Positions 1 to 64,000 of a stretch of DNA of 64,000 nt are shown here, one piece after another. The DNA comes from Thermoleophilaceae bacterium (GTDB lineage: Bacteria > Actinomycetota > Thermoleophilia > Solirubrobacterales > Thermoleophilaceae). A model generated the notes under the pieces. It was not told the DNA's origin. It made no database searches and worked only from the letters and a program-made list of their open reading frames with translations. The position numbers and the translations under genes are program-made. The stretch's first letter is position 1. Each line of letters opens with the position of its first letter. The stretch is from assembly GCA_040901445.1 (NCBI GenBank), contig JBBDYQ010000002.1, positions 1 through 64,000 on the forward strand, read 5' to 3'.

Positions 1-130
1 CGAACCCCAGCTGAAAAGATGGCGGAACTGTTGCGTTGACCGCCTGAAGCCGCCCAGCCCTAAGTGGGACGGCAGGGGGATTCGCCCCCCGGCGACAGCC
101 CCGTCTACGTCAGGCGAGGAGGAAAACGGC
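1..130. other. Intergenic left edge
   Basis: No gene is supported here. A short GC hairpin (five-base arms at 75-79 and 85-89, loop of five) lies beyond the stop of the minus-strand hydrolase at 131. It could act as a terminator but has no T-run. The first 60 bases may be the end of a gene outside the window, which cannot be judged. Confidence 0.3.
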
Positions 131-2275
131 CTAAGCGCCCGGCTCCCCGTCCTGGTTGAAGAACGTCAGCGAGAGCTCGACCGACGTGGCCGGCGGGCCC
201 GCCCAGTTGTGCACCTCGATGCGGTAGTGACCCGGCTCGAGGCGCCCGGACTCGAGCGTCTCGGACTCGAGCGAGCCCGACGCGCCCGACGCCAGGTCGT
301 CGCTCCACGTCCCGTCGTCCTCCTGGCGCTGGAGGTAGAGGTCGATGTCGGCGGGGGCGCCGGGCACCGCGCTCGCCACCATGCGCGCGTTGTCGAACCC
401 GTCCTCGACGTCGAACTCGAACGTCGCGCTCGTGAGCGGCTCCACCCGCACGCCGGCGCCGGGCGCGAGCGGCATGGCCGAGCCCGAGAGCGGCGCCTGC
501 GCCGGGCCCACGGGCACGCCCGCGCCCTCCTCGAGCGGAATGTCGTCCTCATACAGCGTGGGCCCGTCCACCACCGGCAGCTGGAGCGCCGTGGCGCCCG
601 GCCCCGTGAACACCGTGATGTTGGGGTCGAGCGCGAAGATCGGCACCTTGTCCGGATCGCTGGCGGTCACGCGCAGCACCAGCCGGTGTCCCGCTCGCAG
701 GTTGTGCGCCATGGCATAGCAGGACGGCGTCATGTCGTAGCGCTCGCCCGGCACGACCGGCGTGTTGGTGGCGATGCCGTTGCGCAGCTCCGGGTTGATC
801 GCGCACTGGCTGAGGCGGCGGCGGTCGCCGTCGGGCGACTCGTCGTAGACGTTGGCGATCAGGTGCACGCGCGGCGCGCTCACCGAGGCGGCCAGCTCGA
901 GCCTGGGCTGGCCCGCGAACAGCGTGTCGGCCTCCACGGGCTCCGAGACGAAGTCCACGCCGCCGGTGCCCTGCGGGTCCACCACTCCGAGCGGGTCGCC
1001 GATGAACGACGCCTCGCCCTCCTCGACCTCGCCGGGCTCGAGCGTGCCCCCGGAGGCGCTCGGGTTCAGCCCCAGCGCGCGCGGCGCGCCCGGCCAGGCG
1101 TCCGCCGTGTGAATCTGGTCGCGGTCGCCGGTGGTGGCCTCCTCGAACGTGCCGTCGGAGAGGAACATCTCCACCGGCGGTCCGGTGTCGGTGTCGCGCT
1201 GGGCCAGGTGCTTGTCGAACCAGGCGTGCATGGCGTAGGTGGCCTGGATGCCGCGCCGGGTGGGGCAGCAACCCGAGCCGTGGTCCCACTGGCCCAGCCA
1301 AAGCTTGTCGCCGGGGTGGCCGTCGCGGCGGGTGAACCACTCCATCGAGCTCACGCGCGCGGCGTTGTCGTTCACCCCGTGCCAGAGGAAGACCGGGATG
1401 TCGGCCGCCGTGGCGCCGGCGTCGTGATCGCGCTCGGCGTGCCAGCCGCCGTACTCGCCCGAGAACTGGCGCTCGCCCTCGACCAGCGACGAGTTGGGCA
1501 GGCCGCAGCCGAAGTACTCCATGCCCTTGCCGAACGAGTCGCCGGTGGGGCCCACGAGCCCGAGCGGGTCCGCGGGAGCCGGCGGCAGGTGGCGCTGGAG
1601 GGCCAGCTGCTCGTAGGCCTCCATCGGCCCGGCCCACTGCAGGAAGTAGGGCACGCCGGCCTGGAACTGGTGGTCGTACATGGAGGAGAGGCCCGCGCTG
1701 GGGAGGATGGTGACCAGGCCCGCGGGGTTCTGCGCGGCGGCCACACTCGGCGTGGAGCCCACGTACGAGTGGCCGGTCATGCCCACGCGGCCGTTGGACC
1801 AGTCCGCGGAAGCCGCCCACTCCACGATGTCCTTCAGGTCCTTGGCGTCGTTCTGCCCGAGGTGGTCGAGGCAGCCCTCGGAGCGGCCGGTGCCGCGCAG
1901 GTCGGCCATCACGACGGCGTAGCCGCGCGGGGCGAAGTAGCCGGTGAGGCCGAGCGGGACGCCGTCCTCGCCGGCGGGCTCGGGGAGGATGCGCCTGCCG
2001 TCGCGGTCGGCCAGGGTGCCGTGGTAGGGGCTGGCCTCGAGGATCACCGGGTAGTCGCCGTCCGCGGCCGGGCGCACGACCTCCACGTACATGTGCACGC
2101 CGTCGTGCATGGGCACCTCGAAGATCTCGCGCACGATCTCGTCCCCGGAGAAGACGGGTTGCGACAGGTTGGCCGTCTGCGTGTAGTCCTTCGGCGGCCC
2201 GGCAGCCACGGCCGGCGTGGCCCCGATGACGAGAACGGCAAGCGCCGCGGCGGCGGCGCGCAGGCATGAGTCCAT
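131..2275 (-). CDS. Secreted CocE/NonD family hydrolase
   Basis: This is a 714-residue serine hydrolase of the CocE/X-Pro dipeptidyl-peptidase type, acting on esters or amides outside the membrane. I chose the start MDSC because a GGGAGGGAG ribosome site precedes it and a signal peptide follows (hydrophobic core and AVAAG cleavage site, residues 1-26). The nucleophile elbow GHSYVG places Ser near residue 170. An Asp in HGVND (about 325) and a His in WDHGSG (about 357) complete the expected triad. The C-terminal third matches the jelly-roll domain of the family, followed by a beta-rich tail (about 590-714) that resembles a pre-peptidase C-terminal domain. It is the last gene of a minus-strand run after the M20 and GH15 genes. 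The substrate is unknown; cocaine-esterase annotations are by family name only. Confidence 0.9.
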   Translation of the reverse strand: MDSCLRAAAAALAVLVIGATPAVAAGPPKDYTQTANLSQPVFSGDEIVREIFEVPMHDGVHMYVEVVRPAADGDYPVILEASPYHGTLADRDGRRILPEPAGEDGVPLGLTGYFAPRGYAVVMADLRGTGRSEGCLDHLGQNDAKDLKDIVEWAASADWSNGRVGMTGHSYVGSTPSVAAAQNPAGLVTILPSAGLSSMYDHQFQAGVPYFLQWAGPMEAYEQLALQRHLPPAPADPLGLVGPTGDSFGKGMEYFGCGLPNSSLVEGERQFSGEYGGWHAERDHDAGATAADIPVFLWHGVNDNAARVSSMEWFTRRDGHPGDKLWLGQWDHGSGCCPTRRGIQATYAMHAWFDKHLAQRDTDTGPPVEMFLSDGTFEEATTGDRDQIHTADAWPGAPRALGLNPSASGGTLEPGEVEEGEASFIGDPLGVVDPQGTGGVDFVSEPVEADTLFAGQPRLELAASVSAPRVHLIANVYDESPDGDRRRLSQCAINPELRNGIATNTPVVPGERYDMTPSCYAMAHNLRAGHRLVLRVTASDPDKVPIFALDPNITVFTGPGATALQLPVVDGPTLYEDDIPLEEGAGVPVGPAQAPLSGSAMPLAPGAGVRVEPLTSATFEFDVEDGFDNARMVASAVPGAPADIDLYLQRQEDDGTWSDDLASGASGSLESETLESGRLEPGHYRIEVHNWAGPPATSVELSLTFFNQDGEPGA

Positions 2276-2306
2276 GAAAGCTCCCTCCCGTTGAGCTGAG
2301 AGGAAT

Positions 2307-4199
2307 CTACCCGTCCGGGAGCAGCGCGGAAACCTCACGCGGGTCGATCAGGTGCATGACGGCGTTGACCAGAGCCAGATGGGTGAAGGCGTGCGGGAAG
2401 TTGCCGTAGTGGCGGCCGGTGTCCGGATCGATGTGCTCGGCGAACAGCCCGAGCGGGCCGGCGAGCGCCAGCACCCTCTCGCACAGCTCCAGCGCGCGCT
2501 CGCGCTCGTCGATCTCCACGAGGGCGGACACGAGCCAGAACGAGCACACGAGGAAGGTCTCCCCCTCCACGTCGCCGTCGGTGCGGTGGCGCAGCACCAG
2601 CCCGCCCTCGATCAGCTCGCCGGCGATCGCGTTCACCGTGGCGCGCACGCGCTCGTCCTCGGGCGGGAGGAAGCGCACGAGCGGGATGAGCAGCACCGAG
2701 GCGTCGAGCTCGTCGGTGTCGTAGTGCTGGGTGAAGACGCCGCGCTCGTCGAGCCCGTTGGCCAGCACGTCGGCGTGGATCTCGTCCGCCTCGGCGCGCC
2801 AGCGGGCCGCCAGCTCGTCGTCGTCGCGCATCTCCGCCAGCCGCGCGCCGCGGTCCGCGGCCACCCAGCACAGCACCTTGGACGAGGTGAAGTGCCGCGG
2901 CTCGCCGCGCAGCGCCCAGATGCCGCGGTCGGGCTCGCGCCACTGCTCCACCGCCGCCTTCACCTGGCGCTCCACGCACGGCCACACGCGCTCGGGCAGG
3001 GCCCCGCGCGAGCGCGCGTAGAGATAGGCAGCGTCGAGCATGGCCCCCCACACGTCGTGCTGCTCGTAATCGTAGGCGGCGTTGCCCACGCGCACCGGCT
3101 TGGCGCCGTCGTAGCCCTCGAGGTGATCCAGCTCGGTCTCGTCGAGCGACCCGCGGCCGTCGATCGCGTACATGTTGCGGATCGGGGTGAGCTCCTCGGC
3201 CACGTCGGCGAGGAAGTAGAAGAAGTCGTCGGCCTCCCAGTCGAAGCCGAGCCCGTAGAGGCCCCAGAGGCTGAAGGCCGCGTCGCGGATGAAGCTGTAG
3301 CGGTAGTCGTAGTTGCGCGTGCCGCCGGCCACGCGCGGCAGCGAGGTCGTGGCCGCCGAGGCGATGGCGCCCGTGGGCGCATACGACAGGCCCTTGAGCG
3401 TCAGGGCGCTGCGCTCGAGGTGCACCTGCCACGGGTGGTCGGGGAACTCCCCGCTGGCCAGCCAGTGGCGCCAGTAGGTGGAGGTGCGCGCCATCCGCTC
3501 GTACGCCTGGTCGAAGGTGCCCGGTCCGCCGTGCTCGGACCAGGACAGGGCCACGAAGGCGGTGTCGCCCTCGCGCAGGGTGGTGCGGGCGTTGGCGCGC
3601 GGCCCCTCGAAGCCCATGCGCAGGTCGGTGTCCAGGCGCACCGCGGCCTCGCAGCCTTCGGCCGTGGCCTCCGCCTCGCTGTAGCCCTCGCCGGTGTAGC
3701 CCCAGCTCGCGCGGGCGCGGCCGTAGTCGAACACCGGCTCGCACTCCATGTTGAGCTCCACCTGCCCCTGCACGCACTTCACCGTGCGCACCAGCACGTG
3801 CTCGGCCTCCCAGTCGGTGGGCGATCGGCGGTGGCGGAAGGCGCGCTCGGACTCGTGGTGCCAGGGGCCGATGGTGAGCGCGTCGCGCACGATCAGCCAG
3901 CCCGTCTTCGTCATCCACGTGGTCTCGAGCATCATGGTGCCCGGCAGATAGCGGCGGCCGGCGGGCACGATCATGTCGGCGGGGCCCACGCGGAAGCGGC
4001 CGGCGTCGCGGTCGAGGATCGATCCGAACACGCTTGGCGAGTCGAACTGCGGCAGGCACAGCCACTCGACGTTGCCGCTCGGAGCCACCAGTGCGGTGAC
4101 CTCGCAGTCGGAGAGGAAGCCGTAGTCGCCGATCGGCGGGAAGGGGCTGCGCGTAGAGTCGCCCGCGGGGATGAGGCTGTCGAGAGGGCCGCCGGTCAT
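2307..4199 (-). CDS. Glycoside hydrolase family 15-like protein
   Basis: This 630-residue cytosolic protein has GH15 (glucoamylase/trehalase-like) architecture: an N-terminal beta domain starting at IGDYGFLSDCEVTALV and an (alpha/alpha)6 barrel containing NYDYRYSFIRDA (about residue 294). The start ATG overlaps the upstream M20 stop as ATGA, so translation is probably coupled. The C-terminal GLFAEHIDP Glu (about 582), the expected general base, is present. The segment that normally reads GIWE-x-RG reads GIWALRGEPRHF here (about 425), so the usual general-acid Glu appears to be Ala. Catalysis may therefore be altered or lost, unless the neighbouring Glu serves. Family assignment is firm and activity is uncertain. 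Confidence 0.88.
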   Translation of the reverse strand: MTGGPLDSLIPAGDSTRSPFPPIGDYGFLSDCEVTALVAPSGNVEWLCLPQFDSPSVFGSILDRDAGRFRVGPADMIVPAGRRYLPGTMMLETTWMTKTGWLIVRDALTIGPWHHESERAFRHRRSPTDWEAEHVLVRTVKCVQGQVELNMECEPVFDYGRARASWGYTGEGYSEAEATAEGCEAAVRLDTDLRMGFEGPRANARTTLREGDTAFVALSWSEHGGPGTFDQAYERMARTSTYWRHWLASGEFPDHPWQVHLERSALTLKGLSYAPTGAIASAATTSLPRVAGGTRNYDYRYSFIRDAAFSLWGLYGLGFDWEADDFFYFLADVAEELTPIRNMYAIDGRGSLDETELDHLEGYDGAKPVRVGNAAYDYEQHDVWGAMLDAAYLYARSRGALPERVWPCVERQVKAAVEQWREPDRGIWALRGEPRHFTSSKVLCWVAADRGARLAEMRDDDELAARWRAEADEIHADVLANGLDERGVFTQHYDTDELDASVLLIPLVRFLPPEDERVRATVNAIAGELIEGGLVLRHRTDGDVEGETFLVCSFWLVSALVEIDERERALELCERVLALAGPLGLFAEHIDPDTGRHYGNFPHAFTHLALVNAVMHLIDPREVSALLPDG

Positions 4200-5335
4200 C
4201 GGGGCGAATGTAGTGCCTCGGCGGCCACCGCGAGGGCCACCTGGGCGCGTTCGTGCAGGCTGGCGGCGAGCACGTACTCGTCCGGGTGGTGGGCGCTGCC
4301 GCCGCGCGGGCCGAGGCCGTCGACGGTCAGCGGCAGCCGGGTGGCGAAGTGGCTGGCGTCGCTCGCGCCGCCGCGCTCGGTGCCCACGACCTTGCGCCCC
4401 AGCCGCTCCGTGGCGCCTTCGAGCAGTCCTCCGGTGGCCTCGCGGGAGTCCATGCCGGGCCAGGAGCGCACGAGCGCCTTGTCGAGCGTCACGCCCTCGT
4501 GCTCCGCGGGGACGGCCTCCATCACGGGCGCGAACGCCTCGAGCCGGTCGGCGCGCAGGTCGCACAGCAGCTCGCCCGCCGGCGGGACCACGTTGAAGGC
4601 CTCGCCCGCGCGCATGATCGTGGGCACGGCGCTCAGGCGCTCGGGGCCCTTCGGATCGTGGCATCGCGCCACCGCCTGGGCCGCGTGCGCGAGCGCCAGC
4701 AGCGCGTTGCGTCCCTTGTGGGGGGCGGAGCCGGAGTGCGCGGCGCGGCCGGTGGCCTCTACGCGCAGGGTGCCCGCCGCCTTGCGCCGCACGATCACGC
4801 CCTCCTGCCCGCCGGGACCCTTCTCACCGGCCTCGAAGCAGAGGCAGGCGTCATGGCCGGCGAAGTGGGCGGCGTGGGCGAACGGGGACACGCGCCATTC
4901 CTCGTCCACCACGAGGAGGAGCGCGACTTCCGTGAAGGTCTCGCGTTTCGTCGTCGCCAGCGCCTTCAACACCCCCAGCGCCAGCACGACGCCGCCCTTC
5001 ATGTCCACCGCGCCCGAGCCGCTGAGCCGCTCCTCACCGCGCTCCAGGTTGCGGTGCGCGCCGTGGGCCACCACGGTGTCGAGATGGCCGAGCAGCACGA
5101 TCCGCCCCGTGCCGGTTCCCTTCACGCGCGCGAGGAGGTCCGGGGCGTGGTCGGGGCTGGAGCAGGGAGGTCGCTCGACCTCGGCCTCGTCGGGCAGCAG
5201 CACCGAGGCGACGGCGATGGCCTCCTCGGCGCCGGCGGCATCCCCGGACGGGCTTGACACCGCCACCAGCGCCTCGAGCTCGCGCTCGGCATGGCGGGCG
5301 ATGCGCGCCGCCTCGGCCTCGATCCACGGATCCAT
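4196..5335 (-). CDS. M20 family zinc metallopeptidase
   Basis: This 379-residue cytosolic protein resembles glutamate carboxypeptidase, ArgE and DapE. The M20 motifs are in order: GHLDTV (metal His and catalytic Asp, about 80-85), GAVDMKGG (bridging Asp), DEEW (general-base Glu pair, about 145), CFEAGE (metal acid) and HHPDEY near the C-terminus (metal His). The dimerisation lid lies in the middle (AAHSGSAPHKGRNAL). The start at MDPW follows the beginning of clear homology; upstream in-frame sequence is low-complexity shadow. It heads the minus-strand operon with the GH15 and CocE genes, and is divergent from the membrane-protein gene at 5375. The substrate is probably an N-acylated or peptidyl amino acid and cannot be fixed from sequence. 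Confidence 0.92.
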   Translation of the reverse strand: MDPWIEAEAARIARHAERELEALVAVSSPSGDAAGAEEAIAVASVLLPDEAEVERPPCSSPDHAPDLLARVKGTGTGRIVLLGHLDTVVAHGAHRNLERGEERLSGSGAVDMKGGVVLALGVLKALATTKRETFTEVALLLVVDEEWRVSPFAHAAHFAGHDACLCFEAGEKGPGGQEGVIVRRKAAGTLRVEATGRAAHSGSAPHKGRNALLALAHAAQAVARCHDPKGPERLSAVPTIMRAGEAFNVVPPAGELLCDLRADRLEAFAPVMEAVPAEHEGVTLDKALVRSWPGMDSREATGGLLEGATERLGRKVVGTERGGASDASHFATRLPLTVDGLGPRGGSAHHPDEYVLAASLHERAQVALAVAAEALHSPR

Positions 5336-5374
5336 CGCGCGCGAACGTATCGCGCCTATCCTCGGAGGCGGCCC

Positions 5375-5917
5375 GTGACGTTCCCCCCAGGACTCGCCCG
5401 CACGCTCCCGATCGCCGCCCTTGCCCTGTTCGGCGGCGGCGCCGGCGGCCTGCTGCCGTGGTGGGCGGGCATCGGCGGCGGGGTGCTCGCCGTCGCGGCG
5501 TTCGGGGCTGCGCACGTGGCGCGCAGGCGCGGTGGGCGCAGGCTGCTGATCTCGCTGGCTGCACCGGCGGTGCGCCGGGGGGAGCGGGTGAGCGTGCGGC
5601 TGGACCTCGCCCGGGGCGCAGGCGAGACCGAGGCGCTCGAGGTCGGGCTCGTGTGCGGCGTGCGCTACGCGGTGCGCGAGTACCGGCGCCGCGCCGGCGG
5701 CGACCGCGACTTGCGGCGGACGATCAAGCGCGACACCGCCTACGAGGCGTTCAAGCCCGCCACGCCGGGGCAGCCCGTCGAGCTGGTCGTGCCGCGCGAG
5801 ATGCCGTACTCCCATGAGGGGCAGGAGCTCGGATTCACCTGGCGCGTGGTGGCACGCGACGCCCGCGCGCTGCGCCCCGACCCCAGCGCCGACGTGGCCC
5901 TGCAGGTGCTGCCGTGA
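5375..5917 (+). CDS. Hypothetical protein with N-terminal membrane segments
   Basis: This is a 180-residue protein that starts at GTG, with GGAGG seven bases upstream. Residues 5-45 form two hydrophobic segments separated by a short turn. The rest (about 50-180) is soluble and beta-rich, with VSVRLDL, EALEVGLVCGV and ELVVPREMP-type strands. The pattern recalls the arrestin-like beta-sandwich of Spo0M/Vps26-type proteins, but this is an impression from strand spacing only. Its stop overlaps the next start (GTGA), so the two genes probably work together. I do not recognise a named family. Confidence 0.75.
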   Translation: MTFPPGLARTLPIAALALFGGGAGGLLPWWAGIGGGVLAVAAFGAAHVARRRGGRRLLISLAAPAVRRGERVSVRLDLARGAGETEALEVGLVCGVRYAVREYRRRAGGDRDLRRTIKRDTAYEAFKPATPGQPVELVVPREMPYSHEGQELGFTWRVVARDARALRPDPSADVALQVLP

Positions 5918-6426
5918 TCGCGCTCTCGCTGGAGAGCGAGCGCTTCGGCCCCGCTGACTGGGTCGGCGGCAGCGTGCTCGTGCAGGCAGCGGTGCCCTCT
6001 TGCCGCGCGCTCACGGTGACGATCGCCTTCCTCGAGGCCACCGAGGACTACCGCACGCCGGTGCTGTCGGCCTCCACCCCGCCGCTCGCCGCGCCGGGGC
6101 CGCTCGCAGCGGGAGCGTCGTATCCCTTCTCCCTCCAGCTCCCCCCACAGGTGCAGCCGCCCTACCGCTCCCGCTGGGGCGAGCTGTTCTGGGAGGTGGA
6201 CGCCAAGGTGGACATCGCGAGCGGGCGGGACCACCACGCGCAGCGCCGGATCCTCGTGCTGCCGCCCGGGGTCGACGACGACATGCTCGGCGAGGCCGCC
6301 TCGGAGCCCGGACCGCCCCCGCCGGACGCGATCGCGAACCCCGCCGGCTGGTATCCCGACCCGTGGCTGCACAAGCGGCTGCGCTGGTGGGACGGCGCGG
6401 CCTGGACGGGGCACCTGGCGGACTGA
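5914..6426 (+). CDS. DUF2510-containing beta-rich protein
   Basis: This 170-residue protein is translated from a GTG overlapping the previous stop. Residues 1-125 are predicted beta-rich (IALSLES, LTVTIAFLE, FWEVDAKVDI) and look related to the soluble part of the preceding gene, suggesting the pair forms a shared scaffold. The C-terminal 25 residues (GWYPDPWLHKRLRWWDGAAW) are a DUF2510 module, a short Trp-rich motif almost confined to actinobacteria and often attached to membrane or secreted proteins. No membrane segment or signal peptide is seen. The role is unknown. Confidence 0.8.
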   Translation: MIALSLESERFGPADWVGGSVLVQAAVPSCRALTVTIAFLEATEDYRTPVLSASTPPLAAPGPLAAGASYPFSLQLPPQVQPPYRSRWGELFWEVDAKVDIASGRDHHAQRRILVLPPGVDDDMLGEAASEPGPPPPDAIANPAGWYPDPWLHKRLRWWDGAAWTGHLAD

Positions 6427-6452
6427 CCATGCGCGACGGGCATACTGGACGT

Positions 6453-7187
6453 GTGACCCGCCGGAGGATCCGCGCGCTCGTGACCGGCGCCGCCGCCGCG
6501 GCAGTGCTCGGCGGTGGCGCGTTCGCGCTCGCGGGCGGGGACGGCTCCGCGCCGGCGCCCTCATCCGCCACGGCCGCCTCCGAGGACCCGGACCGGCCGC
6601 GCCCCCAGGTCGTGGACGTCATCGGCCCCGGCGACAACGCCGAGGACGCCGCCCAGCCCGCCGGCCCGGCGGGTGTGGAGGGCGACATCTCGGACCCCGG
6701 CCGGCCGTCGCCCGGCGCACCCTCCGACGCCGACGTCACCGACGAGCTCGCGCGCCTCAAGAAGGTCGCGGGCGGCAGGGCGCGCATCACCGGCGACGGC
6801 CAGGCGGTGGCCCCGTTCGACGCTCCCGAGGCCGTCCAGCGCATCATCGCCGCGGGCAACATCATCTCCCGCTCCCCCTACAAGTGGGGCGGCGGTCACG
6901 GCCGCTGGCTGGACGACGGCTACGACTGCTCGGGCTCGGTGAGCTTCGCGCTGGCGGCGGCCGGCCTGCTCGAGTCGCCGCTGGTGTCCGGCGCGCTCGC
7001 GCGCTGGGGCGAGGATGGCGAAGGCCGCTGGGTCACGATCTACGCCAACGACGGCCACGTCTACATGAACGTGGCCGGCCTGCGCTTCGACACCAGCGGC
7101 CGCGACAGCCGCAACGGCGGCTCGCGCTGGCAGCCGGAGCTGCGCTCGGGCGGCGGCTTCGCCGTGCGCCATCCGCGCGGCCTCTGA
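6453..7187 (+). CDS. NlpC/P60 family cell-wall peptidase, membrane anchored
   Basis: This 244-residue protein has an N-terminal anchor or signal (RIRALVTGAAAAAVLGGGAF), an acidic, Pro/Ala-rich linker to about residue 90, and a C-terminal NlpC/P60 domain. The catalytic Cys is in YDCSGSV and the His in NDGHVYM. Members cleave peptide stems of peptidoglycan or act as NlpC-fold transferases. I prefer the GTG at 6453 because a CATACT -10-like box lies six bases upstream and the Arg-rich signal start follows directly. An ATG at 6429 is the alternative. It is close downstream of the DUF2510 gene but may have its own promoter. Confidence 0.88.
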   Translation: MTRRRIRALVTGAAAAAVLGGGAFALAGGDGSAPAPSSATAASEDPDRPRPQVVDVIGPGDNAEDAAQPAGPAGVEGDISDPGRPSPGAPSDADVTDELARLKKVAGGRARITGDGQAVAPFDAPEAVQRIIAAGNIISRSPYKWGGGHGRWLDDGYDCSGSVSFALAAAGLLESPLVSGALARWGEDGEGRWVTIYANDGHVYMNVAGLRFDTSGRDSRNGGSRWQPELRSGGGFAVRHPRGL

Positions 7188-7226
7188 CGAATCCCCTCGC
7201 CCAGCGGCTCCGCTAGGTTCGGGCGC

Positions 7227-8213
7227 ATGCGCGTCGTCGTCCTCGGAGGCACCCGCTTCATCGGCAGGGCCGTGGTGGAGGAGCTCGTGGCGCACGGGCA
7301 CGAGCCGCTCGTGGTGCACCGCGGCGAGCACGAGCCGCCCGACCTGCCCGAGGTCGAGCACCTCCACAGCGACCGCCCCGGGCTGCCCGGGCAAGCGCAG
7401 GGCATCGGCAAGTTCAAGCCGGACGCCGCCATCGACTGCTTCGCCATGACGCGCGACGACGCCGACCGCGCGCTCGCCGCCCTGCCGCCCGGCATCCGCC
7501 TGTGCGTGCTCTCCAGCTGCGACGTGTACCGCGCCTACTCCAGCCTGCACAACGGCCTCATCGCCGACGCCGTGCCGCTGCGCGAGCGCTCGCCCGTGCG
7601 CGAGGAGCACTTCCCCTACCGCGGCCAGGACGTGCCGCTGCGGGCCGAGGTGGATCTCGACAACTACGAGAAGCTGCACGTGGAGGACGCCTACCTCGCC
7701 TACGGCGGCACGGTGCTGCGGCTGCCGTTCGTGTACGGCGAGCACGACTGGCAGCGGCGTGAGGAGTTCGTGCTCCGCCGCGTGCGCGCGGGGCGCGAGG
7801 CCATCCCCACCGGGGCCGGCACCTGGCTCGCGTCGCGCGGGTACGTGCGCGACGTCGCGGGGGCGGCACGGCTGGCCATCGAGCTCGCCGACGCGGCCGG
7901 CGAGATCTTCAACATCGCCGAGCGGGCCACCTGGCCGGTGCGTGCGTGGGCGGAGCACATCGTGGCGGCGGCCGGATCGCAGGCGCGGCTGGTCACCGTG
8001 CGCGAGGACGTCCTCCCCCCGGACCTCGACTGGACGAGCGGCGCCTGGCAGCACCTGCTGATCGACGCCGCCAAGGCGCGCGACCTGCTCGGCTGGACCG
8101 AGACCGACCCCGAGGTGGCCCTGCGCCGGTCGGTGCGGTGGCATCTCGACAACCCGCCCGCCGGCGCCGACCCCGACTTCGCGGCCGACGACGCCGCGCT
8201 GGGCCCGCTGTGA
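7227..8213 (+). CDS. NAD-dependent epimerase/dehydratase (extended SDR)
   Basis: The 328-residue protein begins MRVVVLGGTRFIGR, the GxxGxxG nucleotide-binding motif of atypical extended SDRs. The LSSCDVYRAY segment supplies the Ser and Tyr region, with Lys in NYEKLHVED, an arrangement resembling CSP41-like and sugar-nucleotide epimerase relatives. The C-terminal half has the usual substrate domain (TYVRDVA, FNIAERATWPV). A TAGGTT box seven bases before the ATG suggests a leaderless transcript. The stop overlaps the CoA-binding gene (GTGA). The substrate is unknown, probably a nucleotide-linked sugar. Confidence 0.88.
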   Translation: MRVVVLGGTRFIGRAVVEELVAHGHEPLVVHRGEHEPPDLPEVEHLHSDRPGLPGQAQGIGKFKPDAAIDCFAMTRDDADRALAALPPGIRLCVLSSCDVYRAYSSLHNGLIADAVPLRERSPVREEHFPYRGQDVPLRAEVDLDNYEKLHVEDAYLAYGGTVLRLPFVYGEHDWQRREEFVLRRVRAGREAIPTGAGTWLASRGYVRDVAGAARLAIELADAAGEIFNIAERATWPVRAWAEHIVAAAGSQARLVTVREDVLPPDLDWTSGAWQHLLIDAAKARDLLGWTETDPEVALRRSVRWHLDNPPAGADPDFAADDAALGPL

Positions 8214-8617
8214 ACGAGCCCGAGGTCATCCGGCGGCTGCTCCAGGACACCCACGTCTGGGCGGTCGTGGGCTGCTCGCCGGACCCGTCGCGGGATTCGA
8301 ACCAGGTGGCGGGGATGCTCCAGTCGCGCGGGTACCGGATCATCCCGGTGAACCCGGCCTGCGACGAGGTGCTGGGCGAGAAGGCCTACCCGTCGCTGGC
8401 CGACATCGCCGAGCCGGTGGAGGTGGTGGACGTCTTCCGCCGCTCCGAGGCCGCGGGCGCCCACGTGGACGAGGCCGTCGCCATCGGCGCGTCCGCCGTG
8501 TGGATGCAGCTCGGCGTGATCGACGAGGCGGCCGCCCGGCGCGCTGCCGAAGCCGGGCTCGACGTGGTCATGGACCGCTGCCCGGCCATCGAGCTGCCGC
8601 GCCTGGCTCGCTCCTGA
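8210..8617 (+). CDS. CoA-binding protein (YccU-like)
   Basis: This 135-residue single-domain Rossmann protein belongs to the CoA-binding family related to the N-terminal part of succinyl-CoA ligase alpha subunits. Landmarks are AVVGCSPDPSRDSNQVAG (loop binding the nucleotide), GYRIIPVNP, VDVFRRSE, AVWMQLGV and VMDRCPAIE. The length is normal for the family. The GTG start overlaps the epimerase stop. Proteins of this type are widespread and poorly characterised; binding of CoA or acyl-CoA is the family prediction. Confidence 0.9.
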   Translation: MNEPEVIRRLLQDTHVWAVVGCSPDPSRDSNQVAGMLQSRGYRIIPVNPACDEVLGEKAYPSLADIAEPVEVVDVFRRSEAAGAHVDEAVAIGASAVWMQLGVIDEAAARRAAEAGLDVVMDRCPAIELPRLARS

Positions 8618-8776
8618 TCAGCCGGCGAGCAGGATGACGACCAGCGCCACGATCACGATGAGCGCTCCGCCGATGGAGATGGGCACGTGCCGGCGCCAGA
8701 ACGCCGGGTCCGCCCGCTCGCGCGAGTGCCGGCCCTCGGGCGGTGTGCCAACCCAGTCGTCGTCGTCCCATGCCAT
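8618..8776 (-). CDS. Small single-span membrane protein
   Basis: This 52-residue reading frame starts MAWDDDDWVGTPPEGR and ends in one clean hydrophobic span (ISIGGALIVIVALVVILLAG). The N-terminal half is strongly acidic, then carries an RRH positive patch just before the span. It is tail-to-tail with the CoA-binding gene, with directly abutting stops. The layout (acidic cytosolic tail, WRRH, span) is what small actinobacterial membrane proteins usually show. The function is unknown. Confidence 0.6.
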   Translation of the reverse strand: MAWDDDDWVGTPPEGRHSRERADPAFWRRHVPISIGGALIVIVALVVILLAG

Positions 8777-8811
8777 GGCGGCCAAGGCTAGTACGCCGTC
8801 GTTGCGCTGGA

Positions 8812-9288
8812 TCAGTCGATGACGATGCCCAGCGAGATCCGCGCCACGCGGTCGCGGCGGATCACGAAGCTCGTGACCGTGCGGCCGGGCTCCTCACGCC
8901 CCACCGCGCAGTTGCGGAAGCGCATGAACGAGCTGCAGCGCACACCGCGCACGTTGCGCCTCAGGCTGCGCTCGTGCGAGCCCACGCGGATGCCGCGGCG
9001 GGTGCGCTCGCGGCGGCTGGACGTGGTCACGAAGGTCACCTGCTCCTCGCCCTGAAGCCGCACTCGCAGCCGCGTTCGCCGGTATACGAGCTCGATGTAG
9101 GGGCCGAACTCGTTGCTCTCGCGGATGGTCTGGCTGGGCTCGCCGAGGCGGTCGCGGACCTGCTCCTCGCTTATCCCCAGCCGGATGCCGGCGATGGACT
9201 TCTGGGGGAAGATGGTGGCGCTCGCGGCGGCCGGGAGGGCGGCGCCGGCGGCGAGCACGACGAGGGAGACGGCCAGCACGCGGCACAT
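8812..9288 (-). CDS. Secreted BamE/SmpA-like small protein
   Basis: This is a 158-residue protein with a classical signal peptide (MCRVLAVSLVVLAAGAALPAAASA). The mature N-terminus (SIAGIRLGISEEQVRDRLGEP) matches the recurring I-x-G-x-S-xx-V-xx-LG-x-P pattern of the SmpA/BamE fold, here in a Gram-positive secreted form. The rest is basic and contains two Cys (RGVRCSSFMRFRNCAV) that could form a disulfide. The start is supported by AGGGTGA just upstream. The role outside the cell is unknown. Confidence 0.78.
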   Translation of the reverse strand: MCRVLAVSLVVLAAGAALPAAASATIFPQKSIAGIRLGISEEQVRDRLGEPSQTIRESNEFGPYIELVYRRTRLRVRLQGEEQVTFVTTSSRRERTRRGIRVGSHERSLRRNVRGVRCSSFMRFRNCAVGREEPGRTVTSFVIRRDRVARISLGIVID

Positions 9289-9335
9289 GGGCGTCACCCT
9301 AACCGGGGTCCCGCCGGCGGGTGCTGACGATCCGC

Positions 9336-10157
9336 TTACCGCGAGCGCGCCGCGATCCGCCGGTCCGCCCGCTGCCTCAGCGCGCCCGGGATCAGCCTGC
9401 CGAGCACGCCGCGGTTGTCCGCCACGGCGCGGTAGCCGATCTCGGACACGCGCGGCACCGGCTTGAGCGGGGGGATCAGCTCCGCCAGCGCCGCACCGGC
9501 GGAGCGCACGGCGCCATCGGCGGACACGAGGTGGAAGGAATCGGCGCGCTGCTCGTCGGTCATCTCCGGGGTGAGCGCACGGGCCTCCTCGGAGTCGATG
9601 GGCACGGGGCGGAGCCTGCGGCCGCGGTCCAGCGCGAGGATCACGCCGAGGGTCGAGCGGCAGAGGCCGCAGTCGTCGTCGTAGAGGAGGGCTGTCTCCG
9701 GCATCCCGAAGTGCTCTCCCAGCCGCCGGTGGCGCCAGGCAAACACCGCCCTGAAGGTGGGCGCGAACAGGCCCGCCGGCAGGCCGAGCCGCGGCTCCCA
9801 GCCCAGCCGGTCGGTCACGCGCGTGGCGCTCTCTCCCACCTGCTCGAGGGTGCGCTCGTGCTCCCACACCCGCTGCGTGAGCATCGACGAGCGCTCGAGG
9901 AAGCGCCGGCCCGGCTCGAGCTCCACCAGGACGAGGTCGTCGTAGTCCACCGGGATCACGCCGAGGAGCAGCACCCAGGAGCGGAACAGGCGCGTGCCCA
10001 GCTCCACGTCCGACGGCTCCAGGCTCTCGACCTCGGCCGGCCAGGTCATGCGCAGCAGCGGGCCGAGCTCGTGGTTCACGCCCTCCGGCGTGACGATGCG
10101 CGCCCACACCTCCTCGGGCGTGGCGGCCACCAGCGAGCTGCGGCTGAAGCTGCCCAC
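9336..10157 (-). CDS. SRPBCC domain fused to DCC (DUF393) thiol-oxidoreductase-like domain
   Basis: The 273-residue protein has two parts. Residues 1-150 form an SRPBCC/polyketide-cyclase-like ligand cavity (FSRSSLVAATPEEVWARIVTP is its first strand and helix). Residues about 155-245 are a DCC/DUF393 domain carrying YDDDCGLCRSTL, the D-x-x-C-x-x-C signature of the thiol-disulfide-like family. The start codon is GTG and no ribosome site is obvious. The two domains usually occur separately, so the fusion may place a small hydrophobic ligand beside a redox-active Cys pair. It is divergent from the alpha/beta hydrolase at 10197, with only 39 bases between them. Confidence 0.85.
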   Translation of the reverse strand: MGSFSRSSLVAATPEEVWARIVTPEGVNHELGPLLRMTWPAEVESLEPSDVELGTRLFRSWVLLLGVIPVDYDDLVLVELEPGRRFLERSSMLTQRVWEHERTLEQVGESATRVTDRLGWEPRLGLPAGLFAPTFRAVFAWRHRRLGEHFGMPETALLYDDDCGLCRSTLGVILALDRGRRLRPVPIDSEEARALTPEMTDEQRADSFHLVSADGAVRSAGAALAELIPPLKPVPRVSEIGYRAVADNRGVLGRLIPGALRQRADRRIAARSR

Positions 10158-10196
10158 GCCGGGAGACTTGCAGCCCGGCGGTTATCGTGCGGGCGA

Positions 10197-11168
10197 GTGA
10201 CCGAGTTCGAGGCACGCGAGATCGAGCTGCATGGCCACCGCTTGATCTACCGGACGGCGGGCGTGGGCCCACCCGTGGTCCTCATCCACGGCATGCTCAA
10301 CTCGTCGCGCCACTGGGAGGAGGTGGCGCTGCGCCTGGCCGAGGACCACAGGGTGATCGCGCCCGACCTCATCGGCCACGGCGACTCCACGGCCCCCCGC
10401 GGCGACTACTCGCTGGGCGCCCACGCGGCCGGCATCCGCGACCTGCTGGCGGCCATCGGCACCGAGCGCGCCTCGATCGTGGGCCACTCGCTCGGCGGCG
10501 GCGTGGCCATGCAGTACTTCTGGCAGTTCCCCCAGCGCGTGGAGCGCCTGGCGCTGGTGTCCAGCGGCGGGCTCGGGCACGAGGTGAGCCCGCTGCTGCG
10601 CGGCGCCGCGCTGCCGGGCGTCTCGGCGCTGCTCTGGGCGGTGGCGCACCCGCGCCTGAGCTCCGCGCTCGGGACGCTGGGCGGCAGGCTGCGCGAGCGC
10701 GGCAACCGCTCCGGCGTGTATGTCGAGGCGTTCGCGCGCGCGGTGCGCCCGCTGCAGCCGCCGGGAGCGCGCGAGGCGTTCCTGCAGACGCTGCGCGCCG
10801 TCATCGACGTGCGCGGCCAGCGCGTGAGCGCGCGCGACCGCCTCTACCTGCTCGCCGATCGCATGCCCACGCTGATCGTGTGGGGCGAGCGCGACCACAC
10901 GATCCCGCTCGACCACGGCCGCGCCGCCCACCGCGCCATCCCCGGCAGCCGCTTCGAGACGCTTCCCCGCGCCGCCCACTTCCCCCACCTCGAGGACCCC
11001 GAGGGGCTGGCGGCGGTGCTGCGCGAGTTCCTCGAGACCACCGAGCCGGCGCGGATCGAGGACCGCGACTGGGGCGCTCAGGTCCTGGCCGGCCGCTCGA
11101 GCGCGAAGGAGACTCCCGTCAGCTCCTCGGAGCGCTCCCACAGCCGCAGCGCCACGTCCTCGTCGTAG
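10197..11168 (+). CDS. Alpha/beta hydrolase
   Basis: This 323-residue hydrolase starts at GTG, with a TATCGT -10-like box eight bases upstream. Motifs are the oxyanion strand VVLIHGMLNSS, nucleophile elbow GHSLGG (Ser about residue 99), acid in WGERDHTIP and His in RAAHFPHLE. The spacing is typical of the haloalkane-dehalogenase/epoxide-hydrolase-like branch. The last 30 residues are Ser/Arg-rich and lie inside the convergent SDR gene, a 91-base overlap. That tail is probably a non-functional read-through extension. The substrate is unknown. Confidence 0.87.
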   Translation: MTEFEAREIELHGHRLIYRTAGVGPPVVLIHGMLNSSRHWEEVALRLAEDHRVIAPDLIGHGDSTAPRGDYSLGAHAAGIRDLLAAIGTERASIVGHSLGGGVAMQYFWQFPQRVERLALVSSGGLGHEVSPLLRGAALPGVSALLWAVAHPRLSSALGTLGGRLRERGNRSGVYVEAFARAVRPLQPPGAREAFLQTLRAVIDVRGQRVSARDRLYLLADRMPTLIVWGERDHTIPLDHGRAAHRAIPGSRFETLPRAAHFPHLEDPEGLAAVLREFLETTEPARIEDRDWGAQVLAGRSSAKETPVSSSERSHSRSATSSS

Positions 11169-12022
11169 GCCGCCGCCCTGGCGGTCACCAGCTTCGGGTG
11201 GCCGCGCTGTTCCTTGAACCCGTCCGGGCCCACGAACGAGCCGCCCAGGAGGTCGGGCGCCGTGGCGGCGTAGAGCTGGGGCAGCGCGCCCATGTCGGCG
11301 CTCTGGGCGAGGACCCGGTTGGTGATGGCCATCGTCAGCAGCTCGAGGCGGCCGGCCGGGCCCGCCGACTGCAGGTTGGTGGCCGAGTAGCCGGGATGGG
11401 CGCCCACGCTCACCAGCGGCGCGCCGGCCGCGGCCGCGCGGCGATCCAGCTCGAACGCGAACAGCAGGTTGGCGAGCTTGGACTGGCCGTAGGCGCGCCA
11501 GTTGCCGTAGCCGCGCTCGGCGTGGAGGTCGTCGAGGTCGATCTTGCCCATGCGGTGGGCGGTGCTGCTCACGGTCACCACGCGCGGCTCCGGCGCCGCG
11601 AGCAGCGACTCCACCAGCAGCCCGGTGAGGGCGAAGTGGCCGAGGTGGTTGGTTCCGATCTGCGACTCGAAGCCGTCCCTGGTCAGCCGCCGCGGCGGCG
11701 CCATGACGCCGGCGTTGTTCACCAGGATGTCGAGGCGGTCGTGCTCGTCCGACGCGGCAATACGCTCCGCGAATGCGCGCACCGACGCGAGGTCGGCCAG
11801 GTCGAGCTGCTCCACGTCCACCTGCGCGCCGGGGACGTCCGCTCGAATCTGCGCCGCGGCGGCCGTGCCCTTCCCGGCGTCGCGGGCGGTCATCACGACG
11901 CGCGCGCCCGCACGCGCGAGCTCGCGGGCGGTGACCAGCCCCAGGCCGCTGTTGGCGCCGGTCACGACGGCGGTGCGACCGGCCTGGTCGGGGATGTCGG
12001 TGGTGGTCCAGCGCTGTGCCAT
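11078..12022 (-). CDS. Short-chain dehydrogenase (retinol-dehydrogenase-like SDR)
   Basis: This 314-residue NAD(P)-dependent oxidoreductase has the cofactor motif TGANSGLG, structural motif NNAGVM, catalytic Ser in VSSTAHR and the Tyr-x3-Lys pair in YGQSK. The length (about 310) and the TTTDIPDQAGRTAVVTGA start resemble the retinol dehydrogenase/WW-oxidoreductase-like bacterial group. GGAGA lies just before the ATG. It is divergent from the TetR gene at 12129, and the 106-base gap carries two palindromes. Control by that repressor is the simplest reading, with the substrate or a similar lipophilic molecule as a likely inducer. Confidence 0.92.
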   Translation of the reverse strand: MAQRWTTTDIPDQAGRTAVVTGANSGLGLVTARELARAGARVVMTARDAGKGTAAAAQIRADVPGAQVDVEQLDLADLASVRAFAERIAASDEHDRLDILVNNAGVMAPPRRLTRDGFESQIGTNHLGHFALTGLLVESLLAAPEPRVVTVSSTAHRMGKIDLDDLHAERGYGNWRAYGQSKLANLLFAFELDRRAAAAGAPLVSVGAHPGYSATNLQSAGPAGRLELLTMAITNRVLAQSADMGALPQLYAATAPDLLGGSFVGPDGFKEQRGHPKLVTARAAAYDEDVALRLWERSEELTGVSFALERPART

Positions 12023-12068
12023 GGGGTCTCCGTGATTCGGGACGTCCGACTGCGTGCGCGACAGATTA

Positions 12069-12103
12069 TGGCACTTTGAGTGCCAACTGGCATTCCGGTG
12101 CCA
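12069..12103. promoter_or_regulatory. Tandem palindromic operator between SDR and TetR genes
   Basis: Two inverted repeats share the same half-site: TGGCACTTTGAGTGCCA (12069-12085, perfect arms of seven) and TGGCATTCCGGTGCCA (12088-12103, arms of five). Their centres are about 18-19 bases apart. A TATACT -10 box at 12112-12117 faces the TetR gene, so bound repressor would cover its -35 region and block the divergent SDR gene as well. Confidence 0.8.
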
Positions 12104-12128
12104 CGCGCACCTATACTTCGCCCCCGAA

Positions 12129-12737
12129 ATGCCCGCCCCCGAGCCCCTCCGGATGCGCAAGAAGCGCCAGACCCGCGAGCGGATCGTCGACGAGGCGCTG
12201 CGCCTGTTCGCCGAGCGCGGAATCGAGGGCACGACGGCGGACCACATCGCCGCGGCGGCGGACGTCTCCCGCCGCACCTTCTTCCGCTACTTCGCCCGCA
12301 AGGAGGATGTGGTGGTGGAGTGGAAGCGCCAGGGCGCGGAGGCGGTCCGCGCGGCCGTGGCGGCGCGCCCGGCGGATGAGCCGCCGCTCACCGCCGTCCA
12401 CCACGCGCTCGCCCAGATCGTCGAGCGCTACCAGCCCGACGCGGACACGGTGCTCGGCCTGATCCGCCTCATCGAGAGCTCGCCGGCGCTGCGCGCGCGC
12501 AAGAGCGAGGGCGAGTACCCGTCGTGGGAGAGCTCGATCGCGGAGGAGGTGGCCGCCCGCCTGGGCGTGGACCCCGAGACCGACCTGCGGCCGCGGCTGG
12601 TGGCGCAGCTCGGGATGGCCATCCTCTCCACTGCCGTCGAGACGTGGATCGCGCGCGGCGGCCGCGGCGACGTGGCGCCGCTGCTGGACGAGGCATTCGA
12701 GGCGGCGGCCGGCGAGCTCGCCGCCCCGATTGCCTGA
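12129..12737 (+). CDS. TetR family transcriptional regulator
   Basis: The 202-residue protein has an N-terminal helix-turn-helix (RERIVDEALRLFAERGIEGTTADHIAAAADVSRRTFFRYF) with the TetR signature FFRYFARKED. The C-terminal ligand domain includes an IESSPALRAR helix and LGMAILSTAVETWI dimer helices, similar to MftR-type regulators. The TATACT box ends eleven bases before the ATG, giving almost no leader. It probably represses itself and the divergent SDR through the tandem palindromes. Confidence 0.92.
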   Translation: MPAPEPLRMRKKRQTRERIVDEALRLFAERGIEGTTADHIAAAADVSRRTFFRYFARKEDVVVEWKRQGAEAVRAAVAARPADEPPLTAVHHALAQIVERYQPDADTVLGLIRLIESSPALRARKSEGEYPSWESSIAEEVAARLGVDPETDLRPRLVAQLGMAILSTAVETWIARGGRGDVAPLLDEAFEAAAGELAAPIA

Positions 12738-12743
12738 GTTCGG

Positions 12744-13148
12744 TTACGCCGTCGGAGGCGGCGAGGGCGGCGGCGGACCGGGTGCCGCGGCGGCGGGCTT
12801 CCCCTTGACCACGGTCGTCGCGCCGTACACGATCGCGATCGAGGCGAGCAGCGAGAGCCAGAGGCCGATCTTGCGCTCCTCACCCTCGATCAGGAACGTG
12901 AGCACGATCCAGAACGCGGCAAATCCGGCCAGCCCGATGGCTGTCGGCGCGTTGACGTCCGTGCCGGCCGCACGAGCCGCCACCAGCGCGGCCGTGCCAA
13001 GTCCGATCACCGCCAGCACGATGTCCATGAAGTCGAACAGCTGCCAGCCGCTGAGTGGGCCGAACCAGTCCAGGAAGAGGAACAGGAACAGCGCAAGCCC
13101 GCCGGCTCCCGCTATCAGTTCCCCCGTCGACACTCTCGAGGTGTTCAC
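12744..13148 (-). CDS. Four-span hypothetical membrane protein
   Basis: This 134-residue protein has four hydrophobic segments (about residues 10-28, 38-58, 68-86 and 93-113) and a Pro/Ala-rich cytosolic tail (PGPPPPSPPP). The start is GTG with AGGAGAGA upstream. The first loop contains DWFGPLSGWQLFDFMD, a W-rich motif common in small actinobacterial membrane proteins of unknown function. It is tail-to-tail with the TetR gene and has no evident partner. I do not assign a family name. Confidence 0.75.
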   Translation of the reverse strand: MNTSRVSTGELIAGAGGLALFLFLFLDWFGPLSGWQLFDFMDIVLAVIGLGTAALVAARAAGTDVNAPTAIGLAGFAAFWIVLTFLIEGEERKIGLWLSLLASIAIVYGATTVVKGKPAAAAPGPPPPSPPPTA

Positions 13149-13269
13149 AGCATCTCTCCTCTCGGGTGGGTACGACCGAGCGGCACCCTATGTGAGATGC
13201 CGGATGGCGACTGACAAAGCGCCACCGCGGGTACGCGGGGAGCGTCCGTCATCGACACGGAGGTTCTCC

Positions 13270-13329
13270 ATGTACATCGGAATCGGGACCCTGCTGCTGA
13301 TCCTCATCATCGTCGTCGTCCTGCTCTGA
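13270..13329 (+). CDS. 19-residue hydrophobic microprotein
   Basis: The frame MYIGIGTLLLILIIVVVLL is a single membrane span with no charged residues. GGAGG at 13259-13263 lies six bases before the ATG, one of the clearest ribosome sites in the window. Short peptides beginning M-Y-x-G-x-G-T-L are found scattered in bacterial genomes; I recall this pattern but cannot confirm a family. It stands alone between two minus-strand genes, so translation is plausible on the ribosome site alone. It may be a membrane regulator. Confidence 0.6.
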   Translation: MYIGIGTLLLILIIVVVLL

Positions 13330-13351
13330 TCCGGCGCCCGGCCGGTCCGGA

Positions 13352-14977
13352 TCAGCGGTCGCGGCGCAGGATCACGCGCTGGCGGCGCATGCTGGTGCGG
13401 CCGATGGAGTCGGTGCCCTCGGCCACGAGCGTCGCGCGGAAGCCGTCCCGGTGGCGGCGCAGCATCGTCTGCCCCGCGCGCGTGAAGTCCACGTCCACCT
13501 TGAACGAGCGCCGGTCGCCCTCCACCCTCTCCCCCACACCCAACACGCGCGGCTCCTGCCCGCGCCGCGGCACGGTCTGCAGGCGCACCACGCAACGGGC
13601 CAGGCGCAGGTCCTCGGCGTCGGTTGCACGGCAGCCGATGTTCTCGTCACTGCCGCGCACGTCCATGGGCGAGCGCTCGCGGAAGGTGCCCAGCCGGAAG
13701 CGCTCGTCGCCACCGGCCTGCGGGTAGATGCTCACGTCCGCAACGCCGTTGCGCACCCGCTGCGGATGGTCGCCCACCGGCACCTGGGCCACGATCTCCT
13801 CGGTCTCGTAGGAGATCACGGTCAGCCAGTCGTCGCCGCTGGCCGACACGTAGCAGTGCTCGCCGTCGGCGCTGTTGGTGGACCAGTAGGGCTTCCTGCC
13901 TGAGTCGAGGATGCGCGCGGCAAATGTCCGGCGGTCCACGATGGCCGTGTAGTCCGACATCGTGCCGGCCGCGCAGAGCTTGGTGCCCTCCGGGTTCATG
14001 GCCAGTCCGTGGTGGGCGGAGTCCAGCAGGTACTCCTCGCGCTGGAGGCTCGCCGCCTCCTCGCTCAACGGCAGGTTGGCCACGCGCGTGACCCTGTCCT
14101 CTTGGAGGTCGTACTCCACGAAGCCGTGGTGGAAGGACACCTGGAAGTAGAGGAAGCGCTCGTCGGGGGAGAGCGCCATCGGCCGCACCGCCGAGCTCAT
14201 GTCCGGATAGCCGGCCTCCTCGAGCTTCTCGCCCATGTCGATCTGCTTCAGCACCTCGAGCGTGTTGGCGTCCACGACCTGGAACCAGCGCGCGCCCTTG
14301 GTGGCCCGCTCCACCGCGGCGGGGCGATCCGTGGGCGTGTACACGCGGCCGATGCTCGCGTGGAAGATGCGCGTGCCGTCCTTGGAGTAGTTGTTCTCGT
14401 GCGGCGAGTCACCCGACTCGAACTCACCGGTGATCTCACCCGTCGCCGTGTCGATCTGGTGGACGACGTTGGCGGTGGAGGCGGAGACGAGCAGCTTCGT
14501 GCCGTCCGGCGAGATGCCCATGTGGTCGGCCCGGTAGCCGCCGACCGGGGTGCGCCAGACGATCGCCTTGGTGGCGAGGTCGATGGCCACGACGTCGGCC
14601 AGGCTCGGCCGCGACACGAAGATGGTGCGGCCGTCGTGGGAGGCGAAGACGTCGTCGTTGTACTGGTCGTTGCCCTCCCCCACCAACTGGCCGATGGCGA
14701 GGTAGAAGCCGAGCCGGTCGGGGCTCATGAAGATCTCGGCCTTGCGCTCCTCGACGTCGGGCACCACGTTCACCCGGTCCAGGCGCTCGTAGGTGTTGGC
14801 GTCGAGGATGTCGGTGGTGCCGTCCCAGTTGTTGCCCACGAGGACGACCGAGCGCGTCTCGCCGGGGATGGGATCGGGCGCCTCGGAGGCGGAGGCGGCG
14901 GGCGCCGCGAGTGCGGTCAGCGCTGCCGCGGCGAGCGCGGGCGCCACGCGTCGGAACGGCCGGGTCTGGGCAGCCAT
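13352..14977 (-). CDS. Secreted beta-propeller (YncE/YVTN-like) protein
   Basis: This 541-residue protein has a signal peptide (MAAQTRPFRRVAPALAAAALTALAAPAASASE). Repeats of about 45-50 residues follow, each with an HMGISPDGTKLLVSA-type strand pattern (also GLAMNPEGTKLCAAG and PMALSPDERFLYFQ), which marks a seven-bladed YVTN/cytochrome-D1-like propeller. After about residue 415 comes a separate basic beta-rich C-terminal domain. A GTG at 15013 would extend the N-terminus by twelve residues, but the signal peptide begins better at the ATG used here. It is probably a binding or surface protein; no catalytic residues are evident. Confidence 0.85.
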   Translation of the reverse strand: MAAQTRPFRRVAPALAAAALTALAAPAASASEAPDPIPGETRSVVLVGNNWDGTTDILDANTYERLDRVNVVPDVEERKAEIFMSPDRLGFYLAIGQLVGEGNDQYNDDVFASHDGRTIFVSRPSLADVVAIDLATKAIVWRTPVGGYRADHMGISPDGTKLLVSASTANVVHQIDTATGEITGEFESGDSPHENNYSKDGTRIFHASIGRVYTPTDRPAAVERATKGARWFQVVDANTLEVLKQIDMGEKLEEAGYPDMSSAVRPMALSPDERFLYFQVSFHHGFVEYDLQEDRVTRVANLPLSEEAASLQREEYLLDSAHHGLAMNPEGTKLCAAGTMSDYTAIVDRRTFAARILDSGRKPYWSTNSADGEHCYVSASGDDWLTVISYETEEIVAQVPVGDHPQRVRNGVADVSIYPQAGGDERFRLGTFRERSPMDVRGSDENIGCRATDAEDLRLARCVVRLQTVPRRGQEPRVLGVGERVEGDRRSFKVDVDFTRAGQTMLRRHRDGFRATLVAEGTDSIGRTSMRRQRVILRRDR

Positions 14978-15136
14978 CTCGCCGCCGATCGTACCGACAG
15001 GACCCTTGTCCACGTTTCAGTGGGCGAGTAGAACGACACCGGACGGGAGCGCGCCGCCCATCCAGATCCTGACTGCAGTTGCCGAGATGGCGCAATCTCG
15101 GACCTTGCTCGGGAATCTGGGTGAAAGTTGCCGTAA

Positions 15137-15168
15137 TTGACAGTTTTTGGCACTTTTACCGCTACTAT
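15137..15168 (+). promoter_or_regulatory. Probable promoter of the HTH/DUF6036 pair
   Basis: TTGACA (15137-15142) and TACTAT (15163-15168) resemble -35 and -10 boxes, but the 20-base spacer is long. TACTAT ends seven bases before the ATG at 15176, implying a leaderless mRNA. The stretch is distinctly AT-rich. Imperfect inverted arms AAAGTTGCC (15124-15132) and GGCACTTTT (15149-15157) flank the TTGACA and could be an autoregulatory site. Confidence 0.5.
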
Positions 15169-15175
15169 TCACCCC

Positions 15176-15871
15176 ATGGGGGTCATCGATCGCCGGACCA
15201 GACTCTTCGAGAACCTCGTCCGCCTGCGGCGCGCGCAGCGGCGCGCTCCACAGGACCGTGACCTCCAGGCTGTTCATGCCGCCCTGGAAGAGGAGCTGGG
15301 CGAGACGATCTCCCGCCGTCTCGCCGCCCGCCTCCTCGGGGTGAGCCATACGGCCCTGGGACGCTGGATCGAGACGGGCGACCTTCCCCTCGTTCACGGC
15401 GTGAGAGGACGCGAAGAGCTGCCCGTCGCCGCAGTTCTGGATCTCTTTGAGGCAGTGGAGTCGGAGCGGCAGCGAGGGCGACGTCACGTCCTCGAGCCCA
15501 CGATCTCGAGGGGTCGCGAGCGCGCGCGCCGTATACGTCCCCGGGCCCTGATCCCGGACGACCCCGGCGGCGACTCGCCTCACGGCCGGGCCGACCGCCG
15601 AAGCCTGGCCTACCACCGTGCCCTCGCAAGCCAACTGCGGCGGCCGATGATCGACGACGCGCTCCACCGGGTCTGGAAGTGGCGCGCCCAGGGCAAGCTC
15701 GACCCCCACTACGCCGCCCGCTGGGAAGAGGTCCTCGAGCGCCCGGTCCCCGAGGTCCGACGAGCGATCAGCGAGGACACCGAGCTCGCCCGTGATCTGC
15801 GTCAAAACTCGCCCTTCGCCGGCATGCTCAGTGAGCCCGAGCGCCGGCGCATCCTCGACGAGATTCGCTAG
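15176..15871 (+). CDS. HTH-domain protein, putative antitoxin of a nucleotidyltransferase pair
   Basis: The 231-residue protein contains a helix-turn-helix segment about residues 41-70 (ISRRLAARLLGVSHTALGRWIE), similar to excisionase/MerR-type DNA-binding helices, followed by a basic linker and a helical C-terminal half. Its TAG stop overlaps the GTG of the next gene by one base. An HTH protein paired with a DUF6036-type nucleotidyltransferase is a recurring two-gene toxin-antitoxin-like layout. The start was chosen over an upstream codon because the promoter box lies directly before it. The antitoxin role is inferred from pairing only. Confidence 0.75.
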   Translation: MGVIDRRTRLFENLVRLRRAQRRAPQDRDLQAVHAALEEELGETISRRLAARLLGVSHTALGRWIETGDLPLVHGVRGREELPVAAVLDLFEAVESERQRGRRHVLEPTISRGRERARRIRPRALIPDDPGGDSPHGRADRRSLAYHRALASQLRRPMIDDALHRVWKWRAQGKLDPHYAARWEEVLERPVPEVRRAISEDTELARDLRQNSPFAGMLSEPERRRILDEIR

Positions 15872-16419
15872 TGCGGCGTCACGAGCTCGAACACATCCTC
15901 GGCGCCGCGGCAAATGTCGTCGGCGAGGACGAGTTCGTGGTCATCGGCAGTCAGGCGATACTCGGGCCGTTCCCGGATGCGCCCGAATCGCTGCTGCGGT
16001 CCATGGAGGCAGACATCTACCCGGCAGCGGCCCCTGACCGCGCAGACGAATTGGACGGTGCGCTCGGCGATGGCTCCCGGTTCCACCAGGCCCACGGGTA
16101 CTACGCGCACGGTGTTGGTCCCGAGACGGCAAAGGCGCCGGCTGGATGGGAACAGCGTCTCGTGCGGATCCGGATTGAAGCGAGGCCCGCATCAAAGCGC
16201 CAGCCGACAGCTCTGTGCCTCGAACCGCATGATCTCGTGCTGGCCAAGTGCGTCGCCGGACGCGACCGCGATTGGGATTTCGCATGCGAGACGGTGCGGG
16301 CCGGCCTGGTTCAGGTTGACCTCCTTTACCGTCGGATCGAGGATCTCCCGATTGCGGCATCGCGGCGCGAGCTCATTCGATCCAGGCTCCAGCGAGTCGT
16401 GGCGGACTGCCGCCCCTGA
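15871..16419 (+). CDS. DUF6036-type nucleotidyltransferase, putative toxin
   Basis: This 182-residue protein starts at a GTG overlapping the previous stop. FVVIGSQAILGPF followed by MEADIYP about 15 residues later is the minimal nucleotidyltransferase pattern (G-S then D/E-x-D). The later DLVLAKCVAGRDRDWDF segment is the typical C-terminal element of DUF6036-like and AbiEii-related proteins. Enzymes of this fold can transfer nucleotides to tRNA or protein. No target can be read from the sequence. It is cotranscribed with the HTH gene. Confidence 0.8.
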   Translation: MRRHELEHILGAAANVVGEDEFVVIGSQAILGPFPDAPESLLRSMEADIYPAAAPDRADELDGALGDGSRFHQAHGYYAHGVGPETAKAPAGWEQRLVRIRIEARPASKRQPTALCLEPHDLVLAKCVAGRDRDWDFACETVRAGLVQVDLLYRRIEDLPIAASRRELIRSRLQRVVADCRP

Positions 16420-16473
16420 CGTCCTCAGGATTCTGGGTGGCGCGACGTGTGCGGCTGGTAGGTTCGCGGCCAG

Positions 16474-16953
16474 GTGAGCGTGGAGGCGACAGAAGCCGGC
16501 GACCCGCCCGGCGTGCGGTTCCCCCCGCCGCTGCTCTACGTCGGCGGCTTCCTCATCGGCCTGGGACTCGAGTTGGCGTTTCCCATCGGCGAGCTGCCCA
16601 CGGTTCTCGCCGTGGTCTTGGGCGTGGCCGGCCTCCTCATCTTCCTCGCACTCGACGGCACGGCCATGGCGCGCTTCTTCCGGGCCCAGACGAGCGTGAT
16701 CCCGTCCAAGCCCACGACGGCGTTCGTCACGTCCGGCCCGTACCGGTTCACGCGCAACCCGATGTACGTGGGAATGGCTTTCCTGTACGCCGGGTTCGCG
16801 CTGGGCTTCGGCGTGTTCTGGGCGCTGGCCATGCTGCCGCTCGTGCTGCTCGTCGTGGATCGCGTCGTGATCCCGCCCGAGGAGCGCTTCCTCGACGCGC
16901 ACTTCGGCCAGGCGTTCGCCGACTACCGCGGCCGCGTGCGCCGCTGGCTCTGA
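16474..16953 (+). CDS. Isoprenylcysteine/phospholipid methyltransferase-like membrane protein
   Basis: This 159-residue protein has four to five membrane spans and the signature GPYRFTRNPMYVG (about residues 88-100), followed by PPEERFLDAHFG and YRGRVRRWL. These are the SAM-binding elements of the ICMT/PEMT integral-membrane methyltransferases. The length is normal for bacterial members. The GTG start lies nine bases after a TAGGTT box. Its substrate could be a lipid or a small lipophilic thiol or amine. There is no partner gene. Confidence 0.88.
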   Translation: MSVEATEAGDPPGVRFPPPLLYVGGFLIGLGLELAFPIGELPTVLAVVLGVAGLLIFLALDGTAMARFFRAQTSVIPSKPTTAFVTSGPYRFTRNPMYVGMAFLYAGFALGFGVFWALAMLPLVLLVVDRVVIPPEERFLDAHFGQAFADYRGRVRRWL

Positions 16954-16956
16954 GCG

Positions 16957-17259
16957 TCAGCCGCCGCGCGCTCGCTGAACCACCCGCACGTCCACGCGCG
17001 TGGGGCGCGTGGGGGCGACCAGCGAGAGGAAGTCGCGCACCCGGCCGGGGTGGTTGCAGAAGCCGCAGTCGAGCGGGTCGGCCGGCGAGAGCGCGGCGGC
17101 CGGTGGCGCCACGGGCGCGTCACAGGCCGGGCAGGCCAGCGTGCCGGCCGCGAGATGCCCGGACACCGCCACCTCGCGCCGCTTGTGGGGGCGGACCAGG
17201 CGGCCGACGGGCGCGGTCAGGTCGGGCCGCGTGCTGTCGATGCTGCGGCGGAGAGCCAT
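16957..17259 (-). CDS. Small protein with paired CxxC motifs
   Basis: The 100-residue protein carries LACPACDAP (about residues 42-50) and LDCGFCNHPG (about 63-72), two C-x-x-C pairs with the spacing of a zinc ribbon. The N-terminus is basic and has no signal peptide. It is tail-to-tail with the methyltransferase-like gene. Zinc binding is likely from the motif, and the function is unknown. Confidence 0.55.
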   Translation of the reverse strand: MALRRSIDSTRPDLTAPVGRLVRPHKRREVAVSGHLAAGTLACPACDAPVAPPAAALSPADPLDCGFCNHPGRVRDFLSLVAPTRPTRVDVRVVQRARGG

Positions 17260-17449
17260 GGGGCTGAGTGTAGGCGCCCGCGCTATGGCGCCCCGTACGC
17301 GCCCCCGCAGCGCGCGATTGCGCGATCGCCAAGCGTGTCGCCCTACCCCGCCCCTGTCAGGGCAGGCTCACACGCTTGCAGGCGCGCAGTGCCTTCGACA
17401 GTGCTTGTCAAGGCCACCGCGTCCAATTCCCGGCGTATCGTTGACTGTG

Positions 17450-17632
17450 ATGGCTCAGAAGGCGAAGGACAGCGAGCCGCGCCGGCGCCGCTCGGCGGGG
17501 AGTGAGCTCGATCAGGCCGCCCGCGAGCGGCTGAAGCGCGACTGGGCGCTGCCAATGAACGAACGCCTCGCCCGGATGCACGAGCTCTGCAGCCAGATGA
17601 CCGCGATCGCCGGCGCCGCCCGCCGCCGTTGA
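17450..17632 (+). CDS. Small basic protein upstream of a nucleotidyltransferase
   Basis: This 60-residue protein is very basic at the N-terminus (EPRRRRSAG), followed by an amphipathic helix (AARERLKRDWALPMNERLARMHELCSQM). A TATCGT -10-like box lies eight bases before the ATG. Its TGA overlaps the TTG start of the next gene (TTGA). The layout (small helical protein, then a minimal nucleotidyltransferase) matches many toxin-antitoxin-like pairs, in which the small protein would be the antitoxin or adaptor. No family name is assigned. Confidence 0.65.
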   Translation: MAQKAKDSEPRRRRSAGSELDQAARERLKRDWALPMNERLARMHELCSQMTAIAGAARRR

Positions 17633-18099
17633 GCACGCTCGACCTCCGGGCCCTGCTGCAGGCGCTCCACGACCACGAGGTGCGGTTCGTCGTCATCGGA
17701 GGCGTCGCGGTAGGCGCGCACGGCTACGTCCGCTCTACCGCCGACCTCGACATCGTCCCCGACCCGTCCAGCGAGAACGCGGACCGGCTGGCGCGCACGC
17801 TCGCGGGACTGGAGGCGTCGCTGCCGATGGACGGCGGCAGACCGTTCGTTGCCGCCGGGGACGTCAGCTCGCTCACTCGCCGCCGGAACATGACCCTCGA
17901 CACCCGGGCCGGAGCGCTGGACGTCGTACAGCGGGCGGCGGGCGTGCCGAGCTTCGAGCAGCTGGACTCGGACGCCGTCGACAGCGATCTCCTGGGCGTG
18001 CCCGTGCGGGTGTGCTCACTCGAGCATCTGCGCCAGATGAAGCAGGCGCGCGCGAGCGCCCAGGACCGCGCAGACCTCGAGAACCTTCCTCCGGAGTAG
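17629..18099 (+). CDS. AbiEii-like minimal nucleotidyltransferase
   Basis: This 156-residue protein starts at an overlapping TTG. VRFVVIGGVAVGAHGYVRSTADLDIVP (residues about 18-45) contains the GG-x-A and R-x-T-x-D-x-D nucleotidyltransferase signature; both Asp are present. The C-terminus (RVCSLEHLRQMKQARASAQDRADL) is the usual helix of these proteins. It is translationally coupled to the small basic protein. It is a likely toxin or RNA/protein-modifying enzyme of a two-gene module. Confidence 0.82.
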   Translation: MSTLDLRALLQALHDHEVRFVVIGGVAVGAHGYVRSTADLDIVPDPSSENADRLARTLAGLEASLPMDGGRPFVAAGDVSSLTRRRNMTLDTRAGALDVVQRAAGVPSFEQLDSDAVDSDLLGVPVRVCSLEHLRQMKQARASAQDRADLENLPPE

Positions 18100-18103
18100 C
18101 GGC

Positions 18104-18961
18104 TCAGCCGGCGGCCGTGCTGGTGGCCGCGGCGGCGCCCGCCCCGGAGGCCGCGGCGGCGAAGTCGCCGATCGTCGCGGCGATCAGGCCGGGGTCGTCC
18201 CACATCGGCGTGTGGCCGATGCCGGGGTGCACGCGGAACTCCACGCCCGGGATCTCGTCCCTGAAGCGCTGGGCATGCTTGGCGAGCGGGAGGATGCGGT
18301 CGCGGTCGCCCCAGGTCACCAGCACGGGGCAGTCGATCTCGTCGAGGTCGCGCAGCACGGCGTCGCCCGACCGGATCACGTCGAAGACCGCCTCGACCAC
18401 CGCGCAGCGGGTGGACGAGCGCACGAGCTGGACGGCCTCGGCCACCGGGACCTGCTCCCCGCGCGCCATCACGTCGCGCAGCGCCAGGCGCCGTATCCCG
18501 GGCCGGCGCATGATCCGCGACAGCCGCGGCAGCGTGGCCCGGGCCAGGCGCTGGTTGCGGGAGAACCAGCGCACGATCCGCTCCGCCTCGGCCGTATCGT
18601 CCTCGCGCCAGCCGCCGCCGGGCGAGATGGCCACGACGCTGAGGGCGCGGCCCCGCTTGGCCAGCTCGAGGGCCAGCGCGCCGCCCAGCGAGTTGCCGGC
18701 GAAGTGCGCGGCGCCCACGCCGAGCTCGTCGAGCGTGGCCTCCACGTGGTTGGCCGCCTCCGCCGGGGTGTGCGCGGCGCCGCCGGGCGGGAGCGGCGGG
18801 CCGCCGTCGTGGCCGTGGAGGGTGGGGGCGATCACGTCGAAGCGCGGGACGAGCTCTGCGATCACCGGCAGCCAGCAGCGCCAGGTAGCGGTGAACCCGT
18901 GAATCAGGACGAGCGGCTCGCCCTCCCCGGCGCGGTAGCGGGCTTCGGAGATCTCGGGCAT
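18104..18961 (-). CDS. Alpha/beta hydrolase
   Basis: This 285-residue hydrolase has [14 protein letters not shown] (oxyanion region), the nucleophile elbow GNSLGG (Ser about 98), the acid in [10 protein letters not shown] (about 231) and the His in [11 protein letters not shown] (about 258). The cap region (about 130-200) is rich in Arg. The C-terminus is low-complexity Ala-rich. It is tail-to-tail with the nucleotidyltransferase gene and divergent from the ArsR gene. The substrate is unknown. Confidence 0.88.
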
Positions 18962-19082
18962 CGCGCGGGTACTTTGACAGGCCGGTGGCTGCCGCGCTGC
19001 GGAGCGCGCGGCGATGAATCTCGCTGCCTGCCGCAGTCCTTATTGCCGTGACCCGATCGCCCCGGCCCCAGCCTCCTGCTAC

Positions 19083-19102
19083 TGTTCACCATGTGGTTAA
19101 CA
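19083..19102. promoter_or_regulatory. Palindromic operator at the ArsR start
   Basis: The 20-base inverted repeat TGTTCACCATGTGGTTAACA has eight of nine matched base pairs around a TG centre. It overlaps a TACTGT -10-like box (19080-19085) and the GTG start codon (19093). The ACCA-NN-TGGT core recurs at the ArsR gene at 53393. Autorepression by the ArsR product is the natural reading. Confidence 0.7.
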
Positions 19103-19407
19103 ATCCGTTCAAGGCCCTCTCGCACCCCATCCGCCGCGGCATCGTCGAGCGCCTGGCCGCAGGCCCGGCGACCGTCGGCGATGCCACCGGCGGCTTCGGG
19201 GTGTCCAAGCCCGCGATCTCCAAGCACCTCAAGGTGCTGGAGGAGACCGGCGTGGTCACGCGCGTGGTCGAGGGCCGGACGCACCGGCTCTCACTCGAGC
19301 CCGACGTGCTCAGCGAGGCGGCCGACTGGATGGATCGCCAGCGCGCCCTCTGGGGGCGCCTGTTTGACGTCGTCGACGAGTACCTGAAGGAGGACGTGCC
19401 GAAATGA
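19093..19407 (+). CDS. ArsR/SdpR-type winged-helix repressor
   Basis: This is a 104-residue winged-helix regulator. FKALSHPIRRGIVERLAAGPATVGD and GFGVSKPAISKHLKVLEETGVV form the recognition region, followed by a wing (RVVEGRTHRLSLEP) and a dimer helix (ADWMDRQRALWGRLFDVVDEYL). No metal-binding Cys pair is present, so it belongs to the SdpR-like branch rather than the metal sensors. I start at the GTG at 19093, at the natural beginning of the fold; an earlier GTG at 19048 is possible. Its stop overlaps the DUF899 start (ATGA). Confidence 0.88.
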   Translation: MVNNPFKALSHPIRRGIVERLAAGPATVGDATGGFGVSKPAISKHLKVLEETGVVTRVVEGRTHRLSLEPDVLSEAADWMDRQRALWGRLFDVVDEYLKEDVPK

Positions 19408-20129
19408 ATACCCCACCGATCGTGTCGCCACAGGAGTGGAAGGCCGCGCGCGAGGAACTGCTGGTGAAGGAGAAGGAGATGACCCGCGCGCGCGACGCGC
19501 TGGCCGCCGAGCGCCGCCGGATGCCGAGGATGGCCGTGGAGAAGGAGTACGCCTTCGAGGGCCCGAACGGCCCGGCGAGCCTGCTTGACCTGTTCGACGG
19601 GCGCCGCCAGCTGGTCCTGTATCGCGCCTTCTACGAGCCGGGCATCAGCACCACCGCGGAGGGCACCGAGTACCCGGAGCGGGCCTGCGTGGGCTGCTCC
19701 ATGGTCGCCGACCAGGTCGCGCACCCCGCCCACCTCAACGCGCGCGACACCACTCTCGTGTTCGCCTCCCGGGCACCTCAGGAGGAGATCGAGGGCCTCA
19801 AGCAGCGCATGGGCTGGGAGCACATCCCCTGGTACACGATCACGGACGACTTCGACGCGGACTTCGACGTGGACCAGTGGCACGCCACCAACGCGTTCTA
19901 CCGCGACGACGACGACCGCATCTACCGCACCTACATGATCGACGGCCGCGGAGACGAGGCGATGGGCGGCACCTGGGCCTACCTCGACATCACCGCGCTC
20001 GGCCGCCAGGAGCCGTGGGAAGACTCGCCCGAGGGCTACCCGCAGACCCAGCCGTACGGCTGGTGGAACTACCACGACAACTACGGCGAGGCCGCGTTTG
20101 GCTCCAACGTGGCGGATCCCAAGCGGTGA
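19404..20129 (+). CDS. DUF899 thioredoxin-like family protein
   Basis: This 241-residue protein starts with the family hallmark WKAAREELLVKEKEMTRARDALAAERRRMP and continues into a thioredoxin-like fold. A Cys pair lies at ACVGCSMVADQ (about residue 94). GTWAYLDITALGRQEPWEDSPEG near the C-terminus is also typical. Members are annotated as thioredoxin-like and are often cotranscribed with SRPBCC genes, as here. The overlap with ArsR points to one operon under that repressor. The biochemical role is not established. Confidence 0.9.
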   Translation: MNTPPIVSPQEWKAAREELLVKEKEMTRARDALAAERRRMPRMAVEKEYAFEGPNGPASLLDLFDGRRQLVLYRAFYEPGISTTAEGTEYPERACVGCSMVADQVAHPAHLNARDTTLVFASRAPQEEIEGLKQRMGWEHIPWYTITDDFDADFDVDQWHATNAFYRDDDDRIYRTYMIDGRGDEAMGGTWAYLDITALGRQEPWEDSPEGYPQTQPYGWWNYHDNYGEAAFGSNVADPKR

Positions 20130-20257
20130 TCGCCCACGTCGGCGGCGTGCCCCTGGAGGAGCTGGTGCCGGCGCTCGCCGGCACCGGCACCGGGCTGCTG
20201 GCGGTGCGCGCGTGGATAATGCTCCGCGTGCGACGCCGCCGGGAGCCCGGGACGTGA
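20126..20257 (+). CDS. 43-residue small protein within the ArsR-SRPBCC operon
   Basis: This short frame (VIAHVGGVPLEELVPALAGT, then one hydrophobic helix GLLAVRAWIMLRVRRR) is enclosed by two GTGA overlaps: with DUF899 at its start and with the SRPBCC gene at its end. Such exact chaining argues for real translation. I recall similar small proteins beginning with a HVGGVP segment in actinobacteria but cannot confirm a family. The single hydrophobic stretch with a basic end suggests membrane association. Confidence 0.65.
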   Translation: MIAHVGGVPLEELVPALAGTGTGLLAVRAWIMLRVRRRREPGT

Positions 20258-20682
20258 ACGACAAGACCACCCTGCGCATGGAGCGCACCTTCGAGGCGCC
20301 CGCGCAGGCGGTGTTCGACGCGTGGACCAGCGAGGAAGTGATGCGGCGCTGGTGGCACGCCTCGCACGACTGGGAGACGACCGAGGCCTCGGTCGACCTG
20401 CGCGTGGGCGGCACCGTGCGGGTGGTGATGCGCGACCCCCACAAGGACGCCGAGTACGGCGGCGGCGGGCGCTACACGGAGATCGACCCGCCCACCCGTC
20501 TCGCGTTCACGTGGCTCTGGGACGACAACCCCACGCGGCAGCTGATCGAGATCGACTTCCAGGAGACCGACGGCGCCACCACCGTCCGCTTCACCCACCG
20601 CGACCTGTGGGACGAGGAGGCCGTGCGCTCGCACGAGGAGGGCTGGGGCAGGTGCTTCGACAACCTCGAGCGCGCGCTCTAG
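20254..20682 (+). CDS. SRPBCC (AHSA1-like) domain protein
   Basis: The 142-residue single-domain protein has the AHSA1/START-like pattern: RMERTFEAPAQAVFDAWTSEEVMRRWWH at the N-terminus, VGGTVRVVM and YTEIDPPTRLAFTWLW strands, and a final helix with GWGRCFDNLERAL. These cavities bind small hydrophobic ligands. It is the last gene in the chain ArsR, DUF899, small protein, SRPBCC, all joined by four-base overlaps. The ligand may be what relieves ArsR repression. Confidence 0.9.
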   Translation: MNDKTTLRMERTFEAPAQAVFDAWTSEEVMRRWWHASHDWETTEASVDLRVGGTVRVVMRDPHKDAEYGGGGRYTEIDPPTRLAFTWLWDDNPTRQLIEIDFQETDGATTVRFTHRDLWDEEAVRSHEEGWGRCFDNLERAL

Positions 20683-20697
20683 GTCCGCGGCGGCTCC

Positions 20698-21066
20698 GTG
20701 AACCTGCTCGACCGCCTCCGTACGCTCTGCCTCGCTCTTCCCGAGGCGTTCGAGGTCGAGGCGTGGAATCACCCCACCTTCCGGGTGGGCGGCGGCCGGG
20801 GGAAGATGTTCTGCATGCTGGCCGGCGAGGACAACACCTCGCTCTGGCTCAAGCCGGACCCGGCGGAGCGCCCGGCACTGCTGGCCGAGGGCGACCCCTT
20901 CTTCGTCCCGCCCTACATGGGCGCGCGGGGCTGGGTGGGGATGAAGCTCGACGGCCGGTCGATTGATTGGGATGAGGTGGCGGAGCTGGTGGCCACCGCG
21001 TACTGCGAGGTGGCGCCGAAGCGGCTGGCCGCGCTGGTCACCGAGCCGCCGGCGCTGCCGGGCTGA
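20698..21066 (+). CDS. MmcQ/YjbR family protein
   Basis: This 122-residue protein has the YjbR fold: LDRLRTLCLALPEAFEVEAWNHPTFRVGGGRGKMFCML, then WLKPDPAERPALLAEGDPFFVPPYMGARGWVGMKLDG and a closing helix VAELVATAYCEVAPKRLAALV. The family is often called DNA-binding by fold similarity, and function is not established for most members. The start is GTG. It lies 15 bases after the SRPBCC gene and could be cotranscribed. Confidence 0.9.
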   Translation: MNLLDRLRTLCLALPEAFEVEAWNHPTFRVGGGRGKMFCMLAGEDNTSLWLKPDPAERPALLAEGDPFFVPPYMGARGWVGMKLDGRSIDWDEVAELVATAYCEVAPKRLAALVTEPPALPG

Positions 21067-21109
21067 GGCGCCCGGCGCACCGTTGCGCCCCGGCCGCGAC
21101 AATGCGCCC

Positions 21110-22492
21110 GTGACCGGCGGGGGGTCAGCGGCCAGGACGTTGCGCATGCTCGCGCTCGCTGCGATGGCGGCGCTCGCGCTTGCGCCGGGCGCGGCCCACG
21201 CGGCGCCGCAGTCGCTGCGCGTGGACGGCGCGCGGGTGGCGGACGACCGCGGCGGCACGGTGCTGCTGCGGGGCACGGCACTGATCCGCAAGTCGCGCCC
21301 CGGCCTGCCCACCGTCGGCGAGGCCGACTGGCAGCGGATGCGCGAGCTGGGCTTCAACACCATCCGGCTCGGGACCGCCTGGGGCTTCATCGAGCCGCGG
21401 CGGGGCGGGTACGACGCCGATTACCTGGATGCCCTGGCTTCGGTCGCGCGGGACGCCATGGACCACGGCCTCTACGTGATCGTCGACATGCACCAGGACG
21501 TGTGGGGCCCGCCGCTCGGCAACGGGGCGGCGGAGTGGACCGTGTACCCGGAGTGCGAGCCGCTGGCGGGGGTGAACCTGGCGGCGCTCACGGGCGTATG
21601 GTCGCTCAACTACCTCGCGCCCTGGACCTTCTGCCAGTTCACCCGCTTCTGGGACGACCCGGCGCTCCAGCAGCACCTCGCCGGGGCGTGGAGGGAGATC
21701 GCGCGGAGGCTGGGCGACGAGCCGCGGCTCGCCGGCTACGACCTGCTCAACGAGCCCTTCCAGGGATTCCACCCACCGGGCGAGTTCGAGACCCGCGTCC
21801 TCTACCCGTTCTACGACCGCCTGGCGGACGCGATCCGGTCGGAGGACGCCGACGCGATCGTCTTCGAGGAGCCGGCCAACTCGAAGAACGTCCACCTCCC
21901 AACGGCGCCGTCACTCACGCCGCGTGAGGGAGCGGTGTACGCGCCGCACGTGTACGGGCTGTGGGACGCCAGCGACGCGTTCACCCGCCGCGACGAGCTG
22001 ATCGCGGCGAACATGGCCTACTCGGGGCTGGAGGCGCGCGTGATGGGGACGCCGCTCTGGTACGGCGAGTTCGGGATGCGCCGCGGGGCGCCGGACGCCG
22101 AGGCCTCACTCACCCAGATCTACGACATCGCCGACAGCCTGCGGGCGGGCACCAGCTACTGGGAGTGGTCGCGCGACCCCTACGGCCCGATGCTGCCCGA
22201 CGGGTCGCTGGACCCGGTGCGGGCGCTCACGCTCTCGCGCGCGTATCCGTCCCGGACGGCGGGCGAGTTGCTGAGCTTCTCGTTCGACGCCGCGAGCGGG
22301 GCGCTCTCGATGCGCTGGCGCCAGCGCGACGGCACCGGCTCCACGGAAATCGTGCTGCCGCCGCGCCGCTACCCGGCGGGCTTCGACGTGGTGGCCGGCG
22401 AGGACGTGCGCTGGCGCTTCGAGCCGGGACGCCACCTGCTCGTCGTGGACGCGCCGGCGGGCGAGCGCGAGCTGCGGGTTGTGGCGCGGTAG
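21110..22492 (+). CDS. Secreted glycoside hydrolase family 5 (endoglycoceramidase-like)
   Basis: This 460-residue enzyme has a signal peptide (RMLALAAMAALALAPGAAHA) and a (beta/alpha)8 barrel. The acid/base Glu is in YDLLNEPFQG (about residue 224) and the nucleophile Glu in LWYGEFGM (about 322). VIVDMHQDVWG and VYAPHVYGLWD are the usual substrate-site strands. A C-terminal beta-sandwich (about 385-460) follows, as in endoglycoceramidase II. The GTG start has a GACAAT -10-like box six bases before it, so the mRNA may be leaderless. The likely substrate is a glycolipid or glycoside outside the cell. Confidence 0.9.
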   Translation: MTGGGSAARTLRMLALAAMAALALAPGAAHAAPQSLRVDGARVADDRGGTVLLRGTALIRKSRPGLPTVGEADWQRMRELGFNTIRLGTAWGFIEPRRGGYDADYLDALASVARDAMDHGLYVIVDMHQDVWGPPLGNGAAEWTVYPECEPLAGVNLAALTGVWSLNYLAPWTFCQFTRFWDDPALQQHLAGAWREIARRLGDEPRLAGYDLLNEPFQGFHPPGEFETRVLYPFYDRLADAIRSEDADAIVFEEPANSKNVHLPTAPSLTPREGAVYAPHVYGLWDASDAFTRRDELIAANMAYSGLEARVMGTPLWYGEFGMRRGAPDAEASLTQIYDIADSLRAGTSYWEWSRDPYGPMLPDGSLDPVRALTLSRAYPSRTAGELLSFSFDAASGALSMRWRQRDGTGSTEIVLPPRRYPAGFDVVAGEDVRWRFEPGRHLLVVDAPAGERELRVVAR

Positions 22493-22502
22493 GCGCCGCG
22501 CG

Positions 22503-23102
22503 TCAGCGCTCCGCCTCTACGAAATGCCGCAGCTTCTCCTTGCCGCCCGTCGGAATCGACTCGCCGTCGCAGAGCAGCAGCGCGTCGAAGTCGAACTCGA
22601 GCAGCCGCGCAGCGGAGCGGAGCAGCTCGTCGCGGTCCTCGATCACCTTGTCGGGATAGGTCGAGAGCTCGCCAGCCGGCACGCCGATCACCACGTCACC
22701 CACCACCAGCGCCCGGCTGCGCGGCAGGTAGAAGGCGATCTCGCCGGGCGACTTGCCGGGCACGTGGATCAGCTCGATGTCGCCCGGCAGCCGCTCGCCG
22801 CCGGCCACCGTGAGGTCGGCGCCCGCCTCGAGCTGCCCGGCGTCGCCCTCGTGCGCCCAGACCTTCAGGCCGTAGCGCTCGCGGAACGCGGCGGCGGCGC
22901 GACTGTGGTTGCGGTTGGTGATCCACACGCCGGCGAACGGCTCCAGCAGGTCCACCGCCTGCCAGCCCTCCTCCGCCTCCGGCTCCGGCGGATCGATCAG
23001 GACCGTGGCGTTCTCCGAGCTGACCGCGTAGCCGTTGAAGGAGTAGCCCTTCTCGGGCGAGAAGATGCTCCAGGTCTGGACGTCGGGGACGATCTCCCGC
23101 AT
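22503..23102 (-). CDS. Metallo-beta-lactamase-fold protein with degenerate metal site
   Basis: This 199-residue protein follows the MBL fold in length and strand order (TVLIDPPEP, GVWITNRNHSRAA, IELIHVPGKSPGEIAFYL, ALVVGDVVIG, ALLLCDGESI). The canonical H-x-H-x-D-H motif reads N-R-N-H-S-R here and the final G-H is C-D, so only the later His and the Asp of GDVV are recognisable. It is therefore probably not a normal dinuclear-zinc hydrolase. It follows the PEBP gene on the same strand with twelve bases between. Confidence 0.8.
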   Translation of the reverse strand: MREIVPDVQTWSIFSPEKGYSFNGYAVSSENATVLIDPPEPEAEEGWQAVDLLEPFAGVWITNRNHSRAAAAFRERYGLKVWAHEGDAGQLEAGADLTVAGGERLPGDIELIHVPGKSPGEIAFYLPRSRALVVGDVVIGVPAGELSTYPDKVIEDRDELLRSAARLLEFDFDALLLCDGESIPTGGKEKLRHFVEAER

Positions 23103-23114
23103 GCGCCGGGGAGG

Positions 23115-23582
23115 CTACCCGCGCTTGTAGGTGCCGATCGTGCGGGCCTGCTCGATCACCTGGTCGCCGATCGCGTCGAGCAGCTCGGCCCGGGTCGGGC
23201 CCGGCCCCGCGTCGACCTCCGCACTCAGCGCGTAGACCCAAAAGTAGTAGTGGTGCCTGCCGTGGCCCTCGGGCGGCATCGGCCCGTTGTAGCCCTGGTT
23301 GCCGAAGTCGTTGGCGCCCTCGGTGAACTGCCCGCCCCCGCCCTCGGGGATGCCCTGCGTGTCGGCAGGGATGCCGTACACCACCCAGTGCGTGAAGCCG
23401 TGCGGCAACGGCGCGTCGGGGTCGTGGCAGATGAGCGCGAGCTGCGTCGTCCCGTCCGGGACGCCGCTCCAGGTGATCTCCGGCGAGACGTCGTCGCCCT
23501 CCCCCGTGTGCTTGGCCGGGATCTCCCCGTGCGCGCCGAAGGCGGGGCTTTCGATCTTGAGGTCTTGGATGTTGAGGGGCAT
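23115..23582 (-). CDS. YbhB/YbcL family (PEBP/Raf kinase inhibitor-like) protein
   Basis: The 155-residue protein has the phosphatidylethanolamine-binding pocket motifs: LICHDPDAP, FTHWVVYGIP, GYNGPMPPEGHGRHHYYFWVYAL. All the residues that normally line the ligand pocket (Asp-Pro-Asp, the His-Trp pair, GP-x-P-x-x-G-x-HHY) are present and the length is standard. It is cytosolic, with no signal peptide. It may share a transcript with the MBL-fold gene downstream. Confidence 0.94.
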   Translation of the reverse strand: MPLNIQDLKIESPAFGAHGEIPAKHTGEGDDVSPEITWSGVPDGTTQLALICHDPDAPLPHGFTHWVVYGIPADTQGIPEGGGGQFTEGANDFGNQGYNGPMPPEGHGRHHYYFWVYALSAEVDAGPGPTRAELLDAIGDQVIEQARTIGTYKRG

Positions 23583-23667
23583 GGGTGGGGTCTTACCCGC
23601 GGGTGGGACGACTGCACCTGGAGTCAGGTTCGGTCAGCAGGAGGTGCGACGGCCACGACGCCGAGGG

Positions 23668-24927
23668 TCACCGCGGGCCTCGACCGCGCTTGCGGCTCTT
23701 GAGGTCGAAGTCCGCCTCGCTCATCTTCATGGCGCGGCTCGCGTCGAGCTTGGACTCGGCCGCCAGGCGACGCAGCGTCGCTGCCTCCTCGGCGAGTTCC
23801 GCCCGCAGCTCGGCGGGCGCATTGGCCGAGTCGAGGTCGAGCCGCGCGCCGGCCTCCTCGTACAGCTCGGCAGCACGCTCGGGCCCGTCGGTACGCAGCG
23901 CATCGGTGGCGCGGCGCTTGGCCTGCTGGGCGCGCTGGAACGCCGCCTCGGAGCGGACGACCGGGTCGGGGATGCGGCCGGCGGCCTCGTCGCCCGGGAC
24001 CACGTTCACGTGCACCGGCGCGGTGACCGTGTGGGTGGTGATGGCGGGCAGCTCGACGTACTGCAGCTCGAGCTCCGCGATCTGTGCGAGGCCAAGCGCG
24101 GGCAGGCCGGGGATCGCGAGCTCCAGGACGAGCTTGCGGGTCTCGCCGGCGTAGAGGTCGCCGAGCTCGATCATCAACCCGCCGTCGACCGGCTGGCAGG
24201 GCACGTCGTTGAGCAGCGCGACCTGGGACACGGCGGGGTCGAGCCGCACCGTGAGCGACGCGGCCTGCACCGTCTGCTCGAGCAGTCCGCCGATCTCGCC
24301 GGTCAGCGCCGCGGCCGCGGCATCCGGCTCCTCGGCGAACAGCGCGTTACCGGTGCCGCCGCGTGCGATGGCGGCCATGAGGGCCTCGTCGTAGTGGAGG
24401 CCGACGCCGAGCGTCGACGTGGTCACGCCCTGTTCGTGTGCCTGGCGAGCGATGCCGGCCAGCGTCACCTGATCGACGACGCCCTCGTTGGCCTGCCCGT
24501 CGGAGAGCAGCACGAGCGTTGCGCCGCGACCGTTCGCCACGCGGCGCGCCTCCTGGATGCCGCGCAGCAGACCCGAGGACAGGTTGGTGGAGCCGCGCGA
24601 GAAGATCGACCACACGGCTTGGCGAGCGGCATCCTTGTTCGCGAGCGGCCCGGCGGGGAGGACCGTGACGACCTCGTGGTCGAAGGCGGTTATCCCGAGG
24701 CTGTCCTTGGGGTCGAGCTGCGTGATGAGGCGGTCGAGCGCGCCCTGCGCGGCGTGGAGCCGGCCGCCGCTCATCGAGCCGCTGCGGTCGAGCACGACCT
24801 GCACCGCGGCGGGCCCGCGCTCTTCGTCGGAGTCGGCCTCGGGAGCTTTGAGCTCGAGCAGGAGCGAGACGGTGTCTTCGGATTCGACGGCGACGAGGTC
24901 GACGTCGAGGTGGGCGGCGATGTGCAT
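23668..24927 (-). CDS. von Willebrand factor A domain protein
   Basis: This is a 419-residue protein without a signal peptide. The VWA domain (about residues 40-215) carries the MIDAS motif DRSGSMSG, the Thr region in GSTNLSSGL and the Asp in LSDGQANEG. After a beta-rich middle (about 220-320) comes a helical, charged C-terminus (about 325-419) likely to form a coiled coil. The start MHIAAHLDVDLVAVES is in register with the first strand. Function is probably metal-dependent protein contact in the cytosol; the partner is unknown. Confidence 0.88.
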   Translation of the reverse strand: MHIAAHLDVDLVAVESEDTVSLLLELKAPEADSDEERGPAAVQVVLDRSGSMSGGRLHAAQGALDRLITQLDPKDSLGITAFDHEVVTVLPAGPLANKDAARQAVWSIFSRGSTNLSSGLLRGIQEARRVANGRGATLVLLSDGQANEGVVDQVTLAGIARQAHEQGVTTSTLGVGLHYDEALMAAIARGGTGNALFAEEPDAAAAALTGEIGGLLEQTVQAASLTVRLDPAVSQVALLNDVPCQPVDGGLMIELGDLYAGETRKLVLELAIPGLPALGLAQIAELELQYVELPAITTHTVTAPVHVNVVPGDEAAGRIPDPVVRSEAAFQRAQQAKRRATDALRTDGPERAAELYEEAGARLDLDSANAPAELRAELAEEAATLRRLAAESKLDASRAMKMSEADFDLKSRKRGRGPR

Positions 24928-25000
24928 GGCTGTTGAGTCGCCGCAAGCGCGTCCAACCTGACAACTCAAGGCTCCGTGCGGTGGGGCCGAGAACCGACGT

Positions 25001-25633
25001 GTGGCCGCAACCACCCCACGCAGACGCCGAGCGGGCGGGCACGCGGAGTCCCGCGGGCTCGGTCTCGAGATCCGAGGCCTCGCTCTCCTGCTCTTCGCGA
25101 TCGGGCTGGGATTGCTCGCGTTGAGCAAGGGCAACGGGATCGATCGCTACATGGGCATCGGCGTCGCACTCGCTATAGGCGCATTCGGCAACGCCTACCT
25201 CGACCTCGGCAGCCGCTGGCAGCGCGGCGCGGGCGGCGAGCGCCGGGTGGGCCGCCAGCTCGAGCGGCTGGCCAAGCGAGGGTGGACAATCTCCCATGAC
25301 CTGCCGAAGTCCAGCGGCGGCAACATCGACCACGTCACCCTCGGCCCGGGCGGCGCGATGTTCACGATCGAGACGAAGCTCAACCGCTTCGGCGGCCGCG
25401 AGCTGGGCCAGGCGCGTTCCCACGCGGGCTACCTCGAACGGGCGCTGGACCATCCGGTGACACCCGTGCTCTGCGTGGCCAACGGCAAGTCGAAGCCCAA
25501 GCTCTACGCCGGCGTGTGGTGCGTGGGCTCCACCCGGCTGGTGGCGTTCCTCGACCAGCAGACGACGGGCCGGCGGGCCGTCGACCCCGAGCTGGTCACT
25601 CGCCTCTCGCAGCGGTGCGAGCTCAGTGGATGA
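25001..25633 (+). CDS. NERD-domain membrane protein
   Basis: This 210-residue protein starts at GTG. It has two membrane spans (about residues 26-42 and 51-67), then a NERD (nuclease-related) domain: AGGERRVGRQLERLAKRGWTISHDLPKSSGGNIDHVTLGPGGAMFTIETKLNRFGG. The IDHV-n-ETK order is the restriction-endonuclease-like core. It is tail-to-tail with the following gene. NERD proteins are suspected nucleases or nucleic-acid binders and no assay is implied here. Confidence 0.88.
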   Translation: MAATTPRRRRAGGHAESRGLGLEIRGLALLLFAIGLGLLALSKGNGIDRYMGIGVALAIGAFGNAYLDLGSRWQRGAGGERRVGRQLERLAKRGWTISHDLPKSSGGNIDHVTLGPGGAMFTIETKLNRFGGRELGQARSHAGYLERALDHPVTPVLCVANGKSKPKLYAGVWCVGSTRLVAFLDQQTTGRRAVDPELVTRLSQRCELSG

Positions 25634-25639
25634 GCCGGT

Positions 25640-25963
25640 TTATCGCCCGAGTCGGAGCAGCTCTCGCCACACCCGGTGGTAGACGGCCTCGCGCTTCATG
25701 CCCTGCCTGGCCGCCACCGCGTTCTTGAAGTTGTCGTAGTCGACGCGGTCGGCCAACTGGATCAGCGCGCCCCGCCAGTGATCGCGGTGGACGTCCGCGC
25801 GCCAGCGATAGTCCGCTCCCGCGTCCTCGTAGAGCTCCAGTGTCGGGATCTGCTCGCGCAGCGCCTCGAGGTCCTCACGCGCACGGGCCCGCACGAGAAC
25901 GTGCTCCGGTCGGGTGCGGTGGGCGACCACGCTGTAGAAGCCCTGGGTGGTGATGAGCCACAT
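25640..25963 (-). CDS. Conserved hypothetical protein
   Basis: This 107-residue protein starts MWLITTQGFYSVVAHR and contains LVRARAREDLEALRE and WRADVHRDHWRGALIQLADRVDYDNFKNAVA. The pattern recurs in actinobacteria, but I know no function for it. It is compact, charged and probably cytosolic. The fold looks alpha/beta, with a conserved Tyr/Trp-rich second half. It has no operon partner. Confidence 0.75.
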   Translation of the reverse strand: MWLITTQGFYSVVAHRTRPEHVLVRARAREDLEALREQIPTLELYEDAGADYRWRADVHRDHWRGALIQLADRVDYDNFKNAVAARQGMKREAVYHRVWRELLRLGR

Positions 25964-26047
25964 CCACGTGAGGTCGCCGGCCGCACCTCGTCCCTGACGC
26001 CATCACCCGCGTGTCAAGCCAACGGTCCGGATGGCGACCTTGGCGCA

Positions 26048-26398
26048 ATGGCCCACCCGAGCTTCGCCGGATTCGACGACCGCTCGCTGCTGCACTTCTT
26101 CCTGGCGCACAGCGAATCGGCGGAGTTCGAGGTCCGCCGCCGCGCGCACCTCGCGTGGTCAGTGCTCTGCGCCCGCCACATCGAGCGGATGCGGGCATAC
26201 ATCGTGCTCTTCCGTCGCCGCAACGGCCACGACGATCCGACACCCGACTTCGACGACGGGGTCCTACGGGTGGCCGTGGAGCGGGCCCTCGCAGCCGGAA
26301 CTGCTTTCGACGGCCACACGCTGCGTGACTTCCGGACGATGGTCAGGCGGATCGCCCAACGGGCGTGTGCGGACGCGCTCGCCAAGGGGAAGCGATGA
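26048..26398 (+). CDS. Region-2-only sigma-factor-like protein
   Basis: This 116-residue protein aligns by eye with the first half of the full sigma factor just downstream: AHLAWSVLCARHIERMRAYIVLFR compares with AALRAWHVLMARYHARVVGWVTLFR there, and an FRTMVRRIAQRACADA helix compares with FRAALKRCVQYTCMDH. It stops where region 2 ends and has no region 4. It could be an anti-sigma-like decoy, a split sigma subunit or a decayed duplicate. The frame is intact and begins the stress cassette. Confidence 0.6.
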   Translation: MAHPSFAGFDDRSLLHFFLAHSESAEFEVRRRAHLAWSVLCARHIERMRAYIVLFRRRNGHDDPTPDFDDGVLRVAVERALAAGTAFDGHTLRDFRTMVRRIAQRACADALAKGKR

Positions 26399-26488
26399 AG
26401 GATCGGGCAGTCGCATCTCCTCCAAACCGCTGCGATAGTTGGCGCATTCGCCCTGTGGCGCGGCCGCCGGGCGTCAGGACTGGCCTCC

Positions 26489-27181
26489 GTGACCACCCAG
26501 CCCGAATCGAACGACATTCCCCTGGACCGGCGCTCAGACGACGAGCTCGTTCGCACCTTCGCGGAGGGTCGCGGGTCGAACGACCTGGCCAAGCGGCGGG
26601 CCGCGCTGCGAGCGTGGCACGTGCTCATGGCCCGCTACCACGCGCGGGTGGTCGGCTGGGTGACCCTGTTCCGCTTTCCGGAGCGCCCTTACGTCGTGGT
26701 GGCCCCCACTGACCGGGATGACGTGGTGCAGCAGGCCCACGAGCGCTGCCTGGACCGGCTGGCCCACAACTTCCGGGGCACGACGGCGGCCGAGTTCCGC
26801 GCGGCGCTCAAGCGCTGTGTGCAGTACACGTGCATGGACCACTGCCGCACGGTCATGCGCCGCGAGATGGGCCTCGCCGGCAGCATCGACGAAGCCGTGA
26901 GCGCCGACGGCGGCGACGAGCTCGGCCGTTTCGACGCACCGCTGGCCCGCCGGGCTGCGCGCCTGGAGGACGGCCGCTACGGTGCCGCGCTCGACATGGA
27001 GGCGGTCGGGCGGGCCCTCGACAAGGTGCCCAACGAGGACATGCGCGCGGTGATCAGACTGACGATCGAGGGCTACAGCTCGAAGGAGATCGCGGGTGAG
27101 ATCGGCAAGAACGTGGCGAACGTGGACCAGCTGCGTTCGCGCGGCATGCGTGAGCTGAAGGGACTGCTCGGCGATGAGTGA
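26489..27181 (+). CDS. ECF-like RNA polymerase sigma factor
   Basis: This 230-residue protein has sigma region 2 (about residues 10-120; DRDDVVQQAHERCLDRL) and region 4 (about 170-228; AVIRLTIEGYSSKEIAGEIGKNVANVDQLRSRGMRELKGLL). The two are joined by an acidic linker. It would direct RNA polymerase to an unknown promoter set. The start is GTG. Its last eight bases overlap the next gene's start, so it is cotranscribed with the regulator and the ImmA-type peptidase. It is in an accessory-looking region. Confidence 0.85.
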   Translation: MTTQPESNDIPLDRRSDDELVRTFAEGRGSNDLAKRRAALRAWHVLMARYHARVVGWVTLFRFPERPYVVVAPTDRDDVVQQAHERCLDRLAHNFRGTTAAEFRAALKRCVQYTCMDHCRTVMRREMGLAGSIDEAVSADGGDELGRFDAPLARRAARLEDGRYGAALDMEAVGRALDKVPNEDMRAVIRLTIEGYSSKEIAGEIGKNVANVDQLRSRGMRELKGLLGDE

Positions 27182-27812
27182 GATCGACCGGCTGCTGAGC
27201 GAGTTCGTGGACGCTTGGAACGCCGGCGAGCGCCCGCGCGTCGAGGACTACCTGGATCGCGCTCCCGATGACCAGCAGGCGGAGCTCGCCTCCCAGATTG
27301 AGGCGTTCCTGGACGTGGCCCCCACCCCGAACTACTCACCCGAGACCTTGGACGAGCTGATGCGCGAGCCCGCCGTGCTGGCGAGCGTGGAGGCGCTCGA
27401 GGGTCGGGCCGGGCTCTGGCCCTCGTTGCTTCCCCGGCTGCGGCGCCGGGCGCAGCTGCGACGCGATCAGGTGGTGGACAAGATCGTCGAGCGACTCGGC
27501 ATCCAGGGGTTCGAGGAAAAGACCGCTCAGTACGTGCACGAACTCGAGACGGGCACGCTTGCGACCTCCGGGGTGTCGCGGCGCGTGATCGAAGCTCTGG
27601 CGGGCGTGCTTGGAGCGAGCCCGGAGGAGCTCGAGCGGGCGGCCGACTTCCGCGGGCTTGCGATGGAGGGCGCGGAACCGGCGTACCTGCGAGCCGCGCC
27701 CGACGCCGAAGCGATAGAGCTGCGGGTGGACCGCGCAGCCGAGCCGGCGGAAAGCGAGTGGGATGAGGTCGACCGGCTCTTCCGCGGCGGCCGCGAGGAG
27801 GCGGCGACCTGA
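27174..27812 (+). CDS. XRE-like regulator or antitoxin of the sigma/ImmA cassette
   Basis: The 212-residue protein has two parts. The N-terminal segment (EFVDAWNAGERPRVEDYLDRAPDDQQAELASQIEAFL) resembles the short helical segment found before some bacterial kinases. The second half (about residues 95-160) has helices like a Cro/C1 repressor (VSRRVIEALAGVLGASPEELERAADF). The C-terminus is acidic. It is coupled to the sigma gene by an eight-base overlap and to the peptidase through CTGA. As ImmA-type peptidases often cut a neighbouring XRE regulator, this is the likely substrate, but that is inference. Confidence 0.65.
   Translation: MSEIDRLLSEFVDAWNAGERPRVEDYLDRAPDDQQAELASQIEAFLDVAPTPNYSPETLDELMREPAVLASVEALEGRAGLWPSLLPRLRRRAQLRRDQVVDKIVERLGIQGFEEKTAQYVHELETGTLATSGVSRRVIEALAGVLGASPEELERAADFRGLAMEGAEPAYLRAAPDAEAIELRVDRAAEPAESEWDEVDRLFRGGREEAAT
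27796..27801 (+). promoter_or_regulatory. AGGAGG ribosome-binding site fixing a CTG start
   Basis: A perfect AGGAGG lies seven bases before the CTG at 27809. No ATG, GTG or TTG occurs in frame near that point until the GTG at 27908. The encoded residues between the two show the family pattern, so CTG is the most likely start. Confidence 0.65.
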
Positions 27813-28432
27813 ACGATCTACTCGCGCGGGCGTTCGCCGCAGAGGAGGCGGCCGAGCGGGAGCTGGCTTCCGTTCCCGACTGGCTCTGGGACCACAAGTC
27901 GCTGCCAGTGCCCGTCGAGGCGATCGCCGACAGTCACTACGGGCTGCGAGTCCGCGAAGGCTCGGACCTCGGCGGGCTCGCGGGACTGGAGGGCGGCGGG
28001 ACCGTCAGCGGACTGCTCCTGCCAGACGCGAAGGAGATCTGGGTGGACGCCGAGGAGGCGCAGGTGGCACCGCCGCGACGGCGCTTCACGGTAGGGCACG
28101 AGCTGGGGCACTGGGTTCTCGACTGCCGGCTGGGCGCGGTGTGGTCGGGTGAGGTGGTGCACTGCCGCAGCTCGCAGGTGCGCGAGCAGGCGGCGGCTCC
28201 CTCAGAGCCCGGCCGGGCAGAACCCGCCGACGACCACGGCCGCGCCCTTGCGGAGTACCCGCCGGCGGAGCTCGACGCCAATCAGTTCGCTGCCGCGGTA
28301 CTCATGCCGCGCGCGCTCGTGCTGGCCGAGCACGAGCGCGTGCGGGGGGACGACCAGGCGTTGTGCGATGCCTTCCGGGTGTCCGGGCTCGCGATGCAGC
28401 GGCGGTTGTGGTTCCTGAGCATCCCGCGGTAG
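27809..28432 (+). CDS. ImmA/IrrE family zinc peptidase
   Basis: This 207-residue protein has HELGHW (residues about 97-102) as the H-E-x-x-H zinc motif and a downstream ELDANQFAAAVLMP as the third-ligand region typical of ImmA/IrrE. LPVPVEAIADSHYGLRV is the usual N-terminal block, and it lies upstream of the first ordinary start codon, so the CTG at 27809 is preferred. CTGA overlaps the preceding stop. In the family, the enzyme cleaves a regulator in response to DNA damage or phage; here that would be the gene before it. A remnant of a related C-terminus lies at 30645. Confidence 0.87.
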   Translation: MNDLLARAFAAEEAAERELASVPDWLWDHKSLPVPVEAIADSHYGLRVREGSDLGGLAGLEGGGTVSGLLLPDAKEIWVDAEEAQVAPPRRRFTVGHELGHWVLDCRLGAVWSGEVVHCRSSQVREQAAAPSEPGRAEPADDHGRALAEYPPAELDANQFAAAVLMPRALVLAEHERVRGDDQALCDAFRVSGLAMQRRLWFLSIPR

Positions 28433-28541
28433 GCTGCCGCACCTCCGGTAGGCAACCAGCGCTCCGCCGACGAGGGTCTACGCGCCGCCGCCGCGTAACA
28501 ACACGGCGAGCGCCTTGCCGCATCCGGAACGCCGAGAGAGA

Positions 28542-29477
28542 ATGGGCCGAGTGCGCGGATTCCTGGCCCCTACCGACCATGGCTGGTACCAGTATCTCCG
28601 TGCGCGCCCAGAGCTGGAAGAAGTCAACTTCTGGCGCCCGGGGGGAGCGGGATTCTCCGCGCTGAGGCCTGGGGAGCCGTTCTTCTTCAAGCTAAAGACG
28701 CCGCACAACGCGATCGGCGGCTTCGGTCAGTTCGCTAGATATGCGCGGCTCCCGGTCTGGATGGCGTGGGAGGTTTTCGGCGAGTCCAACGGCGTCGGCG
28801 ACATTGAGGAGCTACGCGGGCGCCTCACGAGCTTGTCGTCCCGGTCGGGGCCGTTGCATCTCGACCACCAAATTGGCTGCATCGCGATCGCTTTCCCTAC
28901 CTTCTTCGCGCCTGACGACTGGGTACCGGTGCCGCCGGAATGGAAGCACAACATCGTCAGCGGTCGGACATACGACCTGACGACCGGCGCGGGGCGTGTG
29001 CTTTGGACCACCTGCGTCGAACGTGCGGTTGCCGCCAGCGCCGTGGGCGGATGGACGGCGGAGCTCGCCCACGAGCTCCGGTACGGAAGGCCACATGTCG
29101 TGGAGTCTCGGCTCGGCCAGGGCAGTTTCCGGCTCGCCGTGATCGATGCTTACGGCCGGGCCTGCGCGGTGACGACCGAGCATTCCCTGCCCGTCCTGGA
29201 GGCCGCCCACATTCGGCCGTTCAACGAGGGGGGCAGGCACGAGGTCAGCAACGGCCTCCCGCTCCGGCGCGACCTGCATCGGCTTTTCGATCTCGGCTAC
29301 GTCACCGTCCGGCCCGACCGGACTTTCGCGGTAAGCCATCAGTTGCGGGACGACTACGCGAACGGGCGGGTCTACTACGAACTGGATGGACGGCAGATCG
29401 CGGAGCCAACCAGGCTGGACGAACGGCCGGCGCCCGAGCTTCTCGAGTGGCACGGCGACGTTGTCTTCCGTGGCTGA
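28542..29477 (+). CDS. HNH endonuclease with reader-like N-terminal domain
   Basis: The 311-residue protein has two domains. Residues 1-150 (FLAPTDHGWYQYLRARPELEEVNFW, FFFKLKTPHNAIGGFGQFARYARLPVWMAWEVFG) resemble the PUA-like readers that precede some HNH nucleases. Residues about 190-270 hold the HNH motif AAHIRPFNEGGRHEVSNGLPLRRDLHRLFD. GAGAGAGA lies directly before the ATG. The combination suggests cleavage of DNA with modified bases (type IV-like restriction). A second HNH gene follows. Base specificity cannot be inferred. Confidence 0.82.
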   Translation: MGRVRGFLAPTDHGWYQYLRARPELEEVNFWRPGGAGFSALRPGEPFFFKLKTPHNAIGGFGQFARYARLPVWMAWEVFGESNGVGDIEELRGRLTSLSSRSGPLHLDHQIGCIAIAFPTFFAPDDWVPVPPEWKHNIVSGRTYDLTTGAGRVLWTTCVERAVAASAVGGWTAELAHELRYGRPHVVESRLGQGSFRLAVIDAYGRACAVTTEHSLPVLEAAHIRPFNEGGRHEVSNGLPLRRDLHRLFDLGYVTVRPDRTFAVSHQLRDDYANGRVYYELDGRQIAEPTRLDERPAPELLEWHGDVVFRG

Positions 29478-29541
29478 CGCCTCGCGAGCTGCCGCGCAGA
29501 CGCTATGGCCAAGGCGGCACGTCGCCGGTAAACGCTCGCAC

Positions 29542-29570
29542 TTGATCGGCGTCGCTTTCCCCTAGATAGT
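29542..29570 (+). promoter_or_regulatory. Promoter of the second HNH gene
   Basis: TTGATC (29542-29547) and GATAGT (29565-29570) are separated by 17 bases, the best-spaced promoter-like pair in the window. The start codon lies eight bases after the -10 box, so the transcript would have almost no leader. Confidence 0.5.
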
Positions 29571-29578
29571 CCCGATCA

Positions 29579-30490
29579 ATGGCCGCGGTGGACCCGGACC
29601 ACGCTCTGCGAGTTGCTGCTCAGGAGCAAGTGCGGCGGCTGCAACAGCTGTACGACGACGTCGTGCCGCGTGCGGCCCTACTAGAAGGCTTCCGCTTCGG
29701 TGGCGAACGCATTAGTTTCGGGTCGTTTCAGAAGGGGATCCACCGCGCTAGGCAGCAACGGGGACCAGCAGCACTGACGCTCGTCACCTCTCCGAATTCT
29801 CCGTATGACGACGTCGTCGATGAAGAAGCAGGCGCGATCGTCTATGCATACCGAGAAGGCGCGTTGACGCAGGCCGACAACCGGGCACTCGATGCGGCCT
29901 TCGAGTTGCAAGCGCCGCTCATCTACTTCAAGGGCATCGACCGAGGCCAGTACGCCGTTGTACAACCAGTCTTCGTCACCGACCGCGATCGAGAGACCAG
30001 GGTCGTTCTGCTGGAGCCCGGACTTCCAGTCGCCGACTTGACGACGGAAGGACTGGTTTCACCGCGGCCAGTACGCCTCGTGGCACTACGCGAGGTCAAG
30101 GTGAGGCTTGCCCAGCACCAGTTCCGACGGGATGTGATGCACGCATACCGCCAGCGCTGCGCCGTCTGCGCGCTGAAGCGGATCGAGCTGATCCAGGCCG
30201 CACACATCCTCGAGTTCGCGAGCGAGGGAACGAATGAGGTGACGAACGGCGTCGCGCTGTGTGCCATTCACCACCTCGCCTACGACAGGAACCTGCTCGG
30301 CATCGATCCGACTGGGGTTGTTCACATCGCCCGCGCTCTGCGAGACGAGAAGGATGGTCCGATGCTACGGGAGGGGATCCAGTCGTTTCACGGGATGGGC
30401 ATCAAGCTGCCAACGACGCCCACGCAACGTCCGGACCCTGAGCGCCTCGCGCAGCGTTTCGAGCGTTTCGCGCGGGAAGACGCCGCTTAA
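29579..30490 (+). CDS. HNH endonuclease with SRA-like N-terminal region
   Basis: This 303-residue protein has an N-terminal region (about 45-150; ISFGSFQKGIHRARQQRG, SPYDDVVDEEAGAIVYAYREG) with the strand order of SRA-like modified-base readers. The C-terminal HNH carries structural Cys residues: CAVCALKRIELIQAAHI, then TNGVALCAIHHLAYDRN. With the previous gene it makes a pair of distinct HNH nucleases. A is more common than usual here (29701-29760 is 35 G+C of 60). Restriction of incoming DNA is the likely role. Confidence 0.78.
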   Translation: MAAVDPDHALRVAAQEQVRRLQQLYDDVVPRAALLEGFRFGGERISFGSFQKGIHRARQQRGPAALTLVTSPNSPYDDVVDEEAGAIVYAYREGALTQADNRALDAAFELQAPLIYFKGIDRGQYAVVQPVFVTDRDRETRVVLLEPGLPVADLTTEGLVSPRPVRLVALREVKVRLAQHQFRRDVMHAYRQRCAVCALKRIELIQAAHILEFASEGTNEVTNGVALCAIHHLAYDRNLLGIDPTGVVHIARALRDEKDGPMLREGIQSFHGMGIKLPTTPTQRPDPERLAQRFERFAREDAA

Positions 30491-30644
30491 CCCTCTCCGC
30501 CCCGGCCCCGCCGGAACTCGCGCTTCATCTCCTCGACCCCCAGGGCGAGCGACCCCACCATCGCTGACGCGGGTGTCGGTCGGACGAACATAGAGCTGTC
30601 CGCCCTTCGGACCGAGCCGGGTGTCGCCGATGCCCCAGAGCAGC

Positions 30645-30707
30645 GCGTTTCGGGTGTCCGGACTAGCATTGCAGCGGCAGCTGTGGGTCTTGAGCATCCG
30701 GAGTTGA
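30645..30707 (+). pseudogene. Remnant of an ImmA-type peptidase C-terminus
   Basis: The frame reads AFRVSGLALQRQLWVLSIRS and then stop. It matches the end of the peptidase at 28370-28432 (AFRVSGLAMQRRLWFLSIPR) at 15 of 20 residues, with many third-position changes. No matching start or metal motif precedes it. It is therefore a decayed or truncated relative, standing between the HNH pair and the helicase gene. Confidence 0.7.
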
Positions 30708-30718
30708 CCACGTTGTGG

Positions 30719-33700
30719 TTATGCCGCTGGAAGAACAGCCATCCAGCACACCACGCCGAGGTCCTCCTCCTCGATCTTCTCGGGTAGCGGTGGGGGCTCC
30801 ACCGGCTGGAGGCCGAAGTCGTCGACTACGGCGACGATCTGCACCGCCGCTTCCTCGAGCGTGATCTCGGCGGCTCGAACGCGATCCTGCACGTCACCCA
30901 GCGCGCGCCGCACGGCAGAGCTCCGCTCGACCGACAGAGCCTCGTCGGCAAGGTCGGCGCCCGGCGGGAGGCCGACGCTGGGGTCGCGAAGCACTTCGAG
31001 AGCCCAGCGCTGCTTCGGCCCGATCTGCTCCTGGTCGCCGCGCAGGTCCGCGCGCTGGTTGTGCTCGACGACGATGCTCGGGAACGCGATGCGCCACGCT
31101 ACCTCGAGATCGACGCCCTCGAGCTCCGCGGGTTCTCCGCCACTCGGGTCGATCCGGCGCAGGATCTCGAGGTCGCTCGTCACGAGGTCCCCGGAGGGCA
31201 GCTCGACGTAGCGCCAGTAGCGGTATCCCTCGTCCGCGTCGGGCATCGCCGGCGTGCGGGTGGCGAAAAAGACGCCCGCCGCGCCCTGAGAGCGACCGCC
31301 CGCCGCCTGGCGGAAGCATGCACCGACGCCCCACGGCAGCGCCAGTACGCGCTCTACCTCGCCCTCAGCGGCGGCGCGATCGATCAGGCGCCGCAGCTCC
31401 TCGCCGATGAAGGCGCCGGACGATTCCTCGGCCTCGTCGAGCAACTCCTCGTCCCCCCCGGCCAGCCGCTCCGCATACTGGCGCAGCTCCACCTCGAGCC
31501 CTTCGATCACCTGGGACTCCATGCCGTACACGCCGCTGGCCGCCTTGATCTTGCCCTGGATGCGCGCCTCGAGACCGAGCAGCCGCTCAAGCTCGCCCTG
31601 CTCAGGCAACATCGTCGTCAGGAGGACCTCGTCGTGCTCGGACCGCAGACGGATGACGCGACCGTTGCGCTGCACGACACGCTGCGGGTTCCAGGGCATG
31701 TCGTAAGAGATCACGGCCTGAGCCTGCTGGAGATTCTGGCCTTCGGACAGCACGTCTGTGGAGATGAGTAGATCGACCTCGCCGCTAGGCGGCACGTAGT
31801 CCGGCCGAACGACGGTATGCGGAGCGAAGCGCCCGAGAGCTTCGAGCCGCTGATCAGGCGTCGTTTCACCCCCGATCACGGCAATCCGCCCACGTCCGCC
31901 GATCTCTTCGGGCAGATGCTGGTCGAGGTACCGGACCGTGGCCCCAAACGTGGAGAAGACAGCGATCTTCGCGGCGGGCGACGCCTCAAGGAGGGCGCGC
32001 AGCAGCGCTAGCTTCGGGTCAGTCGCGGCGTCCAGCTGGCCAAGCTCATCCCGAATCGCCGCGAGCCGGGAGCGATCCTCCGCCACGGCGTCGCCGTACT
32101 GGGGGTCGAACTCCACGGCCGGGCGCACTCCGTCAGCTCCTTCGAGCTGCTGGTCGAGCCAGCCGGCGAGCCCCGTGTCGTCGAACTCTGCCGTCGCCGC
32201 CGCGCGGAGCTGCTCGCGCGACAGGACCTCTCCGCGTTGCCAGCCGAGGAGGAAGGCGTCGTGCGCGGCGAGCATGTTCTCGACCGTCTCAAGGCATGCC
32301 TTCCAGCATGATTCGAAGCGCTTGAGGACCCCGGACTTCAGGAGGCCTCCCAGCTGTGCCTCCACGCTCGTTTCCTCGGCGTCGAGTTCGTAGGCGCTCG
32401 GCCGGTAGCGAGCCATAGTCAGCGCGTCGATCTGCTCGGTGATCGCCTCGAAAACCCCGGGGTGCGCCGAGTCGAGGTCGTAACGCCGCGTGGTAAGGCG
32501 GGGGGCTGGGAAGCGGACAGGCGTGCCGTCGGGGAAGGTCGCGTCTTCGTACTCGCGCTCGATGAAGGCCCGGTCGCGGCGGACGCTGACCGCGTCGGCG
32601 AGCGGGTAGAGCACGTCCGGGTTGAGGCTCTCCGGGTCACGTTCGTTCGCGCCCGCGGCCAGAAAGAGGTTCCGCACGGAGTCGATCCCGGCACCGGCGA
32701 ACGCTCGATCGTGGCGCGCGAACAGCATCACGAGGTTGTAGAGATCCCAGAGGCCGTTGTTGATCGGGGTGGCGGTCAGGAGAACGACCTGCTTCTGTGT
32801 GCCCCCGACAAGTCGCTCCATGGCCCGATACCAAGTGGTGTCCTCGTTGCGTAGTGCATGGGCCTCGTCTACGACCACGACGCGGTAGGAGTCCTTCGCG
32901 TTGTTGAGGTGGCGGCGCCTATTCGGCGCCTCGGGCACGAGCTGCTCATCCGCGGACAGCTCCTGGAACGACACCACCTGGGCCGGCAGCTTGGTCTGGT
33001 CTATCCGCTCGCGCCATCGGCGCGCCAGCTGCGCTGGCGTGATGACGAGCGCGAAGACCCCGTCCTCCTTCGTGCGTTCCTCAATGAATGCCAGGCCGAT
33101 CTCCGTCTTGCCGGTGCCGACGCCATCGGCGTACACAACCCCGCCGTGCGCGCGGGCGATCACACGAGCTCGCTCGTAACCGTCGCGCTGGAACGGAGCG
33201 AGCTCAAGCCCGGTTGGCCGGCTAGGCCGCAGCGGATCGTCGGGCTCCGGCGCGTGCAGTTCGAGCAGAGCCCGCAGGTAAACCGTCCTGGGATCAACGA
33301 CGCCAGCGTCGGGGAACAGCAAGTCGCGAAGATCCTCCTCAAAGGGTGCCGCCTGCTGCCACAGACCGTCGAACCATGCGACCGCGTCACGCGCGACCGG
33401 CACGTCATAGTTCGCGAGCCCGAGTTCGAGATTGCGATCCATGCCGGCACCGGTCAGGTTCGCCGACGTGACGAGCGCGACCCTGGCATCGCCTGCGTCG
33501 CCGAAGAGATACGCCTTCCCGTGCAGGAACTGGCTGACGTAGCGGCGTACCTCGATCTCCGGGCGGGCGATCCACCGTTCCACGGCCTGGAGCCGCCGCG
33601 CTGCCCGCGACGGCGGGAACCGCGAGAAGTCACGCTCGCCACGCAGCCGCTCAAGCTGCAGGCGGAATCGATCCATCGGCGGGAGCTGCGCGCCGAGTCC

Positions 33701-33904
33701 CGGATCCGGCGCCGCGCCGATCAGCAGGCGAGTCGGGCGACCGTCGGCGATCTCAGCTAGATGATGGAGCCCGCCGAGGTCAACGTACCCGGTGGCAACC
33801 GAGAGCGGATGCCTCCCATCGACATCCTCGATTAGGTAAGCGAGTGCTGCTCCGTGGCGGCTGTGATCGCCGAGGTTGTCGAGGAGGTAGGGACGTGAGT
33901 TCAC
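30719..33904 (-). CDS. PLD-like nuclease fused to SNF2-type helicase
   Basis: This 1061-residue protein has a phospholipase-D-like domain at the N-terminus (about 1-220), with HGKAYLFGD and TSANLTGAG, the H-x-K and G/S-x-N pattern. A superfamily 2 SNF2 helicase follows: Walker A GVGTGKTE (about 262), DEAH (about 345), LLTATPINNG, and C-terminal motifs STDVLSEGQNLQ and QRNGRVIRLRS. The last 250 residues are helical and charged. The GTG start overlaps the methyltransferase stop (GTGA). This fusion would couple DNA translocation to phosphodiester cleavage. DISARM keeps PLD and SNF2 as separate genes, and its DrmA/DrmB genes are absent. Confidence 0.9.
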   Translation of the reverse strand: MNSRPYLLDNLGDHSRHGAALAYLIEDVDGRHPLSVATGYVDLGGLHHLAEIADGRPTRLLIGAAPDPGLGAQLPPMDRFRLQLERLRGERDFSRFPPSRAARRLQAVERWIARPEIEVRRYVSQFLHGKAYLFGDAGDARVALVTSANLTGAGMDRNLELGLANYDVPVARDAVAWFDGLWQQAAPFEEDLRDLLFPDAGVVDPRTVYLRALLELHAPEPDDPLRPSRPTGLELAPFQRDGYERARVIARAHGGVVYADGVGTGKTEIGLAFIEERTKEDGVFALVITPAQLARRWRERIDQTKLPAQVVSFQELSADEQLVPEAPNRRRHLNNAKDSYRVVVVDEAHALRNEDTTWYRAMERLVGGTQKQVVLLTATPINNGLWDLYNLVMLFARHDRAFAGAGIDSVRNLFLAAGANERDPESLNPDVLYPLADAVSVRRDRAFIEREYEDATFPDGTPVRFPAPRLTTRRYDLDSAHPGVFEAITEQIDALTMARYRPSAYELDAEETSVEAQLGGLLKSGVLKRFESCWKACLETVENMLAAHDAFLLGWQRGEVLSREQLRAAATAEFDDTGLAGWLDQQLEGADGVRPAVEFDPQYGDAVAEDRSRLAAIRDELGQLDAATDPKLALLRALLEASPAAKIAVFSTFGATVRYLDQHLPEEIGGRGRIAVIGGETTPDQRLEALGRFAPHTVVRPDYVPPSGEVDLLISTDVLSEGQNLQQAQAVISYDMPWNPQRVVQRNGRVIRLRSEHDEVLLTTMLPEQGELERLLGLEARIQGKIKAASGVYGMESQVIEGLEVELRQYAERLAGGDEELLDEAEESSGAFIGEELRRLIDRAAAEGEVERVLALPWGVGACFRQAAGGRSQGAAGVFFATRTPAMPDADEGYRYWRYVELPSGDLVTSDLEILRRIDPSGGEPAELEGVDLEVAWRIAFPSIVVEHNQRADLRGDQEQIGPKQRWALEVLRDPSVGLPPGADLADEALSVERSSAVRRALGDVQDRVRAAEITLEEAAVQIVAVVDDFGLQPVEPPPLPEKIEEEDLGVVCWMAVLPAA

Positions 33905-36900
33905 GGCTGTAGCTCAGCGAGTCGCTCGCGCACGGCCTGGCGATAATCCTCGGGAACAGCATCCAGGGTGAAGTCGGAGAAGACGATCTCGAGCTCATCA
34001 GCCGTCAGGGACCAAGCGCGCGCCGCGTGCGCGTCGATCTCGACGCGAAGGCGCTGCCGCTCGTCCGGCGCGAGCGGGCCGAGAGCGACCCCAGTGGCCG
34101 CGGCGAAGTCTGCGAACCGCTCGTCGGGGCATGAAAGGCGGGCGGCGGCGTTGGCGACGGCTTCGAAGGTGTCGTCGTCGAGGCTGGGGAGGTGCAGGCC
34201 TTCGAGGATGAAGAAGTTGAGGTTTCGCTCAACGGATCGGCGTGCCTGCCAGTCGAAAGCCAAGCTGTTCAACAGTGCGAGGCACGCCGCCTCGGCGCGC
34301 GCGTCGGGATCGGCAAAGACGAGGTAAGGCGCCTTGTTAGTGAGGAAGTGTTTTGGGGGAACAAGGCAGGCGATCACGGTACGGAGGTTCTCGCGATTCG
34401 CCACGTCGCGGAAGGCCAGTCTCGCGGCTCGAAACGTCCGGTCCGTCGCGTCGCGGCGCACGGTGACCGGGAGCTCCTTGGCGATCAATGAACCAGCACC
34501 GGGGCGCGACTTGCGGGCCTTCGTAAGTGCTTCGTCACTCGCGGGACAAGGCCGCTCGCCCGCGCCATGTGGGTCGAACTGGTCGAAGCTCTCGCCCTTC
34601 CACAGCATGCGGCCCGAGTCGGCATCTCGCCAGAGATCCCGGTCGGTCGTCTCGTTGAAGTCGCCCTGCACTGGAAAGCAGAACCAGCGTCCGGCTCCAT
34701 AGGGAAACGGGCGACCGGAACGAAGCTTGGCGAGGACGTCGGCGGCGGCCTGCCCCTCCAGTAGTGGGATCTCCAGCGCCGGACCGAGCGCCGCGCGTGC
34801 AAGCCGCAAACCAGGCGCACCGACCTGCTTCGCGAACTCCTCGGCGGACGCAGCCACACCCGCGACCTCAACGACTTCGTCGCCTTCCGCGCGCCGACGC
34901 TCGGCCGCCAGGAGCGCGACGGTGTACTGCGGATGGCTATCGAAGGCCCAGACTCGGTGATTCACCAGGAAGTCGATCCGCCTCGGCGGCGCCTGCTCGA
35001 ACAGCCACTCGCGGAAGGCCGCCGAGCCTTTTGCGAGGAAAACGGAGCGAGGCAAGACGACACCGAGCCGTCCGCCAGAGCGCAGCAGCTCGCGATAGCG
35101 CTGGCAGAAAAACTCGTAGAGGTCGGCGTTACCAGGGCCCGCCACATAGCCGCTTTCCGGCCCGAGTGAGACACGCAGCCCGGCTACTCGCATGCGTTCG
35201 GCGTTGAGCCGTTCAACCACCTCCGGCCGTTCCTTCAGCAGCTGTTCGACCGCGACATGTCGCTCGCGCTCGGACAGCGACTTCAGGCCGGGGCGATAGT
35301 AGGCGTAGAAGGTCAGCTCATCGACGTTCACCTCCTCCCAAGGCGGATTGCCGACGATCACATCAAAGCCAGGGCGCTCGCGCGCGAAGACCTCGGCGAA
35401 CGCCAGTGGCCAGTGCAGGACGCGTTGCTCGGCCGCCAACTCCACCGCCTGGTCCGCGAGCAGAGACGACTGCCCGGCAATGATTTCTCTCCCCTCCAGT
35501 AGCGCCTCCTCCCGGGCGCCCACGAGGCCGAGCGGCTGCGCCGTCCAGAGGTTGAGCACGCGCTCTGCGCCGGCCACACGTCGGTGCAGCGCTTCATCGG
35601 CCGCACGGCTGCGCTCGACATCGTCGGGAGTTCGGTCGTCGATCTCACGCAGCGCGGCGGCCTCGCGCCCAGCGTCAGCAATCGCCGTCTGCAGCGCGTC
35701 CCCGAACATCACAATCTGGCCGTGCTCCGTGCCGGGCGGCGTGACCGACTCAGGGCGTGCCACGCCGATAAGGGAATTGCCTACCTGGACGTTGTGATCT
35801 AAGTACGCCAGGGAGAGCCCGGGGACGAATGAGCTAAGCCATAGCGATACCTTCGCGATCTCTGCGCCCATCGGCGAGAGGTCCACGCCGTAGATGCAAC
35901 GCTTGAGCGCGAGCCGCTTGATCAGCGCCGTGTCCTCGATCCCTGCACCAAACGTGCGCCCAGCAGCCGCGTGCAGCGAGTCGAGCTCGTCGCGCACTGC
36001 AGGAAGCGCCACCTCGCCCAAGAGCGCCGCGATCTGATCCGCCAGCTCCTCGACCACCTCCACCAGGAAATGCGCGCTGCCACAGGCGGGGTCGAGCACG
36101 GAGAAATCGAACAACCGCGAGGCGGCCGCCGCCGCATCGCGCTGGGCAAGCTCCCGCACTTCGGCCAAGTGCGCCTCGAACGCGGGCCGCACCGCACCGC
36201 GCACTAGGTGGCGAACCAGCTCGGTACGGGTGTAGTACACGCCGCCGCCCTTGCGGCCGCCCTCGTTCGTGAGCCAGAGCAGCTCGCCTGCCGCGAACTC
36301 GGCCTCCTCCTCGTCGGCCGCCACGTAACGGTCGCGCGTCGCGTCGTACCTGAAGTGGCGGTCCGCGACTGAAAGGCGCAGGGAGAGCAGTCCCTCATAG
36401 ATGTGGCCGAGGTGCCCGATCTCGAGCCCGGAGAAGTCGATCCCCACGTCCGGCTCCTCGGGATCGCGGGCGAGCGCCACGAGTGCCGGGGCAAGTGCGG
36501 CGTCAGGAATGCGGGCTGCCTCTAGCGTGGCGCCACCGTCAAAGCCGTCGGGCGCGAACAGCGCGCCGTTGTATGCGGGAACGCCCCAGGCGGTCTGGCC
36601 TGTGCGCATGGCATCGACGAGCGCGACGATGTCACGCCACAGCGTGGTGGCTTTCTCATCTGCCTGCTCTAGCTCCTCGGCGGCGCGCTCGGCGATGCGG
36701 GTGAAGCTCCGTTGCGCGTAGGTGTGATTCGACATCGGCAGGTGGCCGGCACTCTCGGCGTAGAGCAGAAAAAGCGCACGAAAGACAAAGGTGAGGGCGG
36801 CAGCCTCGAGTTCGGCCCGAACCGCGTCGTCGGCAACGTCGCGGCCGTCTGACCGTGCCCAGCGCCCGAGCTCGCGCCCGAGCACCGGCAGGACGTCCTC

Positions 36901-37818
36901 GCGAAGAGCGCGATCCAGCCGAAGCCGAAGCCGGGCGCCGTAGTCGCGAGCCTCGCGCAACACGTCCTCGAAGCCGCCTTCGGCTAGGTACTCCGGTGCC
37001 AGGAGCCCGAGGAGCGGGCGGTCATCCGAATCGAGCACAGAGGAGTCGAGTTCGAGGTAACGCGTGGCGGCACCCGCCTCGTCGGTACCAGCCCGCAACA
37101 ACCGGATCCGGGACCCGGCAGCCAACATTCCGTAGGCGGCTCCCTGGGCGAGGCAGTCGGCGATGAGCGTGCCCTCCGGCAGCCGCCCGGCTTCATCCAA
37201 GCGGGCGAACTGATCTGCCGATTTGCGCGGGTGGACCACGATCACCGGACGTCCAGCGGCGCTCGCGAGGTACCCCCGCCGGGGAAGCCCGGACACCTCG
37301 TAGCCCAGCGAGGTCAGCACCTCGCGCCAGCCCTTGGGCGGCACGCGCTCTCCGAGTTGCGCGAGTTCGGCCCATCGAGCCGATCGGCGAAGGCGCTCTC
37401 CGTACAGATGCCGGGTCCCAAGACCTCGCACCGCAAGCCCGGCGACGCCTTCGGTGTCGAGCCGCTCCACCTCCTGCGCGACCTCGCGGATTGCTTCCAG
37501 TCTCTTGAGACCGACACTGCGCGACACGAGTTCGAGGAGAGATTCGCTCCTGATCCGCCGTACTGGTCCATCGGCCTGCGGGCCAAGCACTTGCAGGCGC
37601 CCGGGCTCCTCCACGTCGTCGGCGATGAGGATCAGCGGCACGGCGCCCCCGCCGCGCCGACGTTTCCAGGCGGTGCGAATTCTCGACTCCTCGCGCGCGG
37701 CGGTCATCGCGTATTCCACGCCGTTCACGAGCCGGCTGGCGAGGATCCCGTCGGTGGCGCCCGCGTCCTTGGTGCCTGCCAGCGATGCGATGCCGTCGAA
37801 GAACTCTTCGGCGTTCAT
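33901..37818 (-). CDS. Large N6-adenine DNA methyltransferase (Eco57I/PglX-like)
   Basis: This 1305-residue protein has an N-terminal helical region (1-480) and a class I methyltransferase core. Motif I is VLDPACGSAHFL (about residue 574) and motif IV is VGNPPWEE (about 823). GGVYYTRTELVRHLV precedes motif I, as in Eco57I and PglX enzymes. The C-terminus (about 1000-1305) probably recognises DNA. No clear nuclease motif was seen, so it is likely a methyltransferase partner of the PLD-helicase, not a type IIG enzyme, though this cannot be excluded. The start is the ATG at 37818; a longer frame from 37902 is possible. Confidence 0.9.
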   Translation of the reverse strand: MNAEEFFDGIASLAGTKDAGATDGILASRLVNGVEYAMTAAREESRIRTAWKRRRGGGAVPLILIADDVEEPGRLQVLGPQADGPVRRIRSESLLELVSRSVGLKRLEAIREVAQEVERLDTEGVAGLAVRGLGTRHLYGERLRRSARWAELAQLGERVPPKGWREVLTSLGYEVSGLPRRGYLASAAGRPVIVVHPRKSADQFARLDEAGRLPEGTLIADCLAQGAAYGMLAAGSRIRLLRAGTDEAGAATRYLELDSSVLDSDDRPLLGLLAPEYLAEGGFEDVLREARDYGARLRLRLDRALREDVLPVLGRELGRWARSDGRDVADDAVRAELEAAALTFVFRALFLLYAESAGHLPMSNHTYAQRSFTRIAERAAEELEQADEKATTLWRDIVALVDAMRTGQTAWGVPAYNGALFAPDGFDGGATLEAARIPDAALAPALVALARDPEEPDVGIDFSGLEIGHLGHIYEGLLSLRLSVADRHFRYDATRDRYVAADEEEAEFAAGELLWLTNEGGRKGGGVYYTRTELVRHLVRGAVRPAFEAHLAEVRELAQRDAAAAASRLFDFSVLDPACGSAHFLVEVVEELADQIAALLGEVALPAVRDELDSLHAAAGRTFGAGIEDTALIKRLALKRCIYGVDLSPMGAEIAKVSLWLSSFVPGLSLAYLDHNVQVGNSLIGVARPESVTPPGTEHGQIVMFGDALQTAIADAGREAAALREIDDRTPDDVERSRAADEALHRRVAGAERVLNLWTAQPLGLVGAREEALLEGREIIAGQSSLLADQAVELAAEQRVLHWPLAFAEVFARERPGFDVIVGNPPWEEVNVDELTFYAYYRPGLKSLSERERHVAVEQLLKERPEVVERLNAERMRVAGLRVSLGPESGYVAGPGNADLYEFFCQRYRELLRSGGRLGVVLPRSVFLAKGSAAFREWLFEQAPPRRIDFLVNHRVWAFDSHPQYTVALLAAERRRAEGDEVVEVAGVAASAEEFAKQVGAPGLRLARAALGPALEIPLLEGQAAADVLAKLRSGRPFPYGAGRWFCFPVQGDFNETTDRDLWRDADSGRMLWKGESFDQFDPHGAGERPCPASDEALTKARKSRPGAGSLIAKELPVTVRRDATDRTFRAARLAFRDVANRENLRTVIACLVPPKHFLTNKAPYLVFADPDARAEAACLALLNSLAFDWQARRSVERNLNFFILEGLHLPSLDDDTFEAVANAAARLSCPDERFADFAAATGVALGPLAPDERQRLRVEIDAHAARAWSLTADELEIVFSDFTLDAVPEDYRQAVRERLAELQP

Positions 37819-38059
37819 CAGGCGGATGAGTACCCGTCGCGGCGCACGCCGCGAGGCTAGCTCACGGACCGGAGGCAGGCGGCGCGCGACGCGGTGGGGC
37901 ACATGACGTAACGCGCCGGCGCGACCATTCTCGCCCCCAGGACGTGGCGTTGATTGCCGGGAAGACTCTCATGCGGCCTGGCGCCGCGTTCGAGGCTAAT
38001 CCCTCCGAGGCGATGACTAATTGCGAGACGCCCGGCCAGGCGTGCGAACCCTCACCCAC

Positions 38060-39265
38060 TCAGACTTGAGGGATCTCAGCTCCTTGCTCGGGCTGACCTT
38101 GCAGTCGACGATCGAGGACTACGTGCGCGAGGTTGTCGATCTCCTCGAGCACGCGTTCGGGTGATTGGTCAAGGGTGAGGGGATGGACATGCAGGACCTT
38201 GTTCACGGCGCGGACGTGCCTACGACTGCTCAGCCCAGTGGCCGAGACGAGGAAGCCGGATCTAGGCCCGAACTCGAGGAGATAGGCGAGCAGTTGGTAG
38301 GCGTCTCCGCCGAGATCGTCCCCGATCCGCTTGAACTTCGCGTCCAGCACGCTCACCGGCTGGCCGTCATGCACGGCGACGAAGTCGGGCTCGAGACGGA
38401 GAGTGCTCTCGCGGTCGAGTGACCGGCCCGTCGGCAGGCGAACTAGGCGCGCGCCCCGACGGCGAAGGGCGTCCCCGAGGGCGACATTGACGAAATCCTC
38501 GAACACTCGGTGCAACTCGAACGCGAACGTGACGGATCGGACCGCACCGGCCCGGCTGCTGATCGAGGTGCCGCGCAGCACCAAGTCTGCGACTACGAGG
38601 GCCGGCTCATAGTGTCGGTTGAGGCGCGTTATCGGTGGAATCCTCAGCGAGCGGAAATCCGGGACTGGTGTGACGCCGTCGAGCATCCCGATCATGCGCC
38701 GCAGTCGTCCACGCACCGTCGGTGCGACTAGAGGCACGCGCACGAGCAGCCGCGCGGCAGCAAGCAGGATGCGGTTCTCGACGACGTCGATGTCGTACTC
38801 GTCACGCGCGACCAGGATGGGCAGTTGCAGTCCGCCGCGCGCGAGCTGTTCGCCGAGTCGCAGGCGTCCGCGCAGTACATGCGTCGCCTCCTCGAGCCGG
38901 CGATAGCCGCGCAATGGCCCGGCTCGCAACGCCTGCTCCGCGGTGGCGGTAAACCCCCAAGAGGCAGCCGCGAGCAGCGTTGTCGTTGTTGCAAAGCTCG
39001 CGTAACTCGTGCGCCATCCCTTCGGATCGCGGGCATACGTGAGCAGGAACATGACCTCGTAGATGTCGAGGTGGGACATGACCCGGAGCTCCCACCCAGG
39101 TGCCGCGGCGACGCCGACTGACGTGAGGCCGCGCAATGAGTACACGCCCGGCAGTGCGCTCACCTCAACCCGCACGAGGCCAGTGGCTTGGAGATCAGCT
39201 GCTTCTCGGGCGCTCAGTTCGTACTGTCGTACGCCCCAAGTCGGAACCTCGAAGAGGCGGCTCAC
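38060..39265 (-). CDS. mcrC: McrC-like restriction endonuclease subunit
   Basis: This 401-residue protein has an N-terminal McrC-like region (about 1-200; YSLRGLTSVGVAAAPGWELRV) and a C-terminal PD-(D/E)xK nuclease core. EPDFVAVHDGQPVSVLDAKFKR (about 288-310) gives the acidic residue followed by D-x-K. The GTG start overlaps the McrB stop (GTGA). As in McrBC, the nuclease would act when the AAA+ partner translocates after reading modified DNA. It ends 241 bases before the methyltransferase start. Confidence 0.88.
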   Translation of the reverse strand: MSRLFEVPTWGVRQYELSAREAADLQATGLVRVEVSALPGVYSLRGLTSVGVAAAPGWELRVMSHLDIYEVMFLLTYARDPKGWRTSYASFATTTTLLAAASWGFTATAEQALRAGPLRGYRRLEEATHVLRGRLRLGEQLARGGLQLPILVARDEYDIDVVENRILLAAARLLVRVPLVAPTVRGRLRRMIGMLDGVTPVPDFRSLRIPPITRLNRHYEPALVVADLVLRGTSISSRAGAVRSVTFAFELHRVFEDFVNVALGDALRRRGARLVRLPTGRSLDRESTLRLEPDFVAVHDGQPVSVLDAKFKRIGDDLGGDAYQLLAYLLEFGPRSGFLVSATGLSSRRHVRAVNKVLHVHPLTLDQSPERVLEEIDNLAHVVLDRRLQGQPEQGAEIPQV

Positions 39266-41370
39266 TCGGCGGCCGGCCCGCCCTCGACGACGTCCGCGCG
39301 ACGGGTCGCCTCGGCGCGAACTACGTCGAGCCCAAACTGGGCGCGGACATCGACCTCTGTGCCATGGAAGCGCTCGACCAGGAGCGGCAGGATGTCGAAT
39401 TGCCACACCGTCTCGAGGTCTGGTGCTGTGCCCTCGCGGTTCATGAAATACGACGGCCCGATTGCGAGGTCGCGCTCGCCATCGGCTTCGAGCAAGATCT
39501 CGTTGAGTGTTTCGAGCAGGACCTGCGGCTCGGGATCGAGGTTATGCCGGTTAAGCCACCGCTCCAGCAGCCCGTGAACCGGCGCAGAGTGCGGAGAGAG
39601 CTCGAGGAAGGCAAAACGCCGGCGTAGCGCCGCGTCCAGTAGTGCGATCGAGCGGTCGGCTGTATTCATGGTCCCAAGGACGTACAGATTCGGCGGCAGC
39701 CGAAACTCGTCGTCGGCGGAGTACTGAAGCCGCATTGGCTCATCCCGATACTCGAGGAGGAAGTAGAGCTCTCCGAAGATTTTCGGCAGATTTCCGCGGT
39801 TGATCTCGTCAATAATCAAGAGGTGCGGCTGGTGGGGCCGGGTCGCCGCGAGGGCGCTGAGTTCCCGGAGCGGCCCGTGGGTGAGGACGTACGCCAGAGA
39901 ACGGTCCGACGCCGGCGCAGGACGGTAACCCTCAACGAAGTCCTCGTATGTGTATGACGGGTGGAACTGGACGAGGCGCACTGCATCCGGGTCGAAAGCG
40001 TGCAACGCGATGCGGCGCGCGAGCCACGTCTTGCCGGTCCCCGGCGGCCCGTAGACGACTACCTGACGGCGAGTTGCGAGGAGATCCACGAGCTGCTGGA
40101 GAGCGCGCTGGGGCATCAAGAGATCGGCTGCGAGCTCCGCGGTGACCGCAGGCAAGCGGGCCTCGGGCCTCGCCCCGGGTGGACCAGTAATCGGCCCGCC
40201 GTCGCCTGGCACGGAGTCCGCCGCGACGCGCAGCGCTTCGACAAGTGGAGCCCAGGACCCCACGCTTTCACCCCGAGCGGCGAGACGCACGGCACCCTGC
40301 CGGATCAGCTGCTCCCATCCGCTCGTCGTTCCGAGGATGTGCTGCAGACGCTCGAGCAGGTCGGGGTCGGGTTCAGGAAACGTCGTCACGCCATCATCGC
40401 GACCCTCCGTTTCGGACGGCAGGGCGGCACTCGCGCGCGCCACTAGGTCATCCCACTCAGGGCTGGCCGCGCCGTCCCAGACTGGCCGAACGGCGTCGTC
40501 GTAGGGCTCGGCGATCGTTACTGGGAGGCGCGAGTTGAGGATCTCGCGAACGGCCAACAGCTTGCGCTCCTCGTCAGGAGCCGCGGCGACGAGCGGAACG
40601 GCACCGAAGCTCCGAAGCAGCTTGTCGCGATGACCGCCCGAAATCATCACGTCGAAGGAGTCGGGGAAGCACGCGTGGAGCACGGCGTTCGCTTGAAGCC
40701 GGTCCGTACTCGTACGCACCGCGACGACGAGGTCACGGAAGCGCCAGGCATCCTCGAAGGCCGCGGTGCCCGCGCTGCGGACCTCCTCCTTCGCCCGCCG
40801 CGCAAGCTTCAACAAGAAGCGAACGTATGCGTCGCGGTACGACTTACCGGGGCCGTAGCTCGCGATCCCACCGTCGAGGATCTCATGGAGGTTGTCGGGT
40901 ATTCCGACGCCCTCGGGAAGGAGATCGAGCAAGGCACCAAGGTTCGTTCTCTTGGTCGGAGCCCCCGTGTCGCGTTCACCGAGGTATTCGACGTACACAA
41001 TCTCGACACCGAGTTGCCGCACGACCGGCGGGTGGTCGGCTAGCTGGGTGCGGAGCTTGTCAAAGAATGTCCCGCTGCCGAGCAGCTCAACACCAAGAGT
41101 CGTTTGAAGCGTCTGGAGGTTGTCAGCGGTCCAGACCGGGCCCTCGGAAAAGATCGCCCCGTCTTCGATAAGGCAAGTGCGGCGCCAGCGATCGAAGAAG
41201 TCGTAGATCTCGGGGCGACACCATGCGGCTCGCGGCATGGGGTGTGACGCTAACTCACGCGGAGCTGCCAGTCGACACTCGGGCGCCGGAATAAGGTGCA
41301 GCTGGGACCCATCGGCACCCAACGGTGGGCCCTCAAGCCGAGGATTAGCGTCCAAGACCATTGCGCCCAT
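39262..41370 (-). CDS. mcrB: McrB-like AAA+ GTPase subunit
   Basis: This 702-residue protein has a variable N-terminal part (about 45-400) that should hold the DNA reader, and a C-terminal AAA+ module. Walker A is YGPPGTGKTW (about 440), Walker B is LLIIDEINRGN (about 515) and the McrB signature is TMNTADRS (about 568), followed by the DAALRRRFAF arginine-finger segment. I keep the longest start; an ATG at 41238 (MPRAAWCRPEIYDFF) is equally plausible and gives a conventional N-terminus. Nothing in the N-terminal region matches known base-reading folds by eye. It pairs with McrC through GTGA. Confidence 0.9.
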   Translation of the reverse strand: MGAMVLDANPRLEGPPLGADGSQLHLIPAPECRLAAPRELASHPMPRAAWCRPEIYDFFDRWRRTCLIEDGAIFSEGPVWTADNLQTLQTTLGVELLGSGTFFDKLRTQLADHPPVVRQLGVEIVYVEYLGERDTGAPTKRTNLGALLDLLPEGVGIPDNLHEILDGGIASYGPGKSYRDAYVRFLLKLARRAKEEVRSAGTAAFEDAWRFRDLVVAVRTSTDRLQANAVLHACFPDSFDVMISGGHRDKLLRSFGAVPLVAAAPDEERKLLAVREILNSRLPVTIAEPYDDAVRPVWDGAASPEWDDLVARASAALPSETEGRDDGVTTFPEPDPDLLERLQHILGTTSGWEQLIRQGAVRLAARGESVGSWAPLVEALRVAADSVPGDGGPITGPPGARPEARLPAVTAELAADLLMPQRALQQLVDLLATRRQVVVYGPPGTGKTWLARRIALHAFDPDAVRLVQFHPSYTYEDFVEGYRPAPASDRSLAYVLTHGPLRELSALAATRPHQPHLLIIDEINRGNLPKIFGELYFLLEYRDEPMRLQYSADDEFRLPPNLYVLGTMNTADRSIALLDAALRRRFAFLELSPHSAPVHGLLERWLNRHNLDPEPQVLLETLNEILLEADGERDLAIGPSYFMNREGTAPDLETVWQFDILPLLVERFHGTEVDVRAQFGLDVVRAEATRRADVVEGGPAAE

Positions 41371-41449
41371 ACCTTGCCGCCGCGCGAGCGCTAGCGATCG
41401 CGACGGTGGGCAGAGTCATTAGCGCCTGCCACCAACCTACGCTCTGCGT

Positions 41450-42283
41450 GTGTTCGCCGATGATCGCGTCCGCATACGGAGGCAACCGCTCTCTGACGAC
41501 GTCAAGCTCGCGCGATGTCGGCAGGACGAGGCCGACGGGGCCAACGAGTCCCTCGTGACCTCTCGAATCCGGGTGCACCTCGAGGTGACCCAAGCCGTGC
41601 TCGACAGCCTCCGCGAAGATCATCAGCTTCTCGTCGAGGAAACCGACTTCGAACCGCTGCAGAAGACACGCCAGGGCGCGGCATGGTTGATCGCAGGCCG
41701 GTGCATCTCTCTGGGCTATGCAGTGGTTCTTTGCGTGCGGGCCGGCCTCACCACCGACATCGCCCCGCTCGCACGCATGCTCCATGAAGCCACCGGCGCG
41801 CTTCGGATCATGCTCGACCGCGAGGAGACAGACCTCCACCGGAAGTGGCTACGCGACGGCTACTTCGCACCGAAGGAGCTACAGAAAGCCCAGAAACGGA
41901 TGGAAGACCGCGCGACGGCCGACATGCTCAGGCACGGCGTCCTTCCGCCGGGCCGAACCAACGATCTCGACCGACAGCTGTACGGCCACTGGTCGCGAAT
42001 CGCTCACAACCGACGCTCCGGGATCATCGAGAGCTACCGACCCGACCTCCGCCGGTTCGTCGCCGGGCCGCATTCGGATGCCCTCTCACGCGCAGTGTGG
42101 GCCGGATACGGAACGCAAGTCCTCTACGAGCTCACTGTGACCGTCGGGGCTGCCCTCGCCAAGATGCTTGGACCTGGCCTGTGGGTTGCGCGGATCGAGC
42201 CGGCGACCACGGCGCTTGACCAGATCCAGCGGGACCACCCGCTGGATCCCGCATCGCTGGGATTCGGCGACCATGGAGACTGA
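41450..42283 (+). CDS. Helical protein, possibly HEPN-like (DUF5677-like)
   Basis: This 277-residue protein starts at GTG; a second start at 41555 (VTSRIRVHLE) is possible. The core (about 60-240) is all-alpha, with TRQGAAWLIAGRCISLGYAVVLCVRAGL, PLARMLHEATGALRIM and LYGHWSRIAHNRRSGI. The last segment, an R-x-x-x-H (RIAHN), is the type of motif seen in HEPN-fold RNases and in DUF5677-like proteins. This is a fold suspicion, not an assignment. It stands just before the kinase-methyltransferase operon and is divergent from McrB, so it might be the effector. Confidence 0.6.
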   Translation: MFADDRVRIRRQPLSDDVKLARCRQDEADGANESLVTSRIRVHLEVTQAVLDSLREDHQLLVEETDFEPLQKTRQGAAWLIAGRCISLGYAVVLCVRAGLTTDIAPLARMLHEATGALRIMLDREETDLHRKWLRDGYFAPKELQKAQKRMEDRATADMLRHGVLPPGRTNDLDRQLYGHWSRIAHNRRSGIIESYRPDLRRFVAGPHSDALSRAVWAGYGTQVLYELTVTVGAALAKMLGPGLWVARIEPATTALDQIQRDHPLDPASLGFGDHGD

Positions 42284-42300
42284 CGGCTGTACCGGCGCGG

Positions 42301-42320
42301 CCTGCCAGCCCTCTGGCAGG
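42301..42320. promoter_or_regulatory. Perfect inverted repeat before the GHKL operon
   Basis: CCTGCCAG and CTGGCAGG are perfect eight-base arms with a CCCT loop. The repeat lies between the HEPN-like gene and the GATACT -10-like box (42346-42351) of the next operon. It may be an operator or a terminator; there is no T-run, which favours an operator. Confidence 0.5.
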
Positions 42321-42357
42321 GCGCGGGTCCGCCCACCGCGTGCGCGATACTCGCCGC

Positions 42358-44673
42358 ATGTCCGAGCTCGAGCCACGGTCGAGCGCCGCACCCCCCGCAC
42401 GGTCCGCTGGTGACGCAGACCGATCGCTTCGCGGCGACGCCGAACACGAGAACTTCACCGTCGACACCGGGCTCTTTCGCGAACTCGGCGAGCTGCTAGT
42501 CGGACGCGACTCGACGGCGCTCGTGGAGCTGATCAAGAACGCGTATGACGCCGACGCGAGGTCCGTGACTGTCGTCGGGCACAACCTCGACGACGCCAGG
42601 CAGGGGTTGATCATCGTCTCGGACGATGGGAACGGAATGACCATCGAGGAATTCCGCAAGGGATTCCTCCGTGTTGCCTCGCGTCTGAAGACCGGAGGGG
42701 ATCGTCGCTCGCCGACATACCAACGGCGCTTCACGGGGGCAAAGGGGATTGGGCGCTTGGCGGCCCACAAGCTGGCTCGCGAGCTCACCGTGGACTCTCG
42801 ATCGGCCATGGACCATGTGCCCCACGCTGAGGCCCGAAAAGTCGGCGGCAGCCTGCTGGCGACAATCAACTGGGACGAGGTCGAGCGCCACGAGACGCTC
42901 GAGAACGTGGGCGATGCGATCTCGATTCGCGAACGCGACGTCAGCGAAGGCGATGCATGCGGAACGACGATTCGGCTCGCCTCGCTTCGCCGCGCATGGA
43001 GCGACCGTGAGCGAACGCGATTCGTGCGTGAGGTCAGCACCTTTCAACCAGGGGATGCGCTAGGGGACCCCATAGCGCCGAAGTACGTTCAGCCGTTGTT
43101 GTTCGACGTGCCGCGATTGCGCGACGCCCAAGTGCCGGCCGACCTATCCGTCACGCTAGGTGGGGACTTCGATGTCGGCGAGGACTACAGCGTCGATCTG
43201 CTTGCCGCGGCGGCGTGGGTCATCGAGATCGATGCGCACGGGGGTGACGTCCACTACGCGGTCGCGCCTACCGCGACGTACGCTCGTAAAGAGAAGCTGG
43301 ACGCGACTCCGCACACCGCCACGACCCGCCGAGACCAACCGGGCGCCGAGTTCCAAGCGCGGATCTTCGTCCGCGCGGGCAGTGCGCCGCAAGGACTTGG
43401 CGATGCATACGGGGTCAGGGTCTACATGGAGGGCTTCCGTGTGCTCCCCTACGGCGAGGCGGGCGACGACTGGTTGGACGTCAACCGCCGCTACGCAATG
43501 CGTGGCCGTGGCATCCCCTTCCATGGCACCATCGACGATAGCGCGCTGGCCGCCCTTCCCGATCGAGAGGCCGGGCTCGTCGCCGTGCCGCTCCGGAACA
43601 TCTTCGGCGGCGTCTTCCTCACCGAGAGGGGTGCTCCCAGCTTGCGGATGTTGGTCAACCGCGAGGGCTTTGTTCCCGACGAGTCCTTTCTCGAGATTGC
43701 CGACGCGGTCAGCAATGGCCTTGCGCTGCAGACCCGGCTGAGCGCCGCGCTCCGGCCTGATCGCCGGGAACGGGGTGCCCATGTCAAAACTGGCGACTAC
43801 GAGGAGAGCGAGGAGAGCGTCGAGGGTCGGCCCGCTCGCCAGGCCCTAGAGACCGTTCTAGAGGGGATTCGCGCCGTTACGGCCCAGCCCGAGGTCAGTG
43901 TCGCAATCCGAGAGCAGCTCGCGGTCGCCGAAGACGAGCTCGAACGCGTGCAAGCGGACGTCCTCGATGAGCAGGCGATGCTACGTGTCCTTGCCTCGCT
44001 TGGCACGCAGACCGCCGCGTTCGTCCACGAGGTGGGGGCGGCCCTCGGCTCCATCGGCTCCCTCAAGCGGACAGTGGACGCGATGTTGCGTAGGGCGCCA
44101 GGTCCTAAGGAAATCGCCGAGTTGCAACGACGTGTCGATGCCCTGCAGCGAACCCTCGAGCGCCAGTCCGCCTACCTCGTCGAGATCGTTTCCCCGGACG
44201 CGCGTCGCCGCCGCTCGCGACGTCGGTATCGACAGCACTTCGACATTGCAGCCCTTCTGTTGCAAGACGCCGCCAGCCGGGAGGGCATCACGCTTCGCAA
44301 TGAGATTCCGGAGGACCTGAAGACGCCACCCATGTTCCCGGCCGAGATCACGTCGATCTTTACCAACCTGCTGTCCAATGCCATCAAGGCGGCCGGGCAC
44401 AGCGGCCTTGTCGAGGCGCGCGGGTCACGTGTCGACGGTCGCACAGAGATTGTCGTACAGAACACTGGCGTAGCCGTCGATCTCGATACTGCTGGCGAGT
44501 GGTTCGATCCTTACCGCTCGACGACCGCCGTGGTTGACCCATCGCTCGGCCACGGCATGGGCCTAGGACTGACGATTACGCGCGCGATGCTCGCCGAATA
44601 CCGGTGTGAGATCGCGTTCACGCAACCAGAGGGCGACTTCAAGACTGCCGTCAGTCTGAGTCTCCCCGCATGA
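42358..44673 (+). CDS. Dual-GHKL ATPase and histidine kinase
   Basis: This 771-residue protein contains two ATP-binding GHKL modules. The first (about 30-200; ALVELIKNAYDADA, SDDGNGM, TGAKGIGRLA) is MORC/Hsp90-like. The second, at the C-terminus (about 640-770; NLLSNAIKAAG, GHGMGLGLTITRAM), is of histidine-kinase type, preceded by an H-box-like FVHEVGAALGSI (His about 555) on a helical hairpin. No membrane segment is present, so it senses something in the cytosol. A GATACT box lies six bases before the ATG. The receiver gene follows through ATGA. Proposed role: sensor kinase for phage or DNA state. Confidence 0.8.
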   Translation: MSELEPRSSAAPPARSAGDADRSLRGDAEHENFTVDTGLFRELGELLVGRDSTALVELIKNAYDADARSVTVVGHNLDDARQGLIIVSDDGNGMTIEEFRKGFLRVASRLKTGGDRRSPTYQRRFTGAKGIGRLAAHKLARELTVDSRSAMDHVPHAEARKVGGSLLATINWDEVERHETLENVGDAISIRERDVSEGDACGTTIRLASLRRAWSDRERTRFVREVSTFQPGDALGDPIAPKYVQPLLFDVPRLRDAQVPADLSVTLGGDFDVGEDYSVDLLAAAAWVIEIDAHGGDVHYAVAPTATYARKEKLDATPHTATTRRDQPGAEFQARIFVRAGSAPQGLGDAYGVRVYMEGFRVLPYGEAGDDWLDVNRRYAMRGRGIPFHGTIDDSALAALPDREAGLVAVPLRNIFGGVFLTERGAPSLRMLVNREGFVPDESFLEIADAVSNGLALQTRLSAALRPDRRERGAHVKTGDYEESEESVEGRPARQALETVLEGIRAVTAQPEVSVAIREQLAVAEDELERVQADVLDEQAMLRVLASLGTQTAAFVHEVGAALGSIGSLKRTVDAMLRRAPGPKEIAELQRRVDALQRTLERQSAYLVEIVSPDARRRRSRRRYRQHFDIAALLLQDAASREGITLRNEIPEDLKTPPMFPAEITSIFTNLLSNAIKAAGHSGLVEARGSRVDGRTEIVVQNTGVAVDLDTAGEWFDPYRSTTAVVDPSLGHGMGLGLTITRAMLAEYRCEIAFTQPEGDFKTAVSLSLPA

Positions 44674-45770
44674 ACGACAGCGCGCGAGAACCGTTCGTCG
44701 TCATCGTCGACGACGAGCCCGACAACGTGCAAGGCCTGGCTGCCGATCTCCACAAGACTCTTGCGGTCCAGGTCCTTGAGCCGCAAGAGCTAGACGAGCC
44801 TGCGCTTCGCGAGGGCACTATCTTTCTCGTTGATCTGTTCCTCACGGATTGGCCGGGCCGCGAGGAGCTGACCCCTGGCGCCCAGGTCTTCGATGGTGTC
44901 GCCCTCGCAGCGGTCATTCGGGCGCATGCGCGAAACGCAAGGCGTCCCCCGCCCATCATCGCGCTCAACACCGGGCACGCCGGCGATTTCTCCGACCTAC
45001 CCGTGGAGATCCGTGAGCACGCGATAGCGCGAGCCAACAACCTCGAGTGGGTCTTCCTCAAGAACGATTCTCGCTCAAGCATCCCCACGCATGAGCGCGT
45101 CGCCGAGCTGGCCGAAGCGCAACGACGGTTGCCACGAGACTGGCGCGAGGCGGCGGCTGAGACGGACCTACTTGAACTCCTCGGAGCGCGCGAGTCCGAA
45201 CTCGACGAAATTCTCGACGCCTGGCCACCCATCCGAGAGGTCAACACGGACACCGCCGGCGTCGCGATGTTGCGCTGGCTGCTGCATCGGGTTCTTCCGT
45301 ACCCGTGCTTCCTACTCGACGAGCGCCATGTCGCGGTGCGTCTAGGCCTGTCATGCAGTGCGTTGAACGCAGCCGCCGAGGGCGGCAGCAAGCTCGCCGA
45401 AGCGCTCTCGCGGTGTAGCTATAAAGGCGTCCTCGCGGGGTTCGACGGACCACGCTGGTGGCGCTCTCGGATCGAGGAGATGCTCTGGGAGCTCTCGCCA
45501 AGCCGCGATCTGCCGACCACGGTCGCAGCCCTACAGGCGTTGAGCGATGTCCCTCTCGAGCGCACCGAGACGCCCAACGGCGTGGTCGTTCTCGATGCGG
45601 ACTACACGCCCCGCCCCGAGCCGGCGGACGTCGCGGAGGCAGTGCGCATCCGACTCGACGACTGGCCGCCCTACGCGGAAGACGCGTGGGCCTCAATCGA
45701 CGACGCCCGAGAAGATCCGCGCCTACGCGACCGGGTACTGCCCCTGGACCGCGCGCGCCTCGACGTGTAG
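44670..45770 (+). CDS. Receiver-domain protein with unknown output domain
   Basis: This 366-residue protein begins with a receiver fold: FVVIVDDEPDN (acid pair at 14-15), FLVDLFL (phospho-acceptor Asp about 55), ALNTGHAG (switch Thr) and FLKND (Lys about 131). The remaining 230 residues have no family I recognise (LLHRVLPYPCFLLDERHVAVRLGLS, YKGVLAGFDGPRWWRSRIEEMLW). The start overlaps the kinase stop (ATGA). It is the obvious phospho-acceptor of that kinase. There is no HTH, so the output is probably protein-protein and not transcription. Confidence 0.78.
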   Translation: MNDSAREPFVVIVDDEPDNVQGLAADLHKTLAVQVLEPQELDEPALREGTIFLVDLFLTDWPGREELTPGAQVFDGVALAAVIRAHARNARRPPPIIALNTGHAGDFSDLPVEIREHAIARANNLEWVFLKNDSRSSIPTHERVAELAEAQRRLPRDWREAAAETDLLELLGARESELDEILDAWPPIREVNTDTAGVAMLRWLLHRVLPYPCFLLDERHVAVRLGLSCSALNAAAEGGSKLAEALSRCSYKGVLAGFDGPRWWRSRIEEMLWELSPSRDLPTTVAALQALSDVPLERTETPNGVVVLDADYTPRPEPADVAEAVRIRLDDWPPYAEDAWASIDDAREDPRLRDRVLPLDRARLDV

Positions 45771-45775
45771 GCAAA

Positions 45776-46474
45776 ATGCGCTTTGAGCTCGAGACTCTTG
45801 TCGAGGAACTTCAGCTAGTTCGAACGATGGCCGAGCCGTTCCTCGAGCCTCAGAGCTTCTGGGAGCTGGAAAGGGCACGCGCCCGGCTTCGGGCGGTACC
45901 GATCGGGGAAGCGAGCTCCTGGGCGATCGACACCCCGCTACGAACGGTCCCATCGTTCGGCGCGTACGCCCAAGACGGACTCGGCGAATACACGGTGCGC
46001 GCCAGCATTCGCACGCTCTGGGAGATAACGCGGACCGACCGCCGATACGTGAGTGTTCGCGACAACGTCTCCACATCGATATCCATTTCGACCGAGCAGA
46101 CCTCGTCCCAAGACGAGTGCGAGATCGCTCGCTGGACCATGGATATCGCCGCTGTCGATTCCGCCCCAGGTTGCGGCCTTCACGCACAGGTCAAGGAGAG
46201 CCCAGACTGGTTCCCGACCGGCTTGGATGTCCCCCGTCTCCCGCTCTTCATCCCGACGCTTGGGGCGGTCTTGGAGTTCGTGCTCGGTGAGCTCTTCCAG
46301 ACGGAATGGACGAGGCGTGTAAGTGCACATACGGCAGCTCACGGCTGGCGCGCGATTCAACGCCTCGCTTGGGACCGCTGGCTGAACTGGCAAACGGAGA
46401 TCGTCCGCACCTCCGCCGTGTCCCCATGGCTCGACATCAAAGCTCGGCGCTGCAACGAACTGGATGAGCACTAA
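45776..46474 (+). CDS. Unknown protein of the kinase-receiver-methyltransferase operon
   Basis: This 232-residue protein lies five bases after the receiver gene and its stop overlaps the methyltransferase start (TAATG). It is soluble and mixed alpha/beta; Trp-rich segments (AHGWRAIQRLAWDRWLNWQ) stand near the C-terminus, and a central run (SVRDNVSTSISISTEQTSS) looks like a strand pair. I recognise no family. The tight position between receiver and methyltransferase marks it as an essential component, maybe an adaptor. Confidence 0.7.
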   Translation: MRFELETLVEELQLVRTMAEPFLEPQSFWELERARARLRAVPIGEASSWAIDTPLRTVPSFGAYAQDGLGEYTVRASIRTLWEITRTDRRYVSVRDNVSTSISISTEQTSSQDECEIARWTMDIAAVDSAPGCGLHAQVKESPDWFPTGLDVPRLPLFIPTLGAVLEFVLGELFQTEWTRRVSAHTAAHGWRAIQRLAWDRWLNWQTEIVRTSAVSPWLDIKARRCNELDEH

Positions 46475-48105
46475 TGGAATCCTCGGCGGCCGTCAGCCCG
46501 CGCCGCGCCCTTGGCGCCTATTACACGCCCACCGACATAGCGGCCAGCCTCACGAAGTGGGCTCTGCGCGGCAACGTCGGGCCGGTGCTCGATCCGTCCT
46601 ACGGCGTCTGTCGCTTCCTCACCGCGGCACTTGATGTCCTGAAGACCGAGGGTGCGACGTATCCCGAACACCTCCTCCACGGCATCGATGTCGACGCCGC
46701 GGCGACAGCCCCTACGACCCAGGCACTCCTCGCGCAAGGAGCGCGGCCGGACCAGTTTGTGCATCGTGACTTCTTCAAGGTCCCTGCGGAACCCGTCTTC
46801 GCGGCTGTATTGGGCAACCCCCCGTATGTAAGGCACCACTGGCAGCGAGAGGCGGTCAAGCGAGCAGCCGGCATTGCGATGCGCGACGCTGGAGCGTCCC
46901 TGTCGCGGCGTGCCAGTCTGTGGGCACCTTTCGTCGTGCATGCAGACCGCTTCGTGCGCGCCGGTGGCCGAATGACGATGTTGCTACCGGGTGCGTCAAT
47001 CCAAGCGGATTACGCCAACGCCGTCTGGGAGCACCTCGCGCGACGGTACGCGGCAGTCACGCTCGTTCGCGTCGGCGAGCGGATATTCCCCGACGCGCTG
47101 GAGGAGACGGTGGTGCTTCTCGCCGGCGGCCGTCGGGAGTTCGCGCGCGCAACACGATCCCCGCTGGTCGCCGAGGTCGCCTCGTTCGCGACGCTCGTGT
47201 GTGACCTCGACGCCGATCCAACGGCAGAGCAGCTCCGGAAACGAGCGCGCGGACTCGAGAATGCCCGGAGCAACCTCACCTCGCGCCGCCTTCGCGGCAT
47301 CGCCAGAGAACATGACGCGTCCTCTCGACTGGGCGAGGTCGCCGACATCAGAATCGGGACCGTCACCGGGGCCAACGGCTTCTTCGTCCGGACACCGAAT
47401 GACGACCTAGTGCGGGCGCTCCCAGCGGAGGAGGTGGTCCGCGTTGTTCCCGGATCGCACTCGATGTACGGCGCCACCTGGCGAGAGGAAGACGACAACC
47501 TTTCGTCGCGAGACGGAAAGCGCTGCCGCCTTCTGCGCCTTGACTCCGCGCGGCGGTTGAGAGGCAAGATCGCCGTGGCGATCTCGAGCGCTGAAGACGA
47601 CAAACTTGACGAGCGGTCCCACTGCCAGCGTCGCACCCCGTGGTGGGCTGTAGACCCCGGGGACCCACCCGATGCGTTCCTCGCTTACATGGCTGGCGCT
47701 CCCAGGGGCCTCGTGTTTAACGAGATGCAAGCGTGCTGCATCAACGGCGTGCATCGGGTGACCTGGAAGGTGGACGATGCCCAGGCCTACGTGCTCTCGA
47801 CGTGGACGTCGCTATGGGCGCTTGCGGTGGAGCAATCCGCTCGGCACTACGCGGGCGGAGTGCTCAAGCTCGAGCCTGGAAAAGCGCCCGACCTTCCCGT
47901 GATCAGACACGACGATCTCGAGGCTCTAGATGAATTGGATGAGCTCCTACGCAGCCAAGGCATCAAAGCGGCGCGCCGGTTCGCCGATGATCTCGTGCTC
48001 CGCGGCACCCTTGGATGGTCTCGGCAGCAGCTCAGCGCCCTGAGTACGGCGGCCGATCATCTCGCACAAAGACGATCGCCAAGGATGCGCTCCAGAAGCG
48101 GGTAG
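46474..48105 (+). CDS. N6-adenine DNA methyltransferase (class I, TaqI/Eco57I-like)
   Basis: This 543-residue protein has ALGAYYTPTDIAASLTKWAL before motif I (VLDPSYGVCRFL, residues about 39-50, a less canonical form of DPACGSG) and motif IV LGNPPYVRHHW (about 113-121). These mark an adenine-N6 methyltransferase. The C-terminal half (about 280-543) probably recognises DNA. The start overlaps the unknown gene's stop by one base. Unlike a stand-alone restriction methyltransferase, it has no adjacent nuclease, only the kinase and receiver, so it may modify or mark DNA under signal control. Confidence 0.85.
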   Translation: MESSAAVSPRRALGAYYTPTDIAASLTKWALRGNVGPVLDPSYGVCRFLTAALDVLKTEGATYPEHLLHGIDVDAAATAPTTQALLAQGARPDQFVHRDFFKVPAEPVFAAVLGNPPYVRHHWQREAVKRAAGIAMRDAGASLSRRASLWAPFVVHADRFVRAGGRMTMLLPGASIQADYANAVWEHLARRYAAVTLVRVGERIFPDALEETVVLLAGGRREFARATRSPLVAEVASFATLVCDLDADPTAEQLRKRARGLENARSNLTSRRLRGIAREHDASSRLGEVADIRIGTVTGANGFFVRTPNDDLVRALPAEEVVRVVPGSHSMYGATWREEDDNLSSRDGKRCRLLRLDSARRLRGKIAVAISSAEDDKLDERSHCQRRTPWWAVDPGDPPDAFLAYMAGAPRGLVFNEMQACCINGVHRVTWKVDDAQAYVLSTWTSLWALAVEQSARHYAGGVLKLEPGKAPDLPVIRHDDLEALDELDELLRSQGIKAARRFADDLVLRGTLGWSRQQLSALSTAADHLAQRRSPRMRSRSG

Positions 48106-48373
48106 CGGTTGTCAGGTCAGTCGTCGACGGTGTCCTCGGGCATTCCGGTCGGTGCCCTCGTCTTGCTCCGCCCCGCGCTTCTGCCTTCGCGTAATTTGCG
48201 AGAGCGCGCGCCGGTTCGCCGCCCGTGTCTGCCGTGGACGAGGACAGCCGCCGCCCGAGTCAAAGCACCTGGCCTCGGAGTGAAGATCACCCCAAATGGC
48301 CCACGCCCCAGCGACGTATGGTCATGCTCCGCCTACCGCCTTGCGGCGTAACAACTCGCTGATGCCCCGCCCC

Positions 48374-49002
48374 CTACTCCTGCTTCGTCCAATCAAAGTC
48401 GTACAAAATCCAGTTGGAGTCCTCGAACTTGAGGTGAATCCCTCGGCCTCGACCTCGAACGAGCCCTGGCCGCATTCGCCCCGCTTCCAGATGAAGCCCC
48501 CTGGTCGAGTTCAATCGCGACGTAGTGGTCCTCGCCGGTGACGGGGTTCTTCAGGGTCGTGCCCTTGGCCTCGCCGACGCCGGGCACCGAAAAGCCGCTG
48601 AACATCCCGTCCTCGTTCAGCTCGACGTCCGCGCGCACAAGGCCGGCCACCTCGTACGTGGTGCCGAGGATCGACCAGGGGAGGCCGCCGAGCTGGCCGG
48701 TGTAGATCTGGGCCAGGCAGTCGACCTGCTCGTGACGTCACGGCCGGGGGCACCACGAAGACGACCTTCCCGTCACCGTCGTGGATCGCCTTGGGCCAGT
48801 CGATGATGGCCAGGGCCTTCACACCCGACAGATCCACGTCGCCGCAGTGACCCTTGTGGATGTCGTTGGCCACGGCCGCCTTGCAGCTGCCGTCCGGAGA
48901 GGTGGGGAAGCCCGAGAAGTTGCAGGTGCATCCCGGGTGGCAGTTGCAGAACTCGTAGCCTTGCCCTTGAGCCGCCACGCGGTCGTGGTCTGTCGCGGAC
49001 AT
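48374..49002 (-). pseudogene. DUF1326 gene broken by three indels
   Basis: The N-terminal part (YEFCNCHPGCTCNFSGFPTS) is a clear DUF1326 Cys-rich domain. The continuation EQVDCLAQIYTGQLGGLPWSILGTTYEV lies in another frame after about 48735 (insertion). A third segment (FIWKRGECGQGSFEVEAEG) is entered near 48500 and a fourth (HLKFEDSNWILYDFDWTKQE) near 48440, each through one missing base in a run of C. The pieces join into a full-length protein, so the breaks are recent or are sequencing errors. Confidence 0.8.
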
Positions 49003-49224
49003 GGTTGCCGCCCACGCGCTCCCCGACCGCGCGCAGGCCGCGGGCGCGTCCGTAGCTCACCGCCACCGCTTCTCGGGCAGCCTTTGCGGCGCCGGCCTGC
49101 TGCTCTGCAACCGGGAAGCTTGCATCGGTCGAGTGCAGGGTCTCGCCGCAGGCCGCGCCGCGCGGCTCGACGTGCGTCACCTGGCCGCAGGAGCAGTGGC
49201 GGTAGAGAGCACCGGCGTCACGCG

Positions 49225-49575
49225 CTACGCACTCGCGAGCCGCAGCACCAGCGCGGCCGCGGCGAGCACGGCGATCACGAGCGGCGTCGGCAGGTTGGCC
49301 GTGTCGTCGGCCCGGATGTGGAAGCCGATGGCGGCGACGAAGTAGATGCCCACCCCGCCGGCAGCGGCGACTCCGATCGGCGCCCAGAAGAGACCGAGGA
49401 CGAGCCCCGCCGCGCCGGCGAGGAGGATCACCGCCAGGGAGTCGAGCCTGTCCTCGGGCACCCCCACCCTGGCGTAGGTCTCCACCACCTCCTCGCGATG
49501 CGACAGCTTCCTGAGCGCCGCGAACGCCAGGACGGCGGCGAGCAGAGCCGATACGACGGCGCTGGCAAGGAACAT
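49225..49575 (-). CDS. DoxX-like four-span membrane protein
   Basis: The 116-residue protein has four hydrophobic helices (MFLASAVVSALLAAVLAFAALRKLS, VILLAGAAGLVLGLF, VGIYFVAAIGFHIR, VIAVLAAAALVLRLA). The A-x-x-K-L-S after the first helix and the position of helices fit DoxX-like proteins. GAGGAG is a good ribosome site just before the ATG. It is divergent from the TetR gene, whose operator region lies between, and is likely regulated by it. Its cellular role is unknown. Confidence 0.8.
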   Translation of the reverse strand: MFLASAVVSALLAAVLAFAALRKLSHREEVVETYARVGVPEDRLDSLAVILLAGAAGLVLGLFWAPIGVAAAGGVGIYFVAAIGFHIRADDTANLPTPLVIAVLAAAALVLRLASA

Positions 49576-49602
49576 GGACGGGCTCCTCGGTGGACGGAGA
49601 CG

Positions 49603-49632
49603 ACCGACTCAATATATACATTTGTTTAGTTT
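49603..49632. promoter_or_regulatory. AT-rich divergent promoter/operator region
   Basis: This is the most AT-rich stretch near here, with overlapping TATATA/TATATT boxes on both strands. TATACATTTGTTTA (49614-49627) is an imperfect palindrome with five of six matched pairs and a TT centre. It is placed to control both DoxX and TetR. Confidence 0.55.
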
Positions 49633-49653
49633 GACGGAGAGGGAGCCTCAGCC

Positions 49654-50241
49654 GTGAGCCCGCAGCCCAGCAATCGCGCGATCCTGCTCGAGGGCACCCT
49701 GCGCTGCCTGGAGCGCCTTCCGCCGGAGCGGATCACCGCGCGGGCGATCGCGGCGGAGTCAGGGGCCAACCTCGCCTCGATCGCCTATCACTTCGGCTCC
49801 AAGGACAAGCTGGTGACGGAGGCAGTGGTCGTCGGGCTGGATCGCTGGCTCGAGGAGATCGCCGCCGGGCTCGATGTGCTCGCCACTCAGGAGCCCGCGG
49901 CGCGGCTGGGGCGCGCCGCCGAGGCGATCGAGGCCACCCGCCGGCGCCACACCGGACTCGCACGGAACTTCGTCGGCGCCCTGGCGAGGGCTCAGCACGA
50001 CGGCCGCGTCAGGGAGCTGCTCGCCGAGGGCTTCCGGCGCACGCGCCCGAACGTGGCCGCGGTGCTGGGGCTCGGCGGCGACCAGGCGGGCGAGGACGCG
50101 GCCGCGCTGGTGCACTCGCTCTTCACCGGCCTCCTGTTCCAGGTCCTGCTCGACCCCGCGCTCGCCATCGAGGGCGAGCGGATGAAGCGGGCGCAAGCTC
50201 GCCTGCTGCGCGTGCTTCCCGCCCCCGATTCGGGGCGCTGA
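49654..50241 (+). CDS. TetR family transcriptional regulator
   Basis: This 195-residue regulator has an HTH at residues about 18-47 (ITARAIAAESGANLASIAYHFGSKDKL), where the Y-H-F-G-S-K-D-K-L end is the TetR signature. The ligand domain (about 60-190) includes RRRHTGLARNFVGALARAQHD and ALVHSLFTGLLFQVLL. The start is GTG with GGAGAGGGAG upstream. It probably controls DoxX and itself from the AT-rich gap. Confidence 0.92.
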   Translation: MSPQPSNRAILLEGTLRCLERLPPERITARAIAAESGANLASIAYHFGSKDKLVTEAVVVGLDRWLEEIAAGLDVLATQEPAARLGRAAEAIEATRRRHTGLARNFVGALARAQHDGRVRELLAEGFRRTRPNVAAVLGLGGDQAGEDAAALVHSLFTGLLFQVLLDPALAIEGERMKRAQARLLRVLPAPDSGR

Positions 50242-50392
50242 CCGATCAGCTCAGCAGGCTGAGTTCCGTGACGCCGCCGCGTAGCTCTCCCCCGTCCTCT
50301 CCATCCGCGCCCGGAGCAGACCGCGGTTGCTCACCGGGCGTTCGGTCAGGGGCTGCACGCTCACATCCGTGCGTGGGCATGAGCGCCCCGGA

Positions 50393-50411
50393 CCGCATCG
50401 AACGGATGCGG
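50393..50411. other. Stem-loop between TetR and cupin genes
   Basis: CCGCATC and GATGCGG are perfect seven-base arms with a GAACG loop. It is 77 bases before the cupin start and lacks a T-run. It could be a terminator of the TetR gene. The remaining part of the 246-base gap shows no gene. Confidence 0.35.
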
Positions 50412-50487
50412 GTCCGGAAGCTGGGCTGGTGAGGGGTGAAGGCCGAGTCCAACGGTTGCCGGGCGCTACCCCTTACGCTCCCGCTGC

Positions 50488-50829
50488 ATGGCCACGGTCA
50501 TCCCGATCGAGGAGCTGCGCCGCAGCCCCACCGCGGCGCTGTTCGAGGGCGGCGAGGACGTCGGCATCTCGATCTTCGTCACCGAGTACGAGCGCGGGCG
50601 GGGCCCGGACCTGCACCTCCATCCGTATCCCGAGGTCTTCGTGGTCGAGACCGGCACGGCGAGGTTCACCGCCGGGCACGAGGAGCTGGTGGTGAGCGCC
50701 GGCCACATCGTGACCGTCCCCGCGCAGACACCCCACGGCTTCAAGTGCGCCGGGGACGACCGGCTGCGGGTGGTGAGCGTCCACCCGAGCGGCAGCGTTC
50801 AGCAGACGGACCTCACGCCGTTGTCGTGA
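50488..50829 (+). CDS. Cupin domain protein
   Basis: This 113-residue single-domain cupin has motif 1 DLHLHPYPEVFVVETGTARF (two His and one Glu, the usual metal ligands) and motif 2 PAQTPHGFK. A TACGCT -10-like box lies eight bases before the ATG, implying a short leader. It is probably a small-molecule-binding or isomerase/dioxygenase-like protein; the substrate is unknown. Confidence 0.9.
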   Translation: MATVIPIEELRRSPTAALFEGGEDVGISIFVTEYERGRGPDLHLHPYPEVFVVETGTARFTAGHEELVVSAGHIVTVPAQTPHGFKCAGDDRLRVVSVHPSGSVQQTDLTPLS

Positions 50830-50886
50830 GCGGGCGCGGCTGTGCGAGCCGTGCCCGCCCACCTCGGCGCGCGGCGTGCCGGCGCC

Positions 50887-51207
50887 CTACTGCTGCGTTG
50901 CCGCCGGCGCCTCCTTCTGGAGCCTGACCTCGAAGTGGTCCACGATCGGCGGCCGGTCGGGGTCCAGCGTGCTGACCGCCGTGTCGCGCGCCTCGGCGGC
51001 TCTCTTCTCGCTCGCGAGCATCTCCTCCCTCGTCTCCCAGAGGGTGATGACGAAGGCCTTCCCGCCCTGCTCATCCACCCCGACGGTCAACCCCCGGTAC
51101 CCGGGCATCTGCTCGACCGCGGGGAGGTCCTGCTCCTCGAAGTGCTGGAGGGTGGCCTGGATCCGCTCGGGCGGTAGCCCAATCAGCCTGGTCAGCCGCG
51201 TGTACAT
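50887..51207 (-). CDS. Antibiotic-biosynthesis-monooxygenase-like (ABM/dimeric ferredoxin-like) protein
   Basis: The 106-residue protein starts MYTRLTRLIGLPPERIQATLQHFEEQDLPAVEQMPGYRGLTVGVD, typical of the ferredoxin-like ABM/DUF family, with AFVITLWETREEMLASEKRAAE as the second half. AAGGGGGCGAGAG is the ribosome site. No heme or flavin motif is evident, as is normal. It is tail-to-tail with the cupin gene. The role is unknown and could be small-molecule oxidation or binding. Confidence 0.82.
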   Translation of the reverse strand: MYTRLTRLIGLPPERIQATLQHFEEQDLPAVEQMPGYRGLTVGVDEQGGKAFVITLWETREEMLASEKRAAEARDTAVSTLDPDRPPIVDHFEVRLQKEAPAATQQ

Positions 51208-51298
51208 CTCTCGCCCCCTTTTGAGCGGTAGCGCTGGCTGCTGAATACCCCGCATTCTGCATGCGCAAGCCGCATTCACCAGCTGGAGCGGGCGCTGA

Positions 51299-51763
51299 TC
51301 AGGCCGGCTTCGTGGTCATCGCCCAGACCGCGACCAGATAGGCCACGATGGCGATGCCCAGCAGCACCGTGGCCACGCGGTCGAGCTTGACGGCGGAACC
51401 GGTGCCGCGGCGGGCCCGCCGCGTGCCGATGCCGGTCAGCACCAGCGCGGCGATCAGGAGCAGGAGCCCGGGGTCGCTGACCATGTAGCCCATATCGATC
51501 CAGGTCGGCGGGTCGTCGGCGTCGATGCCCTCCTTGTCGGCGATCCACTCGGAGGTCCCCCGCAGGACGATGAAGGACGGAAGGCCCGCCCACAGCAGCG
51601 AGCGGAAGCCGAGGCGGGTGAGGGCGGCCGAGCCGCTGTTCCAGGCGCCCGCGAGCGAGGCGGCGGCGAGCACGAGCACGCCGACCAGGATCATGGCGGC
51701 GGCCACGTGCAGAAGCAGCGGGAAGTTCCACTCGTCGGGGCGGATGGCGGCGAGCAGGTCCAC
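51299..51763 (-). CDS. Four-span hypothetical membrane protein
   Basis: The 154-residue protein has four predicted spans (about residues 15-40, 55-70, 95-112 and 130-150). WNFPLLLHVAAAMILVG recalls the His-containing first span of small membrane proteins of the CopD/DUF2269 type. The start codon is GTG. It lies one base beyond the stop of the related upstream gene, so the two form an operon and probably a complex. The function is unknown. Confidence 0.75.
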   Translation of the reverse strand: MDLLAAIRPDEWNFPLLLHVAAAMILVGVLVLAAASLAGAWNSGSAALTRLGFRSLLWAGLPSFIVLRGTSEWIADKEGIDADDPPTWIDMGYMVSDPGLLLLIAALVLTGIGTRRARRGTGSAVKLDRVATVLLGIAIVAYLVAVWAMTTKPA

Positions 51764-51764
51764 C

Positions 51765-52163
51765 TCACACCCCCGGCTTGTAGATCATGACCACCAGCAG
51801 GGCGACCACGAGCACGGTACGGACCCAGTGCGCCGCGACCACGCTGGACGGCAGCGCCAGCACCGAGTCGTCGCCGGCCGGCTGCACCGCCTTGCTCACC
51901 GCGCCGCCCGCTCCGGTGGCGAGGAACCACAGCACGATCGCGAGCAGGATCCAGCCGTCGGTGATCGAGTAGCCGGCGGTGTCGATGGCCAGCCAGATGC
52001 CGAGCACGAGCGTGCCCACGCCGCCGAGCCCCCAGAGGATCTCGGCCACGGTGCGGGTGGGCTTGTTCACCGGCGAGCCGGACACGAACGCGCTGTAGAT
52101 GACCACGCCGGCCACCAGCAGGAACGCCGCGAGCACGTGGAGGAAGAGCAGTGTCTCGGACAC
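51765..52163 (-). CDS. DUF2269-like membrane protein
   Basis: This 132-residue protein has four spans and begins MSETLLFLHVLAAFLLVAGVV, with the His of the first span (LLFLHVLAAF) that also appears in the next gene. GLGGVGTLVLGIWLAID and GWILLAIVLWFLATGAG are later helices. The family is suggested by pattern and length only. The start is GTG. It is the first gene of a two-gene operon with the four-span protein and is divergent from the SnoaL-like gene. Confidence 0.7.
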   Translation of the reverse strand: MSETLLFLHVLAAFLLVAGVVIYSAFVSGSPVNKPTRTVAEILWGLGGVGTLVLGIWLAIDTAGYSITDGWILLAIVLWFLATGAGGAVSKAVQPAGDDSVLALPSSVVAAHWVRTVLVVALLVVMIYKPGV

Positions 52164-52236
52164 CGACGGTCCACTCCATCAGACGCGGCGGACTCGTCGG
52201 TCTGTCGAGCTCGACACTCGGGCGTATCGTGGGCGT

Positions 52237-52725
52237 GTGATCGGCGATCCGCAGGCCCGGCTTCGCAGCCTGATGGAGGCGTGGCGGCGCGATGGAGCGG
52301 CCGGGATCCGCGAGTGCATGTGGGCGATGCCACCGGTGGATCAGGCGCGCTTGAGCATCGACCTCTACAACGAGGGCGAGATCGATGCGATGGCGGCGGC
52401 GATCCCCGACGACTTCGTGCACGACATGAGGCCCACCGGCCTTCCCGGCATGGAGCTGTACAAGGGGCCGGAGGGCTATCGGCGCTTCCTGGGTGAGTGG
52501 CTCAGCGCGTTTCCCGAGTCCCGCCTCGAGATCGAGACGATCGACGAGGTGGGCGGCCGCCTGTTCACGGTCATCCGCCAGCAGATGCGAGGCGCGGGGA
52601 GCGGCGTGCCCGTGACCTTCCACTACGCGGGCATCTTCACCTTCCGGGACGGGCGCGGCGCCGCCTCCGAGTTCCACACCGATCTCGAGGGCGCCCGCGA
52701 GCGCTTCGCCGCGCTCTCCTCCTGA
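52237..52725 (+). CDS. SnoaL-like (NTF2-fold) protein
   Basis: This 162-residue protein has the NTF2/SnoaL-like order: a helix-rich start, DLYNEGEIDAMAAAIPDDFVHDM, YRRFLGEWLSAFPESRLEIETIDEVGGRLFTVIRQQ, FHYAGIFTFRDGRGAASEFHTD. It would bind a small hydrophobic substrate in the cone-shaped cavity; catalytic residues are not evident. The GTG start has a TATCGT box six bases upstream (52225-52230), indicating a leaderless transcript. Confidence 0.85.
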   Translation: MIGDPQARLRSLMEAWRRDGAAGIRECMWAMPPVDQARLSIDLYNEGEIDAMAAAIPDDFVHDMRPTGLPGMELYKGPEGYRRFLGEWLSAFPESRLEIETIDEVGGRLFTVIRQQMRGAGSGVPVTFHYAGIFTFRDGRGAASEFHTDLEGARERFAALSS

Positions 52726-52756
52726 TCGGGCAACCCGTGAGCGCCGGTGCGCGCCC

Positions 52757-53341
52757 CTACCCCAGCGCCGCGAACGAGCCCGGCCGGTGCCCGCGGCGCT
52801 CGGCAAGCCGCGCCAGCGGGGGAAAGAGCAGCCGCTGCACCACCGGCGGGGGCGACGGGAACAGCAGCGTGACCATGTCGCGGTAGCCGTGGGCCAGCGC
52901 CACCGCCTCGAGCACGCCGCTGGGCCTGGGCATGCCGAAGCGGGTCAGCTTGCCCGCGCGCGAGAGGCCGGCCACGTCCTCGAGGAAGGCCTGCAGCGTT
53001 GAGGGCGGGCGCGCCTCGCAGTGCACGTGCGCAACCTCGTCGCCGCGGTTGCGGAAGGCGTGGCGGGTGCCCGCCGGCACCACGACCATCTCCCCCGGCC
53101 CCGCCACCTGCCACTTCCTGCCTGCCAGGAACTCGGGGCGCCCGGCCTCGACCGTGAAGCGCTCGTCCATCGACGGATGGATGTGAGGCGACACGCCGCC
53201 GCGCGGGTCCACCCACATCTCCACGTGCTGCACCTCGCTGCCGTCCTCGTCGGCGCTGCGCCTGAAGCGGTAGCGGGTGCGGAAGACCGGGTCCTCGGTG
53301 AGCTCGTCCGACACATAGGGATACGTGCCCGGACGACCCAC
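52757..53341 (-). CDS. Cupin domain protein
   Basis: This 194-residue protein has cupin motif 1 PHIHPSMDERFTVEAGRPEF (about residues 52-71) and motif 2 PAGTRHAFRN (about 93-102). The His, His, Glu and His positions are all intact, so metal binding is expected. A helical C-terminus (about 115-194) rich in Leu/Pro/Arg follows and is not a cupin element. The start is GTG. It is tail-to-tail with the SnoaL-like gene and divergent from the ArsR gene. Confidence 0.87.
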   Translation of the reverse strand: MGRPGTYPYVSDELTEDPVFRTRYRFRRSADEDGSEVQHVEMWVDPRGGVSPHIHPSMDERFTVEAGRPEFLAGRKWQVAGPGEMVVVPAGTRHAFRNRGDEVAHVHCEARPPSTLQAFLEDVAGLSRAGKLTRFGMPRPSGVLEAVALAHGYRDMVTLLFPSPPPVVQRLLFPPLARLAERRGHRPGSFAALG

Positions 53342-53365
53342 GGCTCAGTCACGGCCCGCCATTAC

Positions 53366-53381
53366 ATAACCATTTGGTAAT
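53366..53381. promoter_or_regulatory. ArsR operator overlapping the -10 box
   Basis: ATAACCATTTGGTAAT is an imperfect palindrome with an ACCA-TT-TGGT centre. It overlaps TAATAT (53378-53383), the likely -10 box, nine bases before the ATG. The same ACCA-NN-TGGT core is at the ArsR gene at 19093. Confidence 0.65.
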
Positions 53382-53392
53382 ATGACCCGAAG

Positions 53393-53698
53393 ATGACCGC
53401 CTACGCCGCCATGGCCGAGCCGCACCGCCGGCAGATCCTCGACCTTCTGCGCGACGGCGAGCGCTCCGTGACCGACCTCGTGGCGCGGCTCAAGCTCAGC
53501 CAGCCCGGGGTGTCCAAGCACCTCAGGGTGCTGCGCGATGCCGGCTTGGTGGAGGTCCGGCCCGAGGGCAAGCGGCGCTGGTACGGGCTTCGCGCGCAGC
53601 CGCTCGCGGAGGTCGATCAGTGGCTCGAGCCCTACCGCGTGCACTGGTCCGGCCGTCTCGATGCACTCGAACGCCATCTGGAGGAGAACCCGGAATGA
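53393..53698 (+). CDS. ArsR-type winged-helix repressor
   Basis: This 101-residue winged-helix protein reads YAAMAEPHRRQILDLLRDGERSVTDLVARLKLSQPGVSKHLRVLRDAGLVEVRPEGKRRWYGL in its core and ends in a dimer helix (YRVHWSGRLDALERHLE). No metal-binding Cys is present. Its stop overlaps the next gene's start (ATGA), so the SRPBCC protein is under the same control. The nearly leaderless start (-10 box nine bases away) and operator fit autorepression. Confidence 0.92.
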   Translation: MTAYAAMAEPHRRQILDLLRDGERSVTDLVARLKLSQPGVSKHLRVLRDAGLVEVRPEGKRRWYGLRAQPLAEVDQWLEPYRVHWSGRLDALERHLEENPE

Positions 53699-54648
53699 AC
53701 GGCACACTGGAAACCGTGGGGAACCGCCCGGCGCTGCGCTTCGAACGCCGTCTCGGACACTCCGTGGAGAGGGTCTGGCGAGCGATCACCGAGCCCGACG
53801 AGCTGCGGCAGTGGTGCCCCGGCGTCCCCAAGTGGGACCTGCAGCCGGGCGCGGAGTTCACGAGCGAGGAGGGCGAGGGAACCGGAAGGGTCACCGAGGT
53901 CGAGCCGCCGCGGCTGCTGGCCTACGAGTGGGGCGGCGAGCAGTTCCGCTACGAGCTCGGGCCCGACGGCGACGGCTGCATCATGGTGTTCACCCACGTC
54001 TTCGCCGACCGCGCCCTCGGCGCGCAGCACGCCGCGGGCTGGGAGATCTACCTCGGCCGGCTCGACGCCCACCTGGCGGGCGGCTTCCAGTCCGAGGACG
54101 AGGCCCACGAGGCCTTCCCCGCGCTGCACGAGCGCTACGCCGAGCGCTTCGGGCTGGACCCCGAGGTGGGCAGGCGCAACATGGGCGTGGCGCTCGCGCC
54201 GCCCGTGACCCTGGAGGCGGGGCCCAAGCTGCGGCTGGAGCGCCGCTACGACCATCCCGTGGAGCGGGTGTGGAGGGCGATCACCGACCCCGCCGAGCTC
54301 GGCCGCTGGTGGCCGGAGGACCCCATGGAGGTCACCGAGAGCGAGCCGCCCCGCCTGCTGGCCGGCTCCTGGTACGGCGACGACCTGCGCTTCGAGCTGC
54401 GGCCCGACGGCGACGGCTGCATGCTGGTGTTCACGCACGCGTTCGCCGACCGCGCGACCGCGGCCAGGACCGCCGCCGGCTGGGATCGCTGCTTCGTGCG
54501 CTTCGGCGCCCTGCTGGCCGGCGAGCCGATCAGCGAGAGCGACTCGCTGCAGGGCTGGCCCGAGGTGCACGAGCGCTACGCCGAGCACTTCGGCGTGAAC
54601 CCGGAGCTCGGGCGCAAGGCCTACGCCGAGCACCCCAGCCGGCAGTGA
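53695..54648 (+). CDS. Tandem SRPBCC (AHSA1-like) protein
   Basis: The 317-residue protein contains two SRPBCC domains. Both begin alike: ALRFERRLGHSVERVWRAITEPDELRQW (about 10-37) and KLRLERRYDHPVERVWRAITDPAELGRW (about 180-207). Each ends with a helix that reads HERYAE. Two cavities in one chain imply binding of two ligand molecules or a duplicated gene. It follows ArsR through ATGA and is followed by a zinc-ribbon-like gene through GTGA. Ligand identity is unknown. Confidence 0.9.
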   Translation: MNGTLETVGNRPALRFERRLGHSVERVWRAITEPDELRQWCPGVPKWDLQPGAEFTSEEGEGTGRVTEVEPPRLLAYEWGGEQFRYELGPDGDGCIMVFTHVFADRALGAQHAAGWEIYLGRLDAHLAGGFQSEDEAHEAFPALHERYAERFGLDPEVGRRNMGVALAPPVTLEAGPKLRLERRYDHPVERVWRAITDPAELGRWWPEDPMEVTESEPPRLLAGSWYGDDLRFELRPDGDGCMLVFTHAFADRATAARTAAGWDRCFVRFGALLAGEPISESDSLQGWPEVHERYAEHFGVNPELGRKAYAEHPSRQ

Positions 54649-54917
54649 CGGGATTCGGCGCGGCCGCCTGGTATGCGGTGCGCCCCGCCGCGAACCGCAA
54701 GCCGGCCACCTACCGCTGCCCGCTGTGCGGCGACCTGCTGCCCGCGCTCAGCGCCCACATGCTCGTGCTGCCGGAAGGAGACGCGTCCCGCCGCCGCCAC
54801 GCGCATGCAGACTGCGTGATGGACGCGCGACGCGACGGGCGGCTTCCCCTGCGCGAAGAGGTGGAGCCGCGCCCGCCGAGCCTGCTGGCCCGGCTGCTGG
54901 GCCGCGTCCGGCGCTGA
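54645..54917 (+). CDS. Small Cys/His protein with zinc-ribbon-like motif
   Basis: This 90-residue protein overlaps the SRPBCC stop as GTGA. YRCPLCGDLLPALSAHMLVLPEG and HAHADCVMDARRDG contain C-x-x-C plus later His and Cys, a likely zinc site. The last segment is Arg-rich (LLARLLGRVRR). It closes the ArsR operon. The function is unknown, perhaps regulatory. Confidence 0.6.
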   Translation: MTGFGAAAWYAVRPAANRKPATYRCPLCGDLLPALSAHMLVLPEGDASRRRHAHADCVMDARRDGRLPLREEVEPRPPSLLARLLGRVRR

Positions 54918-55028
54918 CGCGCGACGAGCTCCGCGCCCGCGACCGCACGCCGACAAGAACTCCCACGACCGCCGAGATGGAACCGCGCGACGGGCCGGCG
55001 GGCCCGCCGCGCGTTCCTTCTGTGCCCG

Positions 55029-55676
55029 TCAGCCGGGCGTGTTGGTGAGGTTCTCGACCTGCGTGGCGGTGATCTTCGCCCAGCTGCCCCGCACGTCTCC
55101 CCCGCCGTCTGAACAGTCGAGGGTGATCGTCCCGGGGCCGTTGGAAAAGCCGACCGGGTTCATGGTCAGCGTCTGGATGTCGGCCCCGCCCGGCGGCTCC
55201 ACCCGCGCGCGGGCGATGTCGAAGTCGCCGCTCGGCAGGAGCGTGCGGCAGGTGACCAGACGGGCAGGGCCCGCGCCCGCGTTGCGGGTGATGATCGTGG
55301 CGGTCACGGCGTACTTGCCGTCGGGCACGTCCAGCTCGAGCAGCGTCCCGAAGCCCGAGTCCGAGATCGCCTGCTCGCCGTCGTGGAAGCGCGAGAACGC
55401 GTCACTCGGCCCGCGCGGGCCCACCTCGCCCTGCGGCCCCTCCTGGTTCCACGCCAGCGGCCGCTCGGACGGGCGGCACTCGTCACCGTCCTCCGCGTCG
55501 ATCACCCGCAGCTGCCCCTGGTTCTTCTGGTGGCAGGCATGGATCTCGTCGTCGTCGGAATCGGGGATCGCAGCCCCCGCAACTCCGCCGACGACGAACA
55601 CGCCCGCAACGGCCAGCGTGAGCATCGCGCTCCTGCGTCGTAGCCCTCGGCCGGCTGCCAGCAGCCGTTCCTTCAT
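55029..55676 (-). CDS. Secreted protein with short collagen-like segment
   Basis: This 215-residue protein has a signal or anchor (SAMLTLAVAGVFVVGGVAGAA) and the pattern HACHQKNQGQLRVIDAEDGDECRPSERPLAWNQEGPQGEVGPRGP. The G-P-x repeat is only three or four triplets long. The remainder is a beta-rich domain with two Cys (RLVTCRTLL and ITLDCSDG). I recall the head-plus-collagen pattern from other secreted actinobacterial proteins. It is likely a surface protein. A start at 55676 fits the signal peptide. Confidence 0.75.
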   Translation of the reverse strand: MKERLLAAGRGLRRRSAMLTLAVAGVFVVGGVAGAAIPDSDDDEIHACHQKNQGQLRVIDAEDGDECRPSERPLAWNQEGPQGEVGPRGPSDAFSRFHDGEQAISDSGFGTLLELDVPDGKYAVTATIITRNAGAGPARLVTCRTLLPSGDFDIARARVEPPGGADIQTLTMNPVGFSNGPGTITLDCSDGGGDVRGSWAKITATQVENLTNTPG

Positions 55677-55722
55677 GGTGCACCCCCCGGTGCTCGCGAG
55701 TAGTCCAACTGCGGTACCACGC

Positions 55723-55739
55723 TAACCCGATTGGGGTTA
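55723..55739. terminator. Possible hairpin downstream of the cutinase-fusion gene
   Basis: TAACCC and GGGTTA are perfect six-base arms with a five-base loop, 31 bases after the stop of the gene at 55770. There is no T-run, so terminator function is uncertain; it may also lie in the promoter of the gene at 55676. Confidence 0.35.
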
Positions 55740-55769
55740 CCAAAGAAGAACGCCGGGCCCCTCCAGGCG

Positions 55770-58043
55770 TCAGCCGACCAGCGTGCCCTGCGCCCTCGCC
55801 GGCGCCAGATCGAAGTCACCGGCGAAGCGGGCCTCGTACGCGCCGAGGACGAGTATCGACTGCAGCAGCGACAGCCCGTCGGCACAGGCGGCCCGCCCGT
55901 CGGGGCCCGTTCGCGCCGAGCAGATGGCCTGGCCGCCCGCGCTGAAGTCGATCGTCTTGCCCGCCACCGGCTGCAACGGCGTGCCGCCCGTGAGCACCGC
56001 CGACGGGCCCAAATTGAGCTCGAAGGGGTTGAGCTGGAGCAGCGCAGGCTTGGCGACGAGCTCGGACGGGGCCGGCCCGACCGTGACCGAAGCCGGCTCG
56101 CTCGTACCGAAGGCGTTGACCGCCGCGACGCTCAGGGTGATCGCGGCGGGTGGCAGGCCCGAGACCACGATCTCCCGCACGTCCGCTCCGCGGCGCGCGA
56201 GCACCTCGCCGTCCTCGTTCAGGACCACGTAGCCATCCGCGTTGGCAGCCTCGCCGAACGTCAGCTTCACTGATCGTCCCTCATCGAGCCGCTCCGCCTG
56301 CAAGTCCGGGGGCATCTGCGGCTCGGCCAGACCCACGTCGTTCACATCGACGTTCGCGACCGCGTTGGACACGCCGCCGTCCTCGGAATGCACCCGCACC
56401 TCGACGAGGCCGTCGTACGGGGAGCCGTATGCGTGCGTGGCCACCGGCTCGGTGGTCGTCTGGTCGATCACACTGTCGCCGTCGAAGTCCCACTCGAACC
56501 GGATCAGGGACGAATCGACGTCGTAGGAGCCGGAAGCGTCGAACGTGATGGTCTCACCGGGCCGTGCGACGTAGTCGCCGTAACCGAGCAGTGCGGTGGG
56601 CCGCGTCCTGATCTCGCCGACGGCATCCAGCAGCGCCTCGCGCGTGTCGCCCGTGTTCAGGATCACCTTGCCGGAGGTGCGCGACGCCAGGTCCTCGTAG
56701 ACACCGGTGAGGAAGCTCGGCACCACCGGATAGACATTCACCGGGTCGATCTCCAGGCTGCGCGCGACCACATCGGCGCTCGTGTAGCCGGCGGCGCGGT
56801 CGGGGTCGTGGTAGCCGGCGTCGGTGAGCACGACGGCCGCCTTGGTGGCCCCGGGAGTCCAGTCGAGCGTGTTGAAGGTCGTCATCAGCGCGTGCAGGAG
56901 CGCCTCGGGCGTGTCCCCGCCGCCGCTCGCCACGAGCCCGTTCAGGCCCGTGCGGAAGGCGCCGATGTCAGTCGTCAGCGGGGTCACGACGCGCGAGACG
57001 AACGCGTCGAACGAGTCCCTGTACTCGGTCAGCGCCACCCGCCCTCGCGCGTCGACGATCGCGGTGCCCGCCTCGTCGGCGATCTCGCGCGCGGCGTGGA
57101 TGGCGCTCGACATCGAGCCCGTGGTGTCGATGAGGAACGCCACGTCGAGGCCATCGGTCCCGATGTTGATGATCAGGATCGCGGTGTCGATCTCGTCCGC
57201 CCGGTCGGGCAGGCGCTCCGCAAGCGCCAGCGCGATCTCCCGCGCCGCCTCGTCGATCTCCGCTCCCTCGTTTGCGTACTCGCCGTGGTCGCCGTGGACG
57301 AAATCGGCGAAGTTGTTGTTGCAGATCGCGTCGTTGCGGTCGCACCACGACCCGGCGCTGTCCTCCAGATCCTCGGGGAGGTAGGGCCTGCGGGCCTCGA
57401 GTATCCCGTTGTCGGTCCAGCAGCTGACGCTGCCGCGCCGCCACGGCGACTTGTCGCCACGACAGGCCGGCGGGAACGGCCCGCGCCCCTCGGGGAGGTA
57501 CAGCTTGGGATCCCCGAAGAGAGCGACGAAGGCGACCTGATCGCGGACCGTCCGCGACAGCCGGGGCAGGGTGTCGCCAACGGTCTGGGCGCCCTGGGAG
57601 TAGCCGCCGATCACCAGCAGCTCGTCCGGGCAGCGGTCGTGCCGCGCCTCGAGGTAAGACTCGAGCTCCGTCACGCCGGACGCGACGCTGGCGCGGTACT
57701 CCCCGCCGGCGCCGCCTGTCCAGCTGGCGTCTGACTCCATCAGGTTCCTGAAGCTCTGGAGGCTGTCGAATCCGATGCCGGCTGCCGGATACTCCTCACC
57801 GCCATGCGGACTCGTGCCGAGCTCGTACGTGTTGACGTCGATCTCGGGTCCGATCCTGTCGTCCACGGCCTCGAAGAACTTCGTGGTCTCGCGCCCTCCG
57901 AGATCCTGGCCTGATCCGCGCGCGAAGACCAACGTCACGTCAGCGCATGACGAGGTGTGACTGGCCTTCGCCTCGTCGACGGCTTGCCCGCCGAGCGTTC
58001 CCGCGAGCACGAGCGCGACGAGCCACATCCGCGTCCAACGCAT
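55770..58043 (-). CDS. Secreted cutinase-VWA-PKD multidomain protein
   Basis: This 757-residue protein has a signal peptide (residues 1-29) and several domains in order. A cutinase-like hydrolase (about 30-275) carries nucleophile GYSQGA (Ser about 149) and the FGDPKLYLP segment. A VWA domain (about 295-470) has MIDAS DTTGSMS. A PKD domain (about 480-575) has ITFDASGSYDVDSSLIRFEWDFDGDS. FN3-like and Ig-like domains complete the C-terminus. The start was chosen at the ATG at 58043, eight bases after AGGGGG. It probably acts on an ester polymer or lipid while binding the surface. Confidence 0.82.
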   Translation of the reverse strand: MRWTRMWLVALVLAGTLGGQAVDEAKASHTSSCADVTLVFARGSGQDLGGRETTKFFEAVDDRIGPEIDVNTYELGTSPHGGEEYPAAGIGFDSLQSFRNLMESDASWTGGAGGEYRASVASGVTELESYLEARHDRCPDELLVIGGYSQGAQTVGDTLPRLSRTVRDQVAFVALFGDPKLYLPEGRGPFPPACRGDKSPWRRGSVSCWTDNGILEARRPYLPEDLEDSAGSWCDRNDAICNNNFADFVHGDHGEYANEGAEIDEAAREIALALAERLPDRADEIDTAILIINIGTDGLDVAFLIDTTGSMSSAIHAAREIADEAGTAIVDARGRVALTEYRDSFDAFVSRVVTPLTTDIGAFRTGLNGLVASGGGDTPEALLHALMTTFNTLDWTPGATKAAVVLTDAGYHDPDRAAGYTSADVVARSLEIDPVNVYPVVPSFLTGVYEDLASRTSGKVILNTGDTREALLDAVGEIRTRPTALLGYGDYVARPGETITFDASGSYDVDSSLIRFEWDFDGDSVIDQTTTEPVATHAYGSPYDGLVEVRVHSEDGGVSNAVANVDVNDVGLAEPQMPPDLQAERLDEGRSVKLTFGEAANADGYVVLNEDGEVLARRGADVREIVVSGLPPAAITLSVAAVNAFGTSEPASVTVGPAPSELVAKPALLQLNPFELNLGPSAVLTGGTPLQPVAGKTIDFSAGGQAICSARTGPDGRAACADGLSLLQSILVLGAYEARFAGDFDLAPARAQGTLVG

Positions 58044-58148
58044 CCTGCGCACCCCCTGTCCGCCCCCTGCCGAAGGCGCGATCCTACTTACAGGTGACGA
58101 GCAGGCGCAAGGGAGGCCGGCTGCCCCGGAAGGGTCAGGGCACGAGTC

Positions 58149-58379
58149 CTACGCCCCCGGCTCGCGCACCTCTCCCGCCGCCTCGCGCCGGGCCTCCGCC
58201 CGCCGTGCAGCGTCCCGCATCTCGAACACGTCGGTGGCCCAGTCGCCCACCTCGCGCGTGACGTCGCGTACCGCGCGGGCCACGATGCCGGCGATGTTGC
58301 CCGCGTGCGACGCACCCGACTCGACCACGACCTGGAGGGTGTCCTTGCGCGTCTCGAGCTGTGTAGGCGTGTCGGTCAT
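58149..58379 (-). CDS. Small hypothetical protein downstream of the desaturase
   Basis: This 76-residue protein is acidic and helical (KDTLQVVVESGASHAGNIAGIVARAVRDVTREVGDWATDVFEMRDAARRAEARREA). It follows the desaturase by seven bases in the same direction, so it is probably cotranscribed. The repeated Ala/Glu/Arg in the second half may form a coiled coil. No family is known to me. Confidence 0.65.
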   Translation of the reverse strand: MTDTPTQLETRKDTLQVVVESGASHAGNIAGIVARAVRDVTREVGDWATDVFEMRDAARRAEARREAAGEVREPGA

Positions 58380-58386
58380 GAAGGGA

Positions 58387-59520
58387 TCAGGCTGCGACGA
58401 GCTCGCGCTCCGGAGCGCTGTCGTGCTGCTCGGGCTCCGAACGGCCGCCAAGCCCGAAGAGCCTCGGCGGCAGCGCCAGCTTGACGATCTTACGCACGAC
58501 ACTCCCGAACTGCCTGCCCAGCGGGCCCGAGTTGTACGGGATCCCGTAGCGCTCGCAGATCTCCCTCACCTCCACCGAGATCTGCGCGTACCGATGCGCC
58601 GGCAGGTCGGGGAACAGGTGGTGCTCGATCTGGTGGCTGAGGTTGCCCGACAGGACGTGGAACAGCTTGCTGCCGGTCAGGTTCGCCGAGCCCAGCAGCT
58701 GGCGGAAGTACCACTGGCCGCGCGTCTCGTTCTCGGCCTCCTCCTCGCTGAAGTCGTGCACCCCGTCGGGGAAGTGGCCGCAGAAGATGATCGTGAACGA
58801 CCACAGGTTGCGGGCCAGGTTGGCGGTGGCGTTGCCGGCCAGCACGAGCGGGAACGAGGGGCCCGACAGCGCCGGGAAGAGCACGTAGTCCTTCAGCGTC
58901 TGGCGGCGCACCTTGCGCCAGATGTCTGCGATGACATCGCGCTTCTCGGCGAGGGTGGTCTCGCCCGACACGATGCGCTCGGTCTCCACGTCGTGCAGCG
59001 CCACGCCGTACTGGAAGAACGTCGCGAGCAGCGTGGCGTAGAGGGGGTTGCCCAGGTAATACGGGTGCCAGCGCTGGTCCTCGGACATGCGCAGGATCCC
59101 GTAGCCGATGTCGCGGTCCTTGCCCACGATGTTCGTGTGGGTGTGGTGCATGTAGTTGTGCGAGTGGCGCCACTGGTCGCCGGGGCTGGCGGTGTCCCAC
59201 TCGAACGTCTTGCCGTCCAGGCGCGGGTCCTTCATCCAGTCGTACTGGCCGTGCATGACGTTGTGGCCGATCTCCATGTTGTCGAGGATCTTCGACAGGG
59301 AGAGGGCGGCGGTGCCGCCGAGCCAGGCGGGCGGCAGGAACCCGACCATCAACAGGCCGCGGCCGGCCACCTCGAGCCCGCGCTGGGCGCGGATGACCTT
59401 GTTGATGTAGTCGGAGTCGCGCTCGCCGAGGTCGGCCATCACGCGCGTGCGAATGGCGTCGAGCTCGGTGCCGAAGGCCTCGAACTGCTCGGGTGTGAGG
59501 CTGGGTGCGGAGGTGGACAT
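58387..59520 (-). CDS. Membrane fatty-acyl desaturase
   Basis: The 377-residue protein has the three His boxes of integral-membrane acyl-CoA desaturases: HNVMHG (about 86), HSHNYMHHTHTN (about 119-130) and HQIEHHLFPDLP (about 305). Hydrophobic segments lie between them. The closest type by context is the mycobacterial DesA3 delta-9 acyl-CoA desaturase. The reductase gene 26 bases upstream in the same operon supplies electrons. The divergent TetR-type gene probably senses acyl chains. Confidence 0.92.
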   Translation of the reverse strand: MSTSAPSLTPEQFEAFGTELDAIRTRVMADLGERDSDYINKVIRAQRGLEVAGRGLLMVGFLPPAWLGGTAALSLSKILDNMEIGHNVMHGQYDWMKDPRLDGKTFEWDTASPGDQWRHSHNYMHHTHTNIVGKDRDIGYGILRMSEDQRWHPYYLGNPLYATLLATFFQYGVALHDVETERIVSGETTLAEKRDVIADIWRKVRRQTLKDYVLFPALSGPSFPLVLAGNATANLARNLWSFTIIFCGHFPDGVHDFSEEEAENETRGQWYFRQLLGSANLTGSKLFHVLSGNLSHQIEHHLFPDLPAHRYAQISVEVREICERYGIPYNSGPLGRQFGSVVRKIVKLALPPRLFGLGGRSEPEQHDSAPERELVAA

Positions 59521-59546
59521 GGCTGGCTCCTGGTCGAGTTCGGTGT

Positions 59547-60683
59547 TCAGAGGTCGAGCGAGACGTCGCCGACGGGCACGGACACGCAGATGCGGATGAG
59601 CTCGTCCTCGCCCGTCGAGACCTCGCCGGTCACGACGTTGCGAACGGCGCCCGAGGCCTTGCGGCAGCTGCACGTGTTGCAGATCCCCATGCGGCAGCCG
59701 TGGTCGGGCGCCAGGCCCGCGTCCTCGGCCTGCTCGAGCAGCGCCAAGCCGCTGTTGGCGGCCTCGCGCCCGCTGGCCGCGAAGCTCACCGTCCCCTCGG
59801 CGCCGTCGGTGTCGAAGGTCATGGCGGGCGGCGGCGTGAAGGTCTCCACCGCCGGCTCGGGCAGCCCGTCCTGCGCCCACACGGCGCGGACCGAGTCGAT
59901 CAGGGCCGGCGGGCCGCAGACGAAGGTGGCGGCGCCGGCATGCTCGGAGATGGCGGCGCGCAGGTGCTCGCGGCAGAAGCGTCCCGTCAAGAGCTGCCCG
60001 CGCCCGCGCGTGAAGCCGCGGGCCACGCGCAGCCGCTCGTGGCGTGCCTGGAGCTCCTCCAGCTCGGCGCCATACAGCGCCAGCTCGCGCGAGCGCGCGT
60101 AGTTGAGGAAGCCGATCTCGCCTTCGTAGCCCTCATCGCAGAGCGTGCGCAGCATGGCCATGACCGGGGTGATGCCGCTGCCGCCGCTGATGAGCAGCAC
60201 GCGCTCGTGCCGCGCGTCGGGCAGCACGAACTCCCCGTCCGCCTGGCTGAGGCCCACGATCATGCCCGGCCGCGCGTGGTCGCGCAGGTGGCGCGACACC
60301 TTGCCCTCGGGGTGGGTGGACACCGTCAGCTCGAGCGTCCCGCCGGCCGCGTGCTGCGATCCGGCCGGGGAGTAGGGCCGCGTCTCGCGCACGCCGTCGA
60401 TCTCCACGCTCAGCCCCACGAACTGCCCGGCGCGCAGGCCGCGCCAGTTCTCGTTGGGGGAGAGCGAGAGCGTGACGCTCTTGGGCGTCTGGCGGCGGAC
60501 GCCCGTGACCTCGGCGCGCGCCTCGCCCTTGACCAGCAGCGGGCGCACCAGCTCGACGTAGCGGTCGACGCCGTGCGGGTAGGTGAGCGCCTCGAGCAGG
60601 TTGGAGCGCAGCAGTCTGCGGCCGAGGCCGCGGGATGAGGTGGCGGGGGGCAGCGTGGTCTCCTCAGAGGTCAGTCGGTGCAC
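59547..60683 (-). CDS. Ferredoxin-NAD(P)H reductase, desaturase electron donor
   Basis: This 378-residue protein joins an FAD-binding domain (RPYSPAGSQ, about 107), an NAD(P)-binding domain (LLISGGSGITPVMAML, about 168; FVCGPPALID, about 262) and a C-terminal plant-type [2Fe-2S] ferredoxin (CRMGICNTCSC, about 338). The layout matches Rv3230c-type reductases that serve membrane desaturases. Start GTG at 60683 overlaps the first operator repeat. It is first in the desaturase operon and divergent from TetR. Confidence 0.92.
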   Translation of the reverse strand: MHRLTSEETTLPPATSSRGLGRRLLRSNLLEALTYPHGVDRYVELVRPLLVKGEARAEVTGVRRQTPKSVTLSLSPNENWRGLRAGQFVGLSVEIDGVRETRPYSPAGSQHAAGGTLELTVSTHPEGKVSRHLRDHARPGMIVGLSQADGEFVLPDARHERVLLISGGSGITPVMAMLRTLCDEGYEGEIGFLNYARSRELALYGAELEELQARHERLRVARGFTRGRGQLLTGRFCREHLRAAISEHAGAATFVCGPPALIDSVRAVWAQDGLPEPAVETFTPPPAMTFDTDGAEGTVSFAASGREAANSGLALLEQAEDAGLAPDHGCRMGICNTCSCRKASGAVRNVVTGEVSTGEDELIRICVSVPVGDVSLDL

Positions 60684-60685
60684 AA

Positions 60686-60764
60686 CTGTTCACAGAGTAC
60701 GCCCTACCCCGCTCGGCGTCACACCATGCGTCTGTGAAGCTAGTCACACTACGTCTGTGAACAG
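60686..60764. promoter_or_regulatory. Divergent operator region of the desaturase operon and TetR
   Basis: CTGTTCACAG (60686-60695) and its exact reverse complement CTGTGAACAG (60755-60764) lie at the two ends, next to each start codon. Between them, TGTGAAGCTAGTCACA (60733-60748) has perfect five-base arms. CACACT (60745-60750) lies six bases before the TetR GTG. One regulator probably represses both directions. Confidence 0.65.
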
Positions 60765-61422
60765 CCGTGCTCCAAAGGCGGGCGCCACGCGGCAGGAGCG
60801 CAAGCAACGCACGCGCCGGGCGCTGCTCGACGCCGCGCTCGAGCTGCTGGAGGAGCAGAGCTTCTCCAGCCTCAGCCTGCGCCAGGTCACGCGTGCGGCG
60901 GGCATCGTGCCCACGGCCTTCTACCGCCACTTCGACGAGATGGAGGAGCTGGGCCTGGTTCTGATCGATGAGTCGTTCCGGACGCTGCGGGCCATGATTC
61001 GCGACGCGCGCGTGGACCCGGACGCCTACGAGCACGCCATCCGCAACTCGGTGGAGGTCCTCGTGCGCGAGGTGCACGCCCACGACTCCCACTTCCGCTT
61101 CATCGGCCGCGAGCGCTTCGGCGGCGTGGCGGCGCTGCGGCACGCCATCCGCGGCGAGATCCGGCTGTTCGCCAGCGAGCTCGCCACCGACCTCGCCCGC
61201 TTCCCCTACCTCGACAGCTGGACCACCGAGGACCTGCAGATGCTGGCCGGCCTGATCGTGAACGCGATGGTCTCCACCGCCCAGGCCATCCTCGACGCGC
61301 CGCCCGAGGACCCGGCCGCGGAGGCCGAGATCATCAAGACCGCCGAGAGCCAGCTGCGGATGATCATGCTGGGCGTGCCGCACTGGCGCAGCGCCGGGGC
61401 GCCGGCGCGACCGCCGGCTTGA
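60757..61422 (+). CDS. TetR family regulator (FabR/DesT-like context)
   Basis: This 221-residue protein has an HTH near residues 15-60 (RRALLDAALELLEEQSFSSLSLRQVTRAAGIVPTAFYRHFDEMEEL), with the TetR Y-R-H-F signature. The C-terminal domain has an HDSHFRFIGRERFGGVAALRHAIR helix, a feature of regulators that sense acyl-CoA. Its divergent place next to a desaturase operon supports control of lipid unsaturation. The GTG start is preferred to longer frames because the operator lies over it. Confidence 0.9.
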   Translation: MNSRAPKAGATRQERKQRTRRALLDAALELLEEQSFSSLSLRQVTRAAGIVPTAFYRHFDEMEELGLVLIDESFRTLRAMIRDARVDPDAYEHAIRNSVEVLVREVHAHDSHFRFIGRERFGGVAALRHAIRGEIRLFASELATDLARFPYLDSWTTEDLQMLAGLIVNAMVSTAQAILDAPPEDPAAEAEIIKTAESQLRMIMLGVPHWRSAGAPARPPA

Positions 61423-61474
61423 CCGGCGCACTCAATGTGACAGGAGCTGCGAGGAGAGCCGGCCGCCGAGCCGG

Positions 61475-61792
61475 TCAGAGCGCCAGGATGAGCGCGAGGG
61501 CCTCGTCGACGGCGCGCAGCTCGCTCGCCTCGAGACGCCCCGCGGATCGGCCCAGGCGGTGCGGATCCACCACCGTCGTCTGCTCGACGAGCACGCGAGT
61601 CTCCCGCCCCTCGAGCGACACCCGGGGGCGGAAGCTCGTGGGCATCGCACTCGTCGACGTGGGCGCGACGAGCGTGGTGCTGAGGTCGAGGAACTCGTCC
61701 GCCTGCACGATGACCGCGTAGCGGGCTCCGCGCTGCTCGTGCCCGCGCGCGCCGCGACGCGACGGCAGGCGGAACACCTCACCGCGGACCAT
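61475..61792 (-). CDS. MazF/PemK family toxin
   Basis: This 105-residue protein is a likely RNase of the MazF/PemK fold: RGEVFRLPSRRGARGHEQRGARYAVIVQADEFLDLSTTLVAPTS, then LVEQTTVVDPHRLG. The start ATG is one base after the antitoxin stop. The usual R, D/T and S/T positions at the active cleft are present by pattern, but the exact cleavage specificity cannot be read. It is the second gene of a toxin-antitoxin pair. Confidence 0.88.
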   Translation of the reverse strand: MVRGEVFRLPSRRGARGHEQRGARYAVIVQADEFLDLSTTLVAPTSTSAMPTSFRPRVSLEGRETRVLVEQTTVVDPHRLGRSAGRLEASELRAVDEALALILAL

Positions 61793-61793
61793 C

Positions 61794-62039
61794 TCAGTCG
61801 GGGGCCGGCGGCGCCAACTCGGCCAGCTGCTCGCGAATGATCCGCATCTCGGCACGATCGGCCTCGTCGGCCGCCACGCACCGGACCTCCTCGCGGACCG
61901 CCGAGCGGACCCGTCGGCGCGCCGCGGCCTCGCGCAGAGCCGTGCGCACGGCTTCGGAGTCGGTCATGTCGCCGGCGCGGACCACGTCCAGCGCCGCGGC
62001 CGACGCGTCGTCAAGGCGAACGTGGAGCGATCGCGCCAT
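61794..62039 (-). CDS. Ribbon-helix-helix antitoxin
   Basis: This 81-residue protein begins MARSLHVRLDDASAAALDVVRAGDMTDSEAVRTALREAA, a ribbon-helix-helix DNA-binding domain with a following basic/acidic helical C-terminus that would mask the toxin. A GTG at 62042 is an alternative start. TACGTT (62046-62051, minus strand) lies six bases upstream of the ATG. Located directly upstream of the MazF-like gene. Confidence 0.85.
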   Translation of the reverse strand: MARSLHVRLDDASAAALDVVRAGDMTDSEAVRTALREAAARRRVRSAVREEVRCVAADEADRAEMRIIREQLAELAPPAPD

Positions 62040-62048
62040 CACCGAAAC

Positions 62049-62067
62049 GTAGCACGAATGATGCTAC
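62049..62067. promoter_or_regulatory. Operator of the toxin-antitoxin pair
   Basis: GTAGCA and TGCTAC are perfect six-base arms separated by seven bases. The site covers the likely -10 box just upstream of the antitoxin start, so the antitoxin probably represses its own operon here. Confidence 0.65.
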
Positions 62068-62191
62068 ACACGCCAGCCCGTCCGGATCCTCGGTCAGCTG
62101 GTCCGACACGTTGCCTCCTTTGCCCTGGGCTTGGCGACGACCACCTGTGATATGTCCCTGGAAAGGCCCTGGGGTCAAACGCGGCCCTGCC

Positions 62192-62674
62192 TCAGGCCGC
62201 GACCCGCTCGCCGAAGCGCCGCAGGCAGCCCGGCCAGCCGCCCTCGCCGCCGACGGCGTCGCGGGTCTGCTCCCAGCCGTCGCCGTGGCGATCGAGGTTG
62301 CGGTGCTCCAGCTCGACGCGCGTGCGCTCCGGGCCGTCGGAGACGAACCGCACCTCCACCTCGCTCGTCTTGTCCGGGTCGGTCTCGATCTGCCAGCGGG
62401 GGTCGATGTCCCAGCTGATCACGACGCGGTCCGGCGGCTCGTAGGCGAGCACGCGGGCCCAGTGGCACTCGCTGCCGTCGGTGCCGCGGTCGTACACCTG
62501 GCCGCCCTCGCGCGGCTCGAACACCCGCTCGGCGATCTCGACGTCGAGCAGGTTGTACTCGGGCGGCCACCAGCTGCCGATGCCCTCGGTGAACACCGAG
62601 AACGCACGCTCGATCGGCGCCTCCACCACGATCTGCTCGCGCACTGCCGTGTCCTGTGCCTGCTGTCCGGTCAT
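62192..62674 (-). CDS. SRPBCC (AHSA1-like) domain protein
   Basis: This 160-residue protein has REQIVVEAPIERAFSVFTEGIGSWWPPEYN, typical of the AHSA1 start, and VVISWDIDPRWQIETDPDKTSEVEVRFVSDG. The last helix reads WPGCLRRFGERVAA. The start overlaps the ArsR stop (ATGA). The ligand is unknown. This is the third ArsR-SRPBCC module in the window. Confidence 0.92.
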   Translation of the reverse strand: MTGQQAQDTAVREQIVVEAPIERAFSVFTEGIGSWWPPEYNLLDVEIAERVFEPREGGQVYDRGTDGSECHWARVLAYEPPDRVVISWDIDPRWQIETDPDKTSEVEVRFVSDGPERTRVELEHRNLDRHGDGWEQTRDAVGGEGGWPGCLRRFGERVAA

Positions 62675-62991
62675 GGGACCTCCTCCTCTGTTTGCTCGAC
62701 CGCCGCCTTGTATGACGCCAGGGCGGTGGTCCAGAACTTGTCGAGGTAGGCGCGCAGCGCGCCCACCCCCTCGGGATCGAGCTGGTAGATGCGGCGGTTG
62801 CCGGCGGGCCGGTCGACCACCAGCCGCGCGTCCTTGAGCACCCTGAGGTGCTGCGAGACGGCGGGGCGGCTGACCGGCAGCTCGCGTGCAAGCTCGCCGA
62901 CGGCGCGCGGTCGATCGGCGAGGCGCTCGAAGATCGCGCGCCGCGTCGGGTCGCCCAGTGCCGTCAATCCATCAGCTCGGTAAGTTGCCAC
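62671..62991 (-). CDS. ArsR-type winged-helix repressor
   Basis: This 106-residue regulator reads LTALGDPTRRAIFERLADRPRAVGELARELPVSRPAVSQHLRVLKDARLVVDRPAGNRRIYQLD, the classic ArsR winged helix. A terminal helix (LDKFWTTALASYKAAVEQ) allows dimerisation. The start is GTG. TAACTT (62999-63004, minus strand) lies seven bases before it, so the transcript appears leaderless. The perfect repeat at 62997-63012 overlaps this box. Confidence 0.93.
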   Translation of the reverse strand: MATYRADGLTALGDPTRRAIFERLADRPRAVGELARELPVSRPAVSQHLRVLKDARLVVDRPAGNRRIYQLDPEGVGALRAYLDKFWTTALASYKAAVEQTEEEVP

Positions 62992-62996
62992 GTACG

Positions 62997-63012
62997 GTAA
63001 GTTAGCACTTAC
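62997..63012. promoter_or_regulatory. ArsR operator
   Basis: GTAAGTTAGCACTTAC has perfect six-base arms. It covers the likely -10 box of the ArsR-SRPBCC operon. The half-site differs from the ACCA/TGGT half-site of the other two ArsR genes, implying separate recognition. Confidence 0.65.
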
Positions 63013-63138
63013 GTGGCACGACGAAGAGGCGAACCGCCGCGCTCAGCGGCGCGCAGGCTGACTGCAGAGCGCCGCGAAGCGCTCGTGCGCTCCTTCCAGA
63101 TCCGTGCACCAGGTCCCAGGCATCCCACCAAGACAACC

Positions 63139-63184
63139 TGGACAGTTCCGTCCAACTTGTGCTAGCTTGGACATCGCTGTCCAA
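63139..63184. promoter_or_regulatory. Two palindromic operators before the MFS gene
   Basis: TTGGACATCGCTGTCCAA (63167-63184) has perfect seven-base arms and TGGACAGTTCCGTCCA (63139-63154) has five to six. They share the TGGAC half-site. A TetR-type repressor is the likely binder; it is not seen in the window and may lie beyond the right end. Confidence 0.7.
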
Positions 63185-63209
63185 CTTCTGCCTCGACACG
63201 GAGACTCCC

Positions 63210-64000
63210 ATGCCCGCCCTGCTCCTCCTCTGCGCCGCCCAGTTCATGGTCATCCTCGACATCACCGTGGTGAACGTGGCGCTGCCGTCGATCCAGGCCG
63301 ATCTCGGGATCGCGATCGACGATGTCCAGTGGCTGATCACCGCCTACACGCTCGCCTTCGGCGGGCTGCTGCTGGTCGGTGGGCGGGCTGCCGACCTCTT
63401 CGGGCGGCGGCCCGTCTTCCTCGCCGGCCTCGCTGTCTTCACGGGAGCCTCCCTCGGCGCCGCGCTCGCCGCCTCCACCGAGGCGCTCATCGCCGCCCGC
63501 GTGGGCCAGGGCATCGGCGCCGCCATGCTCTCCCCAGCCGCGCTCTCCCTGATCACCGTCACCTTCCCCGACGGCCCGCAGCGCCAGCGCGCGCTCGCTG
63601 CCTGGGCGGCCGTCGCCGCAAGCGGCGGCGCGTTCGGCGTGCTCGCCGGCGGCGTCCTGACCGAGGCGTTCGAGTGGGAGGCCATCTTCCTCATCAACGT
63701 GCCGGTCGGGATCGCCGTGGCGCTCGGCGCGCTGCGCGTGCTCCCGGAGGGTTCCGCGGAACCCTGCGACCAGCCCAGGCGCATCGACCTCCCCGGGGCC
63801 CTGCTCGCCACCGGCAGCCTCGTGGCGCTCATCTACGCGCTCGTGGAGGCGCCGTCCGCCGGCTGGGGCTCGGCCCAGACGCTCGGGCTGCTCGCCGCGG
63901 CGGCCGGCGGCCTCGCCGCCTTCGTCGCGGTGGAGCAACGCGCCCAAAGCCCGCTCGTCGCCCTCAGCGTCTTCCGCCGCCGCGCGACCGTCACCGCGCT
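63210..64000 (+). CDS. MFS drug-efflux transporter (DHA2/EmrB-like), 3' truncated
   Basis: The reading frame is open to the end of the window (263 residues). MPALLLLCAAQFMVILDITVVNVALPSIQADLGI is the first span with the DHA2 motif D-x-T-x-V-N-x-A-L-P, and GGRAADLFGRRPVFLAG is the loop 2-3 motif A. GGAG lies seven bases before the ATG. At least seven or eight of the 14 spans are visible. It probably exports lipophilic compounds using the proton gradient and is controlled by the operators just upstream. Confidence 0.9.
   Translation, partial: MPALLLLCAAQFMVILDITVVNVALPSIQADLGIAIDDVQWLITAYTLAFGGLLLVGGRAADLFGRRPVFLAGLAVFTGASLGAALAASTEALIAARVGQGIGAAMLSPAALSLITVTFPDGPQRQRALAAWAAVAASGGAFGVLAGGVLTEAFEWEAIFLINVPVGIAVALGALRVLPEGSAEPCDQPRRIDLPGALLATGSLVALIYALVEAPSAGWGSAQTLGLLAAAAGGLAAFVAVEQRAQSPLVALSVFRRRATVTA

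What the first reader, a model, noticed from the sequence alone, without database searches (positions are those of the whole stretch)
42358..48105. Kinase, receiver, unknown protein and DNA methyltransferase joined as one operon
Seen: four genes with an ATGA overlap, a five-base gap and a TAATG overlap. They encode a protein with two GHKL ATP-binding modules plus an H-box-like His, a receiver protein without a DNA-binding output, an unknown 232-residue protein, and an N6-adenine methyltransferase. Known: MORC-like GHKL ATPases occur near restriction genes, and two-component-like defence systems such as Detocs exist. The linkage of a His-Asp relay to a DNA methyltransferase in a defence island is not one I can name. 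Inference: phosphotransfer could gate DNA marking or trigger an effector.
Basis: partly seen in the sequence, partly recalled or inferred. Interest (0 to 1): 0.85.

Follow-up and report, generated by a model that had tools for sequence, protein, structure and literature searches.

The report
Phosphorelay-linked DNA-methyltransferase defence operon
This is a compact four-gene bacterial operon, found in several distant phyla, that joins a two-part ATPase/kinase and its signal-receiving partner to a DNA-marking enzyme and a swappable fourth protein, which suggests a restriction-like defence whose trigger is a phosphate relay; it is a sister of a little-studied published system.

Summary
At 42358-48105 four genes run head to tail (spacings -4, +5, -1 bases): a 771-aa protein with two GHKL ATPase modules and a kinase-type His557; a 366-aa protein whose residues 6-159 model as a receiver domain; an unknown 232-aa protein (SP); and an Eco57I/TaqI-class N6-adenine DNA methyltransferase. 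Homologues found with the receiver protein alone (17 other loci, several phyla) all carry the kinase upstream and a methyltransferase next to the pair. His557 and Asp55 are invariant. The fourth gene is an SP homologue in 8 loci and an unrelated PIN-like protein, with conserved acidic residues, in 8; one contig ends too early. Kinase and methyltransferase trees agree on the main clades. Window neighbours (McrBC, SNF2 helicase plus MTase, DUF5677) do not travel with the module. The kind is not wholly unknown: a 2021 paper described HEF_HK/Response_reg_2, usually beside C5-methyltransferases. The window genes miss those Pfam models and differ in size, MTase type and fourth gene, but the kinases are homologous by profile comparison. 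Best reading: a restriction-modification-like module in which kinase-to-receiver phosphotransfer gates the fourth-gene effector. Function and phosphotransfer are untested. New variant of a known kind.

The parts
42358..44673 (+). HK: 771-aa protein, N-terminal MORC-like GHKL ATPase, middle region, H-box and C-terminal histidine-kinase ATPase
   Evidence: Pfam HATPase_c_3 and HATPase_c; NCBIfam sensor kinases and the GHKL part of BbrUII/HgiDII restriction enzymes; 20-member conservation
42514..42807 (+). N-terminal GHKL module (residues 53-150; E57, N61, D89, G91, G93, G127, G130, G132 invariant)
44026..44028 (+). H-box histidine, His557 of HK (FVHEV)
   Evidence: invariant in 20 of 20 homologues, followed by E or D
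44347..44667 (+). C-terminal HATPase_c module (residues 664-770); N and G2 boxes intact; G1 box has Asn702 where typical kinases have Asp
44670..45770 (+). RR: 366-aa receiver protein
   Evidence: model pLDDT 88; receiver-domain structures over residues 6-159
44685..45146 (+). receiver domain, residues 6-159 (D14, D15, D55, K131 invariant in 15 of 15 members)
44832..44834 (+). predicted phospho-acceptor Asp55
   Evidence: invariant in 20 of 20
45147..45767 (+). conserved C-terminal domain of RR (residues 160-366; RWW and WPP..A...W motifs), fold not identified
   Evidence: alignments A5 and A15
45776..46474 (+). SP: 232-aa protein of unknown fold, conserved in 8 other loci in the position after RR
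   Evidence: no Pfam hit; structure search without clear match
46474..48105 (+). MT: 543-aa N6-adenine DNA methyltransferase, Eco57I/TaqI class
   Evidence: profile matches BseCI, TaqI and other adenine-MTase structures
46816..46827 (+). catalytic NPPY motif of MT
   Evidence: N115 P116 P117 Y118 invariant in 15 of 15

Best explanation
A restriction-modification-like defence module whose effector is gated by a His-Asp phosphorelay. The methyltransferase marks the host's own DNA. The MORC-like ATPase half of HK acts as the sensor, probably as an ATP-dependent DNA clamp that reports unmarked or invading DNA, and switches on the kinase half, which autophosphorylates His557. The phosphate passes to Asp55 of RR. 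RR, through its conserved C-terminal domain, then releases or activates the fourth gene product: a PIN-like nuclease in one clade, SP in the clade of the window. Shown: gene order and spacing, conservation of both ATPase sites, His557 and Asp55, receiver fold (model), methyltransferase class, agreement of HK and MT trees, and the swap of the fourth gene. Inferred: sensing, phosphotransfer, direction of control, effector role of SP, and the defence function itself.
For: All 17 loci found with RR alone hold HK plus an MTase beside RR. His557, Asp55 and the ATP-site residues are invariant in up to 20 homologues across distant phyla, so both the kinase chemistry and the N-terminal ATPase are under selection. 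RR residues 6-159 match known receivers with Z up to 13.4. The fourth slot holds either SP or an unrelated PIN-like protein with conserved acidic residues, as expected for interchangeable effectors. HK and MT trees agree on the main clades. The window copy lies in a defence island; one homologue adds a Vsr-type endonuclease and a C5 MTase, two lie on plasmids, and occurrence is rare and patchy. The published sister family is enriched beside restriction-modification genes (PMC8011034).
Against: No member has been tested. SP has no recognisable nuclease motif or fold; its conserved His-x-Gln is not a PD-(D/E)XK signature. The PIN call rests on the DTGPL and GE motifs, conserved acids and one weak Pfam match (0.003). 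The kinase G1 box has Asn for Asp in 18 of 20 members. RR carries a C-terminal domain whose role is unknown. Defence-island context was examined closely only for the window copy.
Confidence: 0.45

Rival explanations
1. ATP-driven restriction machinery without phosphotransfer: the HK protein works as a MORC/MutL-like DNA clamp, its kinase-like half and the receiver serve as conformational modules only, and SP or the PIN-like protein is the nuclease that cuts unmethylated DNA.
For: The N-terminal half matches the GHKL part of BbrUII/HgiDII restriction enzymes (4.3e-21 over residues 33-221). paraMORCs sit in restriction-modification operons (PMC2292703). A GHKL-nuclease protein, VcSduA, restricts phage directly (PMC12137116). 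A nuclease-like gene occupies the fourth slot in 8 loci.
Against: Complete invariance of His557 and Asp55, with receiver D14, D15 and K131 and the kinase N and G2 boxes, is hard to explain without phosphotransfer.
Confidence: 0.25
2. Regulatory epigenetic circuit: phosphorylated RR controls the methyltransferase or its DNA access, so a signal changes genome methylation and gene expression; SP or PIN-like protein is an accessory.
For: The MTase is the constant partner besides HK and RR in all 17 loci, and its tree agrees with the HK tree on the main clades. Bellieny-Rabelo and colleagues suggest control of R-M systems for the sister family (PMC8011034).
Against: The fourth gene is also constant in presence and swaps type, which fits an effector. 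The modules are rare and patchy, two are on plasmids, and the window copy lies among restriction genes.
Confidence: 0.2
3. An ordinary two-component system that happens to lie beside a stray methyltransferase.
For: Kinases, response regulators and solitary MTases are each common (general knowledge).
Against: 17 of 17 independent loci keep the genes together, mostly with overlapping stops and starts, while other window neighbours are not kept. RR has no DNA-binding output family.
Confidence: 0.02

Closest known systems
HEF_HK (PF19191) / Response_reg_2 (PF19192) two-component-like system (Bellieny-Rabelo et al. 2021, PMC8011034)
   Same: Same HK architecture (HATPase_c_3, H-box, HATPase_c), adjacent receiver-type partner, linkage to DNA methyltransferases. 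The HK profiles align nearly end to end (probability 99.9, E 6e-31); the RR profiles align weakly over the receiver (E 3e-4, probability 39.5).
   Different: No window-family HK or RR reaches the Pfam models. Eight true PF19192 loci examined here have HKs of about 1000 aa and receivers of about 590 aa, a C5 MTase, often Vsr, and no SP or PIN-like gene. The window family has a HK of about 770 aa, a RR of about 370 aa, an adenine MTase and a fourth gene.
paraMORC / MORC GHKL ATPases of restriction-modification operons (Iyer et al. 2008, PMC2292703)
   Same: N-terminal GHKL module with intact ATP motifs, encoded beside DNA methylases.
   Different: The module here is fused to a full kinase half and paired with a receiver. 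The 2008 paper does not mention receivers.
Detocs (defensive two-component system)
   Same: Kinase plus receiver genes in a small defence-type operon.
   Different: Described as a three-gene ATP-degrading system, the best studied with a PNP effector (PMC11249213). Here there is a MORC-like ATPase, a DNA methyltransferase and no PNP.
Type II restriction-modification with Eco57I/TaqI-class methyltransferase
   Same: The MTase subunit.
   Different: No recognisable restriction endonuclease in the operon; kinase and receiver are present.
VcSduA (Shedu with GHKL ATPase, formerly paraMORC3; PMC12137116)
   Same: GHKL ATPase as a controlling module in phage defence.
   Different: Single protein with a PD-(D/E)xK nuclease domain; no kinase half, receiver or MTase.

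Membership tests
HEF_HK / Response_reg_2 system | HK matches PF19191 (HEF_HK) | tested here: not met
   PF19191 not among the families matched by any of 15 HKs at E <= 1; a distant cousin (L042) matches at 0.042, below cut-off
HEF_HK / Response_reg_2 system | Receiver matches PF19192 (Response_reg_2) | tested here: not met
   window RR none; best of 15 members 0.46
HEF_HK / Response_reg_2 system | Architecture HATPase_c_3 + H-box + HATPase_c with an adjacent receiver gene | tested here: met
HEF_HK / Response_reg_2 system | Common descent of the kinase component | tested here: met
   profile-profile 99.9 %, E 6e-31, 690 columns
HEF_HK / Response_reg_2 system | Neighbouring C5-cytosine methyltransferase (the commonest context, not universal) | tested here: not met
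   window MTase is N6-adenine class; among the 17 loci a C5 MTase was seen only in L038
Two-component system | Conserved phospho-accepting His and intact kinase ATP-binding boxes | tested here: met
   H557 20/20; N670, N674, G704, G733, G735, G737 invariant; G1 Asp replaced by Asn in 18/20
Two-component system | Receiver fold with conserved acidic pair, Asp and Lys | tested here: met
   Z up to 13.4 over residues 6-159; D14, D15, D55, K131
Two-component system | His-to-Asp phosphotransfer | not testable with these tools
   needs biochemistry
Type II restriction-modification | DNA methyltransferase | tested here: met
Type II restriction-modification | Cognate restriction endonuclease | tested here: inconclusive
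   SP has no known fold or nuclease motif; the other clade has a PIN-like protein
Detocs | Three-gene two-component defence system with an ATP-degrading (PNP) effector | tested here: not met
   four genes with an MTase; RR and SP match no Pfam or PADLOC family and HK no Detocs model; definition from PMC11249213
paraMORC | N-terminal GHKL ATPase with intact motifs | tested here: met
paraMORC | S5 domain after the GHKL domain | not tested
   middle region of HK was not modelled

The most novel reading that the evidence does not exclude
A mobile class of restriction systems in which recognition and effector are separated by a true phosphorelay: a MORC-type DNA clamp fused to a histidine kinase reads the state of DNA relative to the partner methyltransferase and fires interchangeable effectors (PIN-like nuclease, SP) through a receiver protein.
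Probability: 0.35. Interest if true: 0.85.

Novelty: new variant of a known kind. Interest (0 to 1): 0.58.

Why it matters
If the relay works as proposed, restriction need not be a direct property of one enzyme complex: the decision 'self or foreign DNA' would be passed through a phosphate signal that can be amplified, reversed and connected to different effectors. It would also give a function to the bacterial relatives of MORC proteins fused to kinases and to the published but functionally untested HEF_HK/Response_reg_2 family. The four-gene module is small and its key residues are now defined, so it can be tested directly.

Tried and rejected
(1) Chance adjacency: rejected, 17 of 17 RR loci keep HK and an MTase. 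(2) Straight membership in HEF_HK/Response_reg_2: Pfam models not matched, though profiles show kinship. (3) SP as a PD-(D/E)XK or Mrr-type nuclease because of 'HAQVK' in the window copy: rejected, the Lys is not conserved. (4) SP as a relative of the PIN-like protein: no relation seen. (5) Fold of SP: model pLDDT only 69; best Z 5.0 to an actin-capping protein, not meaningful. (6) Weak RR hits L006 and L007 (E about 7e-4): short C-terminal stretches in unrelated frames, discarded. Weak hits L026-L032 and L036-L037 covered only the first 60-90 residues (general receivers); L025 and L035 led to the distant cousins L041 and L042. (7) No relatives in phage records or viral contigs. (8) DUF5677, McrBC and SNF2 neighbours as part of the module: no match in any homologous locus. 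(9) Promoter and terminator scan uninformative at this GC content. (10) Literature searches found no experimental work on this module.

Full report
The window lies in a 3.5-Mb genome. Pfam gives HATPase_c_3 and HATPase_c for HK, and N6_Mtase, M_Eco57I_C and Eco57I for MT; RR and SP match nothing. The N-terminal GHKL part of HK also resembles BbrUII/HgiDII-type restriction enzymes, and the C-terminal third resembles sensor kinases such as ZraS and AtoS. As a profile the MTase matches BseCI, TaqI and other adenine methyltransferases.

Using RR as the only query, relatives were found on two plasmids, in 12 genome contigs (one of them, L008, is the same contig as L005) and in three further genomes sampled from the phyla of two of those loci, 17 loci in all. 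Neighbour analysis shows HK directly upstream of RR in all 17 and an MTase beside the pair in all 17. Two arrangements dominate. In the SP clade (window, L004, L010, L013, L014, L016, L038, L039, L040) RR is followed by an SP homologue, with MT downstream or upstream. In the PIN clade (L003, L009, L011, L012, L015, L017, L018, L019; all actinomycetes) the order is MT-HK-RR-PIN-like. L008 ends after RR. SP and the PIN-like protein are unrelated, so the fourth slot is occupied by different proteins. HK and MT trees agree on the main clades. None of the other window neighbours occurs in these loci.

Functional residues are kept. In HK, E57, N61, D89, G91, G93 of the first ATPase, His557, and the N and G2 boxes of the kinase ATPase are invariant in 20 homologues; His557 is always followed by Glu or Asp; the G1-box Asp is Asn in 18 of 20. 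In RR, D14, D15, D55 and K131 are invariant in the 15-member alignment, and D15 and D55 in all 20. The RR model (pLDDT 88) gives a receiver fold over residues 6-159 (Z up to 13.4 to HupR, HemR, NtrX and others), followed by a conserved C-terminal domain that was not identified. MT keeps NPPY in all 15. The SP model is of moderate confidence and gave no meaningful structural match.

Prior art: Bellieny-Rabelo et al. [quoted passage not shown] They proposed control of R-M systems and kinship with paraMORC ATPases, without experiments on function. None of the 15 HKs or RRs here matches those Pfam models at a meaningful level. Eight real PF19192 loci were fetched for comparison: HK of about 1000 aa, receiver of about 590 aa, a C5 MTase and often Vsr, but no SP or PIN-like gene. 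Profile comparison shows that the two HK families are homologous nearly end to end, while the receivers share only a weak similarity. The window module is therefore a separate branch of the same broad kind. L038, with SP plus a 479-aa adenine-type MTase, a C5 MTase and a Vsr gene, and the distant cousins L041 and L042 connect the branches.

Context: the window copy is at the edge of a 20-kb stretch of lower GC (0.65-0.68 against 0.70-0.73) that also holds two HNH genes, an SNF2-type helicase (best hits HKD+Snf2 and DrmD) with an Eco57I-type MTase (best hits type IIG and DrmMI), and McrBC, which is a defence island. RR relatives are rare and patchy: only the window's own genome among 199 genomes of its class, and one other true relative among 396 genomes of its phylum.

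Mechanism: the constant parts are a DNA methyltransferase, a MORC-like ATPase fused to a kinase, and a receiver; the variable part is the fourth protein. The simplest reading is that the MTase marks self, the ATPase half senses foreign or unmarked DNA, the kinase-receiver pair transmits the signal, and the fourth protein acts. Every step after gene content and residue conservation is inference. Two rivals are kept: direct ATP-driven restriction without phosphotransfer, and phosphorelay control of the MTase itself.

Noticed in passing
30719-41370 (-): Defence island left of the module: SNF2-type helicase (DrmD and HKD+Snf2 similarity) with an Eco57I/DrmMI-like MTase, then McrBC; the helicase/MTase pair may be a DISARM-like or type IIG system.
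   Followed up: partly
41450-42283 (+): Gene with weak DUF5677 similarity just upstream of HK on the same strand (about 75-base gap, HWSRIAHNRR stretch); it could be co-transcribed, but it is absent from the homologous loci.
   Followed up: partly
28515-30490 (+): Two consecutive HNH-nuclease-like genes similar to PADLOC HNH models.
   Followed up: no
28000-48200: GC content falls to 0.65-0.68 against 0.70-0.73 on either side, consistent with an acquired island.
   Followed up: no
L004:13500-14429: In the Rhizobium sp. TH2 plasmid a GIY-YIG nuclease gene follows SP by 12 bases, a possible fifth component.
   Followed up: partly
L038:6889-14109: Locus with HK-RR-SP plus Vsr, an adenine-type MTase and a C5 MTase, bridging the window family and the published C5/Vsr-linked family.
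   Followed up: partly
L041:925-5999 and L042:3355-8822: Distant cousins with MTase-like gene, HK, RR and a small SP-like protein sharing an [YL]H[FY]D...AHP.FH.Q motif; the module family is larger than the 17 loci counted.
   Followed up: partly
42358-44673, codon 702: Kinase G1 box has Asn instead of Asp in 18 of 20 homologues, which might alter nucleotide use.
   Followed up: no
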